Source: Buttiauxella izardii (GTDB lineage: Bacteria; Pseudomonadota; Gammaproteobacteria; Enterobacterales; Enterobacteriaceae). From it: a stretch of DNA of 64,000 nucleotides. Position 1 is the first letter of the stretch. Every line of letters begins with the position of its first letter. A program made the position numbers and the translations under genes. The notes below the pieces were generated by a model that was not told the origin of the DNA, made no database searches, and saw nothing but the letters and a program-made list of their open reading frames with translations. The DNA lies in contig NZ_QZWH01000010.1 in the NCBI RefSeq assembly GCF_003601925.1, positions 1 to 64,000 on the forward strand, read 5' to 3'. This document shows positions 1-64,000 of this stretch, in pieces.

Positions 1-150
1 CCATCGGTGATGCCGATGCAGACGCTGACGGATTCCGTGATGCCAGTGTCAAACCTGACGCCGTCGGTGATGCCGATGCAAACACTCACGGATTCGGTTA
101 TGCCAGTGTCAAACCTGACGCCATCGGTGATGCCGATGTCAGATCTGACG
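1..150 (+). repeat. 60-bp in-frame tandem repeat in the surface-protein gene
   Basis: Bases 1-60 and 61-120 are near-identical 60-bp units and a third unit begins at 121 and diverges after about 20 bp. Each encodes a 20-residue segment made of two related decapeptides (MPMQTLTDSV and MPVSNLTPSV). The array continues to the window edge, so the full copy number is unknown. Confidence 0.9.
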
Positions 151-2727
151 CTGTCGACGAAGATAACCATAGATTCGCTCGAACCCATTGAAACTCCGGA
201 TTCAAATGAGACTTCCGGTTCTGTCACGCATGTGAATGGCGGCAGTCATTCGCCAGATGGATTCGATGTTCAGAACGGAAATATTACGGCGATTGGTTCA
301 AATGTGCATATCTGGTTGAGCGATGGCGATACCCGGCCCGAGTGCGCCAATCCTGACGATCAGATTAATTATTACCATGATGGCAACCCGAAAGGTGATG
401 GGGCGCATACGGATGTTTTTGTGGCGCACCCAGGCAGTGGATATACCACTCACCAGGGCGGAAACCAGCCAATTGATATTCAGCAGTATTTGAATGCTAT
501 TCACGGGGATGGGCAGCAAGCGGCTGGCAGTGGGCATTCGGATTACATTTTCCTGCCAGATAGAACAGGGCTGGACGATACCTACACCAACACGCAGGGC
601 AACAGTAACAACGCCAATGTTAACGTAAACACGCTGGATAATATTTCCATTGGCGGCAGCAATGGTGTTGATCATAACCTGAGTTTATCGGGCGTGAACG
701 GTATCGAAGGGATCATCTTTGGCGATGGTTCCCAGCCTTACCTGGCCAATAATCAGCGCACTGAGATAACGTCTACGCACGCGCCAGTAGGTGAGCCAGA
801 AGCCATGGTTAGCGGCACCGTCAGTGGTGATGTTGAAGCCGGTGACTCCGTTGATTTGCTGGTCAATGATCACATCTATCATGGCACGGTAGTGGAATTG
901 GCTGACGGCCATTTGGGCTACCACATTGCCGTAAAAGTCGCCGATATCAATGCCGGACACGAGGTTCATGCCACTTTAACGGCAACAGACGAAGCGGGTA
1001 ATCCGTTCACCGCAACAGCAGATCACACCTTCAATGTTGATGACGCCTCCGAGGGCAGCACCGAACTTGATGCCAGTACGGCTGCGAATGTTGATCTGGT
1101 TATTGACCCAGTGACGGGTGATGACGTCATCAATCACCATGAAAGCCAGGACAAGACCACCGATGTTAGCGGGACAGTGACGGGGGATGCCAGAGAAGGT
1201 GACGATGTCGTGGTGACGGTTGGTGGGGTTTCCTATGGCGGCCATCTGTTTATGCAAAACAGCGGTGAGCTGGGTTTCAGGATCCCCGTAAGTACCGGTT
1301 ATTTAGTTGCAGGACAGGGCGTTCACGTTCAGGTCACGACCACGGATGAAGCGGGTAATACCAAGATCTTAATGGAACAAGATCATACGGTTAAGATTGA
1401 CCTTGGTGCAGACGCCACGATCACTATCGATAACACCAACCCCGATGTGATCATGGATGAGGATGGCCATTCGACTTCCATGATTACAGGCGGAGTCAGC
1501 GGCGAAGCCAGGGTGGGGAATATTGTGCATTTGAATGTTCACGACAATGACTACACCGGCACGGTTGTTGATTTGGGTGACGGGCATTTGGGTTACCGTA
1601 TTCCGGTAAATACAGGGGATTTGGCAGCTGGATACTCTATCCGTGCCAGAATCGATGTCACTGATAATGCAGGGAATACCACCACGGCAACGGCTGAGCA
1701 TGCGATTACGCAAGACGTACCGGCCAGCGCTCCAACGCATAACGATGACGCAATCACGCATGACGCTCCAGTTGCCATGGAAAATCCCAATCCTGTCACT
1801 CATGTGAATGGGGGGAGCGGCTCTCCAGATGGCTTCGATGTTCAGGAGGGTAAAATTGTCGCAGTGGGTTCGAACGTGCATTTGTGGATCAGTGAAGGGG
1901 ATTTAATCCCCAAATGCGCGAATCCTGATGAACAGATAAAGCACTACGGCAATAATAATGGTGGCGGCAACCCGCAGGGCGATGGATCTCATACTGATAT
2001 TTTTGTGGTTCACCAGGGCAGCGGCTATTTGCAAGATGGCTCTCATCGAGAGTTGAATGCCATTAACGGAACGACGCAGCAAGTTGATAGTGGGCATAAA
2101 GACTATATTTTCGTGCAGGACGGAACCGAGTCTGATTACCACTTCTCATTTGGTAGCAATAACAATGCGAATAGCAACGTCAACACGCTGGAAAATGTCT
2201 CGGTGACAGGCACCAATAATGACGCAGGCCAGGGGTTGCATCTGCAAGGGGTAAACCATATCGAAGGCATTATTTTCGGGGATGGTAGCGCCCACACAGC
2301 GAATGATAGCCGCACGTCTATTGTTCACTCTGACTCACATCTCGAGGGAACCCAGACGCCGCCGGATGTCGATCACCATGCCCTGGCTAATTTGATAGAA
2401 AATACCGATAACATCTTCCATGCAGCTCCGTCGCCAGAGACCACCCTGCATCGTGAAATCTCGGCGGCTCCGGGTTGGCAACCTGAGCATCCGAGTGTTG
2501 GCGATACGGCTGAAAAGGTTAATTTAAGTGACCTGGCGCATGAACTTGAGAATGGCACGGATATCACAAGCCTGATTAAAGGTGCGGGGCAAGGTTCAGG
2601 AGAAGTGGCGCACACGGTGGCAGATGCGCATATCGTTTCGCCAGTGATGTCGGAACCTGCGGTAATAGATAGCGTGGCACACTCTTCATTTGACCATTTA
2701 TTGGCTAAACCAGAGCATCACTATTAA
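1..2727 (+). CDS. Ig-like repeat surface protein (adhesin-like), 5' end outside window
   Basis: The frame is open at the left edge, so only a C-terminal part of about 909 codons is seen; the GTG at 7 is probably not the true start. Order of parts (residues counted from base 7): a 20-residue Met/Ser/Thr-rich repeat (1-50), a module of about 173 residues beginning THVNGG and ending IEGIIFGDGS (about 73-245), three bacterial Ig-like repeats with TDEAGN or TDNAGN near their ends (about 262-345, 361-470, 472-570), a second copy of the first module (about 597-760), and an acidic His-rich tail. I see no membrane segment and no GGxGxD RTX repeats. Ig-like repeats of this kind occur in large secreted or surface adhesins; that role is inferred. 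It converges on the next gene with only 12 bp between stops. Confidence 0.75.
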   Translation, partial: PSVMPMQTLTDSVMPVSNLTPSVMPMQTLTDSVMPVSNLTPSVMPMSDLTLSTKITIDSLEPIETPDSNETSGSVTHVNGGSHSPDGFDVQNGNITAIGSNVHIWLSDGDTRPECANPDDQINYYHDGNPKGDGAHTDVFVAHPGSGYTTHQGGNQPIDIQQYLNAIHGDGQQAAGSGHSDYIFLPDRTGLDDTYTNTQGNSNNANVNVNTLDNISIGGSNGVDHNLSLSGVNGIEGIIFGDGSQPYLANNQRTEITSTHAPVGEPEAMVSGTVSGDVEAGDSVDLLVNDHIYHGTVVELADGHLGYHIAVKVADINAGHEVHATLTATDEAGNPFTATADHTFNVDDASEGSTELDASTAANVDLVIDPVTGDDVINHHESQDKTTDVSGTVTGDAREGDDVVVTVGGVSYGGHLFMQNSGELGFRIPVSTGYLVAGQGVHVQVTTTDEAGNTKILMEQDHTVKIDLGADATITIDNTNPDVIMDEDGHSTSMITGGVSGEARVGNIVHLNVHDNDYTGTVVDLGDGHLGYRIPVNTGDLAAGYSIRARIDVTDNAGNTTTATAEHAITQDVPASAPTHNDDAITHDAPVAMENPNPVTHVNGGSGSPDGFDVQEGKIVAVGSNVHLWISEGDLIPKCANPDEQIKHYGNNNGGGNPQGDGSHTDIFVVHQGSGYLQDGSHRELNAINGTTQQVDSGHKDYIFVQDGTESDYHFSFGSNNNANSNVNTLENVSVTGTNNDAGQGLHLQGVNHIEGIIFGDGSAHTANDSRTSIVHSDSHLEGTQTPPDVDHHALANLIENTDNIFHAAPSPETTLHREISAAPGWQPEHPSVGDTAEKVNLSDLAHELENGTDITSLIKGAGQGSGEVAHTVADAHIVSPVMSEPAVIDSVAHSSFDHLLAKPEHHY

Positions 2728-2739
2728 CCCGATTTTGAC

Positions 2740-3690
2740 TTAAAAACTCATTGCCAGGCCGATACCGTAACCCGTGGTGTTATCTCCAAACATGTAACGC
2801 GCAACCAGGCGGGTGCGCGTGACAAAAACATGATATTCGCTGCTATCAAGTTCCAGGCCCAGCCCCACCGATGACAAGCTATTAAAGCCCAGTTGCCCGC
2901 GTTGTTCGCCGAGATATTCCGTGTGAGCACCTTCCAGAACGTAGCGCAGCGGTTTTTTCAGGAGCGTCCAGTCGGAAATCGGCGCACGGCGGCGCAGGTA
3001 AATGCCGAGGTTTTCGGCGCTTGCCTGGCCCTGAACGGATTTTGAGGTGCTGCCAAAAGATTGCAGGCTCATGGCGGAGTAGCGCAGCTCAATATCAATA
3101 TCCTGCGGTTTGGAAAATAACTCATAATCGAGCATCAACGCGCCGCCGAGGCCATACGCATTGAGCCGCCCGCCGTCCAGAAACTTAAAGTCGTCGTCCA
3201 GGCGTTTTTCCACCACGTAAGTGCCGATGCGCAAATCGCTCGCCATAGTGCCTAACATCACATTGCCAATCGGGCGCAAGACCAGCTTTCCGCCCCATTG
3301 ATCGGTGTACAAATGAAAGTCCCAGCCAATGCCGCCGGTGGCCGTCAGGCTGTTCCATCGGGTAGGGATTTTGCGGGTTTCTTCACCGTTGGACAGTACA
3401 AATTGAGGGTCATAACGGCTGTAACTCATGGCCCCTTCGAGGTAAATCGGGAAGCTTTGGCTGAGCGTGGCGCCGCCGCCAAATTGGGTCATCGTCAGCG
3501 CGTTATTCTCGTTTGAGCCGCTATCGACATTCAGGTCGCTGGCGGTGACATCGGGCACCACTGTGTAACTCATGAGGCTGAGTACGGCGTCAGCACGATG
3601 TTTAAGGCGGCTGCCGTCTAAAGCAAAACAAAGCGGGCTGGCGAACAGTGCGGCCAGGACAATGAAAGTGCCAGGAAACGGAATTGTCAT
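2740..3690 (-). CDS. Outer-membrane beta-barrel protein (solitary autotransporter-barrel-like)
   Basis: A 316-residue protein with a Sec signal peptide (hydrophobic FIVLAALFASPLCFA, cleavage near residue 24) followed by alternating amphipathic strands and a C-terminal aromatic-ending strand (GYGIGLAMSF), the usual outer-membrane insertion signal. The pattern resembles the family described as solitary outer-membrane autotransporter beta-barrel; I assign it by general look, not by a catalytic motif. The ATG at 3690 gives the best signal peptide, although the AGGAGG upstream is about 14 nt away, farther than usual. It faces the surface-protein gene tail to tail; a functional link, such as surface display, is possible but not shown. 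Confidence 0.6.
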   Translation of the reverse strand: MTIPFPGTFIVLAALFASPLCFALDGSRLKHRADAVLSLMSYTVVPDVTASDLNVDSGSNENNALTMTQFGGGATLSQSFPIYLEGAMSYSRYDPQFVLSNGEETRKIPTRWNSLTATGGIGWDFHLYTDQWGGKLVLRPIGNVMLGTMASDLRIGTYVVEKRLDDDFKFLDGGRLNAYGLGGALMLDYELFSKPQDIDIELRYSAMSLQSFGSTSKSVQGQASAENLGIYLRRRAPISDWTLLKKPLRYVLEGAHTEYLGEQRGQLGFNSLSSVGLGLELDSSEYHVFVTRTRLVARYMFGDNTTGYGIGLAMSF

Positions 3691-3738
3691 AAGTTACTCA
3701 TCGCCTCCTGATTGCTGAGAAATTTAGCGTTTGTCTTT

Positions 3739-3812
3739 GTCGGATGACGCTGCGCTTATCCGACCTACGGGCTGGGTTTTGTAGGGTGGATAAGCGCCAG
3801 TGTCATCCACCG
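3739..3812. repeat. Two REP-type palindromes in opposite orientation
   Basis: The unit TGTCGGATGACGCTGCGCTT followed by ATCCGACCTAC (3739-3768) forms a hairpin, and a second, inverted unit (GTAGGGTGGATAAGCG...CATCCACC) follows at 3781-3812. Similar units occur at 8482, 10012, 34255, 56802 and 56861. This pair lies upstream of the barrel gene and at the 3' end of the FadL-like gene. Confidence 0.85.
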
Positions 3813-3849
3813 TTTACCCCGCTCGTGGGCGTTACACCGGGCTTTAATT

Positions 3850-5034
3850 TTAGAACTGATAACTGTAGTTCACGCTCGCAAACCAAAGATAAGGATGGTC
3901 ATAGCTTCCTTTTAGGGTCTCTGGTGTCTGGGTTTTGGATGACTGCATATGCAGATATTCCACGGCAAACCCAATGTTGCTGGCCTGGGTTAACTGATAC
4001 TGTGCGCCAGTCGCGAAGCGCCATTCATCGCCCGTTGGGATAGTCATCGCGACATTGCCCTGGTCTTTATACGGCGTGCTGTCAAATGCCACACCCGCAT
4101 TCAAGCGCCAGACATCGGTCGGACGATACTGCACACCCAGCGCCGTGTGCCAGGTGTCTTTCATACGGCTGGATTTATCCAGCGGCTGGCCGACAACGGT
4201 AACTTGCGGTGCGCCAAATCGGCTCCAGTCCTGCCAGCCTAAATCCCCCATTACCGACCACTGTTTATTAATGTCATGCACCAGGCTCAACATAATTTGT
4301 TGCGGCGCATAGACTTGCGCGGTCAGTGGCAGGTCATATTGCACGTTTGGCAGGTTCGGGAAACGCGCTTTACCGTCGATGCTGAAATCGTATTTAGTTT
4401 CACTATTCCAGGTCACGCCCGCGCGCGTCTGGTCGGTTAACTGCATCAATAAACCCAGGCGGTAGCTCATCGCCCAGTCGTGATCTTTTTGCTTCTCGTC
4501 GGCACCATCGACATTGCGGGTGAGCGACAGGAAACCGTAGTTAATATTGGCAGACGCGCCCACGGACACGCGGTCACTCAATTTATAGGCCAGAGAAGGG
4601 CTGAGGGTCATCGCCAGCAGGGCGCTCTTCTTGATCAGGCGGTCGCCTTCCCAGTTGCCAAAATCCACCCCCAAACCGTAGTTGCCATACATCCCGATAC
4701 CCGCATACAGGTCGTCATTAATTTTCTGGCTATAGAACCCGCTGGCATTGGGCATCACGTCCAGGACATTGCCAGGACTGCGCTGTGAAGAATCATCCAG
4801 TTGGTAATTGATATCGCCGCCCAGCGCTTGCAGGCCGCCGGTCACCATATGGTCGGGCAGACGCGTCATGCCTGCGGGGTTGGTCACGATGGTGGACGCA
4901 TCTCCCGCACGCGCGGCTTGCCCGGCACCCGCAAGCGCGGTGTCTTCTGTACCGATTTCATAAAAATAGAGCGCGCTAGCATGGGTGAGCGAAGAGAGTA
5001 AAAGCCCGGAGCAGAGGATGGCGATTTTCTTCAT
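3850..5034 (-). CDS. FadL/OmpP1-family outer-membrane channel, not the housekeeping FadL
   Basis: 394 residues with a Sec signal peptide (cleavage after THA, about residue 19), then the family-typical N-terminal plug region (GAGQAARAGDASTIVTNPAG, about residues 36-55) and a long beta-barrel ending in the aromatic strand SVNYSYQF. Members of this family pass hydrophobic compounds across the outer membrane. It is clearly separate from the true fadL at 40173 (low visible identity, different loops). It is divergent from a pair of DUF1254/DUF1214 exported proteins over a 440-bp gap, which suggests a shared role in handling a hydrophobic substrate; the substrate is unknown. Confidence 0.8.
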   Translation of the reverse strand: MKKIAILCSGLLLSSLTHASALYFYEIGTEDTALAGAGQAARAGDASTIVTNPAGMTRLPDHMVTGGLQALGGDINYQLDDSSQRSPGNVLDVMPNASGFYSQKINDDLYAGIGMYGNYGLGVDFGNWEGDRLIKKSALLAMTLSPSLAYKLSDRVSVGASANINYGFLSLTRNVDGADEKQKDHDWAMSYRLGLLMQLTDQTRAGVTWNSETKYDFSIDGKARFPNLPNVQYDLPLTAQVYAPQQIMLSLVHDINKQWSVMGDLGWQDWSRFGAPQVTVVGQPLDKSSRMKDTWHTALGVQYRPTDVWRLNAGVAFDSTPYKDQGNVAMTIPTGDEWRFATGAQYQLTQASNIGFAVEYLHMQSSKTQTPETLKGSYDHPYLWFASVNYSYQF

Positions 5035-5474
5035 TGGCCTGCTGCCTTGCTCTTATTAAGAGTCGGTGTCGGTTGGTTCATTATTATCTCCATCTTTACC
5101 AGGGGTGTTGAATCGCCATGCTCAGGATGTTTCGGAATATGACAAATATAGATGCAGTTGCTTCAAAGCGTTGAGTTTCTTCAGGCTAAAAAGAGGGAAT
5201 AAGCATCCGCGCAAATTTTTGAGGGCGCGAGGTTACTGAATCGAGGGGTTTTAAAGGGGGCAATAAGTGCTTTGGGGAATGAAGAACCGTTTAAAATTAA
5301 ATGTATTTTTTAAAATTCTTAAACGGATTTGCAGGAACACTGTGCAATGCTTAATAACCGACAGACATAGCAATACAGTGAGTGCGGATATTTTGTCCCG
5401 CAGGTTAAAACTCTATTAGCAGCTACACTGGAACTATAAATTTATCGTCATTCATCATTTCTTTGAGAGATAAC
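5035..5474. promoter_or_regulatory. Divergent intergenic region, A+T-rich, with an inverted repeat
   Basis: 440 bp without a gene between the divergent FadL-like and DUF1254/DUF1214 genes. At 5287-5294 and 5319-5326 lie the arms CCGTTTAA and TTAAACGG, separated by a 24-bp A+T-rich spacer; this could be an operator or a hairpin. Promoters for both directions must lie here but I cannot fix their -10/-35 boxes with confidence. Confidence 0.4.
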
Positions 5475-6998
5475 ATGGCTTTAACGCGCAGAGAATTTTA
5501 TAAACTCGCCTTGGGTTCAGCAGTAGGCCTGGCCGTTCTTAAGCACTCCTCCCTGGCACTTGCGGATTCACGCCAACTCCCCATTTCTTTAAAGCAAGGC
5601 GCTGGTGATAAAGGGGAAACGCTGGGTGGGCTTCCGCCTGCGAATTCCACCTGTTCGGTCACTGACTTTGATTATCAAATCAAGTACCAGCGGGCTTTCG
5701 AAGCGGTGTTGTGCTACATGCCTGCGGTTGCGATTTACAGTTTTCGCCGCGCGGCATTTGAAAATTTGGGGCTAAAAGATAATGACATTATTGCCTACTC
5801 AGCCCCGGCAACCCCTAAGCTTGAAGCCATTACTGCCAACAGCACCACGCCTTATATCACCGCTTTTACCGACTTGCGCAACGGGCCGGTTGTTCTGGAA
5901 TTACCCGCAGCGGGAAGGGATGGCAGCCTGTACGGGCAGATTGTGGATGCCTGGCAATTCACCATTGCCGACGTTGGCCCGGCGGGGCTTGATAAGGGCA
6001 AAGGCGGTAAGTTTTTATTAACTCCACCAGGCTATAAAGAGGCCGTGCCGCCGGGTTATATCCATATTCCGTCGCCTAATTACCGCGTTGCCTTCGCTTT
6101 CCGTTCCGTACCTGTTGCCGGCAAAACGGCGCAAGATGCTTACCATTATTCGAAACGCCTGCGGATGTACTCTTTATCGCAAGCGGGTTCACCGCCCACG
6201 CAGCGCTTTGTCGACCCCATTAATGACCGTTACCCGACGCTGCCGTATTACGATGAGCGACATTTCAAAGATCTGCATGCGATAGCCAGCGTAGAGCCTG
6301 TCCGGGAACAGGACAAAATCATGATGGGCATGCTTTCTTCGCTGGGTATTAAGCAAGGCGAGGCTTTTAATCCCGACGAGAAAACCATAAAAGCATTACG
6401 TCAGGCGGCCATTGATGCCTGGTTTTATCTGCAAAACTGGTTCGATAATATTCCAAAAGACAAGCTGTACTGGTCTGACAGGCATTATGCGTCTCTGCTA
6501 ATGGCAGATAAAAATAAAACATTCACCTTCGTCTACGACGATAAGACTGACATTATTGAACGGGCCGCAGAGTATTTCTGGTGTACTTACATGCCGAAAG
6601 AACTGACTGACTCCCCAGCCACACAATATTTAATGTCGATGGCGGATAATAATGGCAACCTGCTCGAAGCGGGTAAGCTCTATAAAATTAATATCCCCGC
6701 AAAAATGCCAGTTAAACAATTCTGGGCATTAACCGTTTATAACCGCGACACCATGTCCTTTATTTACAGCCCATCAGAAAGAACCACCTTGTCCTCGTAT
6801 GACCTGGAAAAAATGAAAAAAGAGGCCGATGGCAGCGTCAATATTTACGTCGGGCCGCAAGCCCCTCAGGAACTGGAAAATAACTGGATACCCACCAGTG
6901 GGAAGCGTCCATTACCGGCGATGCGCTTTTATGGCCCAACTGAAGAACTCAATAACAAAACGTTTAAGTTGAATGACTTCGAGTTAGTCAGCCTGTGA
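5475..6998 (+). CDS. DUF1254/DUF1214 protein with a Tat signal
   Basis: The 507-residue product starts at the ATG at 5475 behind GAGAGATAAC; an in-frame TTG at 5463 is less likely. The N-terminus MALTRREFYKLALGSAVGLA contains TRREFYK, a good twin-arginine motif before a hydrophobic core, so export by Tat is expected. The middle carries the DUF1254 region (about residues 70-215) and the C-terminal 130 residues look like DUF1214 (FWALTVYNRDTMSFIY, then YVGPQAP). The biochemical function of these families is not established. It is followed 52 bp later by a paralogue, and divergent from a FadL-type channel. Confidence 0.8.
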   Translation: MALTRREFYKLALGSAVGLAVLKHSSLALADSRQLPISLKQGAGDKGETLGGLPPANSTCSVTDFDYQIKYQRAFEAVLCYMPAVAIYSFRRAAFENLGLKDNDIIAYSAPATPKLEAITANSTTPYITAFTDLRNGPVVLELPAAGRDGSLYGQIVDAWQFTIADVGPAGLDKGKGGKFLLTPPGYKEAVPPGYIHIPSPNYRVAFAFRSVPVAGKTAQDAYHYSKRLRMYSLSQAGSPPTQRFVDPINDRYPTLPYYDERHFKDLHAIASVEPVREQDKIMMGMLSSLGIKQGEAFNPDEKTIKALRQAAIDAWFYLQNWFDNIPKDKLYWSDRHYASLLMADKNKTFTFVYDDKTDIIERAAEYFWCTYMPKELTDSPATQYLMSMADNNGNLLEAGKLYKINIPAKMPVKQFWALTVYNRDTMSFIYSPSERTTLSSYDLEKMKKEADGSVNIYVGPQAPQELENNWIPTSGKRPLPAMRFYGPTEELNNKTFKLNDFELVSL

Positions 6999-7050
6999 TT
7001 CATGTAAAACCCAGACATGACCGAACATTTTTAGCCGAAAGGAAACATCC

Positions 7051-8469
7051 ATGATTAGTCTAAAACCCTTAGCCAAAGCGCTGCTGCTAACCGGGTTGCT
7101 CGGTGCCTCTTCCTTCACGCTGGCACAAACCCAGGCGCAGACCTGGCATGATCCATTGCTCACATTGCAGGGCACGCCGGACGTGGTTAATAAAGGCCTT
7201 GATGTTGACGGTTACAGCTCGGCAATTTCTGCCTGGAGCTGGGGATATCCGATCGTGCGCATGGAACAAGTGGTGCGTGATTACACCAACGTGCCGTCAC
7301 CCAAACCGGCAACCAGCTACCGCGCCCAACTGAATCAGATTGGCTGGGCGACAGAACTTGCGACACCTGACGCAAAAGATATGCCGACCGCCAACAACGA
7401 CACGCTGTATATGAGCGCAGTGGTCAAGCTGGATGAGCCTTACATCCTCACCGTTCCTGATACGCAGGATCGCTATTACGTGGTTGATGTATTCGACATG
7501 TGGCAGGAGCTGGAGCATTACATCGGCAGAAGAACCACCGGTACGCAGGCGGGGAAATTCGTTTTAGTCCCACCAGGCTGGAAAGGTGAGCTGCCCGCTG
7601 ATGCGAAAGTCCTGAATGTTTCGACCAACAAAATCTGGCTGTGGGGGCGTTTGCGCGTCAAGCAGGGCGAAGACATGGCCCCTCTGCACAAGCTACAAAA
7701 TGAATTTAAGCTGACTTCGCTGAGCGGAAAAGTGTATTCCGACACACTGCCGCCGCTGCCTGAATTGAAAAATGACGGCCTTGATTTCTTCCGTCTGTTA
7801 GCCGCAGCGCTAAAAGAAAACCCGGTTAAACCTGAAGATAAAGGTTTATTCGGCCAGTTCAGCCGAATTGGCCTGACCGACAGCGGATTCAATCCTGAAC
7901 ATGTGCCGCAGGTGATGATTGATGGCGTGAAGCGTGGCCTGGCGGATGCGCCAAACGTAGCGGCTTCAACGTTGACCAGCACCTCCGAAGACCGAAACGG
8001 CTGGAGTTACGTGCGGGGGCTGGATTCCTTTGGCTATAACTACCCATTGCGCGCGCTGGTTTCCGGGCCGTATCTCGGTGGACAAGGTGAAAAAGAAGCC
8101 GTTTACCCGATTCGCTATAACGACAGCGAGAATCAGCCGCTGACAGGGGCGAATAATTACACCATCAAGCTGCCGAGCGAGCCGCCGGTGAACGCGTTCT
8201 GGTCAATCACCATGTACGATGCCAAAACTAAAATGCTCGTTAACAATGAGCTAAATCGCTACAAAGTAGGCACCGACACGGAAGGACTAGTTAAGGGAAG
8301 CGATGGCAGTATCACTATCTCGCTTAGCCACAAAAAACCTACCGATCCGAAGGTAAATTGGTTACCGGCACCTGAGGGTAATTTCTACCTGCTGTTCCGT
8401 ATGTACCAGCCGAAGGATGCCGTCATGAAGAATGAATGGAAGCTCCCGCAGGTGACAAAAAGTCAGTAA
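7051..8469 (+). CDS. DUF1254/DUF1214 protein with a Sec signal
   Basis: 472 residues, ATG at 7051 behind a good AAAGGAAAC ribosome site. A classical Sec signal peptide (hydrophobic LLTGLLGASSFTLAQ, cleavage about residue 25) replaces the Tat signal of the upstream paralogue. DUF1254 covers about residues 60-200 (LYMSAVVKLDEPYIL, then YYVVDVFDMW), DUF1214 the C-terminal part (FWSITMYDAKTKMLVNN). The two genes form an operon (52-bp gap) ending at the terminator at 8523. Both products should be periplasmic but use different export routes. Function unknown. Confidence 0.8.
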   Translation: MISLKPLAKALLLTGLLGASSFTLAQTQAQTWHDPLLTLQGTPDVVNKGLDVDGYSSAISAWSWGYPIVRMEQVVRDYTNVPSPKPATSYRAQLNQIGWATELATPDAKDMPTANNDTLYMSAVVKLDEPYILTVPDTQDRYYVVDVFDMWQELEHYIGRRTTGTQAGKFVLVPPGWKGELPADAKVLNVSTNKIWLWGRLRVKQGEDMAPLHKLQNEFKLTSLSGKVYSDTLPPLPELKNDGLDFFRLLAAALKENPVKPEDKGLFGQFSRIGLTDSGFNPEHVPQVMIDGVKRGLADAPNVAASTLTSTSEDRNGWSYVRGLDSFGYNYPLRALVSGPYLGGQGEKEAVYPIRYNDSENQPLTGANNYTIKLPSEPPVNAFWSITMYDAKTKMLVNNELNRYKVGTDTEGLVKGSDGSITISLSHKKPTDPKVNWLPAPEGNFYLLFRMYQPKDAVMKNEWKLPQVTKSQ

Positions 8470-8481
8470 AAATAACCGGTT

Positions 8482-8513
8482 GTAGGTCGGATAAGCGCGA
8501 GCGTCATCCGACA
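8482..8513. repeat. REP-type palindrome
   Basis: GTAGGTCGGATAAGCGCGAG followed by CGTCATCCGACA, a single imperfect hairpin just after the second DUF1254/DUF1214 gene. Confidence 0.85.
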
Positions 8514-8522
8514 ACACTGCAA

Positions 8523-8562
8523 TAAAAGGGCAACAGGTAAAACCGTTGCCCTTTTATTTTTT
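8523..8562. terminator. Bidirectional intrinsic terminator
   Basis: AAAAGGGCAAC and GTTGCCCTTTT form an 11-bp stem around AGGTAAAACC, followed by ATTTTTTT. It can end the plus-strand DUF operon and, read the other way with the leading A-run, transcripts from yaiL. Confidence 0.85.
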
Positions 8563-8628
8563 TGCAGCATCTGCTTTAAGCCGAATATTCAATCTCTACC
8601 TGACACGATAATTACCTGAGCGGAAGGA

Positions 8629-9168
8629 TTACCACATCAGATCGTCAGGCACGACGAAATCTGCATACGGATCTTCTTCGTCTTTAGTTTCCTGGCTCTG
8701 TTCGCAACTTAATACAATGCTGCCTGGATCGCGCTGGGCAATTTTATCGGCCACGATAGATGGGATAATGGCGTATTCGCCTTCAGGTTTACTATCAGTC
8801 ACCAGACGAGCAATGGCGAGACGGCCACTGATCAGCTGAGCCTGAGTTGTTTTATCCACATCTATTTTTTTAATCAGATTATTATCAGTGAAGTTGTAAG
8901 CAATATTCCCTTTTGAAATGACGATTCGGTTCATTTCAATAAGTTGTTTTACTTGAGCCTTATATTCTTTCGATAAAGCCGCTTGCTTTTGTTGTTCGCT
9001 TAATTGCTTATCACGTTCGATTTGCGCTTTTTTATTTTCTTCTACGGCTTCTCTTGCCTCACGAGCCTGAACGCGTGATTTTTTAGCCGTTCTCTGCACC
9101 TTAGCGACTTTTTTACTGCTGACTAAGCCAGCTTTGAGCATCTGCTCTTGTAATGTGAGTTTTGTCAT
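8629..9168 (-). CDS. yaiL: DUF2058 protein YaiL
   Basis: 179 residues with the usual layout of the DUF2058 (nucleoprotein/polynucleotide-associated) family: a basic N-terminus MTKLTLQEQMLKAGLVS, a long charged Lys/Arg/Glu helix (about residues 20-75, probably coiled coil), and a compact C-terminal domain from NRIVISKGNIAYNF to DDLMW. The match to E. coli YaiL is recognised from memory over its whole length. In E. coli yaiL sits in a different neighbourhood, so its place here beside the argW integration hot spot is a local rearrangement. Biochemical function is not established. Confidence 0.85.
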   Translation of the reverse strand: MTKLTLQEQMLKAGLVSSKKVAKVQRTAKKSRVQAREAREAVEENKKAQIERDKQLSEQQKQAALSKEYKAQVKQLIEMNRIVISKGNIAYNFTDNNLIKKIDVDKTTQAQLISGRLAIARLVTDSKPEGEYAIIPSIVADKIAQRDPGSIVLSCEQSQETKDEEDPYADFVVPDDLMW

Positions 9169-9242
9169 TTTCGTTTCAGAAACCTATGAAATAGTGCCTG
9201 GGATTATACCTGCAATTGTAGAGGCTGTGCCAGACAACCGAC

Positions 9243-9674
9243 TTAACCACGCACAAAGCGCGGCGCCTGTAGATCCTCGACCATTTCATTGATCAACTCA
9301 AACAACATGTCGGTTAAAGCGCGATTCACTTCCTCCGTATGGGCGCGGCTTAACAATGTTTGGGTAAGCGCATGGCAATACTGGCGCTGAATTTCTGAAT
9401 CGCCATTCACTTGCACTATGACACCTTTTTCAGCGGTGAGGCTTTCGACCAGATAAGCGGGCAGCGGTTGTGTAAAGGTTGTTTTCAACACGTCCAGGCA
9501 ATGCGCGATTCGCCCGCAAAGCGCCAGTTGTTCGGTTTCTGATTCAGATTCGATCAGTTCGTCGGCAAGGGACTCGCAAACGTCGAGCAGTTGGAAGAGA
9601 TCCATGCTGGTGGTGATTGGGGAAAGCAGGGCGCTGTAAGGTTGCGGCTGAGAAATATTTTGAGCTGATGTCAT
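9243..9674 (-). CDS. Hypothetical protein of a P4-like satellite remnant
   Basis: 143 residues, ATG at 9674 behind GGAG ten bases upstream. The protein is soluble and helical, with an acidic segment (ESESETEQ, about residues 41-48) and a C-terminus EMVEDLQAPRFVRG. I recognise no domain. It lies directly downstream of an Ash-like segment in the same way that small genes follow the Ash/Icd region in the large element (26.2-27.4 kb), which is why I group it with satellite genes. It lies outside the attL proposed at 10115. Confidence 0.6.
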   Translation of the reverse strand: MTSAQNISQPQPYSALLSPITTSMDLFQLLDVCESLADELIESESETEQLALCGRIAHCLDVLKTTFTQPLPAYLVESLTAEKGVIVQVNGDSEIQRQYCHALTQTLLSRAHTEEVNRALTDMLFELINEMVEDLQAPRFVRG

Positions 9675-9679
9675 GATGA

Positions 9680-9946
9680 TTATCTCCGTGTGTGATCAAT
9701 GTCATCACCACCGGAGTTTCCACGCTCATGGGTGGTGACGCTAATGAGGGTGGAAATACCGGACACAACGGAAACCGGCCAACCATAAGGTTGCCTCACC
9801 AGCGACACCATTGATAAGGATAAAGGTGTGATGGTGCTGCGACAATAGAAAACTATTGCCGCCGTTGTTATATCCGGGTTTCCACTCCCGACACCAGATT
9901 TTGCTGGTGCACAGGAAGAATACGCCCGTAGGTTTTCAGGTGACAA
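9680..9946 (-). pseudogene. Ash-like reading frame, probably a remnant
   Basis: An 88-codon frame with the phrase CAPAKSGVGSGNPD followed by a hydrophobic stretch and THERGNSGGDDIDHT. It parallels the Ash-family part of the element's long frame (NDAPAKSGAGIGLP ... GGDLNHTK), at a similar distance upstream of small helical genes. It overlaps a CI-RNA-like hairpin pair at 9871. Whether it is translated is unclear; it may be a conserved regulatory segment rather than a gene. Confidence 0.4.
9871..9910 (-). ncRNA. CI-like hairpin pair, copy 1
   Basis: Forty bases match 26791-26830 at all but about five positions. The segment contains an imperfect hairpin (CCGGGT...ACTCCCG) followed by the perfect stem CACCAG/CTGGTG around ATTTTG. 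In P4-like satellites a short CI RNA from this region gives immunity by causing early termination. The assignment here rests on position and structure only. Confidence 0.4.
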
Positions 9947-10011
9947 GTAGAATTATGGAGTTTGCAGCGTTGCATTTCTGAGCTGCGAGGTGCTACGCAA
10001 AATACAGATAA

Positions 10012-10042
10012 TGTCGGAAGACGCTGCGCTTTTCCGACCTAC
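10012..10042. repeat. REP-type palindrome
   Basis: TGTCGGAAGACGCTGCGCTT then TTCCGACCTAC, an imperfect hairpin about 70 bp outside the left end of the element. Confidence 0.8.
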
Positions 10043-10114
10043 AAAAACGTTGTGCAACAAAAAGATGGGAGTTCAGTGAGCAAGAAGAGAAACTGGTGTG
10101 ATGAGAGGCTTAAA

Positions 10115-10131
10115 TGGTGCCCTGCAGGAAT
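10115..10131. other. Putative attL
   Basis: TGGTGCCCTGCAGGAAT here matches TGGTGTCCCCTGCAGGAAT at the tRNA-Arg 3' end except for two missing bases; the CCCTGCAGGAAT part is identical. It is the only copy I found at the expected distance. Confidence 0.6.
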
Positions 10132-10190
10132 GAATAATCACTCATAATTCATTGTTTTATATTGATTATATTTTGTTGTTGTTTTAAGGG

Positions 10191-10210
10191 TACCCCCATA
10201 TATACCCCCA
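10191..10210. other. Putative integrase arm-type sites, left
   Basis: TACCCCCA occurs twice with starts 12 bp apart (10191 and 10203), about 60 bp inside attL. The same pair with the same 12-bp spacing lies at 31382 and 31394 inside the other end. Confidence 0.5.
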
Positions 10211-10359
10211 CATGCATTTGTGAACTCTGGTTCTGGCTGTTTTTTGGCATGAATGGCCCTTGGGTTTGTTTGCTTAGCCACACGAGATAATTAGTTAAAA
10301 CTGTTGGGGAGGGCTACTTTTTTTCACCTGGTCAAAAGTCTTTTAGTGTCATATATACC

Positions 10360-10476
10360 TGTCACACTTTTCTGAAGGAAGTGCCACAAGATGGAAAGTA
10401 CCATGTGGCACTTTTCTTCAATAAGTGCCACAAGGAGGCCCGTAGCATGTGGCACTTTTACTGGATAAGTGCCACA
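10360..10476. repeat. 44-bp repeat array with inverted AAGTGCCACA half-sites
   Basis: AAGTGCCACA starts at 10379, 10423 and 10467; its complement TGTGGCACTT starts at 10404 and 10448, and a decayed copy (TGTCACACTT) at 10360. Starts alternate by 25 and 19 bp, so the array is a 44-bp repeat of paired inverted half-sites. It could be a protein-binding array or a row of hairpins. It lies between the left att site and the excisionase genes. Confidence 0.8.
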
Positions 10477-10531
10477 TGGTTATCACTTCCTAGGCACGGC
10501 AATTTAGTATCATCATCGGATGAGTTTTCTC

Positions 10532-10783
10532 CTACTTAAATTGACGTGGTTTTGCTGGATGCTGTCGCTCCACCCAGTTATCAATTTCGTAACGATTGTA
10601 GAGGAAAGGGCTGTTATCACTAGGGTGGCAGTCGCCGGAGTAGTGTCGGTATTCACGCCCCTCCAATCATGATTTGTTGCGAGCTGACTTGATGGCATTC
10701 TTCGTCAAACCAGTTATAGCCATCAATACTTCTTCTGAAACCCACTTGTTGGGCACCAGTTGGATTGTGTTCTTTTCTGTCAC
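10532..10783 (-). pseudogene. Excisionase paralogue interrupted by TGA
   Basis: Read from the GTG at 10783 (behind AAAGGGG), the frame gives 38 residues including IQLVPNKWVSEEVLMAITGL, then TGA at 10669-10667, then continues in the same frame EGREYRHYSG ... LYNRYEIDNWVERQ to a stop at 10534-10532. The intact neighbour (10849-11094) has the same pattern, with Trp of SWMQGREY where this copy has TGA. The gene is thus a second DUF1233-type excisionase with one nonsense change (TGG to TGA would suffice). A truncated 38-residue product could still be made. Confidence 0.7.
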
Positions 10784-10848
10784 ATAAACCCCTTTAACCT
10801 AGTAAACAAAATCCATCATTAAGCGTAAGAATTGCCTCAAACGCGAAA

Positions 10849-11094
10849 TCAATTCCTGGGCTGCTTTTTAATCTGTGACTCAATCCACTTATTTATAGCT
10901 TCGATGTTATACATGCATTCACTGGTAGGCTTTGGCTCTCCCTCCGGTGATACATGCAGATACTCCCGCCCCTGCATCCAGGATGTTTTGCGTGCCCGAC
11001 GAATCGTCCCTTCACGCAGGCCAGTAATTGCGATCAGCACAGTTTCAGTGACCCATTTGTTTGGCGCCAGCTGTATAAATTTATCCTCAGCCAC
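10849..11094 (-). CDS. xis: Phage excisionase, DUF1233 family
   Basis: 81 residues from a GTG at 11094 with GAGG seven bases upstream. The motif IQLAPNKWVTETVLIAITGL, then RRARKTSWMQGREYLHVSPE, is typical of the small winged-helix excisionase family found in lambdoid and P22-like prophages, where the protein bends att DNA and directs the integrase to excision. It sits beside attL, more than 19 kb from the integrase gene, whereas xis usually adjoins int. A broken paralogue lies just downstream. Confidence 0.8.
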   Translation of the reverse strand: MAEDKFIQLAPNKWVTETVLIAITGLREGTIRRARKTSWMQGREYLHVSPEGEPKPTSECMYNIEAINKWIESQIKKQPRN

Positions 11095-11261
11095 AGAACA
11101 ACCTCACTTCCAGTTTTTGTGTCTTCGATGCTAACTCACAAATCACCATCGTTATTGGAGTTGCGTTTCCTTTCCTGAATCTTATGTGGGATTTGATGCG
11201 GTGCGGAGAAACCATGTGATGAAGAGATTTTCTATATATACAGAAAAGTGCCTGATTTCTT
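11095..11261. promoter_or_regulatory. Upstream region of the excisionase gene
   Basis: No gene seen. At about 11230-11247 a T/A-rich inverted repeat (TTTTCT ... AGAAAA around TATATA) may be part of the excisionase promoter or an operator. Confidence 0.25.
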
Positions 11262-11366
11262 GGGATAACGGGATAACTTTAAAATATATTATTAATATCA
11301 ATTGCTTATTGTTTTAGATTTATCCCAAGGTTATCCCATTTATCCCAAAAAATGGCGAGTTATCCC
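11262..11366. other. Iteron cluster 1 (ori/crr-like)
   Basis: GGGATAA starts at 11262 and 11270; the complement TTATCCC starts at 11320, 11331, 11340 and 11360. The two groups point at each other across 43 bp that are mostly A and T. The same design is repeated at 22427-22523 next to the primase gene. P4-type replication uses two iteron-bearing sites (ori and crr) recognised by the alpha protein; this arrangement is analogous, with a different iteron sequence. Confidence 0.6.
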
Positions 11367-11531
11367 ATGATTTATGCGCAAAGCCTCGCTCAAACAACTG
11401 CAGGTGCTTCGCCATTTTTATCAATGAAATCAACTGACTCAAAATTGCGCCTCCCTTAAACACGGCCTTTTCCGTGGAAACCTGTATGGAAACCTCACGC
11501 GTACTTGTCCCGAAACCCCGACTGGCAAGGC
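11367..11531. other. Non-coding stretch with an Ash-type repeat fragment
   Basis: No gene seen. GGAAACCT is repeated at about 11476-11492, and CTCACGCGTACTTGTCCCGA (about 11495-11514) resembles the GCGCGTACTTGTCGCGAAAC of the Ash region near 26930, so this may be a displaced copy of that module. Confidence 0.35.
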
Positions 11532-11573
11532 TTGCATGACCACCAGCATTAAGATGTATAACAGCGTTATACA
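11532..11573 (+). promoter_or_regulatory. Promoter with palindromic operator for the RHH gene
   Basis: TTGCAT (11532-11537) as -35 and TGTATA or TATAAC (11555-11562) as -10. The -10 lies inside the palindrome TGTATAAC-AGC-GTTATACA (11555-11573, 8-bp arms). A related site lies over the start point of the ejection operon (21480-21493). Confidence 0.55.
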
Positions 11574-11615
11574 GTAGTACACTTATGTCTACCTATCAGC
11601 TATCGAGATTCACCC

Positions 11616-12059
11616 ATGAGTAAATCAACATTAGTGGCCTTCCGCATTCCAGCAGAGCTACACGATACTTTTGCTATGGCAGTAGCTGAAGCTGGCACCG
11701 ATAAAACGGCATGGCTCATTGACGCGGTACGCCAGAAACTAAACCAGCCGGACAGTAACCCTGATTCTCGTATGCTCGTGCTGGTGGAGCGAATGGAAGT
11801 GGCTGCTTCAGCTCTGGCTGGAGGCAAACAAGGGATACCAGCACAACCATACAATGAACCGGCTGTGCTCCAGATTGTGGCGGACACCATCAGGGAAGGT
11901 CTGGACAATGGGCGCATTATCGCAGAACGACTTAATGATGCCGGGTATCAGACTAAAATGGGGAAAGCATGGGACAAGGATATCTATAGCGCGTGGAAAC
12001 GACAGGGTAATCATGCTGACTTGATTTCATCATTGAGGGAAAAATCTAGCGAACTTTAA
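11616..12059 (+). CDS. Ribbon-helix-helix-type DNA-binding protein
   Basis: 147 residues. The N-terminus MSKSTLVAFRIPAELHDTFA has the look of an RHH strand (TLVAFRIP) followed by two helices to about residue 44, ending KTAWLIDAVRQKL. The C-terminal part (GLDNGRIIAERLNDAGYQTK, then WDKDIYSAWKRQG) resembles a second helix-turn-helix of the sort seen in recombinase-like proteins. It is one of the few plus-strand genes of the element, and a perfect 8+8 palindrome overlaps its promoter, suggesting autoregulation. A short CCCCAA/TTGGGG hairpin follows at 12072-12089. Function beyond DNA binding unknown. Confidence 0.6.
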   Translation: MSKSTLVAFRIPAELHDTFAMAVAEAGTDKTAWLIDAVRQKLNQPDSNPDSRMLVLVERMEVAASALAGGKQGIPAQPYNEPAVLQIVADTIREGLDNGRIIAERLNDAGYQTKMGKAWDKDIYSAWKRQGNHADLISSLREKSSEL

Positions 12060-12110
12060 ATTACTAGAAATCCCCAATACCCTTTGGGGTTTGGGGAAGT
12101 GTTTTTACTC

Positions 12111-12160
12111 TCTTTGAATATCTTTGATTACCTTTGAATAACCTTGATAAACCTTGATGT
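12111..12160. repeat. Five 10-bp tandem repeats
   Basis: TCTTTGAATA, TCTTTGATTA, CCTTTGAATA, ACCTTGATAA and ACCTTGATGT follow each other without gaps. The exact 10-bp period puts every copy on the same face of the helix, as in iterons or phased binding sites. They lie 15 bp beyond the stop codon of the winged-helix gene. Confidence 0.7.
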
Positions 12161-12175
12161 GTAAGAAGTGATTAA

Positions 12176-13159
12176 TTAATAATCATCTTCGCGGTCAATA
12201 GCCTTTGCAGTCTCAAGGCCTATAGCATTTTCAAGTAATTTTCTGCAGTAAGAGTCTCGTTCACTTTCCAAAGCAAACCATCTTGATGTTTTGGTTGTAT
12301 GTGGCCGATAACGGAGTCGCATTACTGTGCGAAAATCGGGGGTCTTAATATGCTTGGGGACAATCGCAAAATGGCCATTTTCCTGAAGGTTAAAGCGATT
12401 GCTAGACTCTCTTTGTAGCTGCTCGAATAAATCCTCTACGACGTTTCTGCCATACGTTGGGCCCACAATTTCCGCATCGTCAACTGAAGCCTCATAGACA
12501 TAGCCATAAGCCTCTATCAACCCCATGCTTCTTAGATCTCTCATGCCATCCTGGAATGCTTCAAAACCTGTCGCATCATCATTAAACAGCGCTGAACGAG
12601 CAAACCAAGGCCAACTGTACTCATAACCCCAATCTGAGCAGCTAAATACAGACATGACTTCGTTTGCGTATAAATGTGTTAAATCTTGCTTTTGAGCTTT
12701 CTTGGTCATCGCAGGTGGCATGCCGCCGTCATTATCCAAGTCATGTATTGAATAAAGTAAAATAAACAAACGCATTAGTTGCACATTATGCATTTGGCGG
12801 AGCCTGCGAACCGGCGCTATCTCATCACTGGCACCATCAACAATGGAGTTGGGCAGGAAAATGTAATCATCTTCTAACTCGGATATTTGAATTTTATACT
12901 GAGGCCGAGAGCCTGCTCTAACCTGTTCAACCAAACCATTCTCAATCAACAGTAATACAGCATCAGTTGCACGCTTCCTGGTAATTCCGGCATATTCAGC
13001 AATTGCGTTGTGACTCCATGATGTGGTCGCGTTGTCCCTACCTGAACCTCTAGCTATAACCAGCAATGAAACCGCGGCATTCAAACTGAGATTGCACGCC
13101 ATTAAGAACACAGCACGATCAATGATGAAAATACCATCCTTCTTTTTTTCGCCAGCCAT
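12176..13159 (-). CDS. Winged-helix protein, possibly replication or regulatory
   Basis: 327 residues from the ATG at 13159 (GAGG six bases upstream); an upstream TTG at 13171 is less likely. Residues about 25-95 look like a winged helix (LVIARGSGRDNATTSWSHNA, then IAEYAGITRKRATDAVLLL, IENGLVEQVR). The remainder has a second possible helix-turn-helix near the C-terminal third but no motif I can name. The five phased 10-bp repeats just past the stop codon are candidate binding sites for it. It could be a replication initiator or a regulator; I cannot choose. Confidence 0.55.
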   Translation of the reverse strand: MAGEKKKDGIFIIDRAVFLMACNLSLNAAVSLLVIARGSGRDNATTSWSHNAIAEYAGITRKRATDAVLLLIENGLVEQVRAGSRPQYKIQISELEDDYIFLPNSIVDGASDEIAPVRRLRQMHNVQLMRLFILLYSIHDLDNDGGMPPAMTKKAQKQDLTHLYANEVMSVFSCSDWGYEYSWPWFARSALFNDDATGFEAFQDGMRDLRSMGLIEAYGYVYEASVDDAEIVGPTYGRNVVEDLFEQLQRESSNRFNLQENGHFAIVPKHIKTPDFRTVMRLRYRPHTTKTSRWFALESERDSYCRKLLENAIGLETAKAIDREDDY

Positions 13160-13318
13160 GAAAATCCTCAAATGGCGGCGAACAGGTGGATAATTGTGCT
13201 AAGAAACACTAAAATATCTCCGTTCGACACCACGTTACTTATGTACATTACGCCCCGGTTTAGCCTGCCAGCTCAGGGGCGTTTCCCTTATTCAAACCCA
13301 ATGCTATCAATATTCATC

Positions 13319-13507
13319 TCATCTACGTAGCGTATCTGGTTTCTTCCACTGGTAAGCCGGGCTGGTCATCATGTTCCTGAAGCGGTTACGGTGCGCGATG
13401 CTGTCTTGTATCGAGCGGTGTATCTCTCGCTGGTCTGCCGGGGTGAGCTGGTGGCCTTCATGTTCAAGTTTGGCGATAGTGAGTAATTCTATCTCGCGTG
13501 GCGTCAT
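13319..13507 (-). CDS. Small hypothetical protein
   Basis: 62 residues beginning MTPREIELLTIAKLEHEGHQ, charged and helical, with many Arg/His in the second half (RNRFRNMMTSPAYQWKKP). The ATG at 13507 has GGGAA about 9 bases upstream, a weak ribosome site. No domain recognised. It sits between the winged-helix gene and a divergent AlpA-like gene. Confidence 0.45.
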   Translation of the reverse strand: MTPREIELLTIAKLEHEGHQLTPADQREIHRSIQDSIAHRNRFRNMMTSPAYQWKKPDTLRR

Positions 13508-13612
13508 AATTATTGTTCCCGGCTGCTGGTAGTAGGCAGAGCAAGGTTAGCACTTGTTGTGACTTTCTATAATTAGCGTGACAAGTACGCGCAAAAATTT
13601 AAAGGAGTCGCG

Positions 13613-13804
13613 ATGACATTAAATCAATCTCTCCTGATCGCAGAATCCGAAGTGATGGAAATCCTGTTAATTTCGTCCAGGCAAACTATCTGGAATTACA
13701 TCAACCATTACGGATTCCCGAAACCGATTCGAACTCGGCCCAAAGCCTACCTCCGGGAAGATGTGGAGCATTGGATCAGAAATGGTGGCGTTAACCAGAA
13801 ATGA
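13613..13804 (+). CDS. AlpA-family helix-turn-helix regulator
   Basis: 63 residues, ATG at 13613 with an excellent AAAGGAGTCGCG ribosome site. It has the AlpA/MerR-like pattern: VMEILLISSRQTIWNYINHY, then GFPKPIRTRPKAYLREDVEH and WIRNG. AlpA proteins typically activate excision or late genes in P4-like elements. It is followed 72 bp later by a second, interrupted AlpA-like frame. Confidence 0.75.
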   Translation: MTLNQSLLIAESEVMEILLISSRQTIWNYINHYGFPKPIRTRPKAYLREDVEHWIRNGGVNQK

Positions 13805-13876
13805 CGCAGCAGTTCTAACAATGACGACGTCTGAATGACGCTATACTTTTTTCTTTACGTATCGCGGAGAAAATCG

Positions 13877-14101
13877 ATGCCTTTGTCACTGATGAGAATT
13901 GACCAAGTGTGCGCGGTTATAGGCTATAAAAAACCCACCATATACCAATAGATGCGGGAAGGAAAATTCCCTCGGCCGATTAAAATTGGGCGCAGCGCTC
14001 GTTGGCCTTCGGACGTAGTAGACTCATGGATTAACGATCGGATAAATGAGAATAAAAATTACGGCTGGATAGCTTGCCAAGCTAGCAGCAGCCTTGAATG
14101 A
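13877..14101 (+). pseudogene. AlpA-like gene interrupted by TAG
   Basis: From the ATG at 13877 the frame reads MPLSLMRIDQVCAVIGYKKP then TIYQ, stops at TAG (13949-13951), and continues in frame as MREGKFPRPIKIGRSARWPS then DVVDSWINDR to TGA at 14099. The two parts together make a standard AlpA helix-turn-helix of about 73 residues. CAG or TGG to TAG would explain the stop. This is the second of two adjacent AlpA-like genes on this strand. Confidence 0.65.
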
Positions 14102-14470
14102 ATTACAGCTTTTGACAACCACTACTTGTTGGAACGGCTTTCATCAATCCCTGCACATTCCCTTTTTAGTGGCTCTAAAAACTCACGTGCGCGTGTTGGG
14201 CGTGAAAGTCGTCTGCTCGCGTAGTGATGACCGATTAATCTTCCTCGTGTGGTGACCCCAGATAAATCTTCCCGCATTTTAATGCGCCGGCACTCACGTG
14301 CGCGTATTGGGCGCGAAACTAACTGGAACAGCATTGGCATTGGGCTGAGCTATCGCATTCCAATGTCTGGTTTTGTGAGGTTCCCTTCACAATATGCGCA
14401 TCTGCAATATCTCTTTTCTGCGCGAACCAATGTGCGAACTTAGTGCTGATACCATGTTGTGAATTGACCA
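14102..14470. repeat. Non-coding stretch with Ash-type direct repeats
   Basis: I see no convincing gene here. ACTCACGTGCGCGTGTTGGG (about 14182) recurs as ACTCACGTGCGCGTATTGGG (about 14290), each followed by CG(T/C)GAAA. Between them is CTCGCGTAGTGATGAC (about 14217), the same motif that is arrayed at 26960-27223. The stretch looks like a displaced piece of an Ash region. Confidence 0.45.
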
Positions 14471-14499
14471 GACCTACAATTTTTCGTAGGTCATTTTTT
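14471..14499 (+). terminator. Intrinsic terminator
   Basis: GACCTAC and GTAGGTC form a 7-bp stem around AATTTTTC, followed by ATTTTTT. It would isolate the lipoprotein cassette from upstream transcription. Confidence 0.7.
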
Positions 14500-14563
14500 G
14501 ATTTGGATTGAACTTGAAACCTGAAGGCTATGGTAGGGTGATGCGAAAAATAAGGGGGGTTAA

Positions 14564-14884
14564 ATGCGTAGAGTACTTATTGTCGCAGCAGCGAGCCTTT
14601 GGCTACTTTCTGGACATGCGATAGCTTTGGATGCGAGTGATTTTTCTGACTTAGAAGGGTATACGGTAGCCAAGATAACCAAAGTAGATGGTGATTTTGA
14701 AGGCTGTGAATATGACAAAAAAATCACATTAATCAATGGCTGGACTCTCACTTGTAGTACATACCATTACTCGTATTCGTACTCGCCTCAAGTAGCCATT
14801 CTGAGTAGAGATATAGGCTCTGGGTATTCCATCAAGGCTGTAATCGGTGATTATGTTTATGAAATGCAGCCAATAAGAAAATAA
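14564..14884 (+). CDS. Exported hypothetical protein, first gene of lipoprotein cassette
   Basis: 106 residues, ATG at 14564 behind a strong AAGGGGGG. A Sec signal peptide (VLIVAAASLWLLSGHAIALD, cleavage about residue 22) precedes a small domain with two cysteines (EGCEYDKK and TLTCSTYH) that may pair in the periplasm. Upstream, TTGAAC and TATGGT with 17 bp between them could be its promoter. The next three genes are in the same direction with gaps of 14-27 bp. No family recognised. Confidence 0.65.
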   Translation: MRRVLIVAAASLWLLSGHAIALDASDFSDLEGYTVAKITKVDGDFEGCEYDKKITLINGWTLTCSTYHYSYSYSPQVAILSRDIGSGYSIKAVIGDYVYEMQPIRK

Positions 14885-14900
14885 CAATAGTGAGAATTTA

Positions 14901-15128
14901 ATGAATAAATTAATTGTGTTGCTTCCCTTCCTGCTGGTTGCATGCACTACAACGACAGAGATAAATCGCGGCAATGGTAAAAAGCAATTCTTGATTGCTT
15001 GCGGAGCTTCAACCCCTTGGAGTATCTGTTACGACAAGGCCAATGAGGTTTGCCCATCAGGTTATAACGATGTATCAAAATCTGGTGGATTCAACCGCAA
15101 AGAATTAACAGTAGAATGCATAAAATAA
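14901..15128 (+). CDS. Small lipoprotein
   Basis: 75 residues. Residues 1-15 (MNKLIVLLPFLLVAC) form a lipoprotein signal with lipobox LLVAC; the modified Cys would be residue 15. The mature part holds four further cysteines (LIACGAS, SICYDK, EVCPSG, VECIK), suggesting disulfides. The residue after Cys is Thr, compatible with outer-membrane sorting. Second gene of the cassette. Confidence 0.65.
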   Translation: MNKLIVLLPFLLVACTTTTEINRGNGKKQFLIACGASTPWSICYDKANEVCPSGYNDVSKSGGFNRKELTVECIK

Positions 15129-15155
15129 GAACATTATAAAATTAAGGTGATAGCA

Positions 15156-15539
15156 ATGAAAAAGATTTTGATTACCGCTTTCGTCGCAATAGCGTTAGCT
15201 GGTTGCGCCACGAAAGGCACCCGCATTATGAACATTCAGGCAAACTGTGATGCCGTTAGTCCTGAGCCGCAAGACTTCTATAATTTCGTTGCTTGCATGA
15301 AGTCTGGCATTGCGCAGGATGAAAAACTGGCATCAACGCCAGTGGTCATTAAGTACGTTACAATGGCAGATCGTCTTTCTGCTCGCGCCCGCGCCGGAGA
15401 TATCTCTCTTGCAGAAGCGCAATGGGAGCTTGATGGGTATTACCGCCAAGCTAACCCACGCGCCCGCCACCGCCGTGCGCCTAAGCCAGTACAATCCGTT
15501 CAGCAACCGGTTCAAGTTGACAAACAAGTACAACAATAA
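15156..15539 (+). CDS. Lipoprotein with Arg/Gln-rich tail
   Basis: 127 residues from the ATG at 15156 (AAGGTG seven bases upstream), preferred over an ATG three codons earlier. Lipobox LAGC at residues 16-19, a helical domain with Cys pair (ANCDAV, VACMKS), and a basic, then Gln/Pro/Val-rich C-terminus (RARHRRAPKPVQSVQQPVQV) that could contact peptidoglycan or a partner. No family recognised. Third gene of the cassette. Confidence 0.65.
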   Translation: MKKILITAFVAIALAGCATKGTRIMNIQANCDAVSPEPQDFYNFVACMKSGIAQDEKLASTPVVIKYVTMADRLSARARAGDISLAEAQWELDGYYRQANPRARHRRAPKPVQSVQQPVQVDKQVQQ

Positions 15540-15553
15540 AATTAGAGATAGCT

Positions 15554-15982
15554 ATGAAATATTTAATGATAGCGCTACTTTCACTTTTATTAACCGCGTG
15601 CGCGACTGGCGAGAAGATTGGTGATTTGTCACCTGGAATGTCTCGCGAGCAGGTAATACAAACTCTCGGTAAACCTGATGGTGACGCGGTTAATGGTAAG
15701 AATGAACTTCTAACTTACTCTAATCGCCTTATGTCAGGATGGAGTTATGATCGAGCCGATTACAAGGTAGTTCTTGAGGATAATAAGGTTGTGCAGTATG
15801 GCGCTGATGTAATTCGCCAGGATAATGGCATGGCGGCGGCAAGGGCACTAACGGCACAGCAAAGTCTGTTAATTTGGCAACAGCAGCAAGCTCTGCAAAA
15901 TCAGTCTTCTTCTGTAGTGCCAAGAAGCACGACGACGAATTGCTTTAAAAATGGCAACAACGTTACATGCAATAGTTATTAG
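15554..15982 (+). CDS. SmpA/OmlA (BamE)-like lipoprotein
   Basis: 142 residues. Lipobox LTAC at residues 13-16, then GDLSPGMSREQVIQTLGKPD, the helix-loop signature of the SmpA/OmlA fold, followed by strands LLTYSNR ... YKVVLEDNKVVQYG. The C-terminus is Gln/Ser-rich. It resembles the BamE fold but is not the housekeeping BamE. Last gene of the four-gene exported cassette, converging on the ejection operon with a 24-bp gap. A surface or periplasmic role such as superinfection exclusion is conjecture. Confidence 0.65.
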   Translation: MKYLMIALLSLLLTACATGEKIGDLSPGMSREQVIQTLGKPDGDAVNGKNELLTYSNRLMSGWSYDRADYKVVLEDNKVVQYGADVIRQDNGMAAARALTAQQSLLIWQQQQALQNQSSSVVPRSTTTNCFKNGNNVTCNSY

Positions 15983-16006
15983 CCATCCTTGGCACTTTGC
16001 TTGATT

Positions 16007-18820
16007 TTACTTCTCGTGCGAATCTCCTGATAGCCAGCCAATAATGCCCACTCTGGCTATCTTCTCTTTCTCCGCTGCTGGAAGTACCCGGTTAAACTCC
16101 TTCCATGCATGAAGCTGGGACAGGCGCTTATCAAAGTGATTGACGATCTTATCCTGAGTTGCTGCTGGTGGCTTAGTTCTGGCAGCCGCGACCATATCTT
16201 TCCATACAGGGCTGGTCATTAAATCCTGAACCGCCTCGGCTCCGGTTCTTCTCGTCGCTGCCTTGGCCCCCATATGAGAAGCAATGGATGTATTAAGTAC
16301 CGGGCCCACCACCGGAACATGCCCCATTGCTGTTGCGATTAATGCCATCTTCCCGTGCTTTGATAACTGGTCAACAAATCCCCCTGGCTGGTCAAATTTT
16401 TGGAGGAACCCGTTTAGCTTGCCGTTCGGAATATGGAAACGGTTAGTTGCCTTAACCTCACGCCCGAAAGTATAAAAACTCTCAAGCTCGCGCATTGTCT
16501 GTGGTGGAAGCTCTTTCGCCAGCAGTCGCACCGTCCCTTTGCGCTTCAGCTCACCATAGAAATCTACCAGCCCATTGATGTTTTCAGCCAAATCAGAGCG
16601 GCTACCTTTCCGCAGCATGTCGCGCATTCCGGTAGCAATGAGCTGGCTACGCATCTCTTTGTCAGGCATCGAGCGCATAAGCTGAGTGAATGGCTTTGTA
16701 TTGCCGCTATACAGTCCATCAAGGGCGTTCTTGGCCTTAACCGTCACATCTCCTGTGAGATCTTTACCAAGCAGATTATGAACGCGCTTTTCCATCATCT
16801 TACGCTGTGCGGTAACGGCATTGGCGGCCTTTATCTGATCTCCAAACCCAGCCGCAATTGCTACAGAGTCACGATCTTTGGAAAGCACTGAATAAAGCTG
16901 GCTGAGGTTTCTTTCCTCTGTACTGCCAAAAAGAGTTTTCGATTTATCCAGCTCAGCGCCAACGAGTGACCTCATATTTTTCAGGCGTTGATAGGTTAAT
17001 GGGCCGCTGTTCTCTGACATGGGCGATATGGCGTCATACACCTTTTTTTCGACCGTAGAGAGGTGTTGATACCCGCCAACATCATCAGCCATGGTATCAA
17101 GCGCATTACGTGTATTAACCGCGTCAACCTGTGTACGTGGCGATAGTCCCTCATTCACTGGTTTATAAAGCTCGTCCTCTTTGGCCTTCAATGCTTTTCG
17201 CGTGGTTTCAAAACTGGTTTTGAATTTATCGTCCATCGCCAGTCTGTCAGGCATCGCCCCGGCATCATCAATTATCTTTGATGCTCGCTCCGAGATACGT
17301 TTAATACTGTCGCGCTTCACTGCTGCCAGCGCCGATTCATCCTGAGAGGCAAGACCCATCTGCACAGCTTTAAATGCGTCATTGCCTGATGTGTACGCCT
17401 CAAGCATATCGTTGGGATCAAGGCCGAGTTGTTTAGCGGCATCTATAGTTTCTTGCTTCGGCTGGATATCGTTAATCACCTCAGCAATACGCCCTTCATT
17501 GCCAGACTGAGCCGCTTTTCCGTAGCTGGCTGCCGTCGCGTTAGTTGTTTCAGGCCCCGCTTGGGTAACGTTTGGCGCGGTAGCCATATCGGGCGCTGCT
17601 GCGTTCATTGTGGACTGTGCGCCAGCATCAGCATCCTGACCGGCACCACGAATAGCATTAACAACCTTCTGCCCACTTCTTACCATCGCTCTACCAGCCG
17701 TGGATCCAGCAAGCCCCAGCGCGGTTTCCTGTGCAAACTTAGCTGGGTCAATTTGTCCATTCTCTTGCGAGGCCACCAGCGTACCCGGCAAGTTTTCAGA
17801 CAGCATACCTGCAACCTGTGTGGCTGCTCGTTGTGCGCGGGGAGCATTTGCAACTGAGGCAGTTGCGGCTGCGGTTTTTTCTGCGGCCACTCCGGGTATC
17901 AGGTACGGGCCAATCTCCTCCCCAATTTTTGCGTAAGGGTCTGTCGGACGGTCAACAGGACGTGATACAGGTGAAAGCGGAATGTATGTGCCATCACCCA
18001 TGCCAAGCTGCTTTCCTGCCCATGCTCCTGCTGATTGGGCCGCATTCATCACCCCGATCCCGGCATCCATCACATCAAACGGTATGTTTGCAATTCCGCG
18101 AGCAGCCTGCTCCGGCGCGGCCTTCATTTCTGGCGACAGATACTCCATTTCTGGATTCAGATTCGACTGCGCAACCTCTGGTTGCTGCTCGCCAGGGGAA
18201 GTATTAGACAGGAACTGCGCGCGCTTTTCTTCCCATGAGCTTGCTGTTGGTCTTCCCGCCTGCTGATTGGTGAATTGCGCACGCCTGGATTCCCAAGCTG
18301 ATGTATCACCTACAGCCGAGATAGCATTATCCAGCTCACCATAATCAGGCTGCTGGAGTTCCTTTCGTGCTGGACGCTTTGCAGACTGAGCATACTGAAG
18401 TGCTTCGCTATCTTCGGGAATAATCCCCGCATCTGAAAACTTCTGGAGATAGTTGGCGGTTTCATCTGGCAGGGTCGTTTTGCCGTTTCTGACAGCGTTC
18501 ATTCTGCCATTGCCGGAGTTGTATCCAGCTATAGCCATACCAATATCGCCAAACCTTTTCATTCCACGGTTAAGGTGTGCGGCTGCGATGCTCAGTTGCT
18601 GCTTGTAGGGTAATGAAGCAGGGTCTACGCCACTCATCCCGGCGTCGGTCATAGCAGAGGGCATCAACTGTGCATAACCGCGAGCACCTTTGCTGGATGT
18701 GACATCTCCTTTTCCCCCAGACTCTGTATGAACAAGAGTTTCCATTGTTCCCTGCGGGAAGCCGTATTTGTTGTCGAGATTTCTGGCGAATGACGCCTGT
18801 GAATCATTCAATCTCGCCAT
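16007..18820 (-). CDS. gp16-like DNA-ejection protein with lytic transglycosylase domain
   Basis: 937 residues, far longer than P22 gp16 (609). Residues about 10-130 are a soluble lytic transglycosylase: catalytic Glu33 in HTESGG, SKGARGYAQLMP at 43-54, and AGYNSG at 98-103. A linker with repeated SWEEKRAQF-type phrases follows, then a long Ala-rich helical body with hydrophobic segments (for example FDVMDAGIGVMNAAQSAG), as expected for a protein ejected ahead of the phage DNA that helps form a channel through the envelope. It is the last gene of the ejection operon, overlapping gp20 by one base (TAATG). Confidence 0.85.
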   Translation of the reverse strand: MARLNDSQASFARNLDNKYGFPQGTMETLVHTESGGKGDVTSSKGARGYAQLMPSAMTDAGMSGVDPASLPYKQQLSIAAAHLNRGMKRFGDIGMAIAGYNSGNGRMNAVRNGKTTLPDETANYLQKFSDAGIIPEDSEALQYAQSAKRPARKELQQPDYGELDNAISAVGDTSAWESRRAQFTNQQAGRPTASSWEEKRAQFLSNTSPGEQQPEVAQSNLNPEMEYLSPEMKAAPEQAARGIANIPFDVMDAGIGVMNAAQSAGAWAGKQLGMGDGTYIPLSPVSRPVDRPTDPYAKIGEEIGPYLIPGVAAEKTAAATASVANAPRAQRAATQVAGMLSENLPGTLVASQENGQIDPAKFAQETALGLAGSTAGRAMVRSGQKVVNAIRGAGQDADAGAQSTMNAAAPDMATAPNVTQAGPETTNATAASYGKAAQSGNEGRIAEVINDIQPKQETIDAAKQLGLDPNDMLEAYTSGNDAFKAVQMGLASQDESALAAVKRDSIKRISERASKIIDDAGAMPDRLAMDDKFKTSFETTRKALKAKEDELYKPVNEGLSPRTQVDAVNTRNALDTMADDVGGYQHLSTVEKKVYDAISPMSENSGPLTYQRLKNMRSLVGAELDKSKTLFGSTEERNLSQLYSVLSKDRDSVAIAAGFGDQIKAANAVTAQRKMMEKRVHNLLGKDLTGDVTVKAKNALDGLYSGNTKPFTQLMRSMPDKEMRSQLIATGMRDMLRKGSRSDLAENINGLVDFYGELKRKGTVRLLAKELPPQTMRELESFYTFGREVKATNRFHIPNGKLNGFLQKFDQPGGFVDQLSKHGKMALIATAMGHVPVVGPVLNTSIASHMGAKAATRRTGAEAVQDLMTSPVWKDMVAAARTKPPAATQDKIVNHFDKRLSQLHAWKEFNRVLPAAEKEKIARVGIIGWLSGDSHEK

Positions 18821-20169
18821 TACATGCCACCATTGAGCTGTGCCTGATAATAACCCTCTGGCAGGTAGCCATGAGCCGTGACGTACTCTTTCACCAGTGA
18901 AGGATCTTGCATCAACATCTGAACATCTGTGGTTTCGTCTTTTGATTTAGTGACCGGGATACCAAGATCGGATATCTGGCGCTTTTGCATGCGCATAATA
19001 GCGTTTTGGCTTTTATTCAATTCCCGCACAAAGTCAGTGTTGCTGGTGGCATTTTTCAGGCCAGTCTGTGCTTGCATTAGCGCCGTTCGCTCCCCCTCTG
19101 TTGGGTTCCCACCAAACGTACCGCGCAGGGCTGGAAGCACCACCTTCAGGTTGTATTCGTTTGATTTGGCAGCAAGCGTTTTAGTGTCGTCTGATAAATT
19201 CGGTAATACACCGAGCACTCCACCCTGGTTGCGACTTACCGCGGTAGGGTGAGCTCCAACAATTGAGGAGAGTTCTCGGCCCACGCCGAGAGCCTGATTC
19301 AGGCTGTCGAGATTGCCAGCCACAGTATTGATTTTGTCAGTCTGTTTTTCAGTCTTCGCCTGCTGAACCTTCGTTATCTCGTTATTAATTTTCTCACGTT
19401 CAACATCATTGGTTTCCTTGCCAAGACGGGCTTTGAGAACCATTTCACGAGTTCTAAGCTGGTTGTCAGACTGAGCCTTATATTGATCCAGGTCTAAACG
19501 CTCATCACCTTGTCTTACAACCTGCACAGCGTTATAGGCATTAGTGTTGGCATTTTGCTGTGCCACGCCCTGCGCTTGCTGCTTATCTCTCACGCCAAAA
19601 TAGCTGTTAGGGTCAGCGTGAAGATGAATAAGGTCTGTCATCTGGTTAAAGCCTTGCGGGTTCTGTTGCCATGACTGATAAACCTCTTGAGGGGTCAAGC
19701 CAAGACGCTGTAATACTGGTTCAGCTCCTTGTGCCGCATTAATCACGGCTTGCGGGTCGTTACTTTGTGATGCCAGGCGAAGATTCATCGCAGCGCTGGC
19801 AGTTTGCTTGTTCTGCTCGGCATCAACGAAACCCATTTGCTTTTGGGCATCCTCCAGGAATTGAGGGTATTGCGCGAATAGTTTTTGTACTGCCTCCTTA
19901 TCGTTATTTGCTACTGCCGCACCCACCTTGGATTGGTAGTCTTTCTTTTGCTGCGCCATTTCCGCTTGCTGCAAACCCATTCGGACATCACCAAATCCCT
20001 TTACCGCCTGTAATCCAATATTGTTCTGGCCTGCACGCTCCCGGTCGTTGTTGTCACGGATGTATGCCATAGTCCGATCAACATCACTGGCTTGCGGTGC
20101 GTTGGTATTATTCATCCCAATGCCACCAAGCAAGCCACCTGGATTACCATTTTGTTGCCATGTAGCCAT
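18820..20169 (-). CDS. gp20-like DNA-ejection protein
   Basis: 449 residues (P22 gp20: 471). The body is Gln/Ala/Asn-rich and mostly helical with coiled-coil stretches (about residues 215-290), and the C-terminus GYLPEGYYQAQLNGG fits the family. In P22 gp20 is carried in the virion and enters the cell with the DNA. Its place between gp7 and gp16 supports the assignment more than any single motif. Confidence 0.8.
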   Translation of the reverse strand: MATWQQNGNPGGLLGGIGMNNTNAPQASDVDRTMAYIRDNNDRERAGQNNIGLQAVKGFGDVRMGLQQAEMAQQKKDYQSKVGAAVANNDKEAVQKLFAQYPQFLEDAQKQMGFVDAEQNKQTASAAMNLRLASQSNDPQAVINAAQGAEPVLQRLGLTPQEVYQSWQQNPQGFNQMTDLIHLHADPNSYFGVRDKQQAQGVAQQNANTNAYNAVQVVRQGDERLDLDQYKAQSDNQLRTREMVLKARLGKETNDVEREKINNEITKVQQAKTEKQTDKINTVAGNLDSLNQALGVGRELSSIVGAHPTAVSRNQGGVLGVLPNLSDDTKTLAAKSNEYNLKVVLPALRGTFGGNPTEGERTALMQAQTGLKNATSNTDFVRELNKSQNAIMRMQKRQISDLGIPVTKSKDETTDVQMLMQDPSLVKEYVTAHGYLPEGYYQAQLNGGM

Positions 20170-20177
20170 TTCTCACC

Positions 20178-20822
20178 TCAGAATAAAGTTGATGCTCCGC
20201 CGATCACGCCGCCAGCTATCGCTCCGTATGGCCCACCAATCTGCGCACCCATTGCGGCCCCAGAAGCGGCTCCCATTGCAAAGCCGCCGAGTTTAGATGG
20301 CTTGTTAGCATTAGCTGCGGAAATTCCCGCCTGCTGCTGCGCTAACTGCCCGGCATTGTTGGCGTAGGATTGCCCGGCATTCATCTGCCCGGTTAACGCG
20401 CCGAATCCCATATTCGCCAAGTTTTGATAGTTATTCATCTGACCACCAAGCCAGGCCTGCCCAAGTGTTGGAGCAATAGATGCCATCTGGTTGCTGGTTG
20501 CCGTGGAACCAAGCCCTCCAGTTGCCTCTGCTGCTGCCAAATTCTGATAGCGAGCCTGATCTGCCATCATTTTGTATTGGTCAGAATTGTAAAACTGCCC
20601 TAAAGCATTAGCCTGACCGCCAAGAGTGGATAAATTCTGTAACTGGCTAACCCCCTCCTGTGCAAGTGGCGTGAACGGGGCAAGATTTGCCAGCGTCGTC
20701 TGCCATTGCTCACGTTGAAGCTGAGTAGCCTTTTCTGTTGCCTTGGCAGCGCCTCCATCCCCGCCACCTTTGCAGTAGACGGCCTTGTTGAGATGCTTGC
20801 TTGCGATTTGATGAATTAGCAT
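20178..20822 (-). CDS. gp7-like DNA-ejection protein
   Basis: 214 residues (P22 gp7: 229). Recognisable by NSDQYKMMADQARYQNLAAA, EATGGLGSTATSNQMASIAP and NYQNLANMGFGALTGQM, and by a glycine-rich C-terminal membrane-type segment (GAASGAAMGAQIGGPYGAIA). In P22 the first 20 residues of gp7 are removed; the N-terminal MLIHQIASKHLNKAVYCKGG here may be the matching propeptide. It overlaps the gp14-like gene by 7 bp. Confidence 0.85.
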   Translation of the reverse strand: MLIHQIASKHLNKAVYCKGGGDGGAAKATEKATQLQREQWQTTLANLAPFTPLAQEGVSQLQNLSTLGGQANALGQFYNSDQYKMMADQARYQNLAAAEATGGLGSTATSNQMASIAPTLGQAWLGGQMNNYQNLANMGFGALTGQMNAGQSYANNAGQLAQQQAGISAANANKPSKLGGFAMGAASGAAMGAQIGGPYGAIAGGVIGGASTLF

Positions 20823-21277
20823 TTGATTAGATCCTTGTACTGATTGCGGCAGAGTTGATACAACGTCACCCCTACAGGGTTTCCGTTGCTGATGTAGGCA
20901 TCATCAAGGTGTCCAACGCGAGTTGCGCCAAGCAAGCGGATAATTGCGCGTCCGTATTTGGTTGTATCGGGAACCATGGTGATGCTGTTTGTGAAAGGGG
21001 AGTTTTCGAGAAGCCATTTGCAGAATAAGCGGTGTCCCTGGAGAGCATATTCACCACGGAAACCGGGGGAGTAGATGGCGTGGCATTCAACTACCATATG
21101 CCAGAAGCTGCGCACCTCATGGACTCCGACAAGTAACACGCCCTCGTACACGCCAAGGTAAAGCGCTTCAGGTTTTATCAGGTAGCTCCCCCCTGTACCC
21201 ACAATATTTCCTGTATTGCTGCGGTCATTGAGAAAGGCCTGTAAGCGCAATGGGTCATCAATGATTTTTAGTTTCAT
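20816..21277 (-). CDS. gp14-like protein, DUF2824 (N-acetyltransferase-like)
   Basis: 153 residues. The protein begins KIIDDPLRLQAFLNDRSNTG and contains VHEVRSFWHMVVECHAIYSP and NSITMVPDTTKYGRAIIRLL, matching the P22 gp14 family by memory. Gp14 is a head-assembly protein of P22 located immediately before gp7, and its fold resembles GNAT acetyltransferases. Here it opens the ejection cassette behind a tiny RHH gene. Confidence 0.85.
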   Translation of the reverse strand: MKLKIIDDPLRLQAFLNDRSNTGNIVGTGGSYLIKPEALYLGVYEGVLLVGVHEVRSFWHMVVECHAIYSPGFRGEYALQGHRLFCKWLLENSPFTNSITMVPDTTKYGRAIIRLLGATRVGHLDDAYISNGNPVGVTLYQLCRNQYKDLIKC

Positions 21278-21297
21278 GCGCTATCTCCTGACGGATT

Positions 21298-21465
21298 TCA
21301 CATCGCTGAAGCTAGGGCTTTATTCACCAGGCTACGCACAATGGCATTAAGTGAAGGAGCCAGATTAAGCGGCGATTTGCTGCGTTCTTCGTCCTGAATG
21401 CGCTTAACTTCTGCCATTTGCTCTTTGGTGAGTAACACCGGTTTAAAGTTTGGGTTCTGTGCCAT
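21298..21465 (-). CDS. 55-residue putative RHH-like regulator leading the ejection operon
   Basis: The frame from ATG 21465 to TGA 21298-21300 has a good GAGAGAGG ribosome site six bases upstream. The protein begins MAQNPNFKPVLLTKEQMAEV and ends PSLNAIVRSLVNKALASAM. The first part could form a strand, the last a helix pair, as in small Arc-type RHH repressors, but the match is weak. It is followed 20 bp later by the gp14-like gene and preceded by a promoter with a palindromic operator, so it is the first gene of the ejection operon. Confidence 0.55.
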   Translation of the reverse strand: MAQNPNFKPVLLTKEQMAEVKRIQDEERSKSPLNLAPSLNAIVRSLVNKALASAM

Positions 21466-21479
21466 TTCATGCCTCTCTC

Positions 21480-21527
21480 TGTATGTTTATACAGGTCAAT
21501 AATATTTCATAAAACGCAACGTAACAA
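21480..21527 (-). promoter_or_regulatory. Promoter and operator of the ejection operon
   Basis: On the minus strand TTGTTA (21527-21522) and TATTAT (21504-21499) are separated by 17 bp. Five bases past the -10 begins TGTATAAACATACA (21493-21480), with TGTAT/ATACA arms placed over the expected start point. Its first seven bases equal those of the palindrome at the RHH gene promoter (11555). Confidence 0.6.
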
Positions 21528-21560
21528 ACAATCATTGCAAATTATGCAATACAAGGCCGT

Positions 21561-21584
21561 AAAAAAAGCCACCGTTCTGGTGGC
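21561..21584 (-). terminator. Intrinsic terminator ending the replication operon
   Basis: On the minus strand GGCCACC-AGAAC-GGTGGC is followed by TTTTTTT. It separates the primase/SSB operon from the ejection operon. Confidence 0.85.
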
Positions 21585-21641
21585 CTGTGAAGTAGCGCTG
21601 GTATCTGGAAACATCAGCAAAATATTTTGCCGGTGATAAGG

Positions 21642-21912
21642 CTAATTCTTTTTGCCGGATAGCCGGAATGCTTCTCCGCCTGGCTGCGCTATTCCCATGC
21701 GGTGCTGTGTCTCTTTTGCTGCTCTGCTTAGGCCACCAAAGTTCTCTGCCTGCTGCGGTGGCAGCCTGGCGAGATCAATACATCTGGCTCTGCGTGATGC
21801 TATCCACTCCCGATCGTTCTCACTGGCGCACTGCTCGAGCACTTCCAGCCAGCGTGATGCGGCACGGCGGTATAACCTTTTTGCTTCCAGTTCTTCGGCC
21901 GTCTTTCACCAT
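21642..21912 (-). pseudogene. PerC-like regulator gene with a +1 frameshift
   Basis: The ATG at 21912 follows ssb closely (AAGGGAAAGAGAG upstream) but reads only MVKDG before leaving the conserved frame. The next frame reads without ATG as EELEAKRLYRRAASRWLEVL, then EQCASENDREWIASRRARCI, to the stop at 21642. The RRAASRWLEV phrase is typical of the PerC-like family found in enterobacterial mobile elements. Removing one base of GGCC at about 21898 would give MVKDAEELEAKRL. I therefore call a frameshifted gene of about 89 residues; a sequencing error is the alternative. Confidence 0.55.
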
Positions 21913-21926
21913 CTCTCTTTCCCTTG

Positions 21927-22361
21927 TCAGAACGGCGCTTCATCGTCAAGCTGTGGGCGCTGGTCAAATTCATCACTCTGCTGCTGGCTGGCATGATTCA
22001 GGGCGCTGGTGGCCTGACCTTGTGAGCCTTTCTTACCACCGGGACGTGCTGTCCTGGCGCTAATCACGCTGTCGGCTATAACCTGCGGCTGCTCCTTCTG
22101 TACGCCGTCCTGTCCTGCCCACTGGTTTAACTGCATGTTGCCGGCAACGCTTATCAGATCGCCTTTCTGGTGCTTCGCCAGCAGTTCGGCCTGTTTGCCA
22201 AATGCCACAACGCCCAGCCAGTAAGTGGCTTCACCGTTCGGTCCCGTATGGCAGGGCAGAGATACCGCTAGTCGCGCCATTGTCATTTGCTTGTCGTTCG
22301 CTGTAGTGCGGGTCTGGGGATCTGCCACCAGCCGCCCGTATGCTGAAATCTGTGCTGTCAT
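21927..22361 (-). CDS. ssb: Single-stranded DNA-binding protein
   Basis: 144 residues, ATG at 22361 with GAGGAAG upstream. An OB-fold of about 105 residues (begins MTAQISAYGRLVADPQTRTT; includes VVAFGKQAELLAKHQKGDLI and VAGNMQLNQW) is followed by an acidic tip DDEAPF, close to the DDxxPF tail that recruits replication proteins. It lies just downstream of the primase gene and the iteron cluster, as part of the element's own replication module rather than the host ssb. Confidence 0.85.
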   Translation of the reverse strand: MTAQISAYGRLVADPQTRTTANDKQMTMARLAVSLPCHTGPNGEATYWLGVVAFGKQAELLAKHQKGDLISVAGNMQLNQWAGQDGVQKEQPQVIADSVISARTARPGGKKGSQGQATSALNHASQQQSDEFDQRPQLDDEAPF

Positions 22362-22426
22362 TTTTCATCTTCCTCATGATCTACGTGACATTGCCAAGGT
22401 AATTCAGGCCGCAATGGTCATTTTCT

Positions 22427-22523
22427 GGGATAACTTGGGATAACTTTGGGATAAATTGAATACTATTAACTAACTGTAATATAAGCATTCATATTTAACT
22501 TATCCCGCTATCCCACTTATCCC
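22427..22523. other. Iteron cluster 2 (ori/crr-like)
   Basis: GGGATAA starts at 22427, 22437 and 22448, about one helical turn apart. TTATCCC starts at 22500 and 22517, with a one-mismatch copy (CTATCCC) at 22508. The groups face each other over about 45 A+T-rich bases. The site lies between the primase and ssb genes and mirrors cluster 1 at 11262-11366. Confidence 0.6.
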
Positions 22524-22563
22524 AGACATTTACTCGCGTATGAGAGATTTATAACTGGCTGGC

Positions 22564-25332
22564 TTAGTCTTCTTCAACATCCACCAGAACCACAAAGCGC
22601 TGCTGTGTGCCATTGATACTGATTGTGCGACTGTCAAGGCGTCCCTTTTCCTTCCGCACCAGCATTCCGGCATCATCAAGGGCTTCACCGCCCAGCTTCT
22701 TCTGAATACCAGCGAGGATCTCCGCTTCAAATACAGAAGGGATGACGTGATATTCCTTCCGGCCGTCTTCACGCCGACCATCCACCAGATACCCTGCAAG
22801 GTTCTGAATGCTCCGCGCATGGGTCTGATCCATGTTCCCATTGGTCTTGCTGGTGGTGTAAGGCTGGAAGCGTGACAGGCCGTAACGCTGAATAAAGTCA
22901 CGAGCACGGGTTACCACCTGGTGTTTCTCACGATTACCCAAACCATAATTCTCCAGCCAGTCTTTGAAGCTCTGGCGAACGGCAGCGGCGCATTCCTCGG
23001 AGCCCCAACCGGTAAGCTGCGCGGATAAGGTGGCTGCTGCGTCGAGCAATGCAAAGCGAGTCGCCACACGCTTCACCTGCGCGGAGGCACCCTCTGGCAG
23101 GCTATCAAGCCACTCATTTTCCTTGCTACTCACCATCTGAATGGCAGTTTCTTTGTCTGCTGCGAGCAGAGCAATCCATTCACGCCCAACTGACCCGCAA
23201 CAACGAGCTGCCTCTCGCTTAATCGCGCGAGAATGCTGATCGCCATCATCCATGCCGTTAAACTCCACGGTATCGATAAACGGCACACTCACCAGGCGCA
23301 CCAGTTGCCCGGCCTTCGGACTCATGCCATGTTTGAGCATGAAGGTCTCAAAGTCTTCCTCGCCGGTACTAAGGGCTGAGACCGTCCAGCGCAACACCGC
23401 ACGGTTTCCACCTTCCTTGGCACCCTGTACCTTTCCTACACCGTTAAAAAGGGTATAGGCGCTGGTGGATACCTGCTTTGCATCGCCTCCCTGACCGATT
23501 TCATCAATGGGTAAGAACCCATCGTTACGGGATGCCGCCTCCACAGTCATGCCGTAGGCCGTAGTGAACCAGGATAGTTTCAACATATCCGGGACGCCGT
23601 AGATGCTCGATGCCGCTTCCACTGTTGTTGTCTTCCCGGCTGAAGACTGAGCAAACAGGTGAATACCAAAGCAAGAACCACCCGCCAGGGAGTTAAGTGG
23701 TGCGGCAAAGGCCACCAGCGCTCCCAGCATCATTGACTGATTGCCACGCATCAGCGCGGCTACGTTCTCACGCCATTGTTTTGTATTACCACGCACTATA
23801 TAACCCGCCACCGCAGACGTGCCGCCACAGAACGCCACAGGCATATCAGGAACACCGACAATCTCACCGTCAGGCATGACATAAGCGCCACAATGCCAAC
23901 CCGCTGTTTGAGTTATCGTCCATGGCGTACGTTCACCACGTCTTTGCAGGTGATCACCCAGAATATCGAGCAATGATTTACGTGTAGTGATGTTCACCCC
24001 GCGAGAGCGCAGACGCCCCCATCCAGCAGGCTGTCCCACCTCGCGCCGTGGTACCGCTTCAAACATTACGGCACTGCTTCCCTCTGGTTTCAGGCGAATA
24101 ACCAGATAGTTCTCGCGCCCGTCCTGACCGATCCCCACCGTTTCCAGCTCATCGCATAGCCATGTTTCTTTCTCGTCAATGTCGCCGGTATCGTTATTCA
24201 CCTTGGGTTCAACCCAGAACAAACCGCCGTGTCGAGCAGATATATAGGGTTTCAGTTCCTCACGTTTAGGCTTGTTTCCTGCAACCAGCGTCAGCGTTGG
24301 AGCGGTGTTAGTGTTCATAGCGTACATCTCATTGTTAAAGGCGCTGGTGGCAGCGTCGATACCATGTAACTGGCGGTAATCGTCCCAGTCAGCTTTGCAT
24401 TCCCCTGGTGGCATGGACACCCACCCTGAAACAGCTTTCGCTGCTTTTTCTGCCATAACTTTTCCAGTGTTTACCTTTGGCTTTCCCTGATCGTCCAGCT
24501 CACCGGGCTTATGCCAGTCGTTATCTGCACAAAGGACAATTCTTGCCTCCGGATATCTCCGACGCATAAGCTCAGCAATGTGGATCATGTTGCCAGCGTC
24601 TATTGCTGCCACCGCAAGCGCATCAGGCAGCATCAGGTGAGCCGTTAAGGTATTTGCCAGCCCTTCGCCAATTAAAACCATCTGCGGTGCTTCTGGTGCG
24701 TTTACAGCGTGATAAGCGCCTCGCTTGGCTGAGCCGTAGAGCACTTTCTTTTCACCATGCGGTGTAATTGTCTGCGCTGCGGTTACATCCCCTGACTCAC
24801 CCACCAGCGCCAGCAGCAGTGAACCATCAGAGAGAGCCGGGTAAGTGAAGCCCCCCAGTCCTTTGGCTTTCAGGTATTCGCTTTCGCCCGGCGCGGCTTG
24901 TTCTGCCAGTGCCTGGTATCTGGTGGTGAAGGCATTACGGCGCTTTACCGCATCCTCTGCGGCTTTCTGGTCGCGTTCTTGTTCCCGCTGCTGGCGCTCT
25001 GCTTCCAGTTGCCCTTTGTTCTGGCTGGCTACCGGTTCGGCTGCCCGGTAATCAATACCCAACACACCTGCAACCAAACGGGCTGCTTCTGCGGCATCAC
25101 AGCGATTCACTTTCTTCACCAGCTCGAGACCATCACCCGCACCACATACATTGCAGAAATGCGCACCGCGCCCATTATCATCAAAACGGAACCGGTCTTT
25201 GCCACCACAAGCTGGACAAGCAGCCTGCGCACGAGGTGAAGCGGGAACGTTTATATCCAGCATTGAGAGCACGTCAGGCCACTTACCGCGAGCGACCTCA
25301 GCTACCTCACGGATCACATCAATGTTTCGCAT
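22564..25332 (-). CDS. Toprim-DUF927 primase/helicase (P4 alpha-like role)
   Basis: 922 residues from the ATG at 25332; an in-frame start 21 bp upstream lacks a better ribosome site. Order: zinc-binding motif with Cys39-Cys42 and Cys60-Cys63 (CPACGGKDRF ... FCNVCGAGDG); Toprim domain near residues 220-290 (VLIGEGLANTLTA, then IVLCADND); DUF927 ATPase with Walker A AQSSAGKTTT near residue 565 and a following acidic LPIDEIGQGG. Such proteins combine primase and helicase functions for satellite replication. The 5' end overlaps the preceding small gene by 14 bp, so it is translated as the last large gene of the AlpA-led operon. Iteron cluster 2 lies 41 bp beyond its stop. Confidence 0.85.
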   Translation of the reverse strand: MRNIDVIREVAEVARGKWPDVLSMLDINVPASPRAQAACPACGGKDRFRFDDNGRGAHFCNVCGAGDGLELVKKVNRCDAAEAARLVAGVLGIDYRAAEPVASQNKGQLEAERQQREQERDQKAAEDAVKRRNAFTTRYQALAEQAAPGESEYLKAKGLGGFTYPALSDGSLLLALVGESGDVTAAQTITPHGEKKVLYGSAKRGAYHAVNAPEAPQMVLIGEGLANTLTAHLMLPDALAVAAIDAGNMIHIAELMRRRYPEARIVLCADNDWHKPGELDDQGKPKVNTGKVMAEKAAKAVSGWVSMPPGECKADWDDYRQLHGIDAATSAFNNEMYAMNTNTAPTLTLVAGNKPKREELKPYISARHGGLFWVEPKVNNDTGDIDEKETWLCDELETVGIGQDGRENYLVIRLKPEGSSAVMFEAVPRREVGQPAGWGRLRSRGVNITTRKSLLDILGDHLQRRGERTPWTITQTAGWHCGAYVMPDGEIVGVPDMPVAFCGGTSAVAGYIVRGNTKQWRENVAALMRGNQSMMLGALVAFAAPLNSLAGGSCFGIHLFAQSSAGKTTTVEAASSIYGVPDMLKLSWFTTAYGMTVEAASRNDGFLPIDEIGQGGDAKQVSTSAYTLFNGVGKVQGAKEGGNRAVLRWTVSALSTGEEDFETFMLKHGMSPKAGQLVRLVSVPFIDTVEFNGMDDGDQHSRAIKREAARCCGSVGREWIALLAADKETAIQMVSSKENEWLDSLPEGASAQVKRVATRFALLDAAATLSAQLTGWGSEECAAAVRQSFKDWLENYGLGNREKHQVVTRARDFIQRYGLSRFQPYTTSKTNGNMDQTHARSIQNLAGYLVDGRREDGRKEYHVIPSVFEAEILAGIQKKLGGEALDDAGMLVRKEKGRLDSRTISINGTQQRFVVLVDVEED

Positions 25333-25711
25333 CACCGTACCCCGTGTAATCAACCGCCCTGGCTATGTAGTCCATCAGCGTTTTCCATTTAATCTGACCG
25401 TATTCAGAGAGCTGCCCCTCATCATCCAGCCACATATCAAACTCCGCTGAAGCCGTTAACTTCCATGCTTCCTTGTGCGCTAACTTCATCAGTGGAAGAA
25501 GGACGGCATCAATCAGTTCAGTCACATCTACCGGTTTGAGTTCTGTCTCAACCTCCCGGCCTTCTGGCGTATGTAGCGTGGTTGACTCAACACCATTCAC
25601 ATACAGGTTATGAACCCAGACAGCTCCGGCAATTCTGGCGACCTGCTTAGCCAGTTCATCACTCAGGGCGTACTCAGCCTTTTCAGATAGCGCGTTGGTT
25701 TGCTCGGTCAT
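25319..25711 (-). CDS. Hypothetical protein of satellite replication operon
   Basis: 130 residues starting MTEQTNALSEKAEYALSDEL. Soluble and mildly acidic; contains PVDVTELIDAVLLPLMKLAH and YGQIKWKTLMDYIARAVDYT. No domain recognised, but genes of this kind commonly precede the primase in P4-like elements. It overlaps the primase gene by 14 bp and the previous gene by 4 bp (ATGA), showing tight translational coupling. Confidence 0.65.
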   Translation of the reverse strand: MTEQTNALSEKAEYALSDELAKQVARIAGAVWVHNLYVNGVESTTLHTPEGREVETELKPVDVTELIDAVLLPLMKLAHKEAWKLTASAEFDMWLDDEGQLSEYGQIKWKTLMDYIARAVDYTGYGDAKH

Positions 25712-25935
25712 TTTGCGGCCCCCGGTTTTTCAGCTCGCTTCTGCTTTAAATCCCTTTCAGAAAGCGCATTCAACTGACTGGCAACGCGGTGAACCACGTC
25801 AAACACCGCTGACAGCGCCCACGCCTGCTCACTATCATCGTCGGAAGGCAAGGCATCGATTAACAGGCTCAAGATTGCCCGCGCTTTTTTCAGCTCATTT
25901 TCCTGCTGATCAATATCGGTAAATGAAATGCTCAC
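25708..25935 (-). CDS. Small hypothetical protein, satellite operon
   Basis: 75 residues, MSISFTDIDQQENELKKARA at the N-terminus, predicted all-helical with an acidic centre (PSDDDSEQ) and a basic C-terminus (RDLKQKRAEKPGAAK). It overlaps both neighbours by 4 bp (ATGA). No known domain. Confidence 0.6.
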   Translation of the reverse strand: MSISFTDIDQQENELKKARAILSLLIDALPSDDDSEQAWALSAVFDVVHRVASQLNALSERDLKQKRAEKPGAAK

Positions 25936-26159
25936 GCCTGACCTCCCCGTGATTCGCTCTCAGTTTCCTGCACTCTTTCCAGATCTCTATAGGCTGAGCC
26001 AGCGAGTGAACGTATGCCACCAATTGCTCCTTCCATCACTGTTACGTCCAGTTGGTCACTGGCAAACTCGACAGCAAGCAGCAGGCACTCAATCTGCGAG
26101 ACTCTTTGCATTGCTGCCTTGAATTGCGGAAGTTTGGTTATTGCATTATTCCATTTCAT
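25932..26159 (-). CDS. Small hypothetical protein, satellite operon
   Basis: 75 residues beginning MKWNNAITKLPQFKAAMQRV, helical, with a Glu/Arg-rich C-terminus (RDLERVQETESESRGGQA). Overlaps both neighbours by 4 bp. It may be a small regulator or structural helper of the operon; no function can be read from the sequence. Confidence 0.6.
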   Translation of the reverse strand: MKWNNAITKLPQFKAAMQRVSQIECLLLAVEFASDQLDVTVMEGAIGGIRSLAGSAYRDLERVQETESESRGGQA

Positions 26160-26362
26160 GCCACCACCTCCGGCAGTTGATTACCTTCCAGCAGACAATG
26201 CAGATCACGAATGGAGATATCGAAAAGACCAACGAGGGCAGCCAGGTATTTATCACGGTTATCTGAATCGCTTTCGAGAACATCGCGCATCAACTCAGCC
26301 AGTGAGATTAATTGCGCAGTGCGCTCTATAGGATCGACGGTTAAATCGTAGGTTTTAAGCAT
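26156..26362 (-). CDS. Small hypothetical protein downstream of Icd-like gene
   Basis: 68 residues from the ATG at 26362 (MLKTYDLTVDPIERTAQLIS ... LLEGNQLPEVVA), acidic and helical. It overlaps the Icd-like gene by 8 bp and the next gene by 4 bp. The same frame is open far upstream to 27445, so this protein could instead be the C-terminus of a long Ash-type product; the internal ATG is preferred because it fits the overlap pattern of the operon. Confidence 0.5.
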   Translation of the reverse strand: MLKTYDLTVDPIERTAQLISLAELMRDVLESDSDNRDKYLAALVGLFDISIRDLHCLLEGNQLPEVVA

Positions 26363-27445
26363 GTGACACCCCCTGTACGAGGATGCGACCAGCAAAGAAG
26401 CAAACATGGTCACGCGCAAGAACGCGGCGTGCTTCTTGTTCTGAAATAGCAGGGATATGGTGGATAACAGCTGTGATTGTCGGACAATCGCGGCGAACTG
26501 CGGCGATAATCCAGATAAATTCTGGTGTAACTTGGGCGAGGGTAGTAGCCATGAGGCAGCCTCCTTTGTGTGATTTAAATCACCACCGAAGAGACCAATC
26601 TTGCTGGTGGTGAGCTGGACAGAGTTGGTCTTACCGGACACAAAGGAACCCGGCGCTTCCGAAGAAGCCCCCATCCAGCCCACCATAATTTCGTGAGCGG
26701 CGCGGATTATAACCGCAACGCTGAAAAAAGTGTGAGCCAAACCGTCGACACAAAAAAAGACGCTAGGCGCGTCATGTGTCGCCTTTGTGTTATCCGGGAG
26801 ACCAATCCCGGCACCAGATTTTGCTGGTGCGTCGTTACCGTATCCCATAGCAACGGATGGCTGCAAGCCCTTTTTTATGGTGCTGCGGAACTCGTCGCCC
26901 TTTTTTATGGACTCCGAAAACTCCCCTCGGGCGCGCGTACTTGTCGCGAAACCCCGCCCCTCGCGTAGTGACTTCAGAAAAACCTTCAAACACAGGCGCA
27001 GATTAGAACTGAAGTTTTCTGAAGGAGCTAATACACGGGAAGTCCTCGCGCGCGGGCGCGTACTGTTGCATAAACTCCCGCTCTCGCATTGTGATGTCCG
27101 AAAAACCTTCCCGTCTTGCGATATGACCCCGCATAAACCTTTGTCTGCTCGCGTAGTGACGTAATTAAAATCTTCAGCTCGCGTGATGATTTCCGAGAAA
27201 CCTTCCGCTGCTCGCGTGGTGACCGTAATAAAACCTTGGCCACCACTCATCGCGCACTTATGGACATTAGGTTTTATAAGGTTTTCGATGTCAGGTTTTG
27301 ACAGGTAATCAGCCAAACTTTCGGCTGATTTATCGTTAGGATTTGTTAGGAACTGAGCGGAATATTTCGCTGAGTCCTGGACCATAACATTTGATAACAG
27401 GCCAGCCAGGGAAAAGCCCTTATTCTGGACGGCAGCATTAAGCAT
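26156..27445 (-). CDS. Long Ash-family reading frame with TTRA repeats
   Basis: A single frame of 429 codons runs from just inside the antirepressor gene to 26156. Residues 1-70 (MLNAAVQNKGFSLAGLLSNV ...) are followed by about ten-residue repeats with TTRA (VTTRAAEGF, IITRAEDFN, VTTRADKGL), a basic Arg/Ser segment, and near residue 209 the Ash signature APAKSGAGIGLPDN, then IMVGWMGASSEAPGSFVSG and GLFGGDLNHTK. The C-terminus shares the frame of the 68-residue gene and overlaps the Icd-like gene in another frame. How much of this frame is translated is uncertain; part of it may be regulatory RNA or DNA repeats that happen to stay open. Confidence 0.4.
   Translation of the reverse strand: MLNAAVQNKGFSLAGLLSNVMVQDSAKYSAQFLTNPNDKSAESLADYLSKPDIENLIKPNVHKCAMSGGQGFITVTTRAAEGFSEIITRAEDFNYVTTRADKGLCGVISQDGKVFRTSQCESGSLCNSTRPRARTSRVLAPSENFSSNLRLCLKVFLKSLREGRGFATSTRARGEFSESIKKGDEFRSTIKKGLQPSVAMGYGNDAPAKSGAGIGLPDNTKATHDAPSVFFCVDGLAHTFFSVAVIIRAAHEIMVGWMGASSEAPGSFVSGKTNSVQLTTSKIGLFGGDLNHTKEAASWLLPSPKLHQNLSGLSPQFAAIVRQSQLLSTISLLFQNKKHAAFLRVTMFASLLVASSYRGCHMLKTYDLTVDPIERTAQLISLAELMRDVLESDSDNRDKYLAALVGLFDISIRDLHCLLEGNQLPEVVA
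26355..26552 (-). CDS. Icd-like protein (host cell division inhibitor-like family)
   Basis: 65 residues: MATTLAQVTPEFIWIIAAVR, then ISEQEARRVLARDHVCFFAG, ending RILVQGVSHA. The EARRVLARDxVxFFAGRI phrase is characteristic of the Icd-like proteins of P1/P4-type elements, some of which block host cell division; activity here is not shown. Located between the CI-like RNA region and the small genes of the replication operon, as is usual in P4-like satellites. Confidence 0.65.
   Translation of the reverse strand: MATTLAQVTPEFIWIIAAVRRDCPTITAVIHHIPAISEQEARRVLARDHVCFFAGRILVQGVSHA
26791..26830 (-). ncRNA. CI-like hairpin pair, copy 2
   Basis: Contains CGGGA-GACCAA-TCCCG and GCACCAG-ATTTTG-CTGGTGC, two consecutive perfect stems. 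It is the counterpart of 9871-9910 and lies upstream of the Icd-like and primase genes in the transcribed direction, the place of the immunity CI RNA in P4-like elements. No promoter was identified. Confidence 0.45.
26960..27223. repeat. Array of CTCGCGTAGTGAC-type repeats, period about 32 bp
   Basis: Copies of a 13-bp motif (CTCGCGTAGTGAC and variants) start at 26960, 27083, 27115, 27148, 27178 and 27211; the last five are 30-33 bp apart. The spacers also share GAAAAACCTTC. The period equals about three helical turns and also eleven codons of the overlapping frame. Confidence 0.7.
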
Positions 27446-28280
27446 GATTGGCTCCCAGACGCTTGGCTAACCAACGTTGAGACAAGCGAATAAGTTCAGC
27501 TTTGCGCTGGTCGTAGGCCATGCCCATATCGATCAGGGTGATGTTAGTGCTTTCCAGATATGTCAGGTGCTCAAGCTGCTCGGCAGTCATGCTGTCTCGA
27601 GGCTCACCGGCAATACCGCTAACCTGCGCCCACTGCTTAGCCGTCAGCCCGCCCAGCACAATGCGGGCGATCATGTTGCTTTCGTTGCTGTAATGGCGTG
27701 GCAATGTCTGCTTGCCCTGCTCAGCTCGAGCTGTATCGAGAGCGGCACACATTGGCTTAAACAGGTTTGCGGCACCAATACGGGCTTTAAGCTGACGGCG
27801 GTACTGCGCGGCAATCTCCGGAGCGCTGCGGCTTAACGCTTCCTCGCACTGGATGAAGTAACGGCGAACGGCGCGGCCCTGCTCGTTGCGCTCAACCATT
27901 GCCAACTCTTTAGCCATACTCAGAGAAAGACCATGATCTTTGCTGCGTCGGTCACCACCTCGCTTCGTTTTCCATCCCTCGCAATGCTGATTAAATTGTG
28001 TACTTTGGTTCCCCGGATTTGGGGAATCAAAAATCACGTAATCAACGCTTTGTTCAAATCCATACTCTTTAATGCGCTCGGCAAGCCACGTTGAATAATC
28101 ACGCCCTACGCCCATTGCTTTATGTAACGCTTTCGCGCTCGCAATATTGGTTTCACGCCCGCCAATTTGACCGGAAATAACAGGAACAATGGCAGCAAAG
28201 TCATTATTGCTAATACCGCCCAGGCTGGTGGCTGGCTGAGGGGAGGCCTCAGAAGTTAATCTGCGTTTTTCGAGTTTCAT
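27438..28280 (-). CDS. AntA/AntB-type antirepressor
   Basis: 280 residues, ATG at 28280 with GGAG eight bases upstream. Residues about 48-155 hold the AntA/AntB domain: ASAKALHKAMGVGRDYSTWL, AERIKEYGFEQSVDYVIFDS, and KDHGLSLSMAKELAMVERNE. The C-terminal half is helical and Arg-rich and differs between family members. Antirepressors of this type switch phages from lysogeny to the lytic path by binding a repressor. It follows a hypothetical gene after 13 bp and its 3' end overlaps the Ash-type frame. Confidence 0.8.
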   Translation of the reverse strand: MKLEKRRLTSEASPQPATSLGGISNNDFAAIVPVISGQIGGRETNIASAKALHKAMGVGRDYSTWLAERIKEYGFEQSVDYVIFDSPNPGNQSTQFNQHCEGWKTKRGGDRRSKDHGLSLSMAKELAMVERNEQGRAVRRYFIQCEEALSRSAPEIAAQYRRQLKARIGAANLFKPMCAALDTARAEQGKQTLPRHYSNESNMIARIVLGGLTAKQWAQVSGIAGEPRDSMTAEQLEHLTYLESTNITLIDMGMAYDQRKAELIRLSQRWLAKRLGANHA

Positions 28281-28293
28281 ATTTCAGGCTCCG

Positions 28294-28725
28294 TTATGCA
28301 GCGTTAAATGCGTCCGGGTAAAGGATAAGGATGTCGTCAATCTGTTGGGATGAAAGGCCGATATAACTCCCGGCACTGGCGTTACAGTTCACAAGTTGGA
28401 TAACACGCATGGCATCAGCTCGGCAGGTAATGCGATAACGTAAGTGGCTACCGATACCATCCGGATTCTTCTCATCGATACGCTCCAGTTGAATATCAAG
28501 GCTGCGCTCTAACTCGGATCCATAGTTTCGCCCAGACGATAAGCGGCAATAGCGGAGAATATCGTTTTCAGTCCATCCCTCTATGCCAGTTCTGAGCATA
28601 TACACGCGGGCGCGGTGCTTCTTAGGTGTGCGTTTGGTTGGTTGAATGGTGCTGGTGGCGGGCGTAATATCAGACATGCGAGTATCTGACAAAGCCGTCT
28701 GCAGTTCTGGGCGGTTATTTTCCAT
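28294..28725 (-). CDS. Hypothetical protein of AlpA-led operon
   Basis: 143 residues with a low-complexity N-terminus (Thr/Pro-rich, IQPTKRTPKKHRARVYMLRT) and a compact C-terminal domain (LRYRITCRADAMRVIQLVNC, LSSQQIDDILILYPDAF). It starts within the stop codon of alpA (TAATG), so it is coupled to it. The KKHRARVYMLRTG phrase suggests a nucleic-acid-binding segment but no family is recognised. Confidence 0.65.
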   Translation of the reverse strand: MENNRPELQTALSDTRMSDITPATSTIQPTKRTPKKHRARVYMLRTGIEGWTENDILRYCRLSSGRNYGSELERSLDIQLERIDEKNPDGIGSHLRYRITCRADAMRVIQLVNCNASAGSYIGLSSQQIDDILILYPDAFNAA

Positions 28726-28922
28726 TACGCCACCTCGCCACGAGATTCAGCAATGCGCTGATTAATCCACTCATCTACTTCACTTTCAATGAATGCGATT
28801 GAGCGTGAGCCAATTTTAATTGCGGCAGGAAAACGCTTCTCGCTCATCAGGCGATATAACCACGCCTTGCTGTAACCTGTGCGTTTTTGAACTTCGGAGA
28901 ATCGAATTAGTGATTGCGACAT
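28725..28922 (-). CDS. alpA: AlpA-family regulator leading the replication operon
   Basis: 65 residues from the ATG at 28922 (GAGGT six bases upstream; an ATG 14 codons earlier is less likely). It begins MSQSLIRFSEVQKRTGYSKA and continues WLYRLMSEKRFPAAIKIGSR, then SEVDEWINQRIAESRGE: the classic AlpA helix-turn-helix. It opens a minus-strand operon that runs through the antirepressor, Ash/Icd region and small genes to the primase. It probably controls excision or operon expression. Confidence 0.85.
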   Translation of the reverse strand: MSQSLIRFSEVQKRTGYSKAWLYRLMSEKRFPAAIKIGSRSIAFIESEVDEWINQRIAESRGEVA

Positions 28923-29152
28923 ATTTACCTCGTGGCGTCTATTACGGTTTGCCAGTACATTCAAACAGAAAAAAGCTGTGCTTTGTGGAAGTCAGAGTGA
29001 ATTAGATGGAAGCCGTAATTACTTTATTTGGAAGTGAAATATGGTGGTTTTAGGAGTGGGGAGGCAGTTTTGGAAGAGGTTTCTAGATGAATAAAAAAAA
29101 CACTACAGAAATTGGAAGTCACCCAGCCTAAGTGACTTCCTTGCAACCATTA
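28923..29152. promoter_or_regulatory. Upstream region of the alpA operon
   Basis: 230 bp, A+T-rich, with no gene. It must contain the promoter of the alpA-primase operon and the end of the gene to its right; I cannot place either exactly. Confidence 0.3.
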
Positions 29153-29989
29153 TCACTCTTCCAGCTTGGTGAGATTACGATCTAAGGCTGTATTCAATAG
29201 GTCTCTTAACGCTCTGTCTGTCAATGTGGTTCCAAGGCCAAAATCATTGATTGCTTTCTTGGCACTTTCCGCAATCGCAGATTTATTCATTTTTCCGGCA
29301 CGAACATATTTTCCACCAGCCTTTTCCAGTGCGACGGCCATGCCAGCAATCATTAACAATGCGGTTTCTCTTCCATGAAATTCTTGCCATTGAGCACCCA
29401 TTTCATTTTTTGGACAATTGTCACTGTTATCAGATGTCACAGTGCAATTATCTTCTAGCGAGTCTAGCGAGCTGCTGTTATATGTAAGTATTATCTTTTT
29501 AATTGACGGGGTAGAAAGATTCGCAATTGAAGGTGGGAGGGTGGGGAATTTTATTGATTTAAGAAATAACACAAACTCAGTTGCTTTTATACCAACATCA
29601 TAATCATGAAAATCATGATTCCCGATTTGTTTTATAATTACAATTCGTTCGGTTTTCCAATTTTTTCGATATTCTTCATACGTTGGATACCCTAGCTTAA
29701 CAATATTTTTGGCCCGTTCTGCAACTCCAGCTGGGAGAGGGCAAACCCATGTTTTAGCGACTCGTTCTAACACGTCAAGTGTTTCCTTGTGTGTTAACCC
29801 AACAAAGCCATCAGTAATATCATAATGATATAAATTCAGGTTCATATCGAATGGGATTTCTAATTCTCGATGTAAAGATGCTGCGACTTCATTTGGTGTC
29901 ACCGTCTCAAGATAAGCAATTTCGTGAATTATTTGAAATAACGGAATAAATTCGCTACGTTCATTTTCAATTTGTTTAAAAAAATTCAT
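29153..29989 (-). CDS. Accessory protein of unknown function between integrase and alpA
   Basis: 278 residues, ATG at 29989 with a strong GAGGTGG. No signal peptide or membrane segment. The C-terminal part (GRETALLMIAGMAVALEKAG, NKSAIAESAKKAINDFGLGT, LTDRALRDLLNTALDRNL) is helical and looks like a conserved domain; the N-terminal 200 residues are A+T-rich in codon use and unlike their neighbours. The place just inside the integrase end is where satellites and islands often carry cargo such as phage-defence genes; that is only a positional hint. Confidence 0.6.
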   Translation of the reverse strand: MNFFKQIENERSEFIPLFQIIHEIAYLETVTPNEVAASLHRELEIPFDMNLNLYHYDITDGFVGLTHKETLDVLERVAKTWVCPLPAGVAERAKNIVKLGYPTYEEYRKNWKTERIVIIKQIGNHDFHDYDVGIKATEFVLFLKSIKFPTLPPSIANLSTPSIKKIILTYNSSSLDSLEDNCTVTSDNSDNCPKNEMGAQWQEFHGRETALLMIAGMAVALEKAGGKYVRAGKMNKSAIAESAKKAINDFGLGTTLTDRALRDLLNTALDRNLTKLEE

Positions 29990-30121
29990 CGCGCCACCTC
30001 ACGCCCTCTAATATTAGGGGCTATGCCAGCCCGCAGAGGTGTGCGGGTTTTCGGGGATCAGCCTAGACATAGCCTTATTCTGTATCGTCTACTAAAGTCT
30101 ACTACGGTCTTTTTTTACTGT

Positions 30122-31348
30122 CTATCCATCCAGTGATGCTAATTTCCCAAATGTGCCATGTACCACATTCCCGCCTCGTTCTAGGCTATCCATATAGTCG
30201 GCATACCACTGAAGCATTTCCCGGCGACCATCCAGATATTGGGCATGGTTGTACGTGCCACGGATGGAGTTCTTATCAACGTGAGCGAGCTGCGTTTCAA
30301 TCCAGGCAGTGTTGTATCCCTGTTCATGCAGAATGGTACTCATGGTGTGGCGGAAGCCGTGGCCTGTTGCTTTCCCATCATAGCCAATGCGTTTAATCAC
30401 TTGGTTTATGCTGGCTTCACTCATTGGTTTGCCAGCATCGTTACGCCCGGGGAATACATACTTTCCGCGTCCGGTAAGCTGGTGGATATCTTCAAGCAAA
30501 GATTTTGCCTGTCTGGATAATGGCACAACGTGGGGACGTCTCATCTTCATCCGTTCGGCGGGGATCTGCCAGATACCTTTTTCAAAGTCGATATCAGACC
30601 ACTCTGAAGCACGTAGCTCAATTGTTCTCAATCCGGTGAGCATCAATAGGCGCGTACCGTTGCGAGTCAGCCGGCTTCCGCTGTAGTCATTCAAGGATGA
30701 GAGAAATGCTGGTATTTGCTCAACTTTCAAGTGAGGAAAGTGGCTTTGCTTTGGCGTGAGAAGCGCTCCTGATAAATCAGACACCGGGTTGTGCTTGGCT
30801 TTGCCAGTGATAATGGCAAAGGTATAAATCTGCTTACATGCCTGTCTGACTTTTTTCAGCTTGTGCAGAACATTGCGCAATTCCATCTTGCGCAGCACTT
30901 CCAGCATGTCGGTGGGTGTCAGGCTGGTAATGTCGGCTTTGCCAATAAATGGGAATACATCCATTTCAAGGCATGCCAGCATTGAATCGGCATACTCTTT
31001 CGTCCACTTTGCAGATTTATATACATGCCATTCCAAAGCGACAGACTTGAAAGAGTTAATAACAGCCCGCTCCTTCTCTCGCTTCTCTTCCTGCTTTAAC
31101 GCTCCCGGATCACCACCAGCAGCAATTACCCTTTTTGCCTCGTCGCGCTTTACTCTGGCATCAGCCAAAAGCACATCAGGGTATACCCCCACAGCAAGCA
31201 GTTTTTCTTTGCCTGCAGCACGATACTTTAGCCGCCAGTACTTAGATCCATTCGGATTCACTAACAGATATAGGCCGCCACCATCTGCCAACTTATACGG
31301 CTTATCTTTTCCCTTGGCGGTGCTTACCTGGCGGGCATTAAGTTTCAT
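30122..31348 (-). CDS. intS: Tyrosine integrase, IntS-like
   Basis: 408 residues: N-terminal DUF4102 arm-binding domain (YKLADGGGLYLLVNPNGSKY, about 18-37), core-binding domain (about 95-185), and catalytic domain with Arg in LTGLRTIEL (about 241), HGFRHTMST (about 334) and the Tyr block GTYNHAQYLDGRR. It belongs with P4/CPS-53-type integrases that use tRNA 3' ends, and it lies next to tRNA-Arg(CCU), as do the integrases of argW elements. TGGGGGTA at 31351, next to the start codon, matches the arm-type motif, so the enzyme may control its own gene. Confidence 0.9.
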   Translation of the reverse strand: MKLNARQVSTAKGKDKPYKLADGGGLYLLVNPNGSKYWRLKYRAAGKEKLLAVGVYPDVLLADARVKRDEAKRVIAAGGDPGALKQEEKREKERAVINSFKSVALEWHVYKSAKWTKEYADSMLACLEMDVFPFIGKADITSLTPTDMLEVLRKMELRNVLHKLKKVRQACKQIYTFAIITGKAKHNPVSDLSGALLTPKQSHFPHLKVEQIPAFLSSLNDYSGSRLTRNGTRLLMLTGLRTIELRASEWSDIDFEKGIWQIPAERMKMRRPHVVPLSRQAKSLLEDIHQLTGRGKYVFPGRNDAGKPMSEASINQVIKRIGYDGKATGHGFRHTMSTILHEQGYNTAWIETQLAHVDKNSIRGTYNHAQYLDGRREMLQWYADYMDSLERGGNVVHGTFGKLASLDG

Positions 31349-31381
31349 GTTGGGGGTATCTCATTTCATTGAACGGGAAGC

Positions 31382-31401
31382 TACCCCCAAATGTACCCCC
31401 A
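31382..31401. other. Putative integrase arm-type sites, right
   Basis: TACCCCCA twice, starts 12 bp apart (31382, 31394), matching the pair at 10191/10203; an inverted copy TGGGGGTA is at 31351. Confidence 0.5.
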
Positions 31402-31512
31402 TATGACTGTAGATTTCAATAGATGTTAGTAGACGTTGAGATACTGGGATATGGCTATATAGGTTGATTTATTGGGGTTTTACAGACTTAAGTAGACGGC
31501 AGGATGTGTGTG

Positions 31513-31533
31513 AATGGTGTCCCCTGCAGGAAT
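31513..31533. other. Putative attR within the tRNA-Arg 3' end
   Basis: AATGGTGTCCCCTGCAGGAA at the tRNA 3' end (including encoded CCA) matches the attL segment apart from a two-base gap. The tRNA stays complete after integration. Confidence 0.65.
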
Positions 31534-31589
31534 CGAACCTGCAACTAGCCCTTAGGAGGGGCTTGTTATATCCATTTAACTAAGAGGAC
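31515..31589 (-). tRNA. argW: tRNA-Arg(CCU)
   Basis: The minus strand reads GTCCTCTTAG at the 5' end, anticodon loop CTCCTAA with anticodon CCT, T-arm with GGTTCGATTCC, and AGGGGAC-A-CCA at the 3' end. The acceptor stem GTCCTCT/AGGGGAC pairs with one G-U. CCA is encoded. It decodes AGG. In E. coli the same gene (argW) next to yfdC is an integration hot spot for prophages. Confidence 0.95.
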
Positions 31590-31590
31590 A

Positions 31591-31717
31591 AATACCCTTC
31601 ATACTTCAAGTTGTCTGTGCGTTGGCTTCCTCGTTCACCCCAGTCACTTACTGGAGTAAGCTCCAGGGGATTCACTGCGTCGCCGCCTTCATACAACTCG
31701 AATTATTTTGGGTATTT
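31591..31717. repeat. MITE-like enterobacterial palindromic repeat
   Basis: About 127 bp bounded by AATACCC and GGGTATT with inner inverted parts (CTTCAAGTTG / CAACTCGAATT) and a central GC-rich palindrome near CTTACTGGAGTAAG. It resembles intergenic repeats common in Serratia, Erwinia and related genera. It lies immediately upstream of the tRNA-Arg gene, between it and any promoter. Confidence 0.65.
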
Positions 31718-31811
31718 ATACCCAACAAACAGGTATTGCGGGCAGTAGTATACCCGCTTTTGGCTTGCCGTTAAGGGGCTGGCCTGCTGATTGCCTGAAA
31801 CGTAACCAGTT

Positions 31812-32777
31812 TTATGTGCGCCGCGTCTGCTTTTCGCTTTTGTCCGGTTCTGCGCCGCCTTCAACTTCCTGTTTGCGTTTCGCTTTAGCTTTCGCCTCGG
31901 CTTTTTTCTTGTTGCTCATATCGTTACGGATTTGCGCGTGGCTTATCAGCGCGAAGATAAACGTGCCGCCGCAAATGTTGCCCGCAAGGGTTGGCAGGGC
32001 GAACGGCCAGAAGAATTCGCTCCAGTGAATGGTGCCGTTAAAGACGAGGTAGAGGATTTCCACCGAGCCGACCACGATATGAGTTAAATCACCGAGCGCG
32101 ACCAGCCAGGTCATGATGATGATCACCACGATTTTTGCCGCCCCCGCAGACGGGAACATCCACACCATGGTGGCGATAATCCAGCCGGAAATAATCGCGT
32201 TGGCGAACATCTCCCCCGGCGTGTTGTGCATCACATCCATGCCGATAGAAACGAACGCATCGCGGGTTTCTTCGTCAAATATCGGCATATATTCAAACGC
32301 ATAAGCCGCAAGGCCGGTGCCGATAATGTTCCCCAACAGAACCATGCCCCATAATCGCATCAACAGCAGGAAGTTGCTGCCGCTCGGCTTTTGCATCACG
32401 GGCAGGACGGCGGTAACGGTGTTTTCAGTAAACAGTTGTTGGCGCGCCATAATGACGATGATAAAGCCAAAGGTGTAGCCGAGGTTTTCGAGTAAGAAAC
32501 TGCCGGGCACGCCTTCGAGATTGACGTGAAATATCCCTTTTGCCAGCAGCGATGCGCCCATCGATAACCCGGCGGCAACCGCTGACCAAAACAGCGCCAT
32601 TGCGTCGCGTTCCAGCTCCTTTTCCCCGTCCTGGCGAATGTGTTCGTGAATCGCCATTGCCCGCGATGGCAGTTGTTCCTCGTCTACTTCAATTTCTTCC
32701 CCGTGATCTTTTTCGTCACTTTCGACCTCAATTTCATCGGTGGACTTGTTGATTTTTTCTTCTTTAATTTCACCCAT
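31812..32777 (-). CDS. yfdC: Formate/nitrite transporter family protein YfdC
   Basis: 321 residues from the ATG at 32777, chosen by likeness to E. coli YfdC; a GTG at 32789 is possible. An acidic N-terminus (EIEVESDEKDHGEEIEVDEE) is followed by IHEHIRQDGEKELERDAMAL and about six membrane segments of the FNT fold (for example LENLGYTFGFIIVIMARQQL), and a Lys/Arg-rich tail. Substrate unknown. In E. coli it also neighbours argW and mlaA; here the ccm operon lies between yfdC and mlaA. Confidence 0.85.
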   Translation of the reverse strand: MGEIKEEKINKSTDEIEVESDEKDHGEEIEVDEEQLPSRAMAIHEHIRQDGEKELERDAMALFWSAVAAGLSMGASLLAKGIFHVNLEGVPGSFLLENLGYTFGFIIVIMARQQLFTENTVTAVLPVMQKPSGSNFLLLMRLWGMVLLGNIIGTGLAAYAFEYMPIFDEETRDAFVSIGMDVMHNTPGEMFANAIISGWIIATMVWMFPSAGAAKIVVIIIMTWLVALGDLTHIVVGSVEILYLVFNGTIHWSEFFWPFALPTLAGNICGGTFIFALISHAQIRNDMSNKKKAEAKAKAKRKQEVEGGAEPDKSEKQTRRT

Positions 32778-32982
32778 TTTTAAGGCCACTCACTCATTAT
32801 TGACTCATCTAAGCGTAGCGGCTTTTGGCGTTGTTCCCCGCCTTGCGGGCTAAATTGAGATAATTTTGATCTCGGGTGTGCGGATTACCTCTTTTGGAGT
32901 ACCGCAGCGGCGCTAGCCCAACTGGAGCAAAGCCTCTGATGTGTTATGATTTTGCATCCCGAGACAAGGAGCGACTCCCCAA

Positions 32983-33591
32983 ATGCTAGAAGCGATTAAC
33001 CTGACCTGCATCCGCGATGACCGCACGTTATTTAGCGAGCTGTCGTTTAGCGTATCGCCAGGTGAGATGGTGCAAATCGCGGGCAAAAATGGCGCGGGGA
33101 AAACGTCACTGTTGCGGATTCTGGCGGGGCTTGCGCAGGTGGAAGAAGGCGAAGTCAAGTGGCAGGGCGAAGGTTTATCCCGCGCACGTTATCAATATCA
33201 TCAGGATTTGCTGTGGCTTGGGCATCAGCCTGGCATCAAAACCGTTCTTACCGCATTTGAAAATCTGAGCTTTTATCACGCTCAAAGCGCGGAATCCCTA
33301 CGTTGGCAAGCACTCACTGAAGTGGGTTTGTTGGGTTTTGAAGATGTGCCGGTTAACCAACTTTCTGCCGGGCAGCAGCGTCGAGTGGCGCTGGCGCGTT
33401 TGTGGTTAAGTTCGCAAAAACTCTGGATTCTGGATGAGCCTTTTACCGCGATTGATGTGACGGGCGTAGAAAAACTCACTCGCCAGTTACAGCGCCACAC
33501 CGAAAATGGCGGCATGGTGATTCTTACTACGCATCAGCCGTTGGCGGTTGAGAAGGTTCGTCAGATTCATTTGCAGGAGATCCTGGCATGA
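32983..33591 (+). CDS. ccmA: Heme exporter ATP-binding protein CcmA
   Basis: 202 residues, a minimal ABC ATPase: Walker [12 protein letters not shown] (about 38-48), signature [13 protein letters not shown] (about 128-140), Walker [13 protein letters not shown] (about 148-159). With CcmB and CcmC it forms the complex that releases heme-loaded CcmE in the periplasm. First gene of a complete ccmA-H operon; the stop overlaps ccmB by 4 bp. The upstream 190 bp, divergent from yfdC, hold its promoter. Confidence 0.95.
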
Positions 33592-34247
33592 TGCGCCGAA
33601 TTTTCCTGCATGAGCTGCGCGTGGTGTTCCGCAAAGGCGCGGAAATCGCCAATCCTCTGTGGTTCTTTCTGATTGTTATCACCCTGTTTCCTTTGGGAAT
33701 TGGCCCGGAGCCGCAGCTTCTGGCGCGTATTGCGCCGGGCGTGATTTGGGTAGCGGCGCTGCTGGCGTCGTTACTGGCGATGGACAGATTATTTCGTGAT
33801 GACTTCCAGGATGGCACGCTTGAGCAACTGATGCTGTTGCCGATCCCTTTGCCGATGGTGGTGTTAGCGAAAGTGACCGCTCACTGGGTGGTGACGGGGT
33901 TGCCGCTGCTGATCCTCTCGCCGCTCGCCGCATTGCTGTTAGGTATGGATTTTTACGGCTGGCAGGTGATGGCGCTGACGCTGCTTATTGGGACGCCGAC
34001 ATTGAGTTTCCTCGGCGCGCCGGGCGTGGGTTTAACGGTGGGATTACGGCGCAGCGGCGTGCTGCTGAGTTTGCTGGTTTTACCGCTCACGATTCCGCTG
34101 CTGATTTTTGCCACTGCGGCGATGGATGCGGCTTCTATGCATCTTCCGGTCGATGGGTATCTGGCCATTTTAGGTGCGCTGCTGGCGGGCAGTGCGACGT
34201 TAAGCCCGTTTGCGACAGCGGCGGCGCTACGTGTGAGTATTCAATAA
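33588..34247 (+). CDS. ccmB: Heme exporter membrane protein CcmB
   Basis: 219 residues with six hydrophobic segments and the cytoplasmic sequence [20 protein letters not shown] (about 65-84) typical of CcmB. Membrane part of the CcmAB ABC transporter. It overlaps ccmA by 4 bp. A REP palindrome follows before ccmC, breaking the otherwise tight spacing of the operon. Confidence 0.95.
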
Positions 34248-34254
34248 TTAAAAA

Positions 34255-34285
34255 TGTCGGATGACGCTTCGCTTATCCGACCTAC
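34255..34285. repeat. REP-type palindrome inside the ccm operon
   Basis: TGTCGGATGACGCTTCGCTT then ATCCGACCTAC, between ccmB and ccmC. REP hairpins within operons can stabilise the upstream mRNA segment. Confidence 0.85.
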
Positions 34286-34328
34286 AAGTTCTAACCCGAT
34301 TTTGTCGATATTTTGTGAGCAAATGATT

Positions 34329-35066
34329 ATGTGGAAATGGTTACATCAGCTCGCTAAACCCGAGCGGCTTTACCTGCTTTGCGGGCGTCTGGTGCCGTGG
34401 TTTGCGCTAGTCAGCGCGGTGCTGTTGGTGGTCGGTTGTCTCTGGGGCTTCGGTTTTGCGCCTGCGGATTACCAACAAGGCCAAAGCTACCGCATCATGT
34501 ATCTGCATGTCCCGGCGGCTATCTGGTCGATGGGGATTTACGGCTCGATGGCGGTGGCGGCGTTTATCGGCCTGGTGTGGCAGATGAAAATGTCTGACCT
34601 CGCCGTGGCAGCGATGGCTCCTGTTGGCGCGGTGTTTACCTTTATCGCTCTGGTCACCGGTTCCGCCTGGGGTAAACCGATGTGGGGAACCTGGTGGGTG
34701 TGGGATGCGCGTCTGACATCCGAACTGGTGCTGCTGTTTCTCTATATCGGCGTGATTGCGCTTTATAACGCGTTTGACGACCGCCGCCTGGCGGGGCGTG
34801 CGGCGGGCATTCTGGTGCTGGTGGGTGTGGTGAATTTGCCGATTATCCATTTCTCCGTCGAGTGGTGGAACACGCTGCATCAGGGTTCGACCAATATGCA
34901 GCAAAGTATCGACCCTTCCATGCGCACGCCGCTGCGCCTGACGATTTTCGGTTTCCTGATGCTGTTTATCACGCTGACGTTAATGCGCCTGCGTAACCTC
35001 ATTTTGCTTCAGGAACAGCGTCGCCCGTGGGTAATGGAGCTGGCGAATAAAGGGAGAAACGCATGA
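34329..35066 (+). CDS. ccmC: Heme exporter protein CcmC
   Basis: 245 residues from the ATG at 34329 (MWKWLHQLAKPERLYLLCGR), the same length as E. coli CcmC; an in-frame ATG lies two codons earlier and an open frame extends back to 34254 through the REP, which is not coding. Six membrane segments and the tryptophan-rich heme-handling motif WGTWWVWDARLTSE (about 115-128), with flanking His. It presents heme to CcmE. The stop overlaps ccmD by 4 bp. Confidence 0.95.
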   Translation: MWKWLHQLAKPERLYLLCGRLVPWFALVSAVLLVVGCLWGFGFAPADYQQGQSYRIMYLHVPAAIWSMGIYGSMAVAAFIGLVWQMKMSDLAVAAMAPVGAVFTFIALVTGSAWGKPMWGTWWVWDARLTSELVLLFLYIGVIALYNAFDDRRLAGRAAGILVLVGVVNLPIIHFSVEWWNTLHQGSTNMQQSIDPSMRTPLRLTIFGFLMLFITLTLMRLRNLILLQEQRRPWVMELANKGRNA

Positions 35067-35275
35067 ATAGCGCCTTTTTAAACTGGGCAGACTTTTTCGC
35101 CATGGGCGGTTATGCGTTTTACGTCTGGCTCGCCGTCGCGCTGACATTTATCCCATTATTCCTGTTGGTGGTGCATACCCGTATGCAGCGCCGCACCATT
35201 TTAAATTCTGTCTCGCGCCAGCAGGCACGGGAAAAACGGATCCAGGCGGCACGGCAAGCAGAGGGAACTGAATGA
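35063..35275 (+). CDS. ccmD: Heme exporter protein CcmD
   Basis: 70 residues with a single membrane span ([20 protein letters not shown]) and a basic C-terminal tail ([18 protein letters not shown]). Holds CcmE to the CcmABC complex. Overlaps ccmC and ccmE by 4 bp each. Confidence 0.95.
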
Positions 35276-35751
35276 ATACTCGTCGCAAAAATCGACTTTA
35301 TCTGGCGCTGGCGGTGCTGGTCGGGTTGGGGCTGACCATCACGCTGGTATTGTACGCGCTGCGCAGCAATATCGACCTGTTTTATACGCCGAGCGAAATC
35401 CTCTATGGCAAAGGCGAAAGCCATCAGTTGCCGGAAGTCGGGCAGCGTTTACGCGTAGGCGGGATGGTTCAGCCGGGCAGCGTGAAGCGCGATAACCAAA
35501 CGCTGAAAGTGACGTTCAAACTTTACGATGCCAGCGGCGTGGTGGATGTCAGCTACGTTGGCATTTTGCCGGATTTGTTCCGTGAGGGGCAGGGGGTGGT
35601 CGCACAAGGCGTGTTCGAAACGGGAAACCGCATAGAAGCGAAAGAAGTGCTGGCGAAGCACGATGAAAATTACACGCCGCCAGAAGTGAAAGAAGCGATG
35701 GATAAAAATCACCAGCGCGCGCCACAGGCCTATAAGGATAACGCTTCATGA
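35272..35751 (+). CDS. ccmE: Heme chaperone CcmE
   Basis: 159 residues: N-terminal membrane anchor ([20 protein letters not shown]), periplasmic OB-fold, and the heme-binding motif [13 protein letters not shown] with His and Tyr four residues apart. The His forms a covalent bond with heme before delivery to CcmF/H. Overlaps ccmD and ccmF by 4 bp. Confidence 0.95.
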
Positions 35752-37700
35752 TGCCAGAAATCGGCAGTTTCTTGCTTTGCCTGGCACTTGGCTGGTCATT
35801 GTTACTCAGTGTTTACCCGTTGTGGGGCGTGGCGCGTAATGACTCGCGTTTGATGGCCTCATCCCGCCCGTTGGCGTGGGCGTTGTTTATCACGCTGTGT
35901 GCCTGTTTCCTGGTGCTGGTGAACGCGTTTGTGGTGAACGATTTCACTGTGCTGTACGTCGCCAGTAACTCAAACACCGAATTGCCGGTCTGGTATCGCG
36001 TGGCCGCCACCTGGGGCGCGCATGAAGGTTCGCTGCTGTTGTGGGTTTTACTGCTCAGCGGCTGGACGTTTGCCGTGGCGTTGTTCAGCCGCAGCATGCC
36101 GCAAGATGCGGTAGCGCGCGTGCTGGCAGTAATGGGGATGATTAATTTCGGCTTCCTGTTGTTTATCATTTTCACTTCGAATCCTTTCACCCGCACGCTG
36201 CCGGATTTCCCGATTGAAGGGCGCGACCTGAACCCGCTGTTGCAGGATATCGGGCTGATTTTCCACCCGCCGTTGCTGTACATGGGTTACGTCGGTTTCT
36301 CCGTGGCGTTTGCGTTTTCAATTGCGGCATTAATGGCCGGGAAACTCGATTCCGCCTGGGCACGCTGGACTCGTCCGTGGACGTTGGCGGCGTGGTCGTT
36401 TTTAACCATCGGCATTGTGTTAGGTTCGGCCTGGGCTTATTACGAGCTGGGCTGGGGCGGCTGGTGGTTCTGGGACCCGGTAGAAAACGCCTCGTTTATG
36501 CCGTGGCTGGCGGGCACGGCGCTGATTCACTCGCTTTCAGTAACAGAAAAGCGCGGCAGCTTTAAAGCCTGGACGGTACTGCTGGCGATTACCGCGTTTT
36601 CGCTTTGCTTGCTGGGAACTTTCCTGGTGCGTTCCGGCGTGCTGGTATCGGTGCATTCATTTGCCTCAGACCCCGCGCGCGGCATGTTTATCCTCGCCTT
36701 CCTGGTGATTGTGATTGGCGGCTCGCTGCTGCTGTACGCAGTGAAAGGTAGCAAAGTGCGCTCGCGTGTCGGCAACAGTTTGTGGTCGCGGGAATCCTTT
36801 TTACTCGGCAATAACGTATTACTGATCGCCGCCATGCTAGTGGTGTTACTCGGCACGTTGCTACCGCTGGTGCACAAACAGCTTGGGCTGGGCAGTATTT
36901 CTATCGGCGAACCGTTCTTCAATACCATGTTTACCGCGCTGATGGCGCCGTTTGCGCTGCTGCTTGGTATTGGCCCGTTAGTGCGCTGGCGTCGTGATGA
37001 ACCGCAAAAGCTGGTGAAGCGCCTGGTGATTGCCGTGGTAGTGACCGTCGCGCTGGCGTTAATTCTGCCGTGGCTGATGCAGGATCGCGTTGAAGCGATG
37101 ACGGTGGTCGGTTTGCTGATGGCGGTCTGGGTGTTTGTGCTGGCGTTGACCGAAGTGTACGACCGCGCCACGCATCGTTATGGCCTGCTGAAAGGGCTAT
37201 GGAAATTACCGCGCAGCCACTGGGGCATGGTGTTTGGGCATCTGGGACTGGCGGTGACGGTAGTCGGCATCGCGTTTAGCCAGAACTACAGCATTGAACG
37301 CGATGTGCGGATGAAAGCAGGCGACAGCATCGACATTCATCAATATCACTTTGTGTTCCGTGACGTGCATGAACTGACCGGCCCGAACTACCGTGGCGGC
37401 GTGGGGATTATCGACGTCACGCGCAACGGTAAACCTGAAGCCACGCTGCATGCGGAAAAGCGCTTCTATAACAGTAATCGCGCAATGATGACCGAAGCGG
37501 CCATCGACGGTGGCGTAACGCGTGACCTGTACGCGGCGCTCGGCGAGGAATTGGACGACGGAAGCTGGGCAGTGCGCCTGTATTACAAACCGTTCGTGCG
37601 CTGGATTTGGATGGGCGGGATTTTGATGACGATTGGCGGCCTGTTCTGCCTGTTCGACCCGCGTTATCGCCAGCGTAAAAACCAGCCGGAGGCTGCATGA
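35748..37700 (+). CDS. ccmF: Cytochrome c heme lyase subunit CcmF
   Basis: 650 residues with about fifteen membrane segments. The WWD motif [20 protein letters not shown] (about 236-255) binds heme; conserved His residues flank it. Together with CcmH it joins heme to apocytochrome c in the periplasm. Overlaps ccmE and ccmG by 4 bp. Confidence 0.95.
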
Positions 37701-38254
37701 ATCGCAAAGTTTTATTTATCCCGCTGGTGCTGTTTTTGTTGCTGGCGGCGATGTTGCTGTGGCAACTGACGCGTAATGCGCAGGGCGATGACCCGACGAA
37801 TCTGGAATCTGCGTTAGTCGGCAAGCCGGTTCCGGTGTTTCGTCTTGAGTCGCTGGAAAACCCCGGCAAGATTTACGACCAGGCGGTGCTCACCGATGGC
37901 AAACCGTTGTTGCTCAACGTGTGGGCGACTTGGTGCCCGACCTGCCGCGCAGAGCATCAATATCTTAACGGCCTAAAAGCCCAGGGGATTCGCGTGGTCG
38001 GCATGAATTATAAAGACGATCGCAATAAAGCGATTACCTGGCTGAACGAGCTGGGCAATCCGTATGCGCTAAGCCTGTTTGACGGCAACGGCATGTTGGG
38101 CCTGGATTTGGGCGTTTATGGCGCACCGGAAACCTTCCTGATCGACGGCAAAGGGATCATTCGCTATCGCCATGCGGGTGATCTTAACGATCGCGTCTGG
38201 CAGCAGGAAATCAAACCGCTGTGGGATAAATACAATAAGGAGGCCGGGGCATGA
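37697..38254 (+). CDS. ccmG: Thiol:disulfide oxidoreductase CcmG (DsbE)
   Basis: 185 residues: N-terminal anchor (VLFIPLVLFLLLAAMLLWQL) and thioredoxin fold with active site WATWCPTCRAEH (about 76-87). It keeps apocytochrome and CcmH thiols reduced. Overlaps ccmF and ccmH by 4 bp. Confidence 0.95.
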   Translation: MNRKVLFIPLVLFLLLAAMLLWQLTRNAQGDDPTNLESALVGKPVPVFRLESLENPGKIYDQAVLTDGKPLLLNVWATWCPTCRAEHQYLNGLKAQGIRVVGMNYKDDRNKAITWLNELGNPYALSLFDGNGMLGLDLGVYGAPETFLIDGKGIIRYRHAGDLNDRVWQQEIKPLWDKYNKEAGA

Positions 38255-39330
38255 AACGCGGATGGCTACTGATCGTCGCATTCCTGTTTTCGTTTAATGT
38301 CCTGGCGGCAATAGACACTTTCCAGTTTAAAGATGAAGCGCAGGAACAGCAGTTCCGCCAGCTCACCGAGCAGTTGCGCTGCCCGAAATGCCAGAACAAC
38401 AGCATTGCCGATTCCAACGCGATGATTGCCTCTGATATGCGTCTGAAAGTGTACGAGCTGATGCAGCAGGGGAAAACGAAGCAGCAGATTATTGATTACA
38501 TGGTGCAGCGTTACGGTAATTTTGTGACTTATGAACCGCCATTGACGCCAGCCACCGTCGTTTTGTGGGTGCTACCGTTGCTATTTATTCTCGGTGGTGC
38601 GGGTGTGATTGTGCTGCGCAGCCGCAAACGGCGGGTGCATTTTAACGACGAGCTTGAAAACGAAGCACAGCATACCGCTACCCGAAAAGCGCATTTCTGG
38701 TTTTTCGCACCGGGCGCGGTGGTGTTGATTGTGGTGAGCGTGGGCGTTTATCTGAAAACGTCTGATTGGCAAAAGGTGCGGCATTGGCAGCAAATTACCG
38801 CGCAAACGCCGCAGCTTTTGCAGCGTGCTTTAGACCCGCAGGCGAAACCGCTGGATATGCCGGAAATGGCCGATCTCGGACTGGGTTTGCGCACGCGTTT
38901 GCAGCACGAACCCGATAATATTGAGGGCTGGATGATGCTGGGGCGAATTGGTATGGTTCTTAATAATGCATCTACCGCTACACAAGCCTTTGCACATGCG
39001 TATAAACTGTCGCCCTCTAACAGTAATGCAAAGCTGGGCTATGCTGAAGTATTGACCCGCAGCGGCGACCCGCAGGATAACCAACTTGCCGGGGATCTTC
39101 TGCGTGAAATGCTCAAGGCAGATCATACAAATGTTCGCGTATTAAGCCTTCTGGCATTTAATGCTTTTGAACAACAAAATTACCGCGAAGCGATTGGTGC
39201 ATGGCAAATCATGTTGCAAGTCTTACCCGCAAACGATCAGCGTCGGGCTGTGGTGCAAAGAAGCATCGAGCAGGCAAAAGCGGCGTTGGCAGGGAATGGC
39301 AGCACTGAAGTACGCAGCGGAGAGCAATAA
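38251..39330 (+). CDS. ccmH: Cytochrome c maturation protein CcmH, fused CcmH-CcmI
   Basis: 359 residues. A signal peptide, then LRCPKCQNNSIADSNAMIAS (about 43-62) with the redox CxxC, a membrane segment (VVLWVLPLLFILGGAGVIVL), and a C-terminal TPR region (GWMMLGRIGMVLNNASTATQ) corresponding to CcmI of other bacteria. This is the long E. coli-type fusion. Last ccm gene; mlaA follows after 16 bp without an obvious terminator. Confidence 0.95.
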   Translation: MKRGWLLIVAFLFSFNVLAAIDTFQFKDEAQEQQFRQLTEQLRCPKCQNNSIADSNAMIASDMRLKVYELMQQGKTKQQIIDYMVQRYGNFVTYEPPLTPATVVLWVLPLLFILGGAGVIVLRSRKRRVHFNDELENEAQHTATRKAHFWFFAPGAVVLIVVSVGVYLKTSDWQKVRHWQQITAQTPQLLQRALDPQAKPLDMPEMADLGLGLRTRLQHEPDNIEGWMMLGRIGMVLNNASTATQAFAHAYKLSPSNSNAKLGYAEVLTRSGDPQDNQLAGDLLREMLKADHTNVRVLSLLAFNAFEQQNYREAIGAWQIMLQVLPANDQRRAVVQRSIEQAKAALAGNGSTEVRSGEQ

Positions 39331-39346
39331 TAACAGGGAGAGACAT

Positions 39347-40105
39347 ATGAATTTCCGCCTGACCGGGCTGGCACTTGCCGCTACCGTATTGGTTGGCTGT
39401 GCTAGTTCGGCCGATACACAACCACAAGGGCGTTCGGACCCATTAGAAGGGTTTAACCGCACCATGTACGATTTCAACTTCAATGTGTTGGATCCGTATA
39501 TTGTGCGCCCGGTTGCTGTGGCGTGGCGTGATTATGTGCCGCAACCGGCGCGTAATGGGCTAAGTAACTTCACCAGTAACCTCGAAGAACCGGCGTCAAT
39601 GGTGAACAACTTCCTGCAGGGCAATCCGTATCAGGGGATGGTGCATTTCACCCGTTTCTTCCTGAACACCATGTTGGGGATGGGCGGATTCATCGACGTT
39701 GCTGGTATGGCAAACCCGAAATTACAGCGTGTTGAACCGAACCGTTTTGGTACAACACTGGGGCATTACGGTGTCGGTTACGGCCCGTACGTTCAGTTAC
39801 CGGCATACGGTAGCTTTACGATTCGTGAAGATGGCGGCGAGTGGGTAGATGATTTATACGCACCACTGTCGTGGCTGACCTGGTGGATGTCTGTTGGTAA
39901 ATGGACACTGGAAGGTATCGAAACGCGTGCGCAATTGCTGGATTCCGAAGGGCTGCTGAAGCAATCTTCCGACCCGTATATTCTGGTGCGTGAAGCGTAC
40001 TTCCAGCGCCATGATTTCCTGGCAAACGGTGGGAAACTAACGCCGCAGGAAAACCCGAACGCTTCGTCGATTCAGGACGATCTGAAAGACATCGACTCCC
40101 AATAA
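39347..40105 (+). CDS. mlaA: Phospholipid-binding lipoprotein MlaA (VacJ)
   Basis: 252 residues from the ATG at 39347 (GGGAGAGAC upstream); a longer frame from 39161 overlaps ccmH and is not the start. Lipobox LVGC at residues 15-18. The body contains DPLEGFNRTMYDFNFNVLDP and the amphipathic ring of MlaA, which removes phospholipids from the outer leaflet of the outer membrane. In E. coli mlaA stands alone; here it can be co-transcribed with the ccm operon. Confidence 0.95.
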   Translation: MNFRLTGLALAATVLVGCASSADTQPQGRSDPLEGFNRTMYDFNFNVLDPYIVRPVAVAWRDYVPQPARNGLSNFTSNLEEPASMVNNFLQGNPYQGMVHFTRFFLNTMLGMGGFIDVAGMANPKLQRVEPNRFGTTLGHYGVGYGPYVQLPAYGSFTIREDGGEWVDDLYAPLSWLTWWMSVGKWTLEGIETRAQLLDSEGLLKQSSDPYILVREAYFQRHDFLANGGKLTPQENPNASSIQDDLKDIDSQ

Positions 40106-40124
40106 CAGCGATGTATTAAAGGCA

Positions 40125-40158
40125 TAAAAAAAGGCGAAACCAAGGTTTCGCCTTTTTT
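40125..40158. terminator. Bidirectional terminator between mlaA and fadL
   Basis: AAAAAAAGGCGAAACCAAGG then TTTCGCCTTTTTT: stem GGCGAAAC/GTTTCGCC with A-run before and T-run after. Confidence 0.9.
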
Positions 40159-40172
40159 GTCACTGTTAACGA

Positions 40173-41501
40173 TTAGAACGCGTAGTTAAAGTTCATACCG
40201 TACAGCCAGGCTTTACCTTCAGACTTGAAGGTGTATGGGCCTTCTTTGAACTCAACATGCTGGCCGTGCATGTAGGAAACACCCAGGTCTACCGACGCAT
40301 CATCGTTAAATGCGTAAGTTGTACCGGCGCTCAGCCAGAAGCGGTCCTGATCCGGGATGGAGATCGAACGGTTTTCAGCGGGAACCGGGCTATCGTCAAA
40401 TGCGATACCGGTACGGAAGGTCCAGTTTTTGTCCATAAAGTAAGTAGTACCTAAAGCAATACGGTACGCATCTTTGAAGCTCTCATCTTTATAGAACAGC
40501 GTCTGGCCGTCGGTGCCGGTCGCTTTCAGCTCCTGGAACTGGCTCCAGCTGGTGTAGGTCACGCTATAGTGAATTGCCCACTGTGGCGCAACTTTGTTAT
40601 AGCCAGACAGCTCCCACATTTCAGGCAGGTTCAGGGTCAGAGAACCTGGAACGGTTTGCCCGTTGGTGCCAGCCGGTAAACCGAAGTTAGACAACAGCGG
40701 GTTATAGGCAGAAGGCAGGTTGCTCTTATAGTCGCCGTCGAAGTCGATTTTAACTTCTGAACGGTAGGTGAAACCGTAGCGGTTGTCTTTATCGATTTCA
40801 TAAAGAATACCGGCGTTCCAGCCATAGCCCCACTCGTCACCTTTCAGGTGCGCGATTTGGGTGTCGGAAGGAATACGCGAAACCGGGCCGGCCAATGACG
40901 GAGGCAATGCACCAGAACCTGCGATCAGTTGACCTAAATCGCCCGCATAACGCTCGATTTTCGCTTTCGCATAAACCGCATCAAAACCAAGGCCGAAGCT
41001 CCAGTTATTGTTTAAACGGTATGCGCCGCTCAGGTTCAGGTTCATGGTCGTCAGGTCGGTTTTGCCGCCCATTGAGCCCGCTGCGTAGTCATTATTAAAC
41101 TCTGTTGCCAGACCGTAGTTGGAAGTGACAGAAGCGCCCCAACCAAACTGTTCGTTAATTGGCGCAACAAAATGCAGGTTTGGAACCCAGGCGGTAGGTG
41201 CGATGTTATCGGCATCGGTGCTACGACCTGTTGGAGAAGTCCCGGAGATATTAACGTCTGGATCAACGAATACTGCACCGCCGGAGAACATTGGGCGGTC
41301 AAACATCATAATCGTTGCAGGGTTACGGCTGGCGGAGCCCGCATTATCTGCGACTGCACCTTCCCCGGAATAAGCTCGGCCAAGGCCTGAGGAAGAGAAC
41401 TCGTTTAATTGAAAGCCGGCTGAGTACGCCTGCGATGAGACAATTGCCACTGCAACCGCTAGGGCTGACTTTGTAAACAGGTTTTTCTGGCTCATGACCA
41501 A
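40173..41501 (-). CDS. fadL: Long-chain fatty acid outer-membrane channel FadL
   Basis: 442 residues (E. coli 446) with signal peptide cleaved before [20 protein letters not shown], the N-terminal hatch, and a 14-strand barrel ending YGMNFNYAF. It imports long-chain fatty acids. Two FadR-type operators lie upstream (41584-41600, 41608-41624), so it should be repressed by FadR and induced by fatty acids, together with fadIJ. Confidence 0.95.
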
Positions 41502-41583
41502 AACCTCATAATGGATTTATTTTTATACAAACAATGTTACATACCGTAACAGGAGCGCGAATAGTAGGGGCTGATCTGTTACA

Positions 41584-41600
41584 GAGAAATCAGACCAGTG
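41584..41600 (-). promoter_or_regulatory. Probable FadR site 2 of fadL
   Basis: On the minus strand CACTGGTCTGATTTCTC, close to the FadR consensus with core CTGGTCNGA. Confidence 0.5.
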
Positions 41601-41607
41601 GCGAGAG

Positions 41608-41624
41608 TATAGGTCTGACCAGAT
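41608..41624 (-). promoter_or_regulatory. Probable FadR site 1 of fadL
   Basis: On the minus strand ATCTGGTCAGACCTATA, matching the FadR consensus ANCTGGTCNGACNTNTT except near the end. E. coli fadL also has two FadR sites. Confidence 0.7.
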
Positions 41625-41870
41625 GGTATGTTGCAAGTTTGTATCTAAGATTTTTCGAATTTGATCGTGGAAACGAGATCTGCCTGGCAAAATCGGGTTC
41701 TGCGTCACCTGGCAAATCAGGTGAATCTTGTTTTAGATCATTTTTAAGTGTGATTTGGGTCACTTACAGATTTTGACAAGATTAACGACTGGAGTCGCTT
41801 CAACTCGGAGCGTAAAATAGGCAAGAATTGTTTAATCCTATTCAATGCGAAATACAGAGGAAATCATAAA

Positions 41871-42155
41871 ATGAGTAAAAATACCGCTGATGAAACCCCG
41901 GTTTGCTGCTGTATTGATGTCGGTTCCATCATCGATAACACCGACTGCACAGCCACTTACAGCCGCGTGTTCGCCACCAAAGCTGAAGCGGACGAAACCC
42001 TGGCAGCCCTGAGCGAGAAAGCGCGTGCCGCTGAATCTGAGCCTTGCCAGATTGTTCCTCGTTATACCGAAGAAGCTGACGGCGTGCGTCTGGATATCGA
42101 TTTCACTTTCAGCTGCCAGGCTGAAACCATGATCTTCCAGCTCGGCCTGCGTTAA
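41871..42155 (+). CDS. yfcZ: UPF0381 family protein YfcZ
   Basis: 94 residues (MSKNTADETPVCCCIDVGSI ... FSCQAETMIFQLGLR), short alpha/beta protein conserved in enterobacteria next to fadI. It has a CCC cluster near residue 13. Function unknown. The start follows GAGGAAATCATAAA. Confidence 0.9.
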   Translation: MSKNTADETPVCCCIDVGSIIDNTDCTATYSRVFATKAEADETLAALSEKARAAESEPCQIVPRYTEEADGVRLDIDFTFSCQAETMIFQLGLR

Positions 42156-42175
42156 TCTCAATCCCTTATCCTGGT

Positions 42176-42213
42176 TTTCTCCCTCTCCCTGGGGAGAGGG
42201 TTGGGGTGAGGGC
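42176..42213. repeat. boxC-like repeat
   Basis: TTTTCTCCCTCTCCCTGGGG then AGAGGGTTGGGGTGAGGG; the same sequence type occurs at 46615 and four times at 52004-52159. Confidence 0.8.
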
Positions 42214-42311
42214 TCTTATTTTTCAGTCATTTTCCTACCGCAAAGCGTGTCCCCCCTCCCAATTTTTTAGTCCCCCGGTTGGCTGATTGTAACTTTTTGG
42301 TTAAAACTGTG

Positions 42312-42328
42312 ATCAGGTCAGACCACTG
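42312..42328. promoter_or_regulatory. Probable FadR site upstream of fadI
   Basis: ATCAGGTCAGACCACTG; its complement CAGTGGTCTGACCTGAT fits the FadR core TGGTCNGAC. It lies 90 bp upstream of the fadI start. Confidence 0.6.
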
Positions 42329-42417
42329 TTGGTCATTTACAATTTTATTCCCAGAAATATGCAGTTACAGCAACATCGCTGTAGATTCATACATAAAGGG
42401 AAGAACAGGGGAGCGTT

Positions 42418-43728
42418 ATGAGTCAGGCACTTCCGCTAGTCACCCGTCAGGGCGACCGCATTGCCATTGTCAGTGGTTTACGCACACCGTTTGCCCGCCA
42501 GGCGACGGCATTTCACGGCATTCCCGCTGTCGATCTCGGCAACATGGTGGTCAGCGAACTGCTGGCACGCAGCGAAATTCCCCCGGAAGTTATCGAACAG
42601 CTCGTTTTCGGCCAGGTCGTGCAGATGCCGGAAGCGCCAAACATCGCCCGTGAAATTGTTCTCGGTACAGGCATGAGCGTGCATACCGACGCCTATAGCG
42701 TCAGTCGCGCCTGTGCAACCAGTTTCCAGGCTGTGGCGAACGTTGCCGAAAGTTTAATGGCGGGAACGATTCGCGCGGGTATTGCGGGTGGAGCGGATTC
42801 TTCGTCAGTGCTGCCCATTGGCGTCAGTAAAAAATTGGGCCGAGTGCTGGTGGATGCCAACAAAGCGCGTACTTTAGGGCAGAAGCTGAAACTCTTCTCG
42901 CGCTTGCGTCCACGCGATTTATTACCCGTTCCGCCTGCGGTGGCTGAATATTCAACCGGTTTGCGCATGGGGGATACCGCCGAGCAAATGGCGAAAACTC
43001 ATGGCATTACACGCGAACAACAAGACGCACTCGCGCATCGCTCCCACACCAAAGCGGCGATTGCCTGGAAAGAGGGCAAACTGGCTGAAGAAGTCATGAC
43101 CGCCTTTATCCCACCGTATCGCCAGCCATTCAGTGAAGATAATAACGTTCGCCAGAATTCATCGATTGCCGATTACGCGAAACTACGCCCGGCATTTGAC
43201 CGCAAACACGGTACGGTCACCGCTGCGAACAGCACGCCGTTAACCGACGGTGCGGCGGCGGTGATTTTGATGACAGAATCTCGTGCCAAAGAACTGGGTT
43301 TGAAGCCGCTGGGGTATTTACGCAGTTACGCGTTTACCGCGGTTGATGTCTGGCAAGACATGCTTCTCGGCCCTGCGTGGGCCACACCGCTGGCGCTCGA
43401 AAGAGCGGGGATCACACTTAACGACCTGACGCTGATTGATATGCATGAAGCCTTCGCAGCACAAACCCTGGCGAACCTGAAAATGCTCGCCAGCGAACGT
43501 TTTGCGCGTGACGTTTTAGGCCGTGCTCACGCCACTGGCGAAGTGGACGACTCGAAATTTAACGTGCTGGGTGGCTCGATTGCTTATGGGCATCCATTTG
43601 CCGCAACGGGCGCGCGCATGATTACGCAAACGCTGCATGAATTGCGCCGTCGTGGCGGTGGATTTGGGCTGGTGACCGCGTGTGCCGCAGGTGGCCTGGG
43701 TGCCGCTATGGTTCTGGAGGCCGAATAA
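42418..43728 (+). CDS. fadI: 3-ketoacyl-CoA thiolase FadI
   Basis: 436 residues. Thiolase active-site features: [16 protein letters not shown] (about 98-113, nucleophilic Cys), [16 protein letters not shown] (about 384-399) and [13 protein letters not shown] at the end. It cleaves 3-ketoacyl-CoA in beta-oxidation, mainly in the anaerobic pathway with FadJ. Its stop overlaps the fadJ start by one base. Confidence 0.95.
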
Positions 43729-45851
43729 TGGAACAGACTTCCGCATTCCACTTACATGTCCGACTCGACAATATCGCCGTCGTGACTATCGATGTGCCGG
43801 ACGAAAAAATGAATACGCTGAAAGCGTCGTTCGGCCCTGAAGTCCACAACATCATTAAGCAAGTTCGTGATAACACGGCGCTGCAAGGTTTGATCTTTAT
43901 TTCTGGCAAGCCCGACAATTTTATTGCCGGTGCCGATATCAACATGATTGCCAATTGCCAGACCGCGCAAGAAGCACAAAATCTCGCGCATCAGGGCCAG
44001 CAAATCATGGCGGAAATCGCGGCGTTGCCGATTCCGGTTGTCGCCGCCATTCATGGTGCGTGCCTGGGCGGCGGGCTGGAACTGGCGCTGGCATGCCATT
44101 CCCGCATTTGTACCGATGATGAAAAAACCAAACTGGGATTACCGGAAGTGCAGCTTGGGCTATTGCCAGGTTCAGGCGGGACGCAGCGACTGCCGCGCCT
44201 GATTGGCGTGAGCCATGCGCTGGATATGATTCTGACGGGTAAGCAGTTACGCCCGCGCCAGGCGCTAAAACTGGGGCTGGTGGATGAAGTTGTGCCGCAG
44301 TCGATTTTACTGGCGGCTGCCATCGAATTAGTCGCCAAAGGCCGCCAGACATCACGAACTTTACCGGTTCGGGAGCGCATTCTCGCCGGTCCACTTGGCC
44401 GTTCGTTGCTGTTTAGCATGGTGGAGAAAAAAACCGAGCAGAAAACGCGCGGCAATTATCCTGCCACGCAACGCATCATCGACGTGATCAAAGTTGGTTT
44501 GGGGCAGGGGAGTTTTAGCGGCTACGAATCAGAAGCTAAAGCGTTTGGCGAGCTGGCTATGACGCCACAATCTGCGGCATTACGCGGTTTATTCTTTGCC
44601 AGCACCGAGCTTAAAAAAGAGCATGGTGCAGATGCAAAACCGCGCCCGATCAACGCCGTCGGCGTGCTGGGCGGTGGTTTGATGGGCGGGGGCATTGCGT
44701 TCGTTACGGCGAATAAAGGCAAACTGCCGGTGCGCATCAAAGATATCAATAACGACGGCATTAACCACGCGCTGAAATACAGTTGGGACTTGCTGGATAA
44801 AAAAGTGCGCCGTCGCCAAATGAAAGCAGCAGAGCGCCAGCGCGAAATGGCGCGAATCTCTGGCGGCACTGATTATCACGGTTTCCATAATCGCGATATC
44901 GTAGTGGAAGCGGTTTTTGAAGATCTCGCGCTTAAGCAAAAGATGGTCGCTGAGATTGAACAGAACGCCGCACCGCATACTATTTTTGCCTCAAATACTT
45001 CCTCACTGCCGATTGCCGATATCGCCGCCAACGCCGCGCGCCCGGAGCAGGTGATTGGTCTGCATTACTTTAGCCCGGTGGATAAAATGCCACTGGTCGA
45101 AGTTATCCCGCACGCAGGAACCAGCGCGGAAACGATTTCCACTACGGTTGCGCTGGCGAAGAAACAAGGCAAAACTCCCATCGTGGTGGGTGATAGCGCC
45201 GGGTTCTACGTCAACCGCATTCTCGCGCCTTACGTTAATGAAGCGATGCGCTGCCTGGTGGAAGGCGAGCCGGTCGATAAAATTGATAATGCGCTGGTGG
45301 CGTTTGGTTTCCCGGTCGGCCCAATCCAACTTTTGGATGAGGTGGGAATTGATGTAGGGACTAAAATTAGCCCTATACTTCAGCAAGCTTATGGCGACCG
45401 TTTTGCTGCACCGCAAAGTATTGCAGCAATATTGAACGACGATCGCAAAGGTAGAAAAAATGGGCGCGGTTTCTATCTTTATCCGGGCAAAGGGAGTAGA
45501 AGCAAAAAGCAGGTTGACCCTGCAATTTATAAGCTGCTCGGTGTCTCACCAAAAGGGCAACTGGCAGAAAAAGAAATTGCCCAACGCTGCGTGATGATGA
45601 TGCTCAATGAGGCGGCGCGTTGCCTCGACGAAGGTGTTGTTCGCAGTGCTCGCGATGGCGATATCGGTGCAGTGTTCGGTATTGGTTTCCCACCGTTCCT
45701 CGGTGGCCCGTTCCGCTATATGGATTCTTTGGTAGCGGGTGAAGTTGTCGCGCAATTGCAGCGCCTGGCGAGTCAGTATGGGGAGCGTTTTGCCCCTTGC
45801 GACAGACTTTTACAAATGGTGGAAGAGCAACGAAATTTCTGGGGAAAGTGA
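43728..45851 (+). CDS. fadJ: Fatty acid oxidation complex alpha subunit FadJ
   Basis: 707 residues from the ATG at 43728 (E. coli 714). N-terminal enoyl-CoA hydratase/isomerase ([40 protein letters not shown]) and C-terminal 3-hydroxyacyl-CoA dehydrogenase ([20 protein letters not shown], about 307-326; [25 protein letters not shown]). An open frame upstream to 43680 overlaps fadI and is not the start. Confidence 0.95.
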
Positions 45852-46073
45852 ACCCCGGAGTTCAAACTGTAGTCAAAGAAACATGAGTTTATGACTCGGT
45901 GAATGGATGCTGGTTGGTCACTTAATAAACAGTGATTGACTATACTTGCACCATTGAGGTAAAAAACAGCGTTTCATTCGATGTACGGATAAGGCACAAT
46001 GCCCGGCTGCTGAATTACCCCTCTCAACATTCGGGGGAATTCAAGCATTCCTGGTTAACAAAAGCGGTGCAAT

Positions 46074-46562
46074 ATGCAAGTTTTTATCATGCGTCACGGC
46101 GACGCAGCACTCGATGCTGCCAGCGACTCAGTTCGTCCACTCACCCAGTGTGGTTGTGATGAATCCCGAGTAATGGCTACCTGGCTGAAAGGCCAAACGG
46201 TGGATATCGAACGTGTTCTGGTGAGCCCTTACCTGCGAGCCGAACAAACCCTGGATGTCGTGCGGGAAGCACTGCCCCTTCCAGGTAAAGAAGACATCCT
46301 GCCGGAGTTAACACCGTGCGGCGATGTGGGCCTGGTGAGCTGCTATTTGCAAGCCCTGGCTAATGAAGGGGTTGAATCGGCACTGGTGATTTCTCACTTG
46401 CCGTTGGTCGGTTACCTGGTGTCTGAATTGTGTCCTGAAGAGACACCGCCTATGTTCAGCACCTCGGCCATTGCTAATGTCACACTCGATGCCGAAACGG
46501 GTAAAGGTGTGTTCAACTGGCAGATGAGTCCATGCAATTTGAAGGTAGCGAAAGCTATCTGA
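46074..46562 (+). CDS. sixA: Phosphohistidine phosphatase SixA
   Basis: 162 residues with the phosphatase motif FIMRHGDA (about 4-11, catalytic His8) and a second His in VISHLPLVGYLV. It removes phosphate from histidine-containing phosphotransfer proteins such as the nitrogen PTS NPr. It has its own promoter region (222 bp after fadJ) and a terminator at 46586. Confidence 0.95.
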   Translation: MQVFIMRHGDAALDAASDSVRPLTQCGCDESRVMATWLKGQTVDIERVLVSPYLRAEQTLDVVREALPLPGKEDILPELTPCGDVGLVSCYLQALANEGVESALVISHLPLVGYLVSELCPEETPPMFSTSAIANVTLDAETGKGVFNWQMSPCNLKVAKAI

Positions 46563-46585
46563 TAGCCGTAAGCATGAAAAATAGA

Positions 46586-46611
46586 AGAGCCGCTAAATGC
46601 GGCTCTTTTTG
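46586..46611 (+). terminator. Intrinsic terminator after sixA
   Basis: AGAGCCGC-TAAAT-GCGGCTCT followed by TTTT. Confidence 0.9.
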
Positions 46612-46614
46612 TTT

Positions 46615-46651
46615 TTCTCCCTCTCCACGTGGGAGAGGGCCGGGTGAGGGC
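46615..46651. repeat. boxC-like repeat
   Basis: TTCTCCCTCTCCACGTGGGA then GAGGGCCGGGTGAGGGC, between sixA and smrB. Confidence 0.8.
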
Positions 46652-46667
46652 ATCAGGCCGCTCAAAA

Positions 46668-47219
46668 CTATGGCAATTCCGGCGGTAACCACTCTTCGAT
46701 TTCAATCAACACCAACAACGCCGCATCACCGCCATACTCTTTCGGCGACTGATGAAACGCCATCACATGCGGATGTTGCGCCAGCCACAGCGGCGTTTGC
46801 TGCTTCAAAACATGCTTACCATGCCCGTGCATCACGCAGGCGCAAAACACATGTTCACGACGACAGGCCGCAATCAGCGCACCTAATTCCTGTTTTGCTT
46901 GCAGCTGCGTCAGGCCGTGTAAGTCGAGGAACAATTCTGGCGAATAATCCCCGCGCCGAATTTTCTTTAGCTCAAAATGGCTGACGTCTTCACGCACGTA
47001 ACGCGTTGGGCCTTCGGTCGCCAGGCGCGGCTGGAATTCATCGGAAAAATAATGACTGGCATCGGTTTGTTCCTGCAACAGCCGTTTCACCGGGACTTCC
47101 TGCACTTTTTTGCGCATTGGACGATGAACAATCGTGTCCTGAGTTAATTTTTTAGTGCCGCTCATCAGATCACGGAATAGGTTCTGATCGTCAGCGCTGA
47201 GCGGAGTTTTCTTCTTCAT
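46668..47219 (-). CDS. smrB: Ribosome rescue endonuclease SmrB (YfcN)
   Basis: 183 residues from the ATG at 47219, as in E. coli; six codons upstream are open but not needed. The Smr domain is at the C-terminal half: [20 protein letters not shown] (catalytic DLHG) and [20 protein letters not shown] (HGHG). It cuts mRNA at collided ribosomes. Divergent from prmB. Confidence 0.95.
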
Positions 47220-47390
47220 TGGTATCTCGTCTCGCATCTGCTATCGCGCCAGTTTACCTGGTTTGCCGTTCATCGCTAAATAAAACGTCATTTTCCCCAC
47301 GCTCGGTGCGATTGAAATGCTGATTTGTCGCGGCCTTCATGGCAAACTAATCGATTATTGAATTAGCGCGAACGGCCTGCGGAGGGCAAC

Positions 47391-48323
47391 GTGGATAAAA
47401 TTTTCGTCGATGAGGCAGTGAATGAACTGCATACCATTCAGGATATGCTGCGCTGGGCAGTCAGTCGCTTTAGCGCCGCCAACATCTGGTATGGCCACGG
47501 CACGGATAATCCGTGGGACGAAGCCGTTCAGTTAGTGCTGCCAAGCCTCTATCTGCCGCTGGATATCCCGGAAGATATGCGCACGGCGCGTCTGACGCCA
47601 AGCGAGCGTCATCGTATCGTTGAGCGCGTGATTCGCCGTGTTAACGAACGTATTCCGGTTGCGTATCTGACCAACAAAGCCTGGTTCTGCGGCCACGAGT
47701 TTTATGTGGACGAGCGTGTGCTGGTGCCGCGTTCGCCAATTGGCGAGCTGATCACCAACCGTTTTGCGGGCCTGTTTGATAACGAACCGCAGCACATTCT
47801 GGATATGTGCACCGGCAGCGGCTGTATCGCCATTGCTTGTGCTTATGAATTCCATAATGCCGAAGTGGATGCGGTTGATATTTCACTCGATGCGCTGGCG
47901 GTTGCCGAGCAAAACATCGCCGAGCACGGCCTGGAAAGCCAGGTTACGCCGATGCGTTCCGACCTGTTCCGTGACCTGCCAAAAGTGCAGTACGACATTA
48001 TCGTCACCAACCCGCCGTACGTGGATGCGGAAGATATGTCTGACCTGCCGGGCGAGTTCAAATTCGAGCCGGAATTAGGTCTGGCTGCGGGTACAGACGG
48101 TTTGAAACTGGCGCGTCGTATTCTGGCCTGTGCGCCGGATTACCTCGCCGATGGCGGCATCCTGATTTGTGAAGTCGGAAACAGCATGGTACATCTGATG
48201 GAGCAGTACCCGGATGTGCCGTTCACCTGGCTTGAGTTCGACAACGGCGGTGACGGCGTGTTTATGCTGACCAAATCGCAGTTGATCGATGCGCGTGAAC
48301 ATTTCAGCATCTACAAAGATTAA
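47391..48323 (+). CDS. prmB: Ribosomal protein L3 glutamine methyltransferase PrmB
   Basis: 310 residues starting at a GTG (behind GGAGGGCAAC), exactly the E. coli length. SAM-binding motif [19 protein letters not shown] (about 138-156) and the substrate motif [16 protein letters not shown] (about 204-219). It methylates a glutamine of ribosomal protein L3. Followed by a terminator and aroC. Confidence 0.95.
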
Positions 48324-48332
48324 TCTGTGCAG

Positions 48333-48359
48333 GCGGGCCTTTCGGCCCGTCTTCTTTTT
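48333..48359 (+). terminator. Intrinsic terminator after prmB
   Basis: GCGGGCC-TTTC-GGCCCGT followed by CTTCTTTTT. Confidence 0.8.
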
Positions 48360-48403
48360 GTTTACAACACAACGAAAATGACAACGGTAAGGAGCCGTGA
48401 CAG

Positions 48404-49489
48404 ATGGCAGGAAACTCAATTGGACAGGTATTTCGCGTAACGACTTTCGGTGAATCCCACGGAGTCGCACTGGGTTGCATCGTTGATGGTGTGCCGCCTG
48501 GCATTCCGCTTACCGAAGCTGATTTACAACACGATCTCGACCGCCGCCGCCCTGGCACCTCACGCTATACCACGCAACGTCGTGAACCCGATCAGGTGAA
48601 AATCCTCTCTGGCGTATTCGAAGGCGTGACCACCGGCACCAGCATCGGCTTGTTGATTGAAAACACCGATCAGCGCTCGCAAGATTACAGCGCCATCAAA
48701 GACGTGTTCCGTCCGGGGCACGCTGATTACACCTACGAACAAAAATACGGCCTGCGCGATTACCGTGGCGGTGGCCGTTCTTCTGCGCGTGAAACCGCGA
48801 TGCGTGTGGCGGCAGGGGCGATTGCTAAAAAATATCTGGCGCACAAATACGGCATCACAATCCGTGGTTGCCTGACGCAAATGGGTGACGTGCCGCTGGA
48901 AATCAAAGACTGGGATCAGGTTGAGCAAAACCCGTTCTTCTGCCCGGATCCGGACAAAATCGAAACGCTTGATGAGCTGATGCGCGCGCTGAAAAAAGAA
49001 GGCGACTCCATTGGTGCGAAAGTGACGGTTGTGGCCGATAACGTGCCGCCAGGCCTCGGCGAGCCGGTGTTCGACCGTTTAGATGCCGATATCGCCCACG
49101 CGCTGATGAGCATCAACGCGGTGAAAGGCGTGGAAATTGGCGAAGGTTTCGGCGTGGTTAACCTGCGCGGCAGCCAGAACCGTGACGAAATCACCAAAGA
49201 AGGTTTCCAGAGCAATCATGCTGGCGGCATTCTTGGCGGTATCAGCAGCGGCCAGCAAATCGTGGCGAATATGGCGCTGAAACCGACCTCCAGCATTATG
49301 GTTCCGGGCCGCACCATCAATCGCGAAGGCGAAGAAGTGGAAATGGTCACTCGTGGCCGCCACGATCCTTGCGTCGGGATCCGCGCAGTGCCGATCGCCG
49401 AAGCGATGTTAGCGATTGTCTTGATGGATCATATGCTGCGCCAGCGAGCTCAAAACGCCGACGTAAATTGCCCTTTGCCGCGCTGGTAA
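48404..49489 (+). CDS. aroC: Chorismate synthase AroC
   Basis: 361 residues, the E. coli length. It begins [20 protein letters not shown] and contains the family signatures [20 protein letters not shown] and [20 protein letters not shown]. It makes chorismate from EPSP with reduced FMN. mepA follows after 4 bp. Confidence 0.97.
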
Positions 49490-49493
49490 TGCG

Positions 49494-50318
49494 ATGAAAA
49501 AAACACTCGTGGGTTTGCTGGCATTGCTTGCCAGCACCGCTACTTTTGCCGCCACACCGTGGCAGAAAATTAGCCATCCGATTGCGGGTAGCCCGCAGTC
49601 TATCGGTGCATTCTCTAACGGCTGCATCGTGGGTGCCCACGAGTTGCCGCTTAACGATCCGCGTTATCAAGTGATGCGGCAGGATCAGCGTCGCTATTTC
49701 GGCCATCCCGATTTAGTGATGTTTATCCAGCGGTTAAGCAATCAATCAACGCAACTGGGCCTTGGCACGCTGTTAATCGGCGATATGGGCATGGCGGCGG
49801 GCGGGCGTTTTAGCTCAGGCCACGCCAGCCACCAAAGCGGCCTTGATGTCGATATTTTCTTGCAGCTTCCAAAAGCGCGCTGGACGTCAGCGCAGCTTCT
49901 GAAACCGCAGGCGTTGGATTTAGTCGCCAGCGACAATCAGCATGTGGTGCCGCGTTTGTGGCAGCCGGAAATCAGCAGCCTGATTAAACTCGCCGCCAAA
50001 GATAACGATGTGACGCGGATCTTCGTCAACCCGGCTATCAAGCAACAGCTTTGCCTGGATGCCGGGGCCGATCGCGACTGGCTGCGGAAAGTTCGCCCGT
50101 GGTTCGCTCACCGCGCGCATATGCACGTGCGCCTGCGCTGCCCGGCAGACAGCCTCGAGTGTGAAGACCAACCATTGCCGCCGCCAGGCGACGGTTGTGG
50201 AGCCGAGCTGCAAAGTTGGTTTGCGCCGCCAGCACCGGGCAGCACGCCACCGAAAAAGAAAACACCACCGCCTTTACCCGCCTCTTGTCAGGCTTTGCTG
50301 GATGAGCACGTTCTCTAA
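49494..50318 (+). CDS. mepA: Penicillin-insensitive murein DD-endopeptidase MepA
   Basis: 274 residues with signal peptide (cleavage after TFA, about residue 19). Zinc and catalytic motifs of the LAS peptidase family: [16 protein letters not shown] (about 110-125) and [15 protein letters not shown] (about 206-220). It cuts D-alanyl-diaminopimelate cross-links. Close behind aroC and before yfcA, forming one operon. Confidence 0.95.
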
Positions 50319-50329
50319 CGGATAAGTTC

Positions 50330-51127
50330 ATGGAATGGTTTATGGTTTCCCCCCTGATGCTGGTGGTGCTGTTTTTTGTCGCCATGCTCGCAGGGTTTAT
50401 TGATTCATTAGCGGGCGGCGGCGGTTTGATCACCGTCCCGGTCTTGTTAGCGACAGGAATGTCACCTGCCCATGCCCTGGCGACCAATAAACTCCAGGCC
50501 TGTGGCGGTTCGGTTTCCTCCTCAATCTATTTTATTCGCCGCAAAGTGGTCGATCTTAAAGATCAGAAATTGAATATTCTGATGACGTTTATCGGCTCCA
50601 CAACGGGTGCGCTGCTCGTGCAGTACGTTAAATCAGACGTGCTACGCCAAATTTTGCCGCTACTGGTGATTTGCATCGGTCTGTATTTTTTACTGATGCC
50701 AAAACTGGGTGAAGAAGATCGCCAACGCCGTTTATATGGCCTGCCATTCGCACTGATTGCAGGCGGTTGTGTCGGTTTCTACGACGGATTCTTTGGCCCA
50801 GGTGCTGGTTCTTTTTACGCGCTGGCGTTTGTCACGCTTTGTGGCTTTAACCTCGCGAAATCTACCGCTCACGCCAAAGTATTAAACGCGACATCAAACC
50901 TCGGCGGCCTGTTGTTGTTTATCATCGGCGGGAAAGTGATTTGGGGAACCGGCTTTGTGATGATGGCCGGGCAATTTTTAGGGGCGCGTATGGGATCGCG
51001 TCTTGTGTTGAGTAAAGGCCAAAAACTGATCCGACCGATGATTGTGATTGTGTCGGCGGTGATGAGTGCCAAACTCTTATTTGATAGCCACGGAACGGAG
51101 ATCCTCCACTGGTTGGGGATAAATTAA
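50330..51127 (+). CDS. yfcA: TauE/SafE family membrane protein YfcA
   Basis: 265 residues with about eight membrane segments and the twin motifs FIDSLAGGGGLITVP and FYDGFFGPGAGSFYA that mark the TauE/SafE sulfite/organosulfonate exporter family. Substrate unknown. It starts 11 bp after mepA, and epmC follows after 1 bp. Confidence 0.92.
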   Translation: MEWFMVSPLMLVVLFFVAMLAGFIDSLAGGGGLITVPVLLATGMSPAHALATNKLQACGGSVSSSIYFIRRKVVDLKDQKLNILMTFIGSTTGALLVQYVKSDVLRQILPLLVICIGLYFLLMPKLGEEDRQRRLYGLPFALIAGGCVGFYDGFFGPGAGSFYALAFVTLCGFNLAKSTAHAKVLNATSNLGGLLLFIIGGKVIWGTGFVMMAGQFLGARMGSRLVLSKGQKLIRPMIVIVSAVMSAKLLFDSHGTEILHWLGIN

Positions 51128-51128
51128 G

Positions 51129-51698
51129 ATGACCACAGCGAATATGACAATAACGACAGAACACCATTATCAGGAACTTATCGACATTTTCGATAACTGC
51201 TTTAAGGATGAATTTAATACACGTCTGATTAAAGGCGACGACGAACCGATCTATCTTCCTGCTGATGAGGAAATTCCTTATCACCGCGTGGTGTTTGCCC
51301 ACGGCTATTACGCCAGCGGCATGCACGAGATTTCTCACTGGCTTATCGCCGGGAAAGCTCGCCGCGAGTTGGTCGATTTTGGTTACTGGTATTGCCCGGA
51401 TGGGCGCGATGCCGAAACACAAAGCAAATTTGAGGATGTGGAAGTGAAACCGCAGGCGCAGGAATGGCTACTGTGCGTGGCGGCAAATTTCCCGTTCAAC
51501 GTGAGCTGCGACAACCTGAGCGGCGATGTTGATCCGGACAGAATCGCATTCCAGCGCCGTGTCCATGCGCAGGTGATGATTTATCTGCAAGAAGGGATCC
51601 CGGCGCGTACGGCAAAACTGATTGAAGCACTGCGGGAATATTATAAAACCCCGCCGTTGGCCGCAGAGCAGTTTCCGTGGCCGGAAGATTTAAACTAA
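51129..51698 (+). CDS. epmC: Elongation factor P hydroxylase EpmC (YfcM)
   Basis: 189 residues, slightly longer at the N-terminus than E. coli (182). Contains EPIYLPADEEIPYHRVVFAH and HEISHWLIAGKARRELVDFG with metal-ligand His/Glu residues, then GYWYCPDGRD. It hydroxylates the beta-lysyl modification on EF-P Lys34. An internal ATG seven codons on would match E. coli more closely. Confidence 0.92.
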   Translation: MTTANMTITTEHHYQELIDIFDNCFKDEFNTRLIKGDDEPIYLPADEEIPYHRVVFAHGYYASGMHEISHWLIAGKARRELVDFGYWYCPDGRDAETQSKFEDVEVKPQAQEWLLCVAANFPFNVSCDNLSGDVDPDRIAFQRRVHAQVMIYLQEGIPARTAKLIEALREYYKTPPLAAEQFPWPEDLN

Positions 51699-51725
51699 AA
51701 ACCTGCAAAATGATGAGGAAGTACG

Positions 51726-52001
51726 ATGATCGCTGAATTTGAAACACGCATTCTGGCGCTAATTGATGAAATGGTTGAGACGGCCAGTGATGATGAGCTG
51801 TTTGCCAGCGGTTATCTGCGCGGCCACCTGACGTTGGCAGTGGCGGATGTGGAGCATGGTGAAGATCACAGCCCGCAAGCGTTGCACACTGCGGTTTCAG
51901 GCAGTCTGGAAAAAGCGATTCAGGCAGGCGAACTGTCACCGCGCGACCAGTCTTTAGTGCTGGAGATGTGGGATAATTTGTACCAGAAAGCACAGTTTTA
52001 A
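51726..52001 (+). CDS. yfcL: YfcL family protein
   Basis: 91 residues, acidic helical protein ([20 protein letters not shown] ... [18 protein letters not shown]) conserved at this position in enterobacteria. Function unknown. Last gene of the aroC-mepA-yfcA-epmC-yfcL run. Confidence 0.92.
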
Positions 52002-52003
52002 GT

Positions 52004-52159
52004 TCTCCCCCTCACCCTAACCCTCTCCCCAGGGAGAGGGGACTGTTACGGCTTTCTCCCTCTGAGGGGAGAGGGAACTGTTCGGTTTTCTCCCTCTCCT
52101 GGGGGAGAGGGGACAGTTTGGTTTTCTCCCTCTCCTGGGGGAGAGGGCCGGGGTGAGGG
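52004..52159. repeat. Four clustered boxC-like repeats
   Basis: Four related units of CTCCCTCTCC...GGGGAGAGGG type fill the gap between convergent yfcL and mnmC, the outer ones in opposite orientation (TCACCCTAACCCTCTCCCCA at the left, GGGCCGGGGTGAGGGCG at the right). Each unit can form a hairpin, so the array may serve as a terminator for both genes. Confidence 0.85.
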
Positions 52160-52161
52160 CG

Positions 52162-54162
52162 TTATTTCACTTCTTTACCCTTCAGTAATTTTCTCACCCA
52201 AAATCGATTTGGGTTCAACGCCGCCAGCGTTTCTTCATCCATCGGAATCGGCTCATCGCAGATTTGTGCTGCCAGAATTTCAGCCGCCAGCGGTGCGCTG
52301 CATAATCCTCTTGAACCCAGTGCCGCCAACATAAACAGATTTGGATACGCCGGTGCGGTTGGCGCATTTTCACGGCTTTCGGACAGTGTTGCATACGCTT
52401 CAAGCGTGGCGTCATAACGCGGAACGCTGCCGATAATTGGCAAATGATCGCGCGTAGCACACCGCACACCACAGCGGGCTTCACCCGCTGAAACATCCAC
52501 TTCTTCAGGCCATGCCACATCTGGCAAACAGTTCAGCAAACGCTGGCGGTTATGTTGCTGATCTTCGTCGTTATATTGCATCTCTTCAGCGCCACGATGA
52601 TAGCTTGCACCAATACAATGCTGCTTATTGTTCGGGTTTTGCGGTGTCAAATAACCGTCGTAACACAGAACCTGGCGCAATTCAGAAAGGGATTGCGTGG
52701 TTGGGATATGGCTGACCTGGCCGCCAACAGCGGAGAACGGCAGTTTTTCGGTTTGCGCGAATTTACTGACCTTGAAGCCGTTCGCCAGCACCACAGCCGC
52801 ATGCTGTTTTGCTTCCTGTTCGGCAAATGTTAATTGCCATCCATCAGGGGTTTGATTCAATTCTTCAACACGATGTTGATAATGCGTTTTTAGCCCCAGG
52901 GTTTTTGCCAGCGCCAACGCGCCAGCGGTGAGTTGTGCCGGGCATAACCAGCCGCCGAGTGGGTAAATTGCGCCACCGTGCCCGGTTTTAACGCCGCACA
53001 GTTTGGCCGCAGTTTCTGCATCGACGCCATGGGCAAGCAACTGAGGGAATTCGAGGCTCAGCATTTGCTCGATTTTATGCTGACTCTTTTCGTCCCAGCC
53101 CAGTTGCGTTACGCCGCACCAGTCGTGATCAAAATCGACCGGAAGTGAGTCGTACAAGCGGCGGGCAAAGGTGAATGCCGCGCTGAAAAAGTGGGTCAGC
53201 GAAGCGCTGTGGGTATTTAGCAGCGGATAAAGCGCACCCTGGCGATTACCGGAAGCCCCTTGAGCTGGTGCGTTATCTTCACAGTAAAGCGTAACTTGCC
53301 AGCCACGGCGAAGTAGTGCAAGGCAGAGCAGGGCGCTGGCGACACCGCCGCCGACAATCGCGACGTCTTGCCCGGAAGCTGCCGGGCGGGCGTACCACGG
53401 CGTGTGCGCTGGTGTTGCCAAAGCAACGTCCATGACACCTGTCAGCATTTCCCGCTTACGGCCAAAGCCTTTGCTTTTGGTCATGGTGAAACCGGCTTCA
53501 ATCAGGCCGCGACGCACAAATCCGGCGCAGGTAAATGTCGCCAGTGTGGCACCTGGGCGCGCCAGTTTTGCCATCGTATTGAACAGGTTTTGCGTCCACA
53601 TATCCGGGTTTTTTGATGGCGCAAAACCATCAAGGAACCAGGCATCAATCTGATTATTTAAGGTGTCATCTAATTGCGGTATTAGCTCGTTAATATCGCC
53701 GAACCACAGGTCGAGAGTGACACGCCCACCTGCCAGCAAAATACGGTGGCAACCCGCAATCGGCAGTGGCCATTGCTGTTGCAATTGCGTGGCATATTCG
53801 GCCAATTCTGGCCAGTGAGCGTGGGCCGCGGATAAATCTTCTGCGGTTAGTGGGAATTTTTCAAAACTAATAAAGTGCAGGCGCTGGAGCGTGGCTTGCG
53901 GCTGTTTTTGGCAGAAATCATCAAAAGCCTGCCATAAAGTCAAGAAGTTAAGCCCGGTGCCAAAACCGCTTTCCCCAACGATAAATAGCGACCTTTCATG
54001 GCTGACGAAGCGCTCCGAAAGGCGGTTTCCTCCAAGAAAGACATAACGAGTTTCCTCCAGTCCATTATCATTAGAGAAGTACACATCGTCGAACTCTCGG
54101 GATACAGGTGTACCGTCTTCGTTAAAGCCAAGGTTGGCGGATTGTATTGGGGCGTGTTTCAC
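52162..54162 (-). CDS. mnmC: Bifunctional tRNA modification enzyme MnmC
   Basis: 666 residues. N-terminal SAM-dependent methyltransferase ([20 protein letters not shown], about 57-76; [20 protein letters not shown]) fused to a C-terminal FAD-dependent oxidoreductase ([20 protein letters not shown], about 269-288). It converts cmnm5 to mnm5 at the wobble uridine of tRNAs. Divergent from fabB. Confidence 0.95.
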
Positions 54163-54237
54163 TTAAATTACTCGTCTGGCGGGCAGTAAACGGATAGTAA
54201 CTATGTGTGCGAAGCGGCGCAAATTTCAGACCAATTT

Positions 54238-54254
54238 GGCTGATCGGACTTGTT
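54238..54254 (+). promoter_or_regulatory. Probable FadR activator site of fabB
   Basis: GGCTGATCGGACTTGTT matches the FadR consensus at most positions. In E. coli FadR activates fabB from such a site. Confidence 0.65.
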
Positions 54255-54255
54255 C

Positions 54256-54273
54256 GGCGTACAAGTGTACGCT
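54256..54273 (+). promoter_or_regulatory. Probable FabR operator of fabB
   Basis: GGCGTACAAGTGTACGCT has a perfect GCGTACA/TGTACGC palindrome around AG, as in E. coli fabA/fabB operators. It follows the FadR site by one base. Confidence 0.7.
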
Positions 54274-54318
54274 ATTGTGCCTGTCGAAATCCTAACAGTG
54301 CAGTAGAAGAGGTATTGA

Positions 54319-55536
54319 ATGAAACGTGCAGTGATTACTGGCCTGGGCATTGTTTCCAGCATCGGTAACAACCAGCAGGAAGTCCTGGCATCTCTGCGTG
54401 AAGGTCGCCCGGGAATCACTTTCTCTCAAGAATTCAAAGATTCTGGAATGCGCAGCCATGTGTGGGGTAACGTTAAACTGGACACCACCGGCCTGATTGA
54501 CCGTAAAGTTGTCCGTTTCATGAACGATGCCTCTGTCTACGCTTACCTTTCAATGCAGCAAGCGATTGAAGATGCTGGTTTGAAAGAAGAAGTTTATCAA
54601 AGCAACCCGCGTGTGGGCCTGATTGCAGGTTCCGGTGGCTCTTCTAAATCTCAGGTGTTCGGTGCAGACGCAATGCGTAGTCCGCGCGGCCTGAAAGCGG
54701 TGGGTCCATACGTTGTGACCAAAGCGATGGGTTCTGCGGTTTCCGCATGCCTCGCGACTCCGTTCAAAATTCACGGTGTGAACTACTCCATCAGCTCCGC
54801 TTGTGCGACTTCTGCGCACTGTATCGGTAACGCTGTTGAGCAGATTCAACTGGGCAAACAGGACATCGTATTTGCTGGCGGCGGCGAAGAGCTGTGCTGG
54901 GAAATGGCCTGTGAGTTCGATGCAATGGGCGCACTGTCTACTAAATATAACGAAACGCCGGAAAAAGCATCCCGTACTTATGATGCGAGCCGTGACGGCT
55001 TCGTTATCGCAGGCGGCGGCGGTATGGTTGTGGTTGAAGAACTGGAGCACGCTCTGGCTCGTGGCGCACACATCTACGCTGAAATCGTTGGCTACGGCGC
55101 AACGTCCGACGGCGCAGATATGGTTGCTCCATCTGGCGAAGGCGCAGTGCGTTGCATGAAGATGGCAATGCACGGTGTGGATACGCCGATTGACTACCTG
55201 AACACCCACGGCACTTCTACACCGGTTGGCGATGTGAAAGAACTGGGCGCAATCAAAGAAGTCTTCGGTAACAATTCACCGGCGATGTCTGCGACCAAAG
55301 CCATGACAGGTCACTCTCTGGGTGCCGCAGGCGTTCAGGAAGCTATCTACTCTCTGCTGATGCTGGAGCACGGTTTCATCGCGCCAAGCATTAACATTGA
55401 AGAGTTGGATGAGCAGGCTGCTGGCCTGAACATCGTGACTGAAACAACCGAGCGTAAACTGAATACTGTTATGTCTAACAGCTTCGGTTTCGGTGGCACC
55501 AACGCCACGCTGGTGATGCGTAAAATTAACGCTTAA
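54319..55536 (+). CDS. fabB: Beta-ketoacyl-ACP synthase I FabB
   Basis: 405 residues. Catalytic triad of KAS I: Cys in [12 protein letters not shown] (about 163), His in [12 protein letters not shown] (about 298), His in [13 protein letters not shown] (about 333). It extends fatty acids and is needed for unsaturated chains. FadR- and FabR-type sites precede it. Codon use is notably biased towards optimal codons, fitting high expression. Confidence 0.97.
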
Positions 55537-55554
55537 TCGCGTTGATATTAATAA

Positions 55555-55583
55555 GCGGGGTGCTTTTGCACCCCGTTTTTTTT
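55555..55583 (+). terminator. Intrinsic terminator after fabB
   Basis: GCGGGGTGC-TTTT-GCACCCCGT followed by a run of T. Confidence 0.95.
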
Positions 55584-55613
55584 GCATAATGGCTGCTACC
55601 AGGGAGCCGCAGT

Positions 55614-56792
55614 ATGTCCTCAATAAATCATTCTCAGCTCAGTAATAAATCCGAAAACAAGTCCTTATTTGGCATAACCTTCGCGGTGTTTCTCACCTAT
55701 ATGACGGTTGGCTTGCCGCTGCCGGTTATTCCGCTTTTTGTCCACCATGAGCTTGGCTTTGGTAACACCATGGTTGGAATCGCCGTTGGGATTCAATTCC
55801 TGGCGACAGTTTTAACGCGCGGTTATGCCGGGCGTCTGGCCGATCAGCAAGGTGCGAAACGCTCGACAATGCAGGGAATGTGCGCCTGTGGATTTGCCGG
55901 TGTCGCTTATTTACTGGCGGCGCTATTGCCGGTTGATGCAATGGCGAAATTCGGTTTGTTGATAGTCGGGCGCTTGATTCTTGGTTTTGGTGAAAGCCAG
56001 TTGCTGACCGGAAATCTCACCTGGGGTTTGGGCCTGGTTGGGCCGGGGCGTTCAGGCAAAGTGATGTCCTGGACCGGAATGGCGATTTATGGCGCATTGG
56101 CCGCAGGCGCGCCGATTGGCTTGCTATTAAACAGCCATTGGGGATTTGTGGCGCTGGGTGTTTCGACTATCGCGTTGCCGCTGGTGGCTCTGGCGTTTAA
56201 TGGTCGCATCCGCGCCGTGCCTGCGCATAAAGGCGATCGTCCTTCACTGTTTGCTGTGGTCGGCCTTATCTGGAAACCGGGGCTAGGGCTGGCATTACAG
56301 GGCGTCGGATTTGCGGTGATTGGCACCTTTGTTTCGCTTTATTTTATGTCGAACGGCTGGGCGTGGGCGGGCTTTACGCTTACCGCATTTGGCGGCGCGT
56401 TCGTGCTGATGCGTATCTTGTTTGGCTGGATGCCAGATCGTTTTGGCGGTGTGCGAGTGGCGTTAGTTTCACTGGCGATAGAAACCGTCGGGCTGGTTCT
56501 GCTTTGGCAGGCACCGGGCGCAGGTGTAGCGCTAATCGGTGCGGCGCTGACCGGCTGCGGTTGTTCGCTGATCTTCCCGGCGCTGGGCGTCGAGGTGGTG
56601 AAACGCGTTCCGGCGCAGGTGCGCGGCACGGCATTGGGCGGATATGCGGCGTTTCAGGATATCTCGTACGGCGTTGCGGGGCCGTTAACCGGGCTGCTGG
56701 CGACCTCGATGGGTTACCCGTCGGTGTTTTTAGCGGCGGCAATTTCTGCGGTAGTGGGGATTGTTGTCACGCTTATCGCATTCCGCAAGTAA
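55614..56792 (+). CDS. yfcJ: MFS transporter YfcJ
   Basis: 392 residues, about twelve membrane segments, with the MFS loop [20 protein letters not shown] (about 66-85) and [20 protein letters not shown]. It resembles E. coli YfcJ of the arabinose-efflux-like group; substrate not established. It has its own ribosome site (GGAGCCGCAGT) behind the fabB terminator. Confidence 0.9.
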
Positions 56793-56801
56793 CTGGGTAA
56801 A

Positions 56802-56833
56802 TGGTGGATGACGCTATCGCTTATCCACCCTAC
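56802..56833. repeat. REP-type palindrome
   Basis: TGGTGGATGACGCTATCGCT then TATCCACCCTAC, just past yfcJ. Confidence 0.8.
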
Positions 56834-56860
56834 GAAAACAAAGGCTTATGAAACCGAGGA

Positions 56861-56889
56861 GGTCGGATAAGCGCCAGCGTCATCCGACA
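56861..56889. repeat. REP-type palindrome, opposite orientation
   Basis: GGTCGGATAAGCGCCAGCGT then CATCCGACA. With 56802 it forms a pair between convergent yfcJ and flk. Confidence 0.85.
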
Positions 56890-56915
56890 AAACTGGCGCA
56901 AAGGGAACCTCATTT

Positions 56916-57920
56916 CTACATCACAATCCACAACAAAACCATCACCACAATCAATGCGACAAGCGCCATGCCTGGGCGTGCGCTGACTATCTTCATTGGC
57001 TCGATAAACGGCGCCCAGATTGGGCTGGCGATCGGCTGAATATGCTGTACTTCAGGCGTCGCAGGCTGGCGTTCCGCTCGCTTCAAAAACACCTGGTTCA
57101 AAATATCCTGCACCTGAGCGGTGGTCAGTAATGTCTGCGGTGCCGCCTGAAAACGCTGCTGGGAGTAATCCGTTATTTCTTTCCATTCAGCGGGTTCCAG
57201 CGGCTGTTTCAGTGCTGCCTGAATGGTGTGTAGCGTCGGCGTGTTTTGTTGGCTTAACGTCTGACGCGCCTGAAGCCAGGTGGTTAACAACGCAAAGTGT
57301 TTTGCCGGGATCAGTTCGCCCGTTTTCACCCCGCTTAACTCAAGCATCGACTGCCAGATTAACTTCCCGGACTCGCCCGTTGCGGCAGTGAGTTTGGCGA
57401 CCTGTTTATTTAATGAGTTATGTTCCGCAGGCAATAATGGGCGATCGGTCGCCTGGCGCTGTTGCGGCTGCGGGATCGCCAACTGGTTATTTTGCAAAAG
57501 CGTCAGTACGCTTTTTAATTGTTCCGGCGTGAGTTGGCTCAGTGCCGTTTGCCCAAATTGCTGGCGAATATAATCGCTCACCGCCTGGCGATTATTACCC
57601 TGCGGCAAAAGTTCGCTGAGCTGCTGAACAACCTGGCGCGTGGCGTGAGTCGTTTGGGCCGTATTCAGGCGCTGGTTAAGATTTTGTTCAGCTGCGGGGA
57701 AGTGGCGTGAAAGCAAAGGCGTTTCACCTTTCAGGCCGAGATCGTGCTTGAGCCCCGCCCACACTTCAGCGCTTTGCTGCTGGTTTAGCGCAACGATACG
57801 CGTGATCAAACGTTCCAGAACGGTACGTTGCACAGTGGAAAGCGGAAACTCGCCTGCCGCAGAAGGTGTGGAGGGCGGTTCCCCCGGAGGACGCGCTGTC
57901 GCCCCCTGAATGGGTTGCAT
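56916..57920 (-). CDS. flk: Flagellar regulator Flk
   Basis: 334 residues: Pro/Ser-rich N-terminus, a Gln-rich helical body, and one C-terminal membrane anchor ([18 protein letters not shown]). Flk couples flagellar ring assembly to substrate switching of the export apparatus. Divergent from pdxB, as in E. coli. Confidence 0.9.
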
Positions 57921-58022
57921 AGTCTAAATCCTTTGTCAGCCCCCGGCTCAAGTATGCCAGGACGGCAGATTATGGCACACTATCAGGCTTATTCTCGACG
58001 ATTAACCGAACAGGTAGCTAAC

Positions 58023-59159
58023 GTGAAAATCCTCGTTGACGAAAATATGCCCTATGCACGCGAATTGTTTAGCCGCTTAGGCGATGTCACCGCCGTTCCA
58101 GGGCGTCCAATTCCCGTTTCTGAACTGGCTGATGCCGATGCGTTAATGGTGCGTTCAGTCACCAAAGTGAATGCTGATTTACTCGATGGTAAAGCAATCA
58201 AGTTTGTCGGTACGGCGACGGCGGGCTGTGACCACGTTGACGAAACGTATCTTCAGCAAGCCGGTATCGCCTTTTCTGCCGCCCCTGGTTGTAACGCCAT
58301 TGCGGTTGTCGAGTACGTCTTTTCCTCATTATTGATGCTCGCCGAGCGCGACGGCTTTAAGCTGACCGACCGCACGGTGGGCATTGTCGGCGTCGGTAAC
58401 GTGGGTTCACGCTTGCAGGCACGTCTTGAAGCCTTTGGCATTCGCACGCTGCTTTGTGACCCTCCTCGCGCAGATCGTGGCGATGAAGGGGATTTCCAGC
58501 CGCTGGAAACTCTGGTGCGTGAAGCCGATGTGCTGACGTTCCATACGCCGCTGTTCAAAGACGGCGCGTATAAATCGCTGCATCTGGCCGATGAAAAACT
58601 GATCTCCAGCCTCAAGCCAGGCTCGATTCTGATTAACGCCTGCCGTGGCCCGGTGGTCGATAACGCAGCGTTGCTCAAATGCCTGGAGAACGGGCAGGAT
58701 CTGAGCGTGGTGCTGGACGTTTGGGAGCCGGAACCGGAGCTGAACGTCGCGCTGCTCGATAAAGTCGACATCGGCACCGCGCACATTGCGGGCTACACGC
58801 TGGAAGGCAAAGCGCGTGGCACCACGCAGGTGTTTGAAGCATTCAGCGAATTTATTGGTCAGAAGCAACAAGTGGCTTTGGATACGTTGCTACCAGCGCC
58901 AGAATTTGGCCGTATTACGCTGCATGGCCCGCTTGATCAAGCGATACTCAAAAGACTGGTTCATCTGGTGTATGATGTGCGCCGCGATGATGCCCCGCTG
59001 CGGAAAGTCGCGGGTATTCCTGGTGAGTTTGACAAGCTACGCAAAAACTATCAGGAACGCCGTGAGTGGTCGTCGCTCTATATTCAGTGTGATGATGAAG
59101 CGGCAGCAAACCTGCTGCAAAAGCTAGGCTTTGGCGCCATCTATCACCCGGTGCGTTAA
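58023..59159 (+). CDS. pdxB: Erythronate-4-phosphate dehydrogenase PdxB
   Basis: 378 residues from the GTG at 58023, the E. coli length; the open frame back to 57828 overlaps flk and is not coding. NAD-binding fold [20 protein letters not shown] (about 121-140) and dehydrogenase motifs [16 protein letters not shown] and [14 protein letters not shown] with the catalytic His. Second step of the pyridoxal phosphate pathway. Confidence 0.95.
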
Positions 59160-59169
59160 ACAATCCTTC

Positions 59170-59199
59170 TCATTTTTCCCCGGCGTGATGCCGGGGAAA
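59170..59199. terminator. Hairpin between pdxB and usg
   Basis: TTTCCCCGGC-GTGAT-GCCGGGGAAA, a 10-bp stem without a clear T-run; may attenuate or stabilise the mRNA rather than end it. Confidence 0.5.
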
Positions 59200-59229
59200 T
59201 ACTGCTATTTAAGTCTGGAGTAAACCAAC

Positions 59230-60243
59230 ATGTCTGAAGGCTGGAATATTGCCGTTTTAGGTGCCACGGGTGCCGTAGGCGCAGCTGTGATTGAACTGCT
59301 TGCCGAACGCCAGTTCCCGGTTGGTGAATTGTATGCCCTCGCGCGCAGCGAAAGCGCCGGTGAAAATATCCGTTACGAAGGCAAAACCGTGATGGTTCAG
59401 GATGCTGAATCATTCGACTGGACTCAGGTGCAACTCGCCTTCTTCGTGGCAGGCGCTGAAGCGTCAGCGCGTTATGTCGACGAAGCGACTAACGCCGGTT
59501 GCCTGGTTATCGACTCCAGCGGCCTGTTCGCCATGGAACACGATGTGCCGCTGGTGGTGCCAGACGTGAATCCATTCGTCTTAGGTGAATACCGCAATCG
59601 CAACCTGGTAGCCGTTGCAGATAGCCTGACCAGCCAGTTGTTGACCGCGTTAAAACCGCTTATCGAACAAGGCGGTTTATCACGTATTCAGGTGACTAAT
59701 TTGCTGGCCGCTTCTGGCCGTGGCAAAAGTGCGGTCGATGCATTGGCCGGGCAGAGCGCTCGCTTGCTGAACGGTTTGCCAATTGAAGATGCTGACCTGT
59801 TTGGTCGCCAGTTAGCCTTCAACATGCTACCGCTGGTGCCGGATGCAGAAGGCAGCGTCCCGGTAGAACGCCGCTTGGTGAATGAAGTGCGCAAAGTGTT
59901 GCAGGACGAAGGTGTGTTGATTTCTTCGAGCTTCGTTCAGGCTCCGGTGTTTTATGGTCACGCGCAAATGGTTAACTTTGAAGCGATGCGCCCGCTGGCT
60001 GCGGAAGAAGCGCGTGATGCGTACATTCAGTTTGAAGATATCGAGCTTTCAGAAGAGGGCGAGTTCCCAACTCAGGTTTCTGATGCTTCCGGCAGTTCGC
60101 ATATTTCCATCGGCTGTATTCGCAACGATTACGGCATGCCAGAGCAGATTCAATTCTGGTCGGTTGCCGATAACGTTCGCTTTGGCGGCGCGCTGATGGC
60201 GGTGAAAACCGCTGAAAAATTAGTGCAGGAGTATATGTACTAA
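59230..60243 (+). CDS. usg: Usg, aspartate-semialdehyde dehydrogenase-like protein
   Basis: 337 residues with the Asd fold ([20 protein letters not shown] at the N-terminus) but without the active-site Cys: the region [20 protein letters not shown] replaces the usual PNCST motif. It is therefore probably not a semialdehyde dehydrogenase. The stop overlaps truA by one base. Confidence 0.92.
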
Positions 60244-61058
60244 TGTCCGACGAGTTGCTTCAAAGCCCGCGTCACAAAATTGCACTTGGCATTGAATACG
60301 ACGGCAGTAAATATTACGGCTGGCAGCGCCAGAATGAAGTGCGCAGCGTGCAGGAGAAGCTTGAAAAAGCGCTCTCCAAAGTAGCAGACGAGCCCATTAA
60401 CGTGTTCTGCGCCGGGCGCACCGACGCAGGCGTTCACGCCACCGGCCAGGTTGTGCATTTCGAAACGCGGATGGATCGCAAAGACGCGGCCTGGACGCTC
60501 GGTGTAAATGCGAATTTACCTGGCGACATTGCCGTGCGTTGGGTTAAAAATGTGCCCGATGATTTTCACGCCCGCTTCAGTGCGACGGCGCGCCGCTATC
60601 GTTATGTGATTTATAACCAGCGTCTGCGTCCGGCGGTGATGTCTCAAGGTGTGACGCATTTTTACCATCCGCTGGATGCCGATCTTATGCACAGTGCGGC
60701 GCAATGCTTGCTGGGCGAAAACGATTTTACCTCGTTCCGCGCAGTGCAATGCCAGTCGCGTACGCCGTGGCGAAACCTGATGCACATCAACGTGACGCGC
60801 TACGGCGCGTACGTGGTGGTGGATATCAAGGCCAATGCGTTTGTGCATCATATGGTTCGAAACATTGTCGGCAGCCTGATGGAAATCGGCTGTGGCAATC
60901 AGGCAGAAGACTGGATGGCCCAATTGCTGGCAGCAAAAGATCGCAAGCTGGCAGCGGCAACCGGTAAAGCAGAAGGCTTGTACTTAGTTTCTGTGGATTA
61001 CCCTGAACACTTTGCGTTGCCTAAACCCCCGATGGGGCCACTTTTTTTGGCAGACTAA
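60243..61058 (+). CDS. truA: tRNA pseudouridine synthase A TruA
   Basis: 271 residues. Catalytic Asp in [20 protein letters not shown] (about 54-73). It modifies positions 38-40 of the tRNA anticodon arm. Starts inside the usg stop codon (TAATG). Confidence 0.96.
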
Positions 61059-61082
61059 GCCAGACGAAACAGGTAGATAACG

Positions 61083-61742
61083 ATGGAATTTATCCGCTTC
61101 ATTATTGATTTTATTCTGCACATTGATGTGCATTTGGCGGAGTTAGTTGCGCAGTATGGCGTCTGGGTTTATGCCATTCTGTTTTTGATTTTGTTCTGTG
61201 AAACGGGGCTGGTGGTCACACCGTTCCTGCCAGGTGATTCATTGCTGTTTGTGGCTGGCGCGCTGGCCGCGTTGCCGACCAACGATCTCAATGTTCACAC
61301 AATGGTGATTTTGATGGTGATTGCCGCCATTGTTGGTGACGCGGTGAACTACACTATTGGGCGGTTGTTTGGCGAAAAGCTATTCAGTAACCCGGACTCC
61401 AAAATCTTCCGTCGCAGTTATCTCGATAAAACTCATGCTTTTTACGAGCGTCACGGCGGAAAAACGATTATCCTCGCGCGCTTCGTGCCGATTGTGCGAA
61501 CTTTCGCACCGTTTGTCGCGGGCATGGGGCACATGTCCTATCGCCATTTTGCGATGTACAACGTTGCCGGTGCGTTGCTGTGGGTATTGTTGTTTACCTA
61601 CGCAGGCTACCTGTTCGGCGATTTGCCGATTGTGCAGGAAAACCTGAAATTACTGATTGTGGCGATTATTGTGTTGTCGGTATTGCCGGGCGTGGTTGAG
61701 ATTATTCGCCACAAACGTGCCGCCAAACGCCTGCAAAAGTAA
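61083..61742 (+). CDS. dedA: DedA family membrane protein
   Basis: 219 residues with several membrane segments and the family motifs [18 protein letters not shown] (about 49-66), [20 protein letters not shown] and [17 protein letters not shown]. DedA proteins take part in envelope lipid transport and proton-motive-force maintenance. Fourth gene of the pdxB-usg-truA-dedA run. Confidence 0.95.
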
Positions 61743-61880
61743 CCCCATCGCGCGGTTCGACCACTTTTTTATCCAAAGTCGCGGGCCGTTATGTTTTAAT
61801 GAGCACCATTTATGGTCTGGGGCAGCTAATACTGCCACAGAAAAACTGGCATCGACCAGGTTCAAGCAGAAAGGTCATCA

Positions 61881-62801
61881 ATGAGCTGGATTGAACGAAT
61901 TCTCAATAAGAGTAATGTCACCCCTACCCGTAAGGCGAGTATCCCTGAAGGGGTGTGGACGAAGTGCGACAGCTGTGGCCAGGTTCTGTACCGTGCCGAG
62001 CTGGAACGCAATCTTGAAGTCTGCCCAAAGTGCGATCACCACATGCGTATGTCTGCGCGCGATCGTTTGCACAGCCTGTTAGATGAAGGCTCGATGTTTG
62101 AGTTGGGTAGTGAGCTTGAGCCAAAAGATATCCTCAAGTTTAAAGACTCTAAAAAATATAAAGACCGTCTGGCATCAGCCCAGAAAGAAACCGGCGAGAA
62201 AGACGCGTTGGTGGTCATGAAAGGCACGCTCTACAACATGCCAGTTGTGGCGGTGGCGTTTGAGTTTGCTTTCATGGGCGGTTCTATGGGTTCTGTTGTC
62301 GGCGCGCGTTTTGTTCGTGCTGTGGAACAGGCTCTGGAAGATAACTGTCCGATGATCTGCTTCTCCGCTTCCGGTGGCGCACGTATGCAAGAAGCACTGA
62401 TGTCGCTGATGCAGATGGCGAAAACCAGTGCGGCATTAGCCAAAATGCAGGAACGCGGTCTGCCGTATATTTCGGTTCTGACTGACCCAACCATGGGCGG
62501 CGTTTCCGCAAGCTTCGCCATGCTGGGCGATTTGAACATTGCTGAGCCAAAAGCCCTGATCGGCTTTGCAGGCCCGCGTGTTATCGAGCAAACCGTTCGT
62601 GAAAAACTGCCGCCGGGCTTCCAGCGCAGTGAGTTCCTGATTGAAAAAGGAGCGATCGACATGATCGTTCGTCGCCCGGAAATGCGCCTGAAACTGGCAA
62701 GCGTTCTGGCGAAACTGACCAATCAGCCCGCGCCAAATCCGGAAGCGCCGCGTGAACCGATTGTGGTTCCGGCAGCACCGGAAGAAGGTCACGAGGCCTG
62801 A
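61881..62801 (+). CDS. accD: Acetyl-CoA carboxylase carboxyltransferase beta subunit AccD
   Basis: 306 residues. N-terminal zinc finger with CDSCGQ and CPKCDHH (Cys pairs about 27/30 and 46/49), then carboxyltransferase core ([40 protein letters not shown]). First step of fatty-acid synthesis with AccA, AccB and AccC. Confidence 0.97.
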
Positions 62802-62811
62802 TAGTTAATAA

Positions 62812-62841
62812 GGGCAGGCCAAATTGGTTCTGCCCTTTTTC
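62812..62841 (+). terminator. Intrinsic terminator after accD
   Basis: GGGCAGGCCAAATTGGTTCT then GCCCTTTTT: stem GGGCAG/CTGCCC with inner GGCCAA pairing partly, T-run after. Confidence 0.8.
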
Positions 62842-62866
62842 TTGAACCGTAGACAGAGCGGGCATC

Positions 62867-64000
62867 ATGGAAAAAACTCAAACTCCTCAAGCCACGTCGC
62901 CCCTGGCCACGTGGCTTTGTTATCTGGAAAACCTCCATTCTAAAACCATCGAACTTGGCCTTGATCGCGTAAAAAAAGTTGCCGCCACGCTCGATGTGCT
63001 GAAACCAGCGCCGACGGTATTTACCGTCGCGGGAACCAACGGCAAAGGCACAACGTGCCGCACCCTGGAAAAGGTGTTGATGGCGGCGGGTTACAGCGTC
63101 GGCGTTTACAGTTCACCGCATCTGGTGCGTTACACCGAGCGCGTGCGCGTACAAAGTGAAGAGCTGGACGAGGCGTACCACACGGCGGCGTTTGCCCAAA
63201 TTGAAGCCGCGCGTGGCGAAACGTCACTGACCTATTTTGAGTACAGCACGTTGTCTGCACTATTGCTGTTCAAGCAACTGGCGGTGGATGTGGTGATTCT
63301 CGAAGTGGGCCTGGGCGGGCGTCTGGATGCGACGAATATTGTCGACGCCGATGTGGCGGTTGTCACCAGTATCGCGCTGGACCACACCGACTGGCTGGGG
63401 CCAGACCGCGAAAGCATCGGGCGTGAAAAAGCCGGTGTGTTCCGTGGCGGCAAACCGGCCATCGTCGGCGAGCCAGATATGCCGCACACCATTGCGGATG
63501 TGGCGACAGAAAAGGGCGCGCAACTGCTGCGCCGTGATGTCGACTGGTCTTATCAAGTGGGTGAAAATAGCTGGAGCTTTAAAGACGCTCAGGGCGAACT
63601 TCTCGACTTACCGTTGCCGCTGGTTCCTCAGCCGAATGCCGCGACGGCGCTTGCCGCTCTGCGAGCCAGTAAGCTAAATGTCAGCAATGCCGCTATTATT
63701 CAAGGCATTGAAGAAGCGACATTACCAGGCCGATTCCAGGTGATTTCTCAGGCACCGTTGGTGATCCTCGATGTGGCGCACAATCCCCATGCGGCGGCTT
63801 ATCTTGCCGGGCGAATCGCGCAGTTGCCAAAACGCGGGAGTGTGCTGGCGGTTATTGGCATGCTGCATGACAAAGACATCGCCGGTACGCTGGCCTGTTT
63901 GTCGCCTCAGGTCGATAGCTGGTATTGTGCTCCATTAGAAGGCCCACGCGGTGCAACGGCGGAACAACTGATTGAACATCTCGGTCAGGGCGAAGTCTAC
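62867..64000 (+). CDS. folC: Folylpolyglutamate/dihydrofolate synthase FolC, cut by right edge
   Basis: 378 codons are visible from the ATG at 62867; the frame is still open at the edge (E. coli FolC: 422 residues). ATP-binding motif TVAGTNGKGTTCRTLEKVLM (about 48-67), and LEVGLGGRLDATNIVDADVA and ILDVAHNPHAAAYL further on. It makes dihydrofolate and adds glutamates to folate. Confidence 0.95.
   Translation, partial: MEKTQTPQATSPLATWLCYLENLHSKTIELGLDRVKKVAATLDVLKPAPTVFTVAGTNGKGTTCRTLEKVLMAAGYSVGVYSSPHLVRYTERVRVQSEELDEAYHTAAFAQIEAARGETSLTYFEYSTLSALLLFKQLAVDVVILEVGLGGRLDATNIVDADVAVVTSIALDHTDWLGPDRESIGREKAGVFRGGKPAIVGEPDMPHTIADVATEKGAQLLRRDVDWSYQVGENSWSFKDAQGELLDLPLPLVPQPNAATALAALRASKLNVSNAAIIQGIEEATLPGRFQVISQAPLVILDVAHNPHAAAYLAGRIAQLPKRGSVLAVIGMLHDKDIAGTLACLSPQVDSWYCAPLEGPRGATAEQLIEHLGQGEVY

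Follow-up and report, generated by a model that had tools for sequence, protein, structure and literature searches.

A putative PICI-type satellite of P22-like phages in Buttiauxella izardii with P22-type ejection genes and terS/pac-like segments

Phage satellites are known to take over a helper's capsid, to alter its size and to divert packaging to their own DNA. What does a satellite-like element do with the ejection genes of a P22-type phage? The question arises from a 64-kb stretch of Buttiauxella izardii DNA (hereafter, the window), in which homologues of gp14, gp7, gp20 and gp16 (21277-16007, minus strand) are placed behind a DUF927 primase and an SSB. Pfam and PHROGs bore out the first-pass annotation on this association, and all four ORFs are uninterrupted, adjacent ones abutting or overlapping:

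20816-21277, minus: gp14-like (DUF2824/phrog_651, E 1.7e-62)
20178-20822, minus: gp7-like ejection protein (P22_gp7, E 5.1e-73)
18820-20169, minus: gp20-like ejection protein (Inj_translocase, E 6e-31)
16007-18820, minus: gp16-like ejection protein, 937 aa, with an SLT transglycosylase domain (phrog_770 'DNA transfer protein', 1e-46)
21298-21465, minus: 55-aa protein ahead of the cassette
21566-21586, minus: hairpin and T-run ahead of the virion module, not above chance as a class

Of 22 loci checked, the window among them, 16 have a homologue of the 55-aa protein in front of their virion genes. The cassette had been described as a clean operon with its own promoter and terminator. The signals for this do not stand out: a -35/-10-like pair lies at 21527-21499 (minus strand), just upstream of the virion module, and whole-region counts (8 hairpins and 8 promoter-like pairs) show no clear excess over shuffle means of 6.6 and 7.7.

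The element that holds the cassette extends well beyond 16007-25332, is ~21.4 kb long and is inserted at a tRNA-Arg. An att-like repeat, AATGGTG(TC)CCCTGCAGGAAT, occurs at 31513-31533 (the tRNA-Arg 3' end) and again at 10113-10131, and TACCCCC arm-like sites, paired 12 bp apart, are found at each end. Its other features are:

31515-31589, minus: tRNA-Arg (CCT), the insertion site (ARAGORN)
31513-31533: att-like repeat, integrase side
30122-31348, minus: tyrosine integrase (Pfam)
28725-28964, minus: AlpA regulator, in the position of the PICI master regulator (Pfam E 1.7e-17)
27438-28280, minus: AntA/AntB antirepressor
26156-27445, minus: ash gene, with a terS/pac-like array in its 5' part (Pfam Phage_ASH)
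22564-25353, minus: Zn-ribbon/Toprim/DUF927 primase (Pfam/PHROGs)
21927-22361, minus: SSB (Pfam/PHROGs)
21648-21899, minus: PerC-like regulator (tblastn, 59.5% over 84 aa)
14564-15982, plus: four small ORFs; by eye, three resemble lipoproteins (one BamE-like, Pfam)
13613-13804, plus: second AlpA-like gene, strand opposed as in EcCIMP1 (Pfam below cut-off; phrog_66)
13319-13507, minus: 62-aa protein common to the sibling L203 (DNA 82% identical over 170 bp)
11616-12059, plus: 147-aa gene; many siblings have a homologue distal to their primase, on the opposite strand
10849-11094, minus: excisionase (DUF1233)
10113-10131: att-like repeat, distal end

Two stretches, 9.2-9.95 kb and 13.9-14.4 kb, contain remnants that resemble a different satellite. 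PADLOC gave no match among 10 window proteins.

Is this a phage or a satellite? When proteins of the P22-like phage Kapi1 (Lederbergvirus, 39,436 bp) were compared with the 64-kb window (tblastn, E 0.01), 17 of 22 had no match: terS, terL, portal, scaffold, coat, gp4, gp10, gp26, spike, holin, endolysin, Rz, Q, cI, repO, dnaB and xis. The matching queries were gp14, gp7, gp20, gp16 and the integrase. The reported absence of terminase, portal, coat, tail and lysis genes was thereby upheld, and nothing of a P22-like prophage's terminase, head or tail, whole or decayed, was detected nearby. The capsid, portal and terminase of L098 were likewise unmatched in the window, and the reading as a capsid-forming PICI (cf-PICI), which would have such genes of its own, was rejected. 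P4-like names (psu, delta, sid, epsilon) did not appear among the scanned window ORFs. The hallmarks of a PICI are present: a tyrosine integrase adjoining a tRNA with att repeats, an AlpA regulator downstream of int, a primase/replication gene preceding the packaging/virion module, and an incomplete phage structural and lysis set. There is no second gp7 or gp20 gene in the genome, and thus no resident P22-like helper was seen.

A satellite of this gene plan, with the same four ejection genes, is already known by experiment. EcCIMP1 (L210, NZ_CP139039; 19,963 bp) is an E. coli PICI that is excised and transduced by Kapi1 (ISME J 2025, PMC11773190); according to the sections of that report drawn on here, both steps depend on the helper, transduction is low, EcCIMP1_017-019 are read as packaging candidates, and no deletion of cassette genes is described. 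Both elements carry int, AlpA, an AntA antirepressor, ash, the DUF927 primase, the 55-aa gene, DUF2824-gp7-gp20-SLT gp16 and PerC. In both, another AlpA lies at the far end on the other strand, and terS-like sites are found around ash as well as in distal non-coding DNA. They differ in insertion site (tRNA-Thr in EcCIMP1, tRNA-Arg in the window) and in the SSB, which is missing from the corresponding place in the MP1 annotation. Identities between the two are 78% for gp14, 59% for gp7, 65% for gp20, 43% for gp16 and 50% for the primase. P22, Kapi1 and CUS-3 (Lederbergvirus) share the gp14-gp7-gp20-gp16 order and terS segments with the element; they are, however, complete phages, and Kapi1's head, tail, lysis and terminase proteins are the ones unmatched here. 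From its gene content, the element appears to be a PICI-type satellite of P22-like phages on the EcCIMP1 plan; a prophage gone to decay is a very unlikely reading.

What occupies the same position in sibling elements? We compared this slot in 62 loci, namely the window and 61 of 98 non-window primase matches (60 plus L139), mostly top-listed. It held a tape measure protein in 11 loci and a fragment of one in another, a baseplate hub in five, P22 ejection genes in two, other podovirus ejection genes in three and a capsid gene in one; for the other 39 of the 62 no virion gene was recognised there, which counts against our preferred reading. In the same-genus sibling L203, SSB/PerC DNA is 94% identical over 757 bp and is then followed by a tape measure protein; L203 sits at a different tRNA-Arg (anticodon TCT, versus CCT in the window). 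Tape-measure PICIs (L203, L149, L096 and others) have the same backbone and slot, with one virion protein of the DNA-delivery path in place of the P22 ejection proteins. Genes for tape measure proteins are also noted in cf-PICIs (PMC12987554, Extended Data Fig. 10, the part of that source used here). The search for like elements proposed at first pass recovered EcCIMP1, L139 and E. coli PICIs that carry ejection genes together with a primase, so these genes are not confined to full P22-like prophages. At least 80% of the L139 query was held by 235 of 5,426 complete genomes in the E. coli PICI search; window DNA as query found no E. coli place covering 80% of its length, and the E. coli ejection PICIs surfaced only via L139. 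Some of them (L211, L214, L215) keep gp20-gp16 alone.

How could a helper package this DNA? Two arrays of short segments resemble small-terminase genes:

26960-27237, minus: five P22-type pac-like sites (nhmmer starts 26960, 27083, 27144, 27171, 27208)
26933-26952, minus: Kapi1-type terS-like site (exact 14-mer GCGACAAGTACGCG at 26934-26947)
26898-26923, minus: CUS-3/Sf6-type terS-like site (26/26 identical to CUS-3 terS)
14212-14320, minus: distal array, two P22-type sites and one Kapi1-type site

The arrays are short DNA copies from the helper terS pac region, drawn from three unrelated small-terminase classes, Kapi1's included. The segment at 26970-26986 agrees with the published P22 pac pattern, and 14254-14270 in the distal array contains the exact 12-bp P22 pac core. 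The published pattern matches the element twice against 0.055 expected (0 of 200 shuffles); as written, it does not match EcCIMP1, L203 or five further ejection elements, and Louie is the one match, within terS, out of seven P22-like phage loci. With nhmmer, the P22-type profile gave 28 matches in 15 of 80 loci and the Sf6-type profile 31 in 20 of 80, both with none in shuffles, and each matched all seven P22-ejection PICIs supplied (7 of 16 P22-ejection loci; the other nine, shorter E. coli loci, went to a fixed-motif scan). Control profiles from other terS segments gave 4, 0, 0 and 0, 0, 0 matches, the four all within one longer terS piece. The Kapi1-type profile gave 31 matches in 18 of 80 loci, three of them in EcCIMP1, with none in shuffles and 1, 0, 0 for controls; two control profiles had one match each in shuffled DNA and zero in real DNA. 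When the array was searched against 50,697 phage records (blastn), 27 of 34 matched in a gene annotated as terminase small subunit or DNA packaging; these matches fall at three array positions, and 19 of the 27 records are named CUS-3. The fixed motif AGTTTTnnGAGTCCATAAAAAA, allowing up to 3 mismatches, occurred in 16 of 19 ejection satellites (the three without it are non-P22 types), 5 of 17 tape-measure, 0 of 5 baseplate and 0 of 3 capsid loci. The remaining primase loci had it in 8 of 45 cases and the P22-like loci in 11 of 105; many of the latter stop before or within terS or have a different terS class. We infer from position, rather than from published mapping, that the Sf6- and Kapi1-type segments serve as pac.

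The window and EcCIMP1 gp20 proteins are 65% identical, whereas no full-length match among 50,697 phage records exceeds 32%; in a quick, long-branched tree the two fall in a satellite-only clade. Label changes required are two for gp7 and at least four for gp20 (on the same quick tree), and the gp14 tree gives the window copy no firm place. Relaxed selection, the other outcome that had been set against a satellite role, was not the general pattern: dN/dS is well below 1 in most intact pairs with unsaturated dS, but some gp20 values are higher (W46, 0.45-0.68 against relatives 55-63% identical; EcCIMP1, 0.5-0.6 against the L209 type). Between the window and EcCIMP1, dS is saturated in all but gp14. 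We count these points against our preferred reading, along with the low transduction of EcCIMP1, its mismatch to the published P22 pac pattern and the lack of a resident helper, and add two more. The EcCIMP1 gp20 and gp16 are 26% and 24% identical to those of Kapi1, over aligned parts only, and gp16 or gp20 is broken in 6 of 14 fetched E. coli ejection PICIs (gp16 partial in L209, L218 and L219, the last also with a gp20 frameshift; an IS inside gp16 of L223 and L224; no gp20 in L225). Thus, the chromosomal copy of the cassette is often damaged.

Together, we favour, at a probability of roughly 0.7, a PICI of the EcCIMP1 kind that is packaged by P22-like helpers via captured pac sites and places its own ejection proteins in the particle. 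This reading is suggested by the genes present, the slot shared with siblings, dN/dS that is low for most intact pairs, and the captured terS/pac segments. Upon helper induction, AlpA would turn the satellite on, and the element would excise and use its primase and SSB to replicate. Copies of the helper terS pac region, in two arrays covering three unrelated small-terminase classes, would lead the helper terminase to take its DNA; packaging by helpers through captured pac sites is well supported by these segments. Headful packaging into the helper capsid would follow. Two copies (2 x 21.4 kb = 42.8 kb) would about fill the head of a phage of roughly 40 kb, which would make a small capsid unnecessary. 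At assembly, satellite gp7, gp20, gp16 and gp14 would join or replace the helper versions, yielding a particle with the helper's shell, portal and tailspike and injection machinery from the satellite; the benefit may be reliable entry, possibly past helper superinfection exclusion. Incorporation, headful dimers and benefit are the conjectural steps, as are the altered delivery range and the exclusion of helper DNA suggested at first pass; the likely design of the element is to travel in helper particles and to refit them in part. A broader reading, towards which we lean less firmly, is that the ash and distal arrays form a helper pac library coupled to an exchangeable injection-module slot. 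The library would span at least three unrelated small-terminase classes, retained at the DNA level in several frames and orientations, for many P22-like helpers; the slot would take P22 ejection, other podovirus ejection, a tape measure protein or a baseplate hub, with the shell coming from the helper.

A precedent exists in PLE11 of Vibrio cholerae, a satellite placing its own tail component in helper-built particles, and chimeric tails were reported for PLEs in 2026 (both from the portion of PMC12987554 consulted). PLE11 is unrelated, its helper is the lytic ICP1 with a contractile tail, and the components are TMP, TAC and baseplate hub; incorporation is experimental there, whereas here it is proposed. 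If our reading is true, Gram-negative PICIs would generally exchange the injection apparatus as a module, and the P22-type ejection proteins would be one instance of this. The arrays would show how a single satellite serves several pac-type helpers, and would supply candidate pac sites for phages without a pac mapping in the literature sampled. EcCIMP1/Kapi1 would be a tractable test bed for ejection-protein decisions at the inner membrane.

Could the cassette be a leftover? A P22-like prophage might have decayed at the tRNA, its remaining ejection genes being fused to the satellite through deletion. P22-like prophages also use the tRNA-Arg site beside yfdC, decayed prophages with ejection genes but without adjoining head genes do occur (L137, L133), and the satellite-like remnants noted above fit such a history. 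Against this, the same cassette fills the same slot in EcCIMP1 and the other E. coli PICIs counted above, siblings hold other injection modules there, gp20 belongs to a satellite-only lineage, the cassette points away from the tRNA (the IntS-type prophage L090 runs the other way), and the leftover gp16 in L137 is split. Random decay, which was argued against at first pass, is disfavoured by slot content, gp20 lineage and mostly low dN/dS, and we give the prophage-decay history only the slimmest of chances.

The helper-dependent satellite proposed at first pass draws support from EcCIMP1/Kapi1 and the captured terS/pac segments, but what the cassette does for it can be read in other ways. Ejection or tape measure proteins might act as a weapon, poisoning helper or rival virion assembly and so giving superinfection immunity. 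In the sections of PMC11773190 used here, EcCIMP1 increases superinfection immunity against Kapi1, and some satellites are known to make proteins that stop tails from being assembled (PMC11364771 and PMC12987554, in the parts consulted). We consider this unlikely: 8 of 14 copies retain cassettes of two to four genes in which neither gp20 nor gp16 is broken, Kapi1 yield at induction is not reduced by EcCIMP1 (PMC11773190, same sections), and PLE virions incorporate PLE tape measure proteins (PMC12987554, likewise). The packaging role that the EcCIMP1 authors proposed for EcCIMP1_017-019 would suit a cassette downstream of the primase, and PHROGs files DUF2824 under head morphogenesis. Yet gp7, gp20 and gp16, the families of known role here, are injection proteins, gp20-gp16 alone persist in the siblings named above, and the arrays already account for packaging; this role seems highly improbable.

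We rejected the notion that relatives of gp7 are restricted to phages. Of 210 IMG/VR gp7 loci, 80 were kept (L007-L086), and all 80 had at least one match to a P22-type head or needle gene. Their fetched flanks gave a single primase match (L076, 132 aa at 29%), and the L023 contig carries such a primase farther off (L094). Ejection satellites were found only in genome searches because the IMG/VR collection favours phages. A gp20 search in viral contigs returned no relative, and the genome-contig scan found one P22-like prophage.

The element spans ~21.4 kb between two att-like repeats and carries, at each end, TACCCCC sites in pairs with 12 bp spacing. Its positions relevant here are:

31513-31533, att-like repeat, the 3' end of a tRNA-Arg
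26156-27445 (- strand), ash gene, with an array of terS/pac-like sites in its 5' part
26970-26986, site fitting the P22 pac pattern, in ash
26934-26947, the single exact copy in the window of the 14-mer GCGACAAGTACGCG
14212-14320 (- strand), distal array of terS/pac-like sites
14254-14270, site fitting the P22 pac pattern with the exact 12-bp P22 pac core, where no gene is recognised
10113-10131, distal att-like repeat

From the tRNA outward, the genes encode an integrase, AlpA, an AntA antirepressor, Ash, a DUF927 primase, SSB, a PerC-like protein, a 55-aa protein and then gp14 (DUF2824), gp7, gp20 and a gp16-like SLT-domain protein, the last four all intact. Past these ejection genes, the + strand carries small genes, another AlpA-like gene and a 147-aa gene; a DUF1233 excisionase is also present there. 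Satellites of this sort are already known: EcCIMP1, an E. coli PICI of 19,963 bp, is described as excising only with its P22-like helper Kapi1 and being transduced by it (Pick and co-workers, ISME J 2025, PMC11773190). Its RefSeq locus contains, in the order of the window, DUF2824, a gp7-sized gene, a "phage DNA ejection protein" and a 906-aa "lytic transglycosylase domain" protein; identities to the window are 78% (gp14), 59% (gp7), 65% (gp20), 43% (gp16) and 50% (primase). The EcCIMP1 authors proposed a packaging role for EcCIMP1_017-019, and the words ejection, injection, gp16 and gp20 are absent from the main text of their paper (PMC11773190). Kapi1 is a Lederbergvirus with its own gp14-, gp7-, gp20- and gp16-type genes; its terminase, portal, scaffold, coat, gp4, gp10, needle, spike, lysis, repressor and replication proteins had no match across the 64-kb window.

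How is such a satellite packaged? P22 pac is located inside terS (PMC9611059), and its 12-bp core and a pattern for the sites used by P22 are published (PMC11226127). Two sites in the element fit this pattern against 0.055 expected, at least two being reached in 0 of 200 dinucleotide shuffles; the 42.6 kb outside the element hold one. We then cut 39-nt profiles at the pac position from terS of P22-like phages and scanned 1.50 Mb of DNA, comprising 80 satellite or primase loci. The P22-type and Sf6-type profiles gave 28 matches in 15/80 loci and 31 matches in 20/80 loci, respectively. Each matched 7/7 of the P22-ejection PICIs given, together with tape measure loci (2/17 and 5/17) and other loci (6/45 and 8/45), and neither matched baseplate (0/5), capsid (0/3) or other ejection (0/3) loci. 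Both were silent on block-shuffled loci, and control profiles from other terS segments gave 4, 0, 0 and 0, 0, 0 matches in the 80 loci, the four (L139, L209, L211 and L215) falling inside a longer piece of terS that lies antisense in ash. Kapi1 TerS represents a third small-terminase class, and the corresponding segment profile found 31 matches in 18/80 loci (shuffles, 0; controls, 1, 0, 0), with EcCIMP1 and the window having three each. The 14-mer GCGACAAGTACGCG, which in Kapi1 sits inside terS, occurs in 17 of 226 loci, of which 12 are E. coli ejection PICIs and 5 are P22-like phage loci. In a profile-free blastn search with the ash array (26850-27290) as query, 34 of 50,697 phage records matched (E up to 1), 27 of them inside terminase small subunit or DNA packaging genes, at three places in the array; 19 of these 27 are records named CUS-3, and the other 7 of the 34 matches involve HNH endonuclease, hypothetical or unannotated sequence. 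Protein-level reasons for these sites seem unlikely, because (i) those within ash are in different reading frames, (ii) the P22-type piece is antisense in E. coli PICIs and (iii) the distal arrays overlap no annotated gene.

The pac/terS sites make packaging of satellite DNA by a P22-like helper, which would start from captured pac sites, the best-supported step of the mechanism we propose. Two copies of the element (42.8 kb) or of EcCIMP1 (39.9 kb) compare with 39.4 kb for Kapi1, lengths that fit a putative load of two satellite copies per helper headful. In phages, the ejection protein families are components that enter the particle. In PLE, a satellite tape measure protein belongs to the satellite virions (PMC12987554). 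By analogy with both, the satellite ejection proteins would go into the particle, where the benefit may be independence from helper ejection proteins, entry past a helper-excluding resident prophage, or both.

Pairwise dN/dS between copies (NG86) was mostly low. For satellite gp16, W46 excluded, omega was ~0.06-0.2 at dS up to 0.25, with values of 0 and 0.32 at dS 0.004; gp7 ranged from 0 to 0.17, and gp14 from 0 to 0.32 apart from two pairs at 0.48-0.64 with dS below 0.02. The window and EcCIMP1 gp14 gave 0.12 at dS 1.25, the remaining window pairs being saturated or nearly so. For gp20, omega was ~0.15-0.37 in most pairs with 84-98% identity and 0.04-0.3 in closer pairs, and rose to 0.45-0.68 between W46 and relatives 55-63% identical and to 0.5-0.6 between EcCIMP1 and the L209 type. 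Re-acquisition out of phages could give the younger copies phage-like values. The gp20 tree, in which the satellite label requires at least four changes, indicates that satellites acquired ejection genes several times. Re-acquisition does not easily account for the gp20 lineage of the window and EcCIMP1, which with L224 forms a clade of satellites only, on a long stem. Among the 50,697 phage records, the best full-length matches were 32% identical for gp20 and 29% for gp16; the first 197 residues of gp20 reach 47% in P22-like loci, a shorter piece of gp16 reaches 60-80% in one record, and gp16 matches in prophages of other collections reach 48-52%.

A primase search of 392 genomes of the family found matches in 79, and 60 loci were retrieved. 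With the window and L139, an independent element from another genus, we surveyed the slot after the primase in 62 loci. It held a tape measure protein in 11/62 (plus one fragment), a baseplate hub in 5/62 (3 by phrog_196, 2 by BLAST cluster), ejection or internal virion proteins of other podovirus types in 3/62, P22-type ejection proteins in 2/62 and capsid, portal or terminase in 1/62; in 39/62 no content was recognised. The slot proteins of L198 and L202 match tape measure profiles. A tape measure protein fills the slot in five IMG/VR satellites (L093-L097) as well. The same-genus sibling L203 is collinear with the window through SSB/PerC (94%, 757 bp) and the 55-aa gene, after which a tape measure protein of 993 aa replaces gp14-gp16; a 62-aa gene beyond the slot is again shared. 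In P22-ejection loci and most baseplate loci, the 55-aa homologue lies immediately upstream of the module; for most tape measure genes the distance is 270-360 bp. No homologue turned up in 6 of the 22 loci inspected. Thus, the slot often serves a virion part that carries DNA across the envelope. Satellite tape measure proteins have been in print since 2026 (PMC12987554); the matches listed in full-text literature searches, with most subscription journals outside coverage, include no report of a satellite module made of P22-type ejection proteins, of an exchangeable slot spanning podo-, sipho- and myophage parts, or of terS/pac arrays in ash.

L139 carries AlpA, a 143-aa gene, Ant, ash, primase, gp14, gp7, gp20 and a gp16-like gene, where its contig ends. 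At least 80% of this query is present at one place in 235 of 5,426 complete E. coli genomes, and at least 80% of its ejection module in 177 of 5,426. Some E. coli PICIs (L211, L214, L215) retain gp20 and gp16 alone. Among 14 E. coli ejection PICIs chosen non-randomly from match lists (L209-L211, L214, L215, L217-L225), both genes are intact in 8/14 and one or the other is broken in 6/14, by truncation, frameshift, IS or deletion. In L209, L218 and L219, gp16 is annotated as partial, its C-terminus missing, and the remaining cassette is mostly kept.

Several further loci were observed. L203 integrates at a different site, a tRNA-Arg (TCT) at 18545-18621, the window using tRNA-Arg (CCT), and the integrase-region DNA of the two is 72% identical. 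Five PICI-like loci (L156, L162, L185, L186, L205) have baseplate hub genes in the slot, some with baseplate-assembly or phrog_817 proteins, and are a possible myophage counterpart. Three others (L178, L180, L158) have other podovirus-type ejection or internal virion proteins there, and the profile scan found no P22-type or Sf6-type pac-like match in them. L137 and L133, decayed-looking P22-like prophages, retain ejection genes without adjoining head genes and are useful negative controls. At 13880-14320 the window looks by eye like an AlpA fragment with adjoining terS-like sites, a layout similar to that of EcCIMP1 (L210, 11200-11600), where the distal array is near the second AlpA. Beyond the distal att repeat, 9243-9946 holds DNA repeats matching the ash region of the element (54 bp, 83%), which suggests that remnants of another satellite lie at this site. 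Finally, on a single IMG/VR contig of 56,962 bp (L023 and L094), a PICI lies after a P22-like phage region; its primase is of the same type (76%) and it carries a tape measure gene, an arrangement that may reflect tandem insertion.
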